A stretch of DNA of 20,447 bases from a virus: IMG/VR virus record IMGVR_UViG_3300010883_000667, positions 1 through 20,447 of that record; one strand, given 5' to 3'. Each line of letters starts with the position of its first letter. Position 1 is the first letter of the stretch. This document shows positions 1 through 20,447 of this stretch, one piece after another. The translations under genes and the position numbers were made by a program. Under the pieces are notes generated by a model. It was not told where the DNA came from. It searched no databases and worked only from the letters and a program-made list of their open reading frames with translations.

Positions 1-114
1 AATCAAAACAGACTCAGCGCTGAGCGTGACACGTCGCGCGCCGCCATTTTGCCCACCGTGCCGAACACAAACGCGCCCGTTCGATAGGTTGTGGTGCACG
101 TAGTCTAGGCTCAT
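1..114 (-). CDS. Partial leftward gene, unknown, cut by window edge
   Basis: An open frame of 38 codons starts at an ATG whose last bases overlap the TGA stop of the gene at 111-356 (ATGA overlap) and runs without a stop to the left edge. The start reads MSLDYVHHNLSNGRVCV. The overlap suggests translational coupling with the upstream gene; no strong Shine-Dalgarno (SD) sequence is seen in front of it. The visible part has no motif I recognise, and the rest of the protein lies outside the window. A chance open frame of this length is possible, but the precise ATGA junction, common among the neighbours, favours a real gene. Confidence 0.5.
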   Translation of the reverse strand, partial: MSLDYVHHNLSNGRVCVRHGGQNGGARRVTLSAESVLI

Positions 115-356
115 GAGGGCATATTCCACTCGTTCCACGCTTCGGCGATTACCTTCGCTGCTTCAAACTTTCCCGCGAGTCCTAGATACTCGCGAAGTGA
201 CAACCCCGTTTTCGGGTTGCCCATATGCCCCTGAACGTGAACCTCAAAACCGTCGAATTCGCCTCCATTCCGATATTCACAAAGCGTATACGTCGCGCGT
301 CCATTGTGGGCTGTCCAAAAGGTGTCTAGTCCGCTCTCGTTGTACGTCCATTTCAT
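111..356 (-). CDS. Hypothetical protein, 81 aa
   Basis: I chose the ATG at 356 (MKWTYNESGLDTFW) over an upstream in-frame start at 410 because AGGAG lies about 9 nt before it. The protein is small, aromatic-rich and probably soluble: an N-terminal half that looks like beta strands (FWTAHNGRATYTLCEY, then FDGFEVHVQG) and a C-terminal helix (AGKFEAAKVIAEAWNEW). There is no signal peptide or membrane segment. I do not recognise the family. It is the third gene of a leftward group downstream of two DNA-binding-like proteins and is coupled by ATGA overlap to the partial gene at the left edge. A role as a phage accessory or early protein is inference from position only. Confidence 0.6.
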   Translation of the reverse strand: MKWTYNESGLDTFWTAHNGRATYTLCEYRNGGEFDGFEVHVQGHMGNPKTGLSLREYLGLAGKFEAAKVIAEAWNEWNMPS

Positions 357-364
357 CGGTGTTG

Positions 365-384
365 CTCCTATGGGGCGTCGCCCC
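365..384 (-). promoter_or_regulatory. SD with adjacent GC hairpin upstream of the 81-aa gene
   Basis: Reading leftward, a perfect 5-bp stem (GGGGC, loop GAC, GCCCC; 384-372) ends two bases before the AGGAG ribosome-binding site at 369-365. The hairpin could modulate access to the site or protect the messenger 5' end; this is inference from structure only. Confidence 0.3.
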
Positions 385-497
385 GTTTCGTTGTGACCGT
401 TCATTGTCACGCGATGCAGCGTAATGGAATATCGGCACCTCGCAATAGGACTATAGAATGCAGTGTTCTAACGCTACTGAGCGCCCCTAGAGTCGCA

Positions 498-809
498 TTA
501 TTCCGCCTGGGCCATCCCAGCTCGTTTTGAAAAAGCCACTTTTGATCGCTTAGCAACATAGACGCGCCGCTCCCATAGAAGACCCTTTGAAGGGCGCTGA
601 GCGAGCACCGGATATAGTTCAGCAAGGGCGCAGCCCAGAGCCATAGACACCTTCAACAGCGTACCCATTTGCATCTTGAGAATGTAGCCGTCGTCCCGGC
701 ACATTTTATCAATCGTAGGAAGCGAGACTCTAGAACGGTAGGCGACGTCCATTCTACTTAAGCTCGCTCGCTGCATGAGCCTCACCAGCGGCGCGTCTTT
801 ACTCCTCAA
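498..809 (-). CDS. XRE/Cro-like helix-turn-helix DNA-binding protein
   Basis: The central part (LVRLMQRASLSRMDVAYRS, then VSLPTIDKMC and LLKVSMALGCALAELYPVL) follows the XRE pattern: helix 1, 'LSRMDVA', 'VSLPTI' as recognition helix, then the 'L..VSMALG..L.ELYP' closing helices. A basic C-terminal tail follows. The open frame extends to a GTG at 860, but I prefer the TTG at 809, giving 103 aa: it has an AGGGGAG site 4-6 nt upstream and overlaps the previous gene's stop by only 11 nt. Likely role: transcriptional control of phage genes, perhaps together with the ribbon-helix-helix-like protein just upstream. Whether it is a repressor or an activator cannot be told from sequence. Confidence 0.6.
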   Translation of the reverse strand: MRSKDAPLVRLMQRASLSRMDVAYRSRVSLPTIDKMCRDDGYILKMQMGTLLKVSMALGCALAELYPVLAQRPSKGLLWERRVYVAKRSKVAFSKRAGMAQAE

Positions 810-1098
810 GGCGTCTCCCCTGATTCCGTACCTTCCGCTGCGCCGACAAGAGACGAACACTAGCCATCACCTCAACCGGGAAGATAGAAGCGCTCAGGCT
901 TGAACCCCGTGCCGATGCTAGCTCGGTGGCAATCATGGCAAACGCTGCAGTGGATAGGGGTACGCCCCATGCCTCTGCAATGCTCTGCAAGTCCGCCTTG
1001 TCTCCCGGTGTCATCATGACGCGGACAACCTCACTGCGCCGAAGCTCAGCAGGTATAGGCACCCTGCCATAGGTCATCTCGTTAGGTCCTCGCTTCAC
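799..1098 (-). CDS. Ribbon-helix-helix-like (CopG/MobC type) protein
   Basis: The segment SEVVRVMMTPGDKADLQSIA followed by WGVPLSTAAFAMIATELA fits the ribbon-helix-helix pattern: a short strand with alternating hydrophobic residues, helix A ('TPGDKADLQSIAEAWG'), then helix B after 'VPLS'. It is therefore a candidate DNA-binding regulator acting as a dimer; the C-terminal basic helix could add DNA contacts. The start is GTG at 1098 with GGGAG about 10 nt upstream; an ATG seven codons in (1077) is an alternative with GAGG upstream. It is the first gene of the leftward group at the left end and directly precedes the XRE-like gene with a short overlap, so the two are probably co-transcribed. The gene-free region to its right would hold its promoter. 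Confidence 0.55.
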   Translation of the reverse strand: MKRGPNEMTYGRVPIPAELRRSEVVRVMMTPGDKADLQSIAEAWGVPLSTAAFAMIATELASARGSSLSASIFPVEVMASVRLLSAQRKVRNQGRRLEE

Positions 1099-1189
1099 TG
1101 TGGTTACTCCCTCTGGATTGATAGGGGTTGAGAGTAGGGTAAGAGATAGGACGGGGCATAGTAGAGGTGTTCAAGTGTCTGTTTTTGTT

Positions 1190-1203
1190 GAGCGAATTCG
1201 CTC
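1190..1203. repeat. Perfect 14-bp palindrome, operator candidate
   Basis: GAGCGAATTCGCTC is a perfect dyad about 90 bp upstream of the ribbon-helix-helix gene start. No T-run flanks it in a terminator arrangement on either strand, so a protein-binding site is the more natural reading. Binding by one of the two neighbouring regulators is inference. Confidence 0.4.
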
Positions 1204-1319
1204 GAGGTTTAGCAGCGCGCCGCCTTCGAAGTGACCTATGGTCCCGGAATGTCGGGAAAGAAGGACCTACTAGTCGGCGTGAGCTTCGCTAGAGGCTGAG
1301 CGCGAACTGAGGCGGACTA

Positions 1320-1506
1320 GGGTCCCGCTATGATAGTGGCCGGAGGGGGGGGGCACCCCCCTTTTGGGTCCCATCGAGCTCCGGGTCCTTGCGTAATTTG
1401 TATGCCTTCATCTAAGCAGACAACTTTTCAGGTTCCCTACCCCCACACTAAAAATCAAGTGATTGAGGGGTCCAAGTCCACCGGAAGTGTCTTCGTAGAG
1501 GGTCCC
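1320..1506. repeat. Cluster of GGGTCC words (iteron- or operator-like)
   Basis: GGGTCC occurs on the + strand at 1320, 1366, 1383, 1468 and 1500, three of them as GGGTCCC, with a related GGTCCC at 1240. Spacing is irregular (46, 17, 85 and 32 bp). Elsewhere in the window the word appears only sparsely and inside genes. The cluster may be a protein-binding array, or simply reflect the G/C-tract composition of this region. Confidence 0.35.
1345..1365 (+). terminator. G-tract/C-tract hairpin followed by T4
   Basis: Nine G residues (1345-1353) are followed after CA by six C residues (1356-1361) and TTTT (1362-1365). On a rightward transcript this is a short but very GC-rich hairpin with a U tail, the form of a weak intrinsic terminator. 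No rightward gene ends here within the window. Confidence 0.35.
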
Positions 1507-1537
1507 ATTACGGTGTTGTTGTTTCACATGGAACACA

Positions 1538-1597
1538 GGGGGGAGGTCATTCGGCGTTCGGAACCGGATTGACATGACCTCGACCCCCGGTGTTTTT
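1538..1597 (+). terminator. Long bulged stem-loop with T5 tail
   Basis: GGGGG at 1538-1542 pairs with CCCCC at 1584-1588, and GAGGTCA at 1543-1549 with TGACCTC at 1575-1581. This gives a 12-bp stem interrupted by a two-base bulge (1582-1583), with a 25-nt loop. GGTG and five T residues (1593-1597) follow. It could be a rightward terminator or part of a folded RNA. A TTGACA hexamer sits inside the structure at 1569-1574 but has no good -10 partner. Confidence 0.4.
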
Positions 1598-1800
1598 CCG
1601 TAAGTCGTTAATCGGTAGCAGGGCGAGGATTCCCCTGCCTTCAATAAGGAGTTGTGTTTTTGTTTAGCACTGGCCGGATACTTGTTTTGTTCTCGATCGA
1701 CTCGCTTTGACCCAAGGTAGTCATCCCCTGGTCCGATGGGCTATGCGAGTTCGTGCACCGGTTCTGACCCGTCAGTTTCGGCAATCCCAACGGACTGCTG

Positions 1801-1849
1801 TGGGAAACGGGTGGGCGTGCTGCCTTTCGGGCACTCCCCGGTGGTCCCA
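1801..1849 (+). other. Compound stem-loop, structured RNA candidate
   Basis: TGGGA (1801-1805) can pair with TCCCA (1845-1849). Inside that, GGG/CCC (1813-1815 with 1836-1838) and GTGC/GCAC (1817-1820 with 1831-1834) flank a single C/T mismatch and close a 10-nt loop. The nested pairing suggests a folded transcript between the hairpins to the left and the small HNH-like gene to the right. It matches no RNA family that I recognise. Confidence 0.3.
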
Positions 1850-2002
1850 GCGCTTGATTGCTCTCCTGCTGGGCGGGCATCAATCCGACTTGACGATCCC
1901 GATCGTGTTTCGTTGAACATATTTATTTTCTACCGAAGTTCGAACTGGTTGCCAACATCCCTTCTTTCCCCCACCCTTACAGGCAACTCACAGGGGAGAG
2001 CC

Positions 2003-2224
2003 ATGCCTAGAGATTACAAGAAGGAATACGCTGAATATCACGCCAAGGCGGGTCCGAAGAAAGATCGCGCGAGTCGCAATGCAGCTCGGGCCAAGGTCAA
2101 GAAAGCCAAGGGTAGTGCTGCGGTGAAGGGCAAGGATGTTGATCACAAGGATTCGAATCCTCGTAACAACAGCGGCAAGAATCTCAGGATTCAGACGAAG
2201 GCGAAGAATCGCTCGAGGAAGTAG
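2003..2224 (+). CDS. Small HNH-like phage protein, 73 aa
   Basis: A strong AGGGGAG site precedes the ATG (MPRDYKKEYAEYHAK). The N-terminal half is a highly basic helix (KKDRASRNAARAKVKKAK). The C-terminal half carries DVDHKDSNPRNNSGKNLRIQ, which resembles the core of HNH nucleases: H in 'DVDH', then N and 'NLR', then 'K.NRS'. Proteins of this size and pattern are common in phages and often labelled HNH-like. It is much shorter than a full HNH endonuclease and lacks cysteine zinc knuckles, so nuclease activity is uncertain; binding nucleic acid through the basic helix is plausible. It is the only rightward gene left of the divergent promoter, and its last 41 bases are antisense to the next gene. 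Confidence 0.7.
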   Translation: MPRDYKKEYAEYHAKAGPKKDRASRNAARAKVKKAKGSAAVKGKDVDHKDSNPRNNSGKNLRIQTKAKNRSRK

Positions 2225-2405
2225 GGGTTTCGGGTTCCCGCTTCATGCGTAGTTGCTGCTCTAGCTCATAGCGTCGGCTCAGCCACCACCGCACCTTTTT
2301 GATCCGTTCTATTTTATCGGCTACTTCACGGCATTTTGAGCAGAGTTGACTGTCTTCGTCATCCCGGTCTTCGTCGCACGCATCGCAACTAAGTTCAAAT
2401 CTCAC
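2184..2405 (-). CDS. Small CxxC-motif protein with Ser-rich tail
   Basis: The GTG start at 2405 has GAGG about 10 nt upstream. Two cysteine pairs (CDAC near residue 7 and CSKC near residue 22) are spaced like a zinc-binding knuckle, followed by a basic, tryptophan-containing helix (IERIKKVRWWLSRRYELE) and a Ser/Pro/Glu-rich tail. The fold could be a tiny zinc-ribbon protein binding nucleic acid or protein. Its final 14 codons are encoded opposite the end of the rightward HNH-like gene, so the tail composition may be shaped by that overlap. It is the last gene of the long leftward group. I do not recognise a family. Confidence 0.5.
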   Translation of the reverse strand: MRFELSCDACDEDRDDEDSQLCSKCREVADKIERIKKVRWWLSRRYELEQQLRMKREPETPTSSSDSSPSSES

Positions 2406-2418
2406 GCTGAATGCCTCA

Positions 2419-2628
2419 TTACCTGAAGAACCAGGCGAGTGCCGATGCGAAAAACCCTATGATGGAAAGTGCCGTTCGGCTCTGCACTTTTTGCTTCTGA
2501 AGTTCCAAGGCCACTTGGCCGAGCTCCTCGTCCATTCCGTCTACGATCTGGCGCAGGTTTCTCAGCTTATGGTCAAGTTCTTTGACCAAGGCCAGGGTTT
2601 TCCCCCACTCGACGTCGCTTGGACTCAA
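2419..2628 (-). CDS. Coiled-coil plus C-terminal membrane segment, holin-like
   Basis: A TTG start at 2628 is preceded by GGTGGG. Residues 8-50 form an amphipathic heptad-like helix (TLALVKELDHKLRNLRQIV and on), and the last ~18 residues (ALSIIGFFASALAWFFR) are a single membrane segment ending in a positive residue. Small one-helix proteins with an N-terminal coiled coil occur among phage holin- and spanin-associated proteins, but also among unrelated phage membrane proteins. The endolysin is 4 kb away on the other strand, so the usual holin-endolysin neighbourhood does not support the call. Membrane anchoring is well supported; lysis function is a guess. Confidence 0.55.
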   Translation of the reverse strand: MSPSDVEWGKTLALVKELDHKLRNLRQIVDGMDEELGQVALELQKQKVQSRTALSIIGFFASALAWFFR

Positions 2629-2713
2629 TTAACCCACCATTCCCCGGCCCGGATTGTCATAAGGTGGTTCACCAAACCGCCATCGACCACAGCGGCTTGG
2701 CTAACCGACTTAT

Positions 2714-2728
2714 GCCGGAACATCCGGC
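2714..2728 (-). other. Stem-loop just after a stop codon
   Basis: GCCGGA, loop TGT, TCCGGC (leftward reading) is a perfect 6-bp hairpin starting within a few bases of the stop of the gene at 2730-3005. No U-run follows, so it may stabilise the transcript end or mark processing rather than terminate transcription. Confidence 0.35.
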
Positions 2729-2729
2729 G

Positions 2730-3005
2730 TTAAGGCGATTCTAGCCTATCTTCAGCGCAGGAAAGGGCAGACGCAAGTTGCTTTTCCGCCTCTTGCTTGA
2801 ACTTTTTCGGATTTGCTCCGTCCCACCAATGAACCCGCAATGGAAGCGCATCGATATAGCCGCGCAGCATCTTGATCTGCCTGTTGATGATATCGTTTGG
2901 TGCCAAATCACGATCCCGGTTCTTGGCTGATCGGCCACTTCCCAAGGCGCGAATGAAATTCAGCTCCGATTGGGTCGATTGTCCGTTATCTGCATGAGGT
3001 CTCAC
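2730..3005 (-). CDS. Hypothetical protein, 91 aa
   Basis: The GTG start overlaps the upstream gene's TGA (GTGA) and has AAGGGGA 5 nt upstream. The protein is soluble and charged. A likely helical C-terminal half (PKKFKQEAEKQLASALSCAE) follows a tryptophan pair (RVHWWDGAN). No signal peptide, membrane segment or recognisable catalytic motif is seen. It belongs to a tight run of four small leftward genes (2730-3878) that share short overlaps and are probably co-translated. The function is unknown. Confidence 0.55.
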   Translation of the reverse strand: MRPHADNGQSTQSELNFIRALGSGRSAKNRDRDLAPNDIINRQIKMLRGYIDALPLRVHWWDGANPKKFKQEAEKQLASALSCAEDRLESP

Positions 3006-3298
3006 GTTTTCCCCTTTGAATCTTTCATTGCCGCGTCGATTGCCTCTCGAAAGCTATTCATTCGCCGGTTCTCGCGGCCTACGTAATACCAGTAGCCTTC
3101 GAAATGGTCGATCATCGAAGGGTGGTTCTCAAGCCAGTTCAATCTGCGGTGATCTCGTTCTTTACGCTTCATGCGGTCAAACTGCGTAGTGGCAAGAACC
3201 TGAAGGTCAAGTTTGTCCTTCTCGAGCGCCTCAATTCGGCGACTCATGACCTCAACCACTTCTACCATCTTCAACTCATCCCTCAGTAACTTGGTCAC
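3002..3298 (-). CDS. Coiled-coil protein with RLNWLE...AIDAAM pattern, 98 aa
   Basis: The open frame extends to 3346, but I prefer the GTG at 3298: it overlaps the upstream stop (GTGA) and has GAGGAAG 4 nt before it. An N-terminal coiled coil (about residues 5-50) leads to RLNWLENHP, an aromatic segment (HFEGYWYYVG) and a C-terminal helix FREAIDAAM. The combination of 'RL.WLE' and 'FR.AIDAAM' recurs in small phage proteins of unknown function. It may be an oligomeric accessory protein; no enzymatic motif is visible. Confidence 0.6.
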   Translation of the reverse strand: MTKLLRDELKMVEVVEVMSRRIEALEKDKLDLQVLATTQFDRMKRKERDHRRLNWLENHPSMIDHFEGYWYYVGRENRRMNSFREAIDAAMKDSKGKT

Positions 3299-3573
3299 GC
3301 ATCTTCCTCGATTTCGGACATAATCTCGTCGATCCTGATCATACAATCCCTGAAGGATGCCGCACTTCCACAGCGAGGATCATCTGGGCCATCGTAATCG
3401 GGGTGCACAAAGTCAAAGTCATTGCTCCGCGACGGGATCGGCTTTACATCTACTGAGATCGTCCAGCCTTTGTATTCAGTAATTCCTTCTAGTTTGAACT
3501 GGCACTTTGCGCAATATATGAGTGGTTGAATTGCGCCACAGGAGCGGCAGAACTTGTCGAATACGCTGGGCAT
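3295..3573 (-). CDS. Hypothetical protein with N-terminal CxxC pairs, 92 aa
   Basis: Residues 9-24 hold two cysteine pairs (CRSC and CAKC), a probable zinc knuckle, followed by a beta-rich segment (YKGWTISVDVKPIPS) with several Asp/Pro turns (DYDGPDDPRC) and a short helix with RIDEIMSEIEED. The ATG overlaps the stop of the preceding gene by one base (TGATG). 'GWTISVD..PIP' followed by a short C-terminal helix is a pattern I associate with small phage proteins, but no function is attached to it. It may bind nucleic acid or a protein partner. Confidence 0.55.
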   Translation of the reverse strand: MPSVFDKFCRSCGAIQPLIYCAKCQFKLEGITEYKGWTISVDVKPIPSRSNDFDFVHPDYDGPDDPRCGSAASFRDCMIRIDEIMSEIEEDA

Positions 3574-3878
3574 CAGTGCTTCCTTGAACCTTCGTTGTCT
3601 TCCAGTTTACGAAAATCGCGTAGATCGGAGGAATCTGAAAACTCCACCGAGGTTGCGGTGAACTCACCATATCCATCTGGTGTAAACGTAGAGATCTTCT
3701 TCGACTCGTAGACGGTAACGCGAATCTGGATGTCATCCTCAAGGGCTTGCTTGATCGCGTTGTCGATGGTCGTTTTGCGCATCGTGAAAAGGGTGAGTCC
3801 CCACTCTTCCAGCGTTTCATTCCAGTATGTGTACGCAAACACGTCTTTGCCGCTCTTTGGCTTCTTGTCCTGCTTCAT
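3573..3878 (-). CDS. Hypothetical protein, 101 aa
   Basis: The open frame runs up to 4034, but the ATG at 3878 (MKQDKKPKSGKDVFAYTYW) is a better start, with GGGGGA about 4 nt upstream; the upstream extension would read through the hairpins in the intergenic space. The protein looks alpha/beta: strands FAYTYWNET and LTLFTM, helix TTIDNAIKQALEDD, strands IQIRVTVYES, then a charged C-terminus. No known motif. It is the first of the four small overlapping genes and follows a possible terminator. Confidence 0.55.
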   Translation of the reverse strand: MKQDKKPKSGKDVFAYTYWNETLEEWGLTLFTMRKTTIDNAIKQALEDDIQIRVTVYESKKISTFTPDGYGEFTATSVEFSDSSDLRDFRKLEDNEGSRKH

Positions 3879-3915
3879 TATTCCCCCGGCCCCGGTGTGA
3901 GTGCCCGCCACGGGC

Positions 3916-3940
3916 AAAAAAAACAAAATCCCGTAGCGGG
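3916..3940 (-). terminator. Weak intrinsic terminator after the PP-loop gene
   Basis: Leftward, CCCG CTA CGGG (3940-3930) is followed by ATTTTGTTTTTTTTG (3929-3915), a short GC stem with a long U tract. A second hairpin (GCCCG/CGGGC, 3903-3915) follows the T-tract and a GGCCGAA/TTCGGTC hairpin (3944-3960) precedes it. The stem is only 4 bp, so termination may be partial; it would lower expression of the four small genes downstream. Confidence 0.45.
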
Positions 3941-3969
3941 TGTGACCGAAACATTCGGCCACTCTCTCC

Positions 3970-4860
3970 CTATACCCCGCACATCCCTTCACATTCGTTG
4001 CCGAACATGTCGATCTGGTTGGGATCGTCAACATTGAATTCCACCTCGTCGAGTGGCTTGAGACTTCGGTGAAGAAACGCCTCTTCGTTCACGCCGCGCA
4101 GTTTGCCAGTGCGGATTGCTTTATCGAATGTGACTGCGCGCGACCACTCTGAGGGGTGGTTTTTTCGCATGTCGTCCCAGGTTCGGTCGTCATGAAACGG
4201 ACAAAACGTACACGCGCTTTTCTGCGGAACTGGGAAGTTTTCACGAGTGAACCAATCGATAATTTCCCCACGTCGCATGGGCTTGTCGAACACAAGGGGC
4301 CATCGGTTCGTGATCCAAGTATTCGGGTTCGGTTTCATCCTCTGTACTTCGTCGAGCGAGATGCCAATCCACTGCTCAACCTTGAATTTCCCCTTTGCTC
4401 GTTGACGAGGCTTTAGGCCCAGTAGTTCGCGGACCTTCTTCTCGATTGGTGCAATTTTGTACTCTCGGGTGCACTGGCGGCGCAGCATAGAATCTCGACC
4501 ATCCGAACCCTGAACACGCAGCGGAAGAGAAGCGAATCGACTTCGCCCATCGCGAGATTTCAAGACGTCGTTTTCTAGCGATCCCGCGGTGACGCGATGG
4601 ATTTTGATGTGCTTGATTTCGCTCTCAAGCCAAGACAAATGCTCGTATACCCAAGGCGGTTCCGATTGCGTGTCGGCGAATATTGCGTGTTCTGGCACGT
4701 CTCCGAAGTCGCCACGGTCTGCCATCAAAATCATCGCAGAACTCTGCACGCCAGCACCCAAGGAAAGGCATCGCATATCGAATTCTTCGTTTCCTTCGTC
4801 CGTCCGTTCAAGTGCCCGATATTCGTTGTTTTCTTCATCCGGCGTCTCTTGTCGCATCAC
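3970..4860 (-). CDS. PP-loop ATPase, PAPS-reductase family, phage type
   Basis: The PP-loop nucleotide-binding motif is SLGAGVQSS (residues 33-41), followed by the 'IFADTQSEPPWVYEHLSWL' segment typical of phage-encoded phosphoadenosine-phosphosulfate-reductase-family proteins. Later motifs are QCTREYKI (C130), WIGISLDEVQRMKP and CTFCPFHD (C217, C220). The family activates a substrate with ATP; true PAPS reductases reduce sulfate, DndC relatives act in DNA phosphorothioation, and other PP-loop enzymes thiolate RNA. No other sulfur-assimilation gene is present. The GTGATG start region overlaps the winged-helix gene's stop; an internal ATG at 4776 would remove an acidic 28-residue leader. Lying in one leftward run with a winged-helix protein and a DNA methyltransferase, it may act on nucleic acid. 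The family is clear; the substrate is unknown. Confidence 0.8.
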   Translation of the reverse strand: MMRQETPDEENNEYRALERTDEGNEEFDMRCLSLGAGVQSSAMILMADRGDFGDVPEHAIFADTQSEPPWVYEHLSWLESEIKHIKIHRVTAGSLENDVLKSRDGRSRFASLPLRVQGSDGRDSMLRRQCTREYKIAPIEKKVRELLGLKPRQRAKGKFKVEQWIGISLDEVQRMKPNPNTWITNRWPLVFDKPMRRGEIIDWFTRENFPVPQKSACTFCPFHDDRTWDDMRKNHPSEWSRAVTFDKAIRTGKLRGVNEEAFLHRSLKPLDEVEFNVDDPNQIDMFGNECEGMCGV

Positions 4861-5174
4861 AAATCACCCCCATCCAGTATGAAGGGTCTCGTGACGCGAT
4901 ATTCCCACGTCCCCTTCTGTTCAACTCGTCGCCGTCGATCGACTTCGTAGGCACCAAACTTGTTTTTACGGAAGTCGCGGAACCTTGCGGAGATCGAAGC
5001 CTCTGGGAATCCAAGCGCATCGGACACCTCTCGCAATGTGAGCCACTTCGCACCTCTGTTGATTTCCGCGATCCGGAGCATGAACTGAAGCACGCGCTCT
5101 CGTTGCGGTAAAATTCTGGAATCGTCGATAGGACGTTCATATGCAGGTGAATTGATGGGACCAGGCTTGATCAC
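4857..5174 (-). CDS. Winged-helix DNA-binding protein, 105 aa
   Basis: The GTG at 5174 overlaps the methyltransferase stop (GTGA) and has GGGAGG 8 nt upstream; an open extension to 5285 lies wholly inside the methyltransferase gene and is rejected. The core is a helix (RERVLQFMLRIAEIN), then WLTLREVSDALGFPEASISAR (helix-turn-helix with 'EASISARFRDFRK' as recognition helix), then a wing with strands YEVDRRRRV and WEYRVTR. This matches a common phage winged-helix type with 'ASISARLRDLRK' followed by a beta hairpin. It probably binds DNA as a regulator or as a partner of the neighbouring modification enzymes. It is sandwiched between the C5-methyltransferase and PP-loop genes with 4-nt overlaps, so translation of all three is likely coupled. 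Confidence 0.7.
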   Translation of the reverse strand: MIKPGPINSPAYERPIDDSRILPQRERVLQFMLRIAEINRGAKWLTLREVSDALGFPEASISARFRDFRKNKFGAYEVDRRRRVEQKGTWEYRVTRPFILDGGDL

Positions 5175-6079
5175 GCCATTGCCTCCCTGATTGCGGTCGC
5201 CATTGCGCGGCCCATTCCAACGGGCACCGCGTTCCCCACGATCTTCCTGCGGGCTGCCATCGTGAATGGAGAGTGCTTGAACCAACCTTCCGGTATCCCC
5301 TGCAATTCCATCATTTCCTCAAGGGTACGTCGCTGAATCTGACCTACCCATCCCTCACCGCGGATCTTCGTGGTTCGCATCTCGTTAGAATGGTGTCTGC
5401 CAGTCACAACTGCCTGCTTCTCGCGATGCTCGCGGTATTCCTTGCTGCCCAACTGATTGATATGTCCGTCGTTACCACCTACCGCGGTTTGCTTCGTTCT
5501 GGAAGCCGACACCTTAACCTTCCCGCTGCCACCAATCGCAACTGGCACCAATCGCGCATCGCTACTCACGGTCTGCTGCGCGTGGGGGAGTTCGAACAAC
5601 GCAAAATTGATGAACTTGCGGAGCTCCGGGGCCGCACCATCGCGCACGCCAAACCAGAACTTCCGAGATCGCATCTGCTCGTAGCCCCAACCCGTGCCAT
5701 CGTCGAGCGTCGAGTTGTCGAGCATGAACGACTTCACGTCGTAACCAGCGGGTTTAACATCAGGTGCCTTTGGGACGTTTTCGCGAAGGAACCAGGCGGG
5801 TTGGCATTCGTTTACTACGCGCTCGTACTCTCCAGTCAGATCCGGAAACGTCGGTTCCAGACCTTTTGCGCGCACAAGATTTGCAAGTGCTGAGTGTGAT
5901 TGACAGGGGTCCCCTCCGATGATTCCATCGAAGCGACCAGCGGGAGGGTGGAACGTCCCTACGTCACCCCCCCAGATCGGATCGGGACCCCTGACAACCA
6001 CAAAACCTTCTAGGTCAAACGCGTAATCCAGAACTCCCCCTCCCGGAAAGAGTGAGAGGACGAGCGAGCTATTCGACAT
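5171..6079 (-). CDS. DNA (cytosine-5)-methyltransferase
   Basis: Motifs of the C5-cytosine methyltransferase family appear in order: motif I LSLFPGGGVLDYAF (residues 8-21, SAM binding), motif IV GGDPCQSHS with nucleophile C59, motif VI RENV (99-102), motif VIII QMRSR (135-139), a QRRTLEEMMELQGIP segment like motif IX, and motif X GNAVP (282-286). At 302 aa it is compact, with a modest target-recognition region between motifs VIII and IX. The usual 'GGPPCQ' is GGDPCQ here. It would transfer methyl from SAM to cytosine C5 in a specific duplex site, probably protecting phage DNA or altering expression. No restriction nuclease is adjacent. The ATG has AGGGA about 8 nt upstream and overlaps the previous gene by 11 nt. 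Confidence 0.9.
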   Translation of the reverse strand: MSNSSLVLSLFPGGGVLDYAFDLEGFVVVRGPDPIWGGDVGTFHPPAGRFDGIIGGDPCQSHSALANLVRAKGLEPTFPDLTGEYERVVNECQPAWFLRENVPKAPDVKPAGYDVKSFMLDNSTLDDGTGWGYEQMRSRKFWFGVRDGAAPELRKFINFALFELPHAQQTVSSDARLVPVAIGGSGKVKVSASRTKQTAVGGNDGHINQLGSKEYREHREKQAVVTGRHHSNEMRTTKIRGEGWVGQIQRRTLEEMMELQGIPEGWFKHSPFTMAARRKIVGNAVPVGMGRAMATAIREAMA

Positions 6080-6275
6080 GTAAAATCCCTGCGGTCGCGT
6101 CCCTGATCTCGTTGATGACGGAAAGATCCGGGTCCTCGTACCGCTTGTTATGGAAATAGAACGTAGGGTCCGAGAGAATGTCGAGTCGCGCTTTGGCTCG
6201 TCGGTCTTCCAGAAGCATGTCGCGTGTACTCTGCCTCTTTACCTTCCGAATCAATGCGTTAGTCGCCTCGGTCAA
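6069..6275 (-). CDS. Hypothetical protein, 68 aa
   Basis: A TTG start overlaps the stop of the preceding gene (TTGA) and has GGAG about 9-10 nt upstream. The protein is helical and basic in its first half (ALIRKVKRQSTRDMLLEDRR), then has an aromatic turn (PTFYFHNKRYEDPD) and a closing helix. No membrane segment or catalytic motif is seen. Its place between an RHH-like protein and the methyltransferase suggests an early accessory or regulatory role, but I do not recognise it. Confidence 0.5.
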   Translation of the reverse strand: MTEATNALIRKVKRQSTRDMLLEDRRAKARLDILSDPTFYFHNKRYEDPDLSVINEIRDATAGILHVE

Positions 6276-6475
6276 GAGGCTGACTCCGTTCGCTGGTACT
6301 TTTCCGCGATTTCTTCGGGGATCTTGATGCCCATCGTTTTGACCTTCTCATCGGTCCACTCGTGCATCACCAATTCAGTGATCTTACCGATAGGAATGTC
6401 CAGAATTACGCAAACTGCTCGCAGCCTCCGGTGAACTCGCTTCGGGATCTGAATTGCTGTCATTTCTTCAGGCAT
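6272..6475 (-). CDS. RHH-like DNA-binding candidate, 67 aa
   Basis: The ATG at 6475 has TAGGAGC 5 nt upstream and is the first gene of the leftward group, right beside the divergent control region. Residues 5-40 (TAIQIPKRVHRRLRAVCVIL, then DIPIGKITELVMHEW) fit a strand plus two helices as in ribbon-helix-helix regulators: 'I.IP..VH.RL.......IPI..I...V...'. A charged C-terminal extension follows. It could autoregulate the divergent promoters or act as an early transcription switch; that role is inferred from fold and position. Antitoxin-like proteins have similar folds, but no toxin gene is adjacent. Confidence 0.55.
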   Translation of the reverse strand: MPEEMTAIQIPKRVHRRLRAVCVILDIPIGKITELVMHEWTDEKVKTMGIKIPEEIAEKYQRTESAS

Positions 6476-6521
6476 GTTGCTCCTAATGTGTGGGAAACCA
6501 AGGGTTTAGACGACAAACCGC

Positions 6522-6579
6522 TTGCCCCTACGCGTCTCTACATGTAGGGTATGCCATCGTTACATGCAAGAACTATAGT
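6522..6579 (+). promoter_or_regulatory. Divergent control region: rightward promoter candidates and palindrome
   Basis: The 129-bp gap separates leftward and rightward genes. Candidate one is TTGCCC (6522-6527), 17 bp, TAGGGT (6545-6550). Candidate two is a good -10, TATAGT (6574-6579), with no clear -35. A perfect 10-bp palindrome CTACATGTAG (6538-6547) lies in the spacer of candidate one, and CCCTAC/GTAGGG (6526-6531 with 6544-6549) forms a wider inverted repeat, so an operator over the promoter is plausible. The late operon starts at 6605 with AAGGAGC before its GTG. Confidence 0.4.
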
Positions 6580-6604
6580 CCACTAAAGCGACAAGGAGCT
6601 AAAA

Positions 6605-6847
6605 GTGCCAGTTATTCACAACCTTCGCAGCGTCATTCTCTATCACTCCAAGCGAGTGCGTCCCGACACCCTCCGGCGGATCAAGGAAGCGATCGACTCT
6701 GGCGATAATGCGCAGATGATCGAAGTCGATCCATCCGAGATGGACTGCTTTACGCAGATGATCTTTTTTGAGCCCCAGATTCAGGACGCGATCGACGACA
6801 AGGACGGTAAGCCCCGCAAGAAGGGTCGCGAGAAAATTGGAGCATGA
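6605..6847 (+). CDS. Hypothetical protein, first gene of the late operon
   Basis: The GTG at 6605 follows a strong AAGGAGC site and the divergent control region. The 80-aa protein begins with a beta-rich stretch (PVIHNLRSVILYHS), then a helix with SKRVRPDTLRRIKEAIDSG, an acidic aromatic segment and a Lys/Arg-rich tail (KPRKKGREKIG). No motif is recognised. It overlaps the endolysin by ATGA, so the two are probably translated together. As leader gene of the packaging/lysis operon it might be a lysis accessory or a late regulator; neither is shown by the sequence, and no membrane segment is present. Confidence 0.6.
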   Translation: MPVIHNLRSVILYHSKRVRPDTLRRIKEAIDSGDNAQMIEVDPSEMDCFTQMIFFEPQIQDAIDDKDGKPRKKGREKIGA

Positions 6848-7254
6848 ACCGCTTCAGCGCGAAATCGCGATCGAGACTGGATACTTGCGACCCTCGACTC
6901 CAGAAACTTTTCGATAAGGTGCTGCAGGAGTGCGATATCACGATCCTATGCGGCGAGCGAACGATAGAAGAGCAGAACGAAGCGTTTCGAACCGGGCATT
7001 CTAAGGTAAAGTGGCCGGGATCAAATCACAACGTCACCACCCACGAAAAGAAGTCGGGGAAGAAGAGCAGGGCAATCGATATCGCGCCATACCCTATTGA
7101 CTGGTTGAACCGCGACAGATTCATGCACCTCGCTGGAATAGTTATAGGAATCGCTTCAACGATGGACATCAAGATTAGGTGGGGTGGAAACTGGGATGGT
7201 GGGGACCTAGAGCAGCAGAGCTTCGACGATCTTGTGCATTTCGAGCTACGTTGA
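6844..7254 (+). CDS. Endolysin, M15-family peptidase (VanY/L-Ala-D-Glu peptidase type)
   Basis: The 136-aa protein matches small phage M15 endolysins: 'ILCGERTIEEQNEAFRTG' (39-51 region), 'SNHN' with H62, 'RAIDIAPYP' with D79, and C-terminal 'DLVHFEL' with H132. H62, D79 and H132 fit the zinc ligands and D129 the catalytic base position, where a Glu is also common in the family. The enzyme would cleave peptide cross-links or stem peptides of peptidoglycan at lysis. The stretch between the SNHN and RAID motifs is somewhat longer than the short linker I recall in relatives and is Lys-rich. There is no signal peptide, so export needs a holin. It sits in the late operon just before the terminase genes; the next gene starts 4 nt later. 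Confidence 0.85.
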   Translation: MNRFSAKSRSRLDTCDPRLQKLFDKVLQECDITILCGERTIEEQNEAFRTGHSKVKWPGSNHNVTTHEKKSGKKSRAIDIAPYPIDWLNRDRFMHLAGIVIGIASTMDIKIRWGGNWDGGDLEQQSFDDLVHFELR

Positions 7255-7258
7255 TTCC

Positions 7259-7723
7259 ATGCCAGCACGAAAAGATAAACTCGTCACGCAGGACGAAGTG
7301 AACGAGACAATGAAGGAATCTGAGCAACTCGACCTTGCGGCCCTCGCGCGCGAGAAGAGCGAAGACATGCTCGGAGTTCTCGTGTCTGCGGCTAACCGCG
7401 AGAAAAACCCCGACGATCCCGACGACGAATCGGCATCTTGGGCGGTCGCCACGTCTGCGGCGAAGACTGTGATCGAACTCGGTATAGGGAAAACAGCCAC
7501 TCAGGTTCACGAAAAGCAGGAGCAAGGTCTGACAATTGTGATTAACCAACTAACAACTGGCTTGACCACTGAAAAGGTGATTGAAGGCAGTGACTTGGGG
7601 GCTGGAATCGCGAAAACGATCGAGATTACTGGTGCTGAAGTTAATCTGGCTCAAGATCTTGTTGAAATTGTTCCGGTTCTGAGTAAGCCTTCAAAAAACC
7701 AAGATGCAGGGAGTTCATCATGA
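7259..7723 (+). CDS. Terminase small subunit candidate
   Basis: I use the ATG at 7259 (MPARKDKLVTQDEVNETMK), 4 nt after the endolysin stop; the SD is weak (GAG), so coupling to the previous gene is likely. The 154-aa protein has a helical N-terminal half (QLDLAALAREKSEDMLGVLV), an acidic loop (NPDDPDDES) and a second helix (AVATSAAKTVIELGIG) followed by a strand (GLTIVINQL), the arrangement found in many phage small terminases. Position two genes before TerL supports this. It would recognise phage DNA and regulate the large subunit. No clear helix-turn-helix motif is visible, so the call rests mostly on position and helical pattern. Confidence 0.5.
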   Translation: MPARKDKLVTQDEVNETMKESEQLDLAALAREKSEDMLGVLVSAANREKNPDDPDDESASWAVATSAAKTVIELGIGKTATQVHEKQEQGLTIVINQLTTGLTTEKVIEGSDLGAGIAKTIEITGAEVNLAQDLVEIVPVLSKPSKNQDAGSSS

Positions 7724-7950
7724 AACGAATTACATCGCAGTCGAAGTCGCGTCGTCCGGGTGGTGGTGGCAAGGCCATCGATACTCCGTCCATAGGGAAT
7801 GAAGGATCTTTGTCCGGTATGGATCAGCTTACTGGTGGTCCCGAAGGTGGCGCGGGCGAACGTGGAACCAAACCGTACGACTTTGACGGTTCGTACGCGG
7901 GCAACGTAAGGGGCTGCTGCTCTAAACCTGTAAGTCTGGGGGTCAAATGA
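7720..7950 (+). CDS. Hypothetical Gly-rich protein, 76 aa
   Basis: ATGA overlap with the previous gene, with AGGGAG 6 nt upstream. The N-terminus is basic and Ser/Gly-rich (SQSKSRRPGGGGK), followed by GGPEGGAGERG and PYDFDGSYAGNV. It looks mostly disordered, with two adjacent cysteines near the end (RGCCSKP). Small disordered proteins between terminase subunits are common in phage late operons; function is unknown. Translational coupling on both sides (ATGA again at 7947) suggests a real gene. Confidence 0.5.
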   Translation: MKRITSQSKSRRPGGGGKAIDTPSIGNEGSLSGMDQLTGGPEGGAGERGTKPYDFDGSYAGNVRGCCSKPVSLGVK

Positions 7951-8138
7951 AGCATCATCACGACACAAAGAACCAAGAAGGATCAGGCGACTTCCGCGAG
8001 ACACCGATCAGCAAGCCATTGGAAAAACCGGCGAGGCAATACACGTCGAATGAATCCGTTCCTGCTGATCCTTTCTGCGAAGAACCCGTCGATCAGAACT
8101 TCGAAAACCCCGGCGACCTGTCAAAACGGTTCATGTAG
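7947..8138 (+). CDS. Hypothetical protein, 63 aa, in frame with TerL across an amber stop
   Basis: The ATG overlaps the previous stop (ATGA) and has GGGGGT upstream. The sequence is hydrophilic and Pro/Glu-rich (MKHHHDTKNQEGSGDF; VDQNFENPGDLSKRFM), with no motif, probably disordered. It ends with TAG (8136-8138), after which only three codons separate it from the TerL ATG in the same frame. Rare readthrough would give an N-terminally extended terminase; this is a structural possibility only. Confidence 0.5.
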   Translation: MKHHHDTKNQEGSGDFRETPISKPLEKPARQYTSNESVPADPFCEEPVDQNFENPGDLSKRFM

Positions 8139-8147
8139 AATAAAATT

Positions 8148-9455
8148 ATGGGGAAGGTTTCCGTCCCGTACAACTGGAGTCCTCGGGTATATCAAGAACC
8201 GCTATGGGCTGCACTTGAAGGTGGAATAAAGCGTGCCGTTCAAGTCTGGCATCGTCGTACGGGGAAAGATCTCACCGACATAAACTGGACTGCTACTCAG
8301 GCGTTTCAACGTCGCGGTCTCTACTGGCACATGTTCCCGACGTACTCTCAGGGCCGAAAGGTAATCTGGGAAGGACTCGACAACTCGGGACGACCGTTTC
8401 TCGACGCGTTCCCCCCCCGAACGTGGAAGCGGAAACTCGACGCCGAGATGACTCTTTGGCTCGAGGGTGGGTCGATCTTTCAGGTTGTTGGAACAGACCA
8501 CATCGATCGTCTCATGGGCGCGAACCCGGTTGGAGTCATCGTTTCGGAATATGCCTTGCAGAACCCCGCAGCGTGGGAACTCATATCCCCTATTCTCGCT
8601 GCGAACGATGGCTGGGCACTTTTCCCCTATACCCCTCGCGGTCGCAATCACGGCTACGACCTGTACCGCTACGCGATGGATCATCCCGAAACTTGGTACG
8701 CTGAAATCCTCACCGCGGATGATACTCAGATCATCGACCCAGCGATGCTCGCAGAAGAGAAAGAGCGGATGCCGCGCGAGATTTTCGAGCAGGAATACTA
8801 CTGCTCGTTCGAAGCATCTCTCGTCGGCGCGTACTATAAAGACCAACTAGCGTGGATGGGAGAGCAGGACCCGCTACGGATCTCCGATCGCGTGCAGTGG
8901 ATGCCGGACAAAGAGGTGATCACCGGATGGGATCTTGGACACTTCGACTCCACTGCGATCTGGTTCGCTCAGGTTGTCGGTTCTGAAATCCGGTTCATCG
9001 ACTACTACGAGAACGCGGGTGAGCCGATCGATCATTACGTGAAATATCTGCGCACGCTCCCGTACACGTACGGTGATGCCTTTCTCCCGCACGATGCTTC
9101 GCAGACCCTTCTCCAGACGGGCAGAAGCACGTTCGAAATTATGCGCAGTCTCGGCGTTAGAACGGTCCAAAACCCGAAAGTAGCACTATCAGACCAGCAT
9201 GAGACGGTGCGTTTAATGTTGCGGCAGGCGTGGGTTCACGAGACGAAATGTAAGCGCGGCCTGCAAGCGCTCCGCGAGTATTCAAAACAGACGATTCAGG
9301 GCGAGCGCGGACCAGGCGGCGAGCTCTTGTACCGGGACAAGCCTCTTCATAATTGGGCATCCCACGGTGCGTCAGCGATGGCGACAATCATGTTTGGGTT
9401 TAGACCAGAGAGGTCCGGTGAGTTCAAGCAACCGGATGCGAGTTTTGTCGTATGA
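8148..9455 (+). CDS. Terminase large subunit (TerL)
   Basis: The 435-aa packaging motor protein. The N-terminal ATPase has Walker A HRRTGKDL (35-42) and a Walker B-like VGVIVSE (128-134), with the catalytic Glu at 134; 'SEYALQNP' follows as in many phage TerL proteins. The C-terminal RNase H-like nuclease starts at TGWDLGHFDSTAIWF (D262), with an acidic HDAS later. The usual third-acid motif near the end reads SHGASA (S409) where Asp is common. It docks on the portal, translocates DNA into the prohead and cuts concatemers. No SD is seen before the ATG; translation may be coupled to the upstream 63-aa gene, which lies in the same frame. The C-terminus overlaps the next gene by ATGA. Confidence 0.92.
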   Translation: MGKVSVPYNWSPRVYQEPLWAALEGGIKRAVQVWHRRTGKDLTDINWTATQAFQRRGLYWHMFPTYSQGRKVIWEGLDNSGRPFLDAFPPRTWKRKLDAEMTLWLEGGSIFQVVGTDHIDRLMGANPVGVIVSEYALQNPAAWELISPILAANDGWALFPYTPRGRNHGYDLYRYAMDHPETWYAEILTADDTQIIDPAMLAEEKERMPREIFEQEYYCSFEASLVGAYYKDQLAWMGEQDPLRISDRVQWMPDKEVITGWDLGHFDSTAIWFAQVVGSEIRFIDYYENAGEPIDHYVKYLRTLPYTYGDAFLPHDASQTLLQTGRSTFEIMRSLGVRTVQNPKVALSDQHETVRLMLRQAWVHETKCKRGLQALREYSKQTIQGERGPGGELLYRDKPLHNWASHGASAMATIMFGFRPERSGEFKQPDASFVV

Positions 9456-9679
9456 GTCCTGAGAGCATCAAAAACAATAGAGACGCAATCCTTGCCGTGC
9501 GATTCCTTTTAGAAGATCGCGAGACGATGCTGAATACGATCGACGATTTCGAGCGAAGATTAAAACTCCGAGAACGCAAAGAGAGCGCTCTTGTAACTCG
9601 ATCAAAACCGAAACCGCCACCGTTCCCTGATGTTCTGCGGGAATATGGTCATGTGCCGAAAGAGGAGAGAGTAGCGTGA
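9452..9679 (+). CDS. Hypothetical protein between TerL and portal, 75 aa
   Basis: ATGA overlap with TerL at the start and GTGA overlap with the portal gene at the end, so it is translationally coupled on both sides. A helical charged N-terminal two thirds (LAVRFLLEDRETMLNTI, then DDFERRLKLRERKES) is followed by a Pro-rich segment (KPKPPPFPDVLREYG). No enzymatic motif or membrane segment. It could assist packaging or portal assembly; function is unknown and inferred only from position. Confidence 0.6.
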   Translation: MSPESIKNNRDAILAVRFLLEDRETMLNTIDDFERRLKLRERKESALVTRSKPKPPPFPDVLREYGHVPKEERVA

Positions 9680-11802
9680 GTATGGACCCCGGAAGCAACT
9701 ACCGAGACCCGGAAGCAGACGATACTGGGTACGCAGAGCCCACTCGTCATCCCGCGCACGAGCTCGACGTTAATGAGATCAAGGCGATTATTCAGCGTGA
9801 GATCGAAGACTCGCTCGGCGGACTAGGCTCAAAAGTCAGTGAAGAGCGACGAGTCGCGATCCGAATGTACTACGGGCGACCCCTCGGAAACGAGATAAAA
9901 GATCGCTCTCAAGTGATCATGATGGACGTGCTGGAAGTCGTCGAATGGACGATGCCCTCGCTTATGCGAATGTTCACGGGTGGGGCCGAGGTGGTTCGCT
10001 TCTCAGCAACCAGGCCGGAAGACGTTCACAACGCGGAACTTGCGTCTCGATACATCAACCACATCTTCATGAACAAGATGAATGGGTTCCAGATATTCTA
10101 CGACTGGTTCAAGACCGCTCTTCTTGAAAAAAATGGCATCGTGAAGGTCTATTTCAAGGAAGAAAGGAAGCCAGTTGTTTCCTCGTACACAGGACTTACC
10201 GAAGACGAAGTGATAACGCTGCTCGACAACGACGGGGCAGAACCACTTTCGAACGACTCGTACGAGAAAGACATCCCCGGTGTTGGGAAGGTCACATGCT
10301 ACGACCTGACGATGCGCGAGTGGAAGACCACGCGCACGCCTGCGGTCGATGGGATCGCGCCGGAAGAGTGGATGATTGCTCGACGCACGATCACGCTGGA
10401 CGATGACTCCCCGTTCACCGCGCAACGCAAGAAAATGAGCGTTTCCGAACTCGTTTCGCAGGGGCTCGACTTCGATGAACTCGCCAACCTCCCAAGTGAT
10501 GACTCTCCTGAATACAGTCAGGGAAGAACTGAACGACTTTCCGAAGACGAGACTTACCCGGTAAACACTGCGGAACGCTCTGACGTTGCATCGCGAGAAC
10601 TATGGGTAACGGACTGCTATATCAAACTTGATGAAGATGGTGATGGCTATGCAGAACTACGACGCATCCTCGTGTCCGGTGAGCAGTCTATCCATATCCT
10701 CATTGACGAAGAGATAAATCAGAATCCTTTCTGCTCAATCACGCCAATACCGATGCCGCATAAGTTCTTCGGGATGTCACTCGCTGACTTGGTGTCTGAC
10801 CTTCAGCAGATCCGATCGGCAATTCTTCGGCAGATCATGGATCACATCTACCTTTCGACGAATCCCCGGTTGGCGGTTCTTGAAGGACAGGTGGAGTTGG
10901 ATGATCTGCTCACAGTTCGCCCAGGTGGTCTGGTACGCCAGCGCACCCTCGGCGCAATCGAGCCGATCATACTGCCTCCGCTCCCGCGCGAGGCTTTCGA
11001 AGCGTTGACGTATTTGGAGGAGGTGCGAGCTAACCGAACGGGCATAATGGCCCACGGTCGGGAACTCGATGCGTCTGCCATAAACTCCACAGCTACGGGT
11101 CTCGCGCAACTTATGGCAGAGAAGCAGCAGAAGATCGAGCTGATCGCGCGAATCTTTGCGAACACAGGCATCAAAGATCTATTCCGGAAACTGCTACGAG
11201 AGACCGTTGAGAACGCGACGAAGGAAGAGCAGATGGAGATCAACGGGGAGTGGGTCACGTTCGACCCTCGCGAGTGGGATGCCGACATGCACCTTAATGT
11301 CGAGGTCGGTCTGGGGGCCGGACAGGCGATCGAACGTCTCAGCAACCTCTCGCAGATAGAAGAGACGCAGGGAACCCACGTCGGCGCACTTGGCTTTGGA
11401 GTCACCGTAACGCCGAAACACGCGTACAACCTTGCGATCCGGAAGGCAGAAGCCGCCGGTTTCAGGAACCCCGAGCTTTTCTTCCAAGACCCGGATACGG
11501 TGGAACCGCCGCCCCCGGAGCCCAGCGAAGAGCAGATCAAGATGCAGTTCGAAACGCTGAAGCTCGAGCAGGAAATGGACATGAGATCTAACTCGATGGA
11601 GTTGGAAGCGCGACGTGATTCAGAGATAGTTAGGCACAGGGCAGAAGAACTGGCGAGCAAAGAACGTGTCGAGATGGCACGAATCGAGATGGAAGAACGG
11701 GTGAGGCTCGGTCAGCAAGAAGCTACGATCGAGGCTGCCCAAATCAACGCTTCCGGTCGAAACGAAAAAGGAGAAAGTGATGAGCAAGCAACTGGCGAGT
11801 AA
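9676..11802 (+). CDS. Portal protein (large podovirus type)
   Basis: A GTG start with AGGAG 9 nt upstream gives 708 aa, in the range of large podoviral portals. The core pattern 'MDVLEVVEWTMPSLMRMFTG', then 'EVVRFSATRPED', 'ASRYINHIFM' and 'FYDWFKTALLEKNGIVKVYF' is the characteristic portal N-terminal region. Near the middle, 'GMSLADLVSDLQQIRSAILRQ' and 'YLSTNPRLAVLEGQVELDDLL' correspond to the stem/channel part. The last ~130 residues are a charged helical barrel-like extension (EEQIKMQFETLKLEQEMDMR and on). The dodecameric portal would sit at one vertex, start head assembly and conduct DNA. Its gene lies in canonical order between TerL and scaffold. Confidence 0.9.
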   Translation: MSMDPGSNYRDPEADDTGYAEPTRHPAHELDVNEIKAIIQREIEDSLGGLGSKVSEERRVAIRMYYGRPLGNEIKDRSQVIMMDVLEVVEWTMPSLMRMFTGGAEVVRFSATRPEDVHNAELASRYINHIFMNKMNGFQIFYDWFKTALLEKNGIVKVYFKEERKPVVSSYTGLTEDEVITLLDNDGAEPLSNDSYEKDIPGVGKVTCYDLTMREWKTTRTPAVDGIAPEEWMIARRTITLDDDSPFTAQRKKMSVSELVSQGLDFDELANLPSDDSPEYSQGRTERLSEDETYPVNTAERSDVASRELWVTDCYIKLDEDGDGYAELRRILVSGEQSIHILIDEEINQNPFCSITPIPMPHKFFGMSLADLVSDLQQIRSAILRQIMDHIYLSTNPRLAVLEGQVELDDLLTVRPGGLVRQRTLGAIEPIILPPLPREAFEALTYLEEVRANRTGIMAHGRELDASAINSTATGLAQLMAEKQQKIELIARIFANTGIKDLFRKLLRETVENATKEEQMEINGEWVTFDPREWDADMHLNVEVGLGAGQAIERLSNLSQIEETQGTHVGALGFGVTVTPKHAYNLAIRKAEAAGFRNPELFFQDPDTVEPPPPEPSEEQIKMQFETLKLEQEMDMRSNSMELEARRDSEIVRHRAEELASKERVEMARIEMEERVRLGQQEATIEAAQINASGRNEKGESDEQATGE

Positions 11803-11968
11803 GGTCATGGAAATTCTGGACGGTCGAAGCGGCGACAAGCAGTATCGGCTTAATGCCATCCGAGAGTTGTGCGCGGGTGAGATTTCCAAGAAGGACGTCA
11901 AAAAACCCGGTGTTGTCAAGCGGGTCAAGGAGGCTGTCTCCGGAAACGCTGATAGCAACGCCGACTGA
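11780..11968 (+). CDS. Hypothetical basic protein, 62 aa
   Basis: AAGGAG lies 6-7 nt before the ATG at 11780; a GTG directly in front is an alternative. The gene begins inside the last codons of the portal gene. It is a short helical basic protein (LASKVMEILDGRSGDKQYRL, then KKDVKKPGVVKRVKEAVSG). No recognised domain. Position between portal and scaffold is typical for small virion-assembly proteins, but a function cannot be assigned. Confidence 0.55.
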   Translation: MSKQLASKVMEILDGRSGDKQYRLNAIRELCAGEISKKDVKKPGVVKRVKEAVSGNADSNAD

Positions 11969-12270
11969 TGGCAGACGACAAAACAGAGCGGGATCTCCTG
12001 CGGGCGCGCGAAGCTCAAGCGCTCATGGAGACACCTATGCTCGCGAATGCCTTTCGGACTTTGCGCGAGGCCCTCGTGAACAAGATGATCAACTCTCCCA
12101 TTGATGATCCGTCAGTACGCGAGGTATGCCGATACCAACTGGAGGCTTTGGATAATCTCGCCCTTGAGTTGAAACATGTCATGGAGACTGGCACGCTTAT
12201 ACTCAGGAAAGAACAGCAACGGTCTGAGATGGATGGCTTTTTCGATCAGGAGACCGATTTACCGCACTAG
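11968..12270 (+). CDS. Hypothetical helical protein, 100 aa
   Basis: The ATG overlaps the previous stop by one base (TGATG). The protein is almost entirely helical and charged: ERDLLRAREAQALMETPM, then NAFRTLREALVNKMINSP, then QLEALDNLALELKHVMETG. Small helical proteins with 'LRE.......SP..D...' between portal and scaffold occur in podovirus genomes and are usually left unnamed. It may bind portal or scaffold. No catalytic motif or membrane segment is present. Confidence 0.6.
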   Translation: MADDKTERDLLRAREAQALMETPMLANAFRTLREALVNKMINSPIDDPSVREVCRYQLEALDNLALELKHVMETGTLILRKEQQRSEMDGFFDQETDLPH

Positions 12271-12299
12271 ATACCTAATCGGCTTAGGGGAGGCGTTTG

Positions 12300-13403
12300 A
12301 TGTCGTCACAGATCACTGAGGTTAATCCAGAGGTGCAAGCGGGCTTTGAGCGGTTTTTAGACCAATCAGAAGTCCCTGTGGCTACAGAAAATTCAAGTGA
12401 TTCAGAATCACAGGATAGTGCTCCCGCGGAAGTCGAGCCGAACCGGGAAGAAGCTCGCCTAGAAGATCAGGAGTCAGGGCCGGAGCCAGTATCAGCCCAG
12501 GCTGAAGACGAGCTCGCCCCAGAAGGGGATGAAAGCGCCGAGGGCGCGGACGAGCAAGCCGCGGCGGCCCCCGAGAGTGGCGACAACGATGTGATAGATA
12601 CGGTGGCTGATCTGGCTGCCTCATTCGAGATCGAAGAAAACGAGTTTCTCGAACACCTCCAAATCGCGGGCAGGGATGGTGAGGAATCGGTCTCTCTTTC
12701 GACGATGGTCGATCACTACCGCAATGCCCCTGCTGAAACCGAGGCTGCTCGTACCGAGATAGAAACGGAGCGCACCAATCTACGCGCATCGTCTGATCAA
12801 TTCCTGACGCGTCTACAGGACGTCACCGCGCGAATCGTCGCTCGCGTCGATCAGCAGCGCGAACCCGATGGTGGCTGGGAGAAATTGCGGGCATCAAACC
12901 CCGCTGAGTACATTCGGCTGCGCGAGCTGGAGCAGAGTGATCGCGCTCAGGCTTCGGAAGCGATCGGACTTATGCGCGAGGAGACGGATCGACGCAGCAA
13001 AGAGGACGACGCGAAATACGATGTCTACGTGCGCGAGGAAGCAAACAAGACTTTCCGCTTGCGGCCAGAATGGAAGACCCCTGCGGTCGCCAAGGCTGCG
13101 CACGACGACATCAATTCCTATTTGACTAACCACGGGTTTGAACAAGAGCAGATTGATCAACTCGTCGATGCCAATTCAATCATTTGCGTCTGGAAGGCTG
13201 CCCAGTACGACAAGCAACAGGCTGCAAAGCCTGGGGTACGAAAGCGTCTGAGCAAGCTACCGAGGAAACACCTCCGGACTACCGCTCGTGACGAAACTGT
13301 GCGGAACGTCGCACGCGATAAGCAACGTAAAGATGTCTCCGACAAGTTCCGGCAATCGGGCAAGATCGAAGATGCACTGGCGTTGTTTGGGGAGCATGTG
13401 TAA
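12300..13403 (+). CDS. Scaffold protein
   Basis: GGGGAGG lies 6 nt before the ATG at 12300 (a TTG directly in front is less likely). The 367-aa protein has an acidic, disordered N-terminal third (Glu/Ala/Pro/Ser-rich, to about residue 95), a central helical domain (VADLAASFEIEENEFLEHL), a long coiled coil (about 145-240) and a basic C-terminal region (RKRLSKLPRKHLRTTARDE). This profile and the position immediately before the capsid gene are what is expected of an internal scaffold that directs prohead assembly and then leaves. Sequence identity to any named scaffold is not evident by eye. The stop overlaps the capsid ATG (TAATG). Confidence 0.8.
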   Translation: MSSQITEVNPEVQAGFERFLDQSEVPVATENSSDSESQDSAPAEVEPNREEARLEDQESGPEPVSAQAEDELAPEGDESAEGADEQAAAAPESGDNDVIDTVADLAASFEIEENEFLEHLQIAGRDGEESVSLSTMVDHYRNAPAETEAARTEIETERTNLRASSDQFLTRLQDVTARIVARVDQQREPDGGWEKLRASNPAEYIRLRELEQSDRAQASEAIGLMREETDRRSKEDDAKYDVYVREEANKTFRLRPEWKTPAVAKAAHDDINSYLTNHGFEQEQIDQLVDANSIICVWKAAQYDKQQAAKPGVRKRLSKLPRKHLRTTARDETVRNVARDKQRKDVSDKFRQSGKIEDALALFGEHV

Positions 13404-14437
13404 TGGCTGGGGCAACCTACGCGAATACAGAAAACACGGTGGACGACGGAACTCCGGATAGTCAACGTGAAGACTTGATCGATCTCATCTACAACCTGAG
13501 CCCGACCGAAACGCCTTTTATGATGATGGCGGGCCGCGGCTCTTGTTCGGCGGTCAAGCATGAGTGGCAGATGGATCGCCTAGATGTGGCGGCGGACAAC
13601 GCGCAGATCGAAGGTCTGAAGATCGATAACGCTGACATCGAAGAGTATGATGCCACCGTTCGCGTTGCGAACTACACGCAGATCTGGCAGAAGAGCATCT
13701 CGATCACCGGAACGATGGAAGTTGTAAACAAGGCCGGGAGAAATTCCGAGCTCTCGTATCAACTTGCGAAGAGGGCAAAAGAACTAAAGCGCGATATGGA
13801 ACATACGTTTGTGGGACAGGGGACGGTCGGCAACATGGCGAGCGTTGCTGGTGCCACTCGTCGTTCCGCAGCGGTACAGGCTCAGTTCCATGCCAACTGG
13901 ACAACCACGGGCGTTGCGCTTGAGGGTGTCAATATCAGTCGCGGACCAGGTTCGGGCACTGCCGGTGCCGATGGTGGATTCGTCGAAGCGACGGATCTGT
14001 TTGTCGCACCGACCGACGCCAACGCGCTTCGCCCCCTACTTGAGAGCGATCTCAAGAGTGTGATTCAGGGTGCATGGACGAACGGAGGCGATCCGACGCT
14101 GGTGATGGTGGGTCCGTTTAACAAGACCCAAATCTCGACGTTCACTGGCAACAGCACGCGGTTTGATCGTGGCGAGGACAAGCGTCTCGTCTCGGCGATC
14201 GACGTGTACGTCAGCGATTTCGGAGAACACAAGGTGATTCCGAATCGTTTCCAGCGTGAGCGAGACGTTCTTGTCCTTACGCCGGAATTGTTCACGGTCT
14301 GTTACCTGCGACCGTTCCGGCAGCACGCACTCAGCAAGATTGGTGACTCGGAAGAGCGTACGCTAATGGCGGAAGCGACTCTGAAGATGTCGAACAACGC
14401 TGGTTCGGGCATCGTCGCGGACTGCACCACTTCGTAA
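13403..14437 (+). CDS. Major capsid protein, SU10/DUF5309-like
   Basis: The 344-aa protein opens with 'REDLIDLIYNLSPTETPFMM' and 'GRGSCSAVKHEWQMDRLD', the signature of the SU10-type major capsid family (HK97 fold): N-arm, then 'SPTETPF' and 'HEWQ.D.L'. The axial and peripheral domains follow (YTQIWQKSISITGTMEVVNK; LVMVGPFNKTQISTF; DVYVSDFGEHKVIPNRF). The C-terminus 'ALSKIGDSEERTLMAEATLKM' fits the last strand region. It would form the capsid shell on the scaffold. The stop is followed by a strong stem-loop at 14449-14477. Confidence 0.9.
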   Translation: MAGATYANTENTVDDGTPDSQREDLIDLIYNLSPTETPFMMMAGRGSCSAVKHEWQMDRLDVAADNAQIEGLKIDNADIEEYDATVRVANYTQIWQKSISITGTMEVVNKAGRNSELSYQLAKRAKELKRDMEHTFVGQGTVGNMASVAGATRRSAAVQAQFHANWTTTGVALEGVNISRGPGSGTAGADGGFVEATDLFVAPTDANALRPLLESDLKSVIQGAWTNGGDPTLVMVGPFNKTQISTFTGNSTRFDRGEDKRLVSAIDVYVSDFGEHKVIPNRFQRERDVLVLTPELFTVCYLRPFRQHALSKIGDSEERTLMAEATLKMSNNAGSGIVADCTTS

Positions 14438-14448
14438 GCCTCAAACTG

Positions 14449-14477
14449 GGGCGACTCGTCGAAGTGGCGAGTCGCCC
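14449..14477 (+). terminator. 10-bp stem-loop after the capsid gene
   Basis: GGGCGACTCG (14449-14458) and CGAGTCGCCC (14468-14477) form a perfect 10-bp stem with a 9-nt loop, starting 11 nt after the capsid stop. No U-run follows (TACCCTTACGG), so it may be a leaky terminator or an mRNA-stabilising hairpin that raises capsid transcript over downstream genes. Confidence 0.55.
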
Positions 14478-14498
14478 TACCCTTACGGGGGGAGTCAC

Positions 14499-14870
14499 AT
14501 GGCTATCAATCTGACTGATTTTTACATGCACGCAGTCGAAGAATTAGACTGGGCTACTAATTCCAGCACGGACGTTCTTATAGTTCCGACTGCCTGTCGT
14601 CTGAAGTCGATACATATAGGTCTTTTTTCAGCACTAGACTCTGCCGTTACGGTCACTTCGTTTAGACGACCTGCCGGTGGTGCGTTCGTTTCTTTTCAAT
14701 TTGTGATTCCAGTAATGCCTTTAGGTTATTACGAGCTCGACTGCGACACGGTACTCGGGGCGGAACTTCAAATGGAAGCGGGAGATCAATTCTTTATGCA
14801 GCGATCGAGTGCCGCTACCACTTGCAATGGGACTTTTACTGCTCAGTTCAGACAAGACAGGAGTCGATGA
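14499..14870 (+). CDS. Beta-rich virion protein, decoration candidate (pair 1, copy 1)
   Basis: GGGGGGAG lies 5 nt before the ATG. The 123-aa protein is rich in strands (TDVLIVPTACRLKSIHIGLF, SAVTVTSFRRPAGG, FVSFQFVIPVMPLGY) with no helix or membrane segment. It shares a pattern with the next gene: 'TN....D.LIVP..C.L...', a strand block, then a late 'A...L....G..' segment, so the two look like tandem duplicates. Position directly after the capsid gene suggests a head decoration or head-fibre protein; this is inference. Confidence 0.6.
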   Translation: MAINLTDFYMHAVEELDWATNSSTDVLIVPTACRLKSIHIGLFSALDSAVTVTSFRRPAGGAFVSFQFVIPVMPLGYYELDCDTVLGAELQMEAGDQFFMQRSSAATTCNGTFTAQFRQDRSR

Positions 14871-14871
14871 A

Positions 14872-15225
14872 ATGGCAAGCTCAATGAATGATATGTTTTT
14901 CCCTGCCGGTACGTGCTCGATACAAACTAATGCCCAACAATTCGACCGGCTAGTGGTGCCAGAAGACTGCGAGCTTGTCGGGTTTTGGCTGAACCTTTCC
15001 GGCGCGGGTGATGCGATGACCACATTCGACCTAATGGTGAACAACGCCCTTTCGTCCCCCGTTGTTAAATACAGAACCCCCGCATCCTATCCGTCAATTA
15101 CCGGGATCTACATAGGGGCGGACAAGCGATTGGAGCTAGCGCAAGGGACGGTAATCTCGTTGAGGAGTGACGGGAATCAAGTCGCAGCGGTAATTGGTTA
15201 CGCCTCGTATGTACTGAGGCGTTAG
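14872..15225 (+). CDS. Beta-rich virion protein, decoration candidate (pair 1, copy 2)
   Basis: The ATG at 14872 has AGGAG about 9 nt upstream and lies just after the preceding stop; the longer open frame starting at 14809 lies inside the previous gene and is rejected. The 117-aa protein has 'QTNAQQFDRLVVPEDCELVGF', which aligns by eye with 'ATNSSTDVLIVPTACRLKSI' of the previous protein, then strands DAMTTFDLMVNNALSSPVV and ITGIYIGADKRLELAQGTVI. Likely the same all-beta fold and a virion surface role. No enzymatic motif. Confidence 0.6.
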   Translation: MASSMNDMFFPAGTCSIQTNAQQFDRLVVPEDCELVGFWLNLSGAGDAMTTFDLMVNNALSSPVVKYRTPASYPSITGIYIGADKRLELAQGTVISLRSDGNQVAAVIGYASYVLRR

Positions 15226-15227
15226 AC

Positions 15228-15863
15228 GTGGCGGATCGGGGCATGTTCTTTCGTGGAGTTTTGTCTGCCATCAGCATGTCTGGTGACTCCACGGCAATCA
15301 GTCTTACGGGCGGGAACCAAACGGGAGCGATCCCTACGCTAGAAAGCGGAAAACTCCCGCAGTACCTGCGCCTTTCGTTCGCGGATAATGCTGCGTTCTT
15401 TACCGGAATCGGCACGGCAACCGCTACAAGCGGCATCATGCTGGGCACTGATAATTCGGTGATCTACAAGGTTCCGGCGGGTCACACTCACTTCGCAGCA
15501 ACAACGCTGGCTGGAACCCTGAATAATCAAAGCATCACCCCGCTTGCCGCGGTGACAGAACTTCCAGCAGCGCTTTCGATTGCAGGGGATGGTCTGACTG
15601 CCAGCGTGACCAGTGCCGCAACAACAGCGCTGGCGATCCCGACCACTTCGAGCGGTAAAAAAGCGAAGTACGTTATTGTCCAAGGTCATAACGCGTGCTT
15701 ATTTCGGCCCGGATCGTCGGGCGATGACATTCACAGTTCACTGACCGGGGCGCGCATCAGGCAATCAGTCGATATCGTGAACGTGTCCGGATATTCCCAC
15801 ATGTTGTTTTGCAAGCAGGGTGCCGGGTCTGCGGTCATCTACATGTCACCTCTGGAGGGTTGA
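15228..15863 (+). CDS. Two-domain beta-rich virion protein with internal duplication
   Basis: A GTG start with GAGG about 9 nt upstream, two nt after the previous stop; an ATG five codons in is an alternative. The 211-aa protein contains the same domain twice: 'AIPTLESGK' at 34-42 recurs as 'AIPTTSSGK' at 136-144, and 'GHTHF..' at 85-89 with '..ITPL' recurs as 'GYSHM' at 188-192 with 'YMSPLEG' at the end, a period of about 102 residues. The next gene carries a third copy. All-beta, low charge, no signal peptide: probably a head-decoration or head-fibre protein. Function is inferred from context. Confidence 0.65.
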   Translation: MADRGMFFRGVLSAISMSGDSTAISLTGGNQTGAIPTLESGKLPQYLRLSFADNAAFFTGIGTATATSGIMLGTDNSVIYKVPAGHTHFAATTLAGTLNNQSITPLAAVTELPAALSIAGDGLTASVTSAATTALAIPTTSSGKKAKYVIVQGHNACLFRPGSSGDDIHSSLTGARIRQSVDIVNVSGYSHMLFCKQGAGSAVIYMSPLEG

Positions 15864-15864
15864 A

Positions 15865-16215
15865 ATGTCTTTGGGAATTTCTCTTGGGACCAATGCGGTA
15901 ATTACAGCGACGGGAGGCGCGGGCGTGAGCAGCGCAGCCATCGCAATCCCAAACAACAGCGCTGGGGTCAGGCCGGAAATGGTCTATCTCGCAGCCACTG
16001 GCGATTGCCAGTTCTTGCCTGCGATGGACATCGATGATCCTCCGACCGGAACGAACATCGAAACCATCGCTGGCGCTACCGCGGTTTCTGTCACGACCGG
16101 CGCTTTTCTTGACGCTGATCAGCCACTGATCATTCGTACCCGTGGATTCTCACACTTCTACTTTTTGGGAATAGCCGGAAGCGTATCGGTCTACATGTCC
16201 GCACTGGAGGGGTGA
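15865..16215 (+). CDS. Beta-rich virion protein, third copy of the tandem domain
   Basis: GGAGGG lies 7 nt before the ATG; a longer frame from 15820 lies inside the previous gene. The 116-aa protein repeats the domain of its neighbour: 'AIAIPNNSAG' near residue 25 and a C-terminus 'GFSHFYFLGIAGSVSVYMSA' then LEG, against 'GYSHMLFCKQGAGSAVIYMS' then PLEG next door. It carries an extra segment of about 15 residues between the two motifs compared with both domains of the neighbour. Likely a virion surface protein that arose by tandem duplication; possibly forms mixed multimers with its neighbour. Confidence 0.65.
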   Translation: MSLGISLGTNAVITATGGAGVSSAAIAIPNNSAGVRPEMVYLAATGDCQFLPAMDIDDPPTGTNIETIAGATAVSVTTGAFLDADQPLIIRTRGFSHFYFLGIAGSVSVYMSALEG

Positions 16216-16640
16216 TGTCTGATTCTATGGTTCGGGGCAATCTGGGGCACGGCAGGAAAGTACGAAAAAAGAGCGGCGCTTTAGCCGAAATGTCAAAATT
16301 TGAACCGGTTGACGTTCACTATTACGACGACGTGAACAAGACGCGTACGGTAGAAACCATTCACGACGTTACTGCGATTTTGGAAAACAACAAAGAACAG
16401 CGTTTGTCGGGTCACGATGGCTACTCCCCATCCAGAGAGCTCCGCAAAGTGGCATCGATTCCGCTGGGCGCGGTGAATCAGTTGTATCAAATGGGGATCG
16501 ACGTGATGAAGGACGAGGATTGGCCGAAGGTGGCTGCGCTGCTCGACTCAAAGGATTACGAGGCATGGCGCACTTCCAATGGTGTGATCTCGTCGAAGGC
16601 TTACCGAACGCACTTCACTCTCGGGAAACAACAGGGTTGA
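16215..16640 (+). CDS. Hypothetical head-tail region protein, 141 aa
   Basis: The ATG overlaps the previous stop by one base; GGAGGGG is just upstream (a GTG directly in front is an alternative). After a basic N-terminus (GHGRKVRKKSG), the protein has 'VDVHYYDDVNKTRTVETIHD' and 'VTAILENNKEQ', then 'SRELRKVASIPLGAVNQLYQ' and 'GIDVMKDEDWPKVAALLDSKD'. The 'I.DV..ILE.NK.......GYS.SRE.R.VASIPL' pattern recurs in podovirus genomes just before the adaptor gene. The function is not established; a head-completion or DNA-stabilising role would fit its place. Confidence 0.65.
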   Translation: MSDSMVRGNLGHGRKVRKKSGALAEMSKFEPVDVHYYDDVNKTRTVETIHDVTAILENNKEQRLSGHDGYSPSRELRKVASIPLGAVNQLYQMGIDVMKDEDWPKVAALLDSKDYEAWRTSNGVISSKAYRTHFTLGKQQG

Positions 16641-16641
16641 T

Positions 16642-17268
16642 ATGCCATTTCGAGGATACGACGAACTAGTTGAAACGGTTGGCGACTGGTTGGCTCGTGG
16701 CGATCTAAGTCCCCAGATCAAAGACTTCATTTGGATTGCAGAGTGCGATCTCCAGCGACAGATTCGTTTTCGAATGCTTGACAAGACCTTCTCAGGGGTA
16801 TCGGTGGCAGGCCAGAACTACATCGATCTGCCGAATGACTACGCGGAAGGTGGGTTTTTGAACTGGACAAGCAACCGGTCACTGCCCAGCATCGAAGTTG
16901 TTTCTTACGACATCACTGCCGGACATCAGCGGGACGCTTCGGGGGATGCCTCGGTCGGAACCATTCACGGTGACAGGCTCTTGATTGGTCGGGCACCAGG
17001 CGAGGTGGAGTACGATTTGTTCTATAAGGCTGGCGTCGAGCATCTAGGTGGTGAGATCCAGACCAATCATATTTTGCAGGAATACCCCGATTGCCTGCTT
17101 TTTGGTGCGCTGACGGTGGCTTCTCCGTATCTAGGCGCAGATGAGAGAATCGGGACTTGGGCGAATATGTACGACAACGCAAAAGAAGAGACACGCATGG
17201 CCGAATGGCGCGGTCGTAGCGGACACGGTGTTTTACGAATGCGTTCTGATGTGTCACATCTAAGGTGA
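16642..17268 (+). CDS. Head-to-tail adaptor protein
   Basis: The 208-aa protein starts 'FRGYDELVETVGDWLARGDL' followed by 'SPQIKDFIWIAECDLQRQIR', the N-terminal pattern of phage adaptor proteins that bind below the portal ('Y..L...V..WL.R.DL...I..FI..AE..l.R.lR'). Mid-region strands (VAGQNYIDLPNDYAEG, LLIGRAPGEVEYDLFYKAGV) and a late helix (PYLGADERIGTWANMYDNAK) fit the family. It would form a ring connecting the portal to the tail nozzle. The next gene encodes the nozzle, which supports the call. Confidence 0.8.
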   Translation: MPFRGYDELVETVGDWLARGDLSPQIKDFIWIAECDLQRQIRFRMLDKTFSGVSVAGQNYIDLPNDYAEGGFLNWTSNRSLPSIEVVSYDITAGHQRDASGDASVGTIHGDRLLIGRAPGEVEYDLFYKAGVEHLGGEIQTNHILQEYPDCLLFGALTVASPYLGADERIGTWANMYDNAKEETRMAEWRGRSGHGVLRMRSDVSHLR

Positions 17269-17275
17269 GGTTCTT

Positions 17276-18862
17276 GTGGGACAACCGTTACGAGTGCCGT
17301 TCGGCGATTACAAACCTGATCTCGCGAGGTTGGCGAACGACGGACTAGCTATAGCTAAAAACACCGTACCCATCACGGGCGGGTATGATGGAGTCAACTC
17401 GCTTGCGGACGTCTCCAACTTCACGGCGCTCTCGTCCCGCGCTCGAGGCGCGGCTTCTGGCATCGATCCCGCTGGCAACCCATTCAATTTCGTCGGCACC
17501 GACACCAAGCTCTATCGACTGCAAGAGGCTACCGATGACGTAACTCGGATTCTCGGTGGCGCGTACAACACAGGTGGTCAGGGGTACTGGGAGTTCGGTT
17601 TTTTTTCGAAGACGATTATTGCAGTGAATGGATCTGATCGTCCTCAGTATTTCACCCTTGACGATTCGACTGAGTTCAAGCCGCTCGGGAACCCCGGTCT
17701 AACAAATACAACCGCCCCCACAGCGAAGCACATTGGCGTGATCGGTACGTTTGTCGTTCTCGGAAACACCGCAAATGACCCATCGGAGGTGCATTGGTCC
17801 GCTGTGAATGATCCGTTCAACTGGCCCACTCCCGGAACTGAGGTTGCGGTTACGGTGCAGAGCGACAGACAGGCATTGTTCGGTCCCGGTGGCTCGGTGC
17901 AGCGAGTGGTCAGCGGTGCTGAAGTGGGTGCTATTTTCCAAGAGAGAGCGATTTGGCGAGCGGAATATCGCGGTGGAGATGTGGTTTTCGAACTCAGCCG
18001 CGTCGAGCCAGAGCGCGGTTTGCTGATCCCCGCGATTGCCATTCCGTTCGGTCGCCAAGTATTTTACCTTGCCGAAGATGGATTTTATCTCTTCGACTAT
18101 ACGTCAAGCACCCCTATTGGCCGAGGCATCATCGACAGCACTTTCTTGGCTGATATTGATACTTCGCTATTTCATCGGGTGTCTGCTTCTGCTGATCCTG
18201 ATAATCAGCGTATCTGGATTCTGTATCCTGGTAGCGGTCACGACATCGCGGGAACGCCTAACAAGTTCCTTGTTTACGATTGGGGACTGAACCGATGGTC
18301 GCACGGTGAGATCACTGCAGAGTGGTTGACCCAGAGCGTTCATTCCGCGGTGACGCTTGATCTACCGGTGACGGGTGGTGGCAATCCGACACTTGTGACA
18401 GATCCGGACGCAACGATTGATAGCGCTGAGTTTCCTGATGGTGGCGTGGACGGTGTAAGCATCACTACATCGCTGCCTCTGGCGTCGTTTGACGATCGAG
18501 TTGCGGCCCCCGGAGCATTGTCACTCGGGGCGTATTCGACTGCCCACACATTGCAGCAATTCACGGGATCGAGGCTCAATGCGACTCTGCAAACGGGGAG
18601 GCGAGAACTCATCCCAGGTTCACGGGCAATGGTCACTGGCGCGCGTGTAATGGTCGATGCAATAGATCCCACTGTGTCGGTCTCTGGCGTGGGGCGTGCG
18701 AATGAGACGGATTCGTTCACTATCGCTACACGCATTGATAATGACGGAGATGCACCGTTGCGCAAGGACGGTCGGTTCCACACTTTCAAGTTGAATCTGG
18801 GCTCTGGCTTTAATGACGCGATGTTCATGGATGTCCAATTTCAACGGAGCGGCTCAAGATAA
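17276..18862 (+). CDS. Tail nozzle / tail-stabilisation protein
   Basis: A GTG start with GGTGAGG about 5 nt upstream gives 528 aa. The N-terminus (LRVPFGDYKPDLARLANDGL) and 'AKNTVPITGGYDGVNSLAD' are typical of podovirus nozzle proteins, followed by beta-propeller-like repeats: 'LYRLQEATDDVTRILGG', 'YWEFGFFSKTIIAVNGSDRP', 'VIGTFVVLGNTAN..SEVHWS', 'VFYLAEDGFYLFD' and 'KFLVYDWGLNRWS'. It would assemble a hexameric nozzle below the adaptor and control genome exit. No tape measure or tube gene lies around it, consistent with a short tail. Stop and next start overlap (TAATG). Confidence 0.8.
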   Translation: MGQPLRVPFGDYKPDLARLANDGLAIAKNTVPITGGYDGVNSLADVSNFTALSSRARGAASGIDPAGNPFNFVGTDTKLYRLQEATDDVTRILGGAYNTGGQGYWEFGFFSKTIIAVNGSDRPQYFTLDDSTEFKPLGNPGLTNTTAPTAKHIGVIGTFVVLGNTANDPSEVHWSAVNDPFNWPTPGTEVAVTVQSDRQALFGPGGSVQRVVSGAEVGAIFQERAIWRAEYRGGDVVFELSRVEPERGLLIPAIAIPFGRQVFYLAEDGFYLFDYTSSTPIGRGIIDSTFLADIDTSLFHRVSASADPDNQRIWILYPGSGHDIAGTPNKFLVYDWGLNRWSHGEITAEWLTQSVHSAVTLDLPVTGGGNPTLVTDPDATIDSAEFPDGGVDGVSITTSLPLASFDDRVAAPGALSLGAYSTAHTLQQFTGSRLNATLQTGRRELIPGSRAMVTGARVMVDAIDPTVSVSGVGRANETDSFTIATRIDNDGDAPLRKDGRFHTFKLNLGSGFNDAMFMDVQFQRSGSR

Positions 18863-19185
18863 TGGCGACGAAACCGGGAGCTCCGGAGTTCTGGAGCGAT
18901 CCGAAAGAACACATAAGGAAGGTGGCGCAGGTAGCCAACCAACTGCAGAAAGGTCAGGGAAACAGTTCATTCAAGGTCTCGCTGGCAGCTAATGAGGCGA
19001 CGACGACGGTATTGGTTTCATTCGCGAGGGGAGATCAGATAGCACTGTTCTCACCGCAAGATCAGGCTACTGCAGCAGCGATTGCATCCGGATTCATTTG
19101 GACGGTCGTAACAGACGGGAAAATCACGATTCATCATGACTCTACAATTAGTCAAAGAACCCTTGGCGTCTGCTTGTTTGGTTGA
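18862..19185 (+). CDS. Hypothetical virion protein, 107 aa
   Basis: The ATG overlaps the nozzle stop by one base. Following a helical N-terminus (HIRKVAQVANQLQKGQGN) is a beta-rich block: 'FKVSLAANEATTTVLVS', 'GDQIALFSPQDQATAAA' and 'KITIHHDSTISQRTLG'. The pattern 'v.L.aN.atT.V........i.L.p....AA........v...kitI.H......R......G' is seen in small proteins next to podovirus tail genes. Probably a minor tail or head protein; function unknown. Its last 50 bases overlap the start of the next gene if that starts at 19136. Confidence 0.65.
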   Translation: MATKPGAPEFWSDPKEHIRKVAQVANQLQKGQGNSSFKVSLAANEATTTVLVSFARGDQIALFSPQDQATAAAIASGFIWTVVTDGKITIHHDSTISQRTLGVCLFG

Positions 19186-19588
19186 GTTTGCTTTGGTTCC
19201 GATCGAGGACATCCCCGATCTTTGGAATAGATGCAGCGAATTCCTCGATCCGGCCTTTGACTTCACAGCAAAACTAGACAATGCAGACGCGCAGGAGCTA
19301 TGCCTGCTCGGCGAAGCGCAGTTGTGGGTCATTTGGTCGTACGATCTCGGCATCCTCGGATCAGCGATTACAGAGATCACCAATTACACGAACGGGTACA
19401 AGGTGTTGACATTTCTCGCGTTTGGCGGGTCTGATGCGCTCGACTGGACCCGGAAATTCGTAGACGTTATCGAGCAGTTTGGTAGAGAAGAGCAATGCGA
19501 TGCGGTCGAAATGATCGGTCGCAAGGGATGGGGCAAAGTATTCCCTGACTATCCCCCCACATCGTGGAATTACACCAAGGAGTTGTAA
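19136..19588 (+). CDS. GNAT-acetyltransferase-like phage protein
   Basis: The body has the outline of GNAT-fold proteins found in phage late operons: 'AQLWVIWSYDLGILGSAITE' (strands around a bulge), 'YKVLTFLAFGGSDALDW' (strand plus helix), 'KFVDVIEQFGREEQCDAVEM' then 'IGRKGWGKVFPDY'. The Arg/Gln-x-x-Gly-x-Gly/Ala acetyl-CoA loop is not obvious, so activity is uncertain. An ATG at 19136 gives 150 aa with a 50-nt overlap but no SD; a TTG at 19193, eight nt after the previous stop, would give 131 aa starting at LVPIEDIPDLW, which may be the true start. The role in infection is unknown; it might modify a host or virion protein. Confidence 0.6.
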   Translation: MTLQLVKEPLASACLVEFALVPIEDIPDLWNRCSEFLDPAFDFTAKLDNADAQELCLLGEAQLWVIWSYDLGILGSAITEITNYTNGYKVLTFLAFGGSDALDWTRKFVDVIEQFGREEQCDAVEMIGRKGWGKVFPDYPPTSWNYTKEL

Positions 19589-19589
19589 G

Positions 19590-20405
19590 ATGAGTGGTGG
19601 CAGTAGCAAAAGTACGACTAGAAGTTCAAGCAATTCATCTTCATTTGGTCGTTCCAGTTCATCCACGGGTGTCTGGGGTGGTCAGTCGGGCGCACTCGAG
19701 CGGCTTTACGCAGGCGCGGAATCTAATCTTGGATCGCCTCACGAGTATGGCTCAGACCGATACGCGGGGATGTCCGGCGGCACGCGGGCCGCAATAGCCG
19801 GTTCGTTTAATGCCTACGGTCGCGGTGAAGCGAACGCGGACGCTGCGAGCCAGCAGTTCCAAAGCACAATGCGTGGCGACTACCTGAATCCTGAAAGCAA
19901 CCCTCACCTCCAGTCTCAGTTTGATGTCGGTGCGCGCGGGATTAAGCGGGAATACTTCGATGCAGTTCAGGGCCTTGGCAGCCGCATGGAAGGCGCGGGG
20001 CGTTCTGGCAGTGGTGCTGAGCAATTCCGAGGGCAGCGCAATCAAGAGAACCTCGCGACGGGTCTGGGCGACTTCGGGGCAAAACTCTACGGAGAAAACT
20101 ACGGGCGCGAGCGACAGCTTCAGGCGGGCATGACCGGCCAAGGCGGCCAGATCACGGGAGCGGGATGGTCGAACCTACAAGGGTTGTCGGCTCTCGGCGA
20201 TCGGGAGCAGATGGACAGGCAGGGACAACTAAGTGACCAAGTTCAACGATTTGAATTCGATAGGGATGCTCGGGCAAACAAACTCGGCGAGTTCCGGGAT
20301 CTGATCGGTGGTCCGGTAATGACATCAGAGGCGTCGTCGATAGAAAGCAGTCGCGCCAGCAGCAAGAGCAAAACGAAGAGCAAGAGCGCGCAGGGTGGGC
20401 TCTGA
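19590..20405 (+). CDS. Ser/Gly/Gln-rich virion protein, ejection-protein candidate
   Basis: AAGGAG lies 8 nt before the ATG. The 271-aa protein has a Ser-rich N-terminus (residues 1-28), a central part with 'YLNPESNPHLQSQFDVGARG', 'GAGRSGSGAEQFRGQRNQEN' and 'FGAKLYGENYGRERQLQAGM', and a Ser/Lys-rich tail (ASSKSKTKSKSAQGG). 'NP.L', 'GR.GSG', 'LY...Y..ER..Q' is a recurring pattern in podovirus proteins encoded after the nozzle and thought to be internal or ejected virion proteins. The final role is inference. The stop overlaps the next ATG by one base. Confidence 0.6.
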   Translation: MSGGSSKSTTRSSSNSSSFGRSSSSTGVWGGQSGALERLYAGAESNLGSPHEYGSDRYAGMSGGTRAAIAGSFNAYGRGEANADAASQQFQSTMRGDYLNPESNPHLQSQFDVGARGIKREYFDAVQGLGSRMEGAGRSGSGAEQFRGQRNQENLATGLGDFGAKLYGENYGRERQLQAGMTGQGGQITGAGWSNLQGLSALGDREQMDRQGQLSDQVQRFEFDRDARANKLGEFRDLIGGPVMTSEASSIESSRASSKSKTKSKSAQGGL

Positions 20406-20447
20406 TGGTCGGATTCATCATGGCATTGCTCGGCGCGATCGGCTCAG
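20405..20447 (+). CDS. Partial gene with hydrophobic start, cut by window edge
   Basis: An ATG overlaps the previous stop (TGATG) and the frame is open to the right edge: MVGFIMALLGAIGS. The hydrophobic beginning suggests a membrane segment or a glycine-rich hydrophobic N-terminus, as in some ejection proteins. Only 14 codons are visible, so no more can be said. Confidence 0.5.
   Translation, partial: MVGFIMALLGAIGS

Follow-up and report, generated by a model that had tools for sequence, protein, structure and literature searches.

A conserved DNA element in the gene-free gap of a tailed-phage genome as a possible terminase-cut junction

A gene-free gap of 0.9 kb (1099-2002) in the window, i.e., the whole 20,447-bp stretch analysed, a linear virus record of a class that often represents fragments, contains a DNA element at ~1317-1445 that is conserved among phages with a related terminase (six sites, leave-one-out searches). 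There is roughly an even chance (~0.5) that this element is a terminase-cut genome junction, either cos-like or another fixed terminus. By sequence comparison, the conserved feature of the gap is DNA and not a hairpin. The initial annotation had described a hairpin-rich region and offered a functional RNA, a multi-terminator block, an origin or a packaging site as its function. This interpretation is supported in part: the packaging option fits best, on account of 1317-1445 as conserved DNA and not of hairpin density, whilst the functional RNA is unsupported.

The identity as a tailed phage is evident from the large terminase (TerL), the portal, a scaffold protein (12297-13403) and an SU10-type capsid protein (13403-14437), and the relatives of the portal suggest a podovirus-like phage. 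The order is leftward genes (111-1098), the gap, a short HNH gene pointing right, a group of leftward accessory genes (a phosphoadenosine-phosphosulfate-reductase-like gene and a cytosine methylase among them) and finally the rightward structural genes. The genes relevant here are as follows.

498-860, minus strand: Cro/C1-type HTH protein (Pfam HTH_26, 22.3 bits, cut-off 22)
799-1098, minus strand: small protein, ribbon-helix-helix-like by eye, kept near the element in relatives
2003-2224, plus strand: small HNH protein of 73 aa (Pfam HNH_3, 30.4 bits, cut-off 24.8)
7232-7723, plus strand: small-terminase candidate, by position alone, with homologues upstream of TerL in L251 and L082
8148-9455, plus strand: TerL (phrog_2, E 4.3e-17)
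9676-11802: portal, distant relative (35%) of the portal of Pseudomonas phage tf

The 799-1098 protein had no match in Pfam or PHROG; its model, of low confidence (pLDDT 67.8), shows two adjacent helices in the manner of ribbon-helix-helix proteins. The 2003-2224 protein scores above the HNH profile cut-off, and its best PHROG is 4590, of unknown function. No counterpart of its gene was found in the 12 other clade contigs searched at E 1, which leaves the window phage alone among them in carrying it. The small-terminase candidate had no match in Pfam. A close cultured member of the clade was not found, the best TerL among cultured or assembled phages matching at 43%. The leftward accessory block (2184-6475) separates the element from the structural genes, and most of its members are unmatched in L082-L086 or L251.

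That the gap lacks genes, as the initial annotation had stated, is confirmed by codon scores. The eight gap ORFs scored ranged from -0.143 to -0.001 per codon, as compared with 0.070 to 0.185 for 12 clear genes and -0.012 to 0.217 for 14 other called genes. The antisense null was -0.119 (SD 0.097), and the best gap ORFs lie ~1 SD higher. Thus, the gap ORFs look non-coding, although this excess formally allows a tiny gene. The neighbourhood is indeed packed, many adjoining genes overlapping or abutting upon inspection of the ORF list. For 800-2300, no DNA homologue was found in the phage collection (BLAST, low-complexity filter on). The right part of the gap, 1446-2002, had no significant relative among 360 loci, and a 34-nt match to 1588-1621 in L201/L204 (82%, E 0.03) was taken as chance. 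This part is probably phage-specific and contains at most one rightward terminator. The sequence TGTTTTTGTTKAGC occurs twice in the window, at 1180-1193 and 1655-1668, 475 bp apart, which may be chance.

The conserved element consists of a C-run, 1-2 nt, a second C-run, T3-4, GGGNCCC and then usually an AT-rich stretch. Its parts in and around the window copy are listed below.

1240-1505: GGWCC cluster (sites at 1240, 1263, 1321, 1367, 1384, 1469 and 1501), candidate protein-binding repeats
1317-1445: conserved DNA block common to the window and L082, its run-plus-palindrome part also in L251, L084-L086, L256, L257 and L258
1320-1326: left GGGTCCC, 18 bp before the run
1345-1361: G9-CA-C6 run, in relatives C7-9, 1-2 nt, C6-8
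1366-1372: right GGGTCCC, candidate cut region, GGGNCCC in 6/6 sites
1394-1403: AT-rich 10-mer, 25-34 bp right of the palindrome centre, candidate small-terminase contact
1424-1437: CTTTTCAGGTTCCC, L082 counterpart CTTTTCAGGGTCCC

The double run, T3-4 and GGGNCCC are present in all six sites. The two-fold symmetric GGGNCCC, kept in each of them, is a candidate for the cut. The AT-rich 10-mer has 6-8 A/T out of 10 in L251, L082, L256 and L257, and is weak in L086 (5/10). The left palindrome is found in three of the six sites, i.e., the window, L082 (also at 18 bp) and L086 (as GGGGCCC at 17 bp); L251 has just GGTCCC, and L256 and L257 have none. Between the window and L082, the collinear blocks are CTAGGGTCCC, the homopolymer run with CCCCCC and TTT, GGGWCCC, and CTTTTCAGG.TCCC; the strict pattern of the latter block matched a single contig, that of L082. 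With two further sites, at 1730 and 1843, GGWCC occurs nine times in 1099-2002 versus 1.06 expected (P 1.9e-6, in a test chosen post hoc). In the window run (1345-1361), G9 stands in the place of C7-9 with flanks collinear with L082, reflecting either a strand swap or an assembly or amplification artefact.

Relatives were collected via the terminase. A single-sequence TerL search yielded five contigs, and alignment searches added, amongst others, L251 (80%) and L252-L264 (about 56-60%). Both small genes on the left flank of the gap are matched in L082, L084-L086 and L251 and, in part, in L257; in L256, a match exists to the regulator. With a profile of two sequences (window and L082), L251 was detected at E 0.0018 and L256, weakly, at E 2.5; both sites are near the regulator gene. 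The site in L257 was recognized by reading the same place, that in L258 by a pattern scan, and those in L084-L086 by a C-run scan. Matches of a shorter pattern in L248, L249 and L250 were discarded, since the remainder of the element was absent.

Conservation was assessed by leaving out each of six sites (window, L251, L082, L086, L256 and L257) in turn and searching its contig with a profile from the other five. The left-out site was the top match of its own contig in all six cases, with E values of 0.0058 for the window (at 1356-1424), 1.9e-8 for L251, 1.5e-4 for L082, 4.6e-5 for L086, 1.1e-13 for L256 and 2.5e-12 for L257. Elsewhere, no match was better than E 0.47, and reversed-sequence controls reached E 0.99 at best; composition bias accounted for 2-15 bits. 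L256 and L257 are not independent in this comparison because they are near-identical right of the element. In ten cultured or assembled phages, the regions compared, situated upstream of TerL or at the ends of the records, lacked the combination of parts; single runs or single GGGNCCC do occur there. Five of these phages are relatives of the L326 TerL (CRP-901, CRP-902, Pkon1, Jayden and POR1) and five of the window TerL (BUCT708, MW202510, phiAX1, ZCVPP1 and RHph_I3_18); further relatives, e.g., Alteromonas phage ZP6, were left out. Literature searches by topic, not by the letters of the element, showed nothing on it among the papers listed.

The four stem-loops that had drawn attention to the gap are all present. 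Three of them are as follows, the G9/C6 hairpin being formed by the run described above.

1538-1597, plus strand: bulged stem followed by T5, plausible rightward intrinsic terminator (z -2.1)
1618-1638, plus strand: GCAGGG/CCCTGC stem-loop without a T run (z -2.1)
1801-1849, plus strand: nested stem, within chance (z -0.9)

Compared with 300 dinucleotide shuffles each, 1340-1368 gave z -3.6 (0% of shuffles as low), 1536-1597 and 1616-1641 each gave z -2.1 (1.7% and 2% equally low, respectively), and 1799-1851 gave z -0.9 (18%); these values are flattering because the stems had been chosen by eye beforehand. For the whole gap, z was -1.09 on the plus strand (3/20 shuffles as low; -1.96 and 2/60 upon repetition) and -4.09 on the minus strand (0/20; -2.19 and 1/60 upon repetition). 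In 120-nt fold windows, the gap means were -0.46 (plus) and -0.60 (minus), and 66/490 and 29/490 blocks of equal size, respectively, fold as low. Terminator-like sites in 1-20000 numbered 21 versus 19.8 +/- 3.8 in shuffles, with one listed site (1345-1360) inside the gap. Thus, of the earlier observation, the gap and the stem-loops stand, whilst a hairpin density beyond chance is weak, with ordinary sliding windows and borderline whole-gap shuffles (z about -2 on either strand).

A functional RNA or a block of terminators is, consequently, very improbable as an explanation of the region. Its assets are the four stem-loops, of which one reaches z -3.6 and another is T5-tailed, and the whole-gap z of about -2. 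However, the sliding-window energies are ordinary, no Rfam family reached its gathering score in the gap, and the 1446-2002 segment has no significant relative among the 360 loci. Moreover, the G9/C6 hairpin is peculiar to the window, because five relatives have C on both sides and cannot form it; as the first run is G in the window and C in the relatives, neither strand keeps one RNA structure. On these grounds the structured-RNA reading was rejected. Of the multi-terminator block, only 1536-1597 is plausible, as a rightward terminator, and no homologue of this stem was found in the 360 loci.

The main rival explanation, itself unlikely, is a control region between leftward early and rightward genes, with promoters and with GGGNCCC operators for the two DNA-binding proteins encoded at 498-1098. 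In the window, L082, L251, L256 and L257, the regulator gene lies 200-270 bp downstream of the start of the run, the GGWCC-type sites are clustered, one of the proteins has an HTH_26 domain, and its partner was modelled, at low confidence, with ribbon-helix-helix-like helices. In L084, L085 and L086, however, the element is retained but sits past both regulator genes, 3' of the pair, so their promoter does not include it as a constant component. Furthermore, no sigma-70-like match was found in the gap at the thresholds applied, and an operator leaves unexplained the mosaic boundary and the contig starts described below. A fixed terminus would fit these two features as well as the L084-L086 placement, whereas an operator fits them poorly.

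The mosaic boundary is seen upon comparison of L256 and L257. Left of the element, they are 55% identical (94/172 aligned columns), and their regulator proteins 49% (43/88). Right of it, identity rises to 96% (101/105), and the first shared gene (98/99) and TerL (426/432) are 99% identical each. The two sides of L258 match those of L257 at 97% and 100%. Such a boundary would be expected if arms were swapped at cohesive ends.

Contig starts also fall at the element. L260 starts at the base homologous to position 601 of L256, 2 bp right of the palindrome centre (0/1000 shuffles align as well), and L254 starts at L256 position 607, 8 bp right of the centre (2/1000). L252 has the L254 sequence with a start 24 nt later, and was counted solely as a copy of L254, its own first bases aligning with L256 no better than chance (438/1000). 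Thus, contigs from two lineages start 1-30 bp right of the palindrome, a count made after seeing the data. With the six-site profile, the L260 start was weak (E 0.087), and those of L254 and L252 were absent among the matches listed. The start of L264, in a C-run, was not counted (128/1000 shuffles as good, and absent among the profile matches listed). Other contigs start further left of the run, at 0.2 to 1.5 kb in L258, L256, the window and L257, at about 5 kb in L082 and L251, and at 4 to 14 kb in L084-L086.

The contig breaks could stem from the C-run itself, which argues against the junction. Long C-runs are hard to sequence, and mosaic joints often lie between genes. The element might be a conserved intergenic boundary prone to recombination or assembly breaks and devoid of a packaging role. 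This explanation seems improbable, since the runs, GGGNCCC and usually the AT-rich stretch have been kept, as opposed to an identity of just 33-43% between the neighbouring regulators and that of the window. Among 157 full contigs, 0/12 C-runs lay within 60 nt of an end versus 0.23 expected, a control that is blind to runs missing because of a break.

A replication origin or primer site, in which the C-run acts as a G-rich strand or transcript, is also rather improbable, if slightly less so than the boundary without a packaging role. The region is gene-free and flanked by divergent genes; an unrelated match, L320, has a TTATCCACA box beside the element at a contig end (about 6377-6455), and T7-like relatives of L012 have a C-run after TerL near promoter-like repeats. 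However, the window run is G9-CA-C6, so the G-rich form of the relatives is kept on neither strand. Cumulative GC skew, which had been proposed as a check for an origin, tracks gene strand and makes no origin-like turn at the gap, so an origin judged by skew was rejected.

Starting from the observed conservation, position and mosaic boundary of the element, we infer how binding, cutting, direction and type of end at a terminase-cut junction might be arranged. Replicated concatemers would hold one element per genome. The small terminase may bind repeats around it, candidates being the clustered GGWCC sites and the rightward AT-rich stretch, and the large terminase would then cut within or beside the symmetric core of GGGNCCC and C-run. 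The right-hand side, with lysis genes, terminase, portal and capsid, would enter the head first. The small HNH nuclease (2003-2224) may help at the junction. Contigs of six lineages (window, L251, L082, L084-L086, L256 and L257/L258) run 0.2 to 14 kb past the element, which speaks against a cos site unless ligated or concatemeric DNA was sequenced. Further evidence against a junction is that the element is not adjacent to the small-terminase candidate (5.9 kb away in the window and 2.0-2.2 kb in L256/L257), that the HNH gene was not found in the 12 clade contigs, and that the element is absent from the parts compared of the ten cultured or assembled phages.

Cos sites usually, though not universally, lie beside terminase genes. 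Lambda-like cos sites, as described in excerpts of PMC4669245, span about 200 bp and consist of cosQ, cosN and cosB. The window element resembles them in being short, with a symmetric core, candidate repeats and about 110 bp conserved; the likeness claimed is one of layout, and the element is far from the terminase genes, unlike lambda cos. In HK97, the cos region has a small-terminase site 15-29 bp from the cut and an A-tract, and the phage has the HNH protein gp74, according to excerpts of PMC11331095 and PMC9410871. The window has an AT-rich stretch 25-34 bp from the palindrome centre and an HNH gene 0.63 kb away; in contrast to HK97, its small-terminase candidate is 5.9 kb off, and the HNH gene is confined to it among the clade contigs searched. 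A distant link to PaP3 lies in the 35% match of the window portal to that of Pseudomonas phage tf, a member of the same wider group as PaP3. The PaP3 cos has a 20-base cohesive end, as given in an excerpt of PMC7672466. In the records of the T7-like phages LUZ100 and ProddE, annotated direct terminal repeats start 13 and 16 nt, respectively, before a C6 run. At six bases, this run is a weak likeness to the element; unlike in these phages, no terminal repeat was seen in the window, a 20-kb linear record.

Genome ends in uncultured phages normally come from reads, not from sequence. In a mycobacteriophage, read coverage drops sharply over a 3' overhang, according to an excerpt of PMC5000459. A recognizable end motif would allow the genomes of the clade to be opened correctly, their packaging type to be predicted and their mosaicism to be explained.

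Element-like sites exist outside the clade. The pattern CCCCNACCCCCCN{0,4}TTTN{0,3}GGGNCCC matched 15 viral stretches and 7 in the genome collection, raw counts without a matched scrambled-pattern control; the pattern read backwards matched 0/13 records. Five of the viral matches belong to the clade, and the other ten form about eight groups (L318 and L324 being alike, as are L320 and L328). A terminase gene lies within 2 kb in four of these groups (L316, L320/L328, L323 and L326), a post hoc count that favours the junction. In L318 and L324, the site is near a contig end. Three observations count against the junction. In L316, the orientation of the element is opposite to that of TerL. At least one site outside the clade, that of L317, at a gene start and ribosome-binding-site-like, is probably chance. 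No terminase was found in the L317, L321 and L322 records by a phrog_2 search, but the same search overlooked those of L316 and L326 too. By eye, an HNH gene ends at the site in the translation of L322, and in L316, as read from the reverse strand, HNH-like sequence lies across the site from the flank on which the site was read.

A looser form of the element occurs in marine phages. The contigs L003, L004, L009, L010 and L012 hold near relatives of the HNH gene and, 2.2 to 3.6 kb from it, two C-runs separated by A or T. In L012 (4005-5888), the HNH relative directly precedes a T7-like TerL, with the run after TerL. In the cultured T7-like phages CRP-227 and CRP-114, a C-run also lies just after TerL, with at least several hundred bases between it and the end of the record. 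Because of this distance, and because the terminal repeats of LUZ100 and ProddE are at another C6, the run after TerL does not mark a demonstrated end.

The C-run with GGGNCCC might be a terminus module that is exchanged among unrelated tailed phages and travels apart from the terminase that cuts it, a doubtful extension of the junction reading. It would span different terminase families (L316, L320/L328, L323 and L326), a Paracoccus prophage-like region (L334) and, in the looser form, the marine T7-like phages. In L334, about 15 kb separates the element from the nearest terminase match, a distance that counts against such a module. If the motif truly spans terminase families, a fixed pairing of cut site and terminase in evolution would be questioned.

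On visual inspection, the end of an L086 gene right of the element (7035-7694) is similar to a dockerin or calcium-binding repeat. L334 (about 2484) and L335 (about 1936) represent two Paracoccus genomes with the element, in which AAT/AAC-type repeats precede it. The L335 element had no match in plasmids (BLAST, low-complexity filter on); by eye, it is located near resolvase-like and reverse-transcriptase-like genes.
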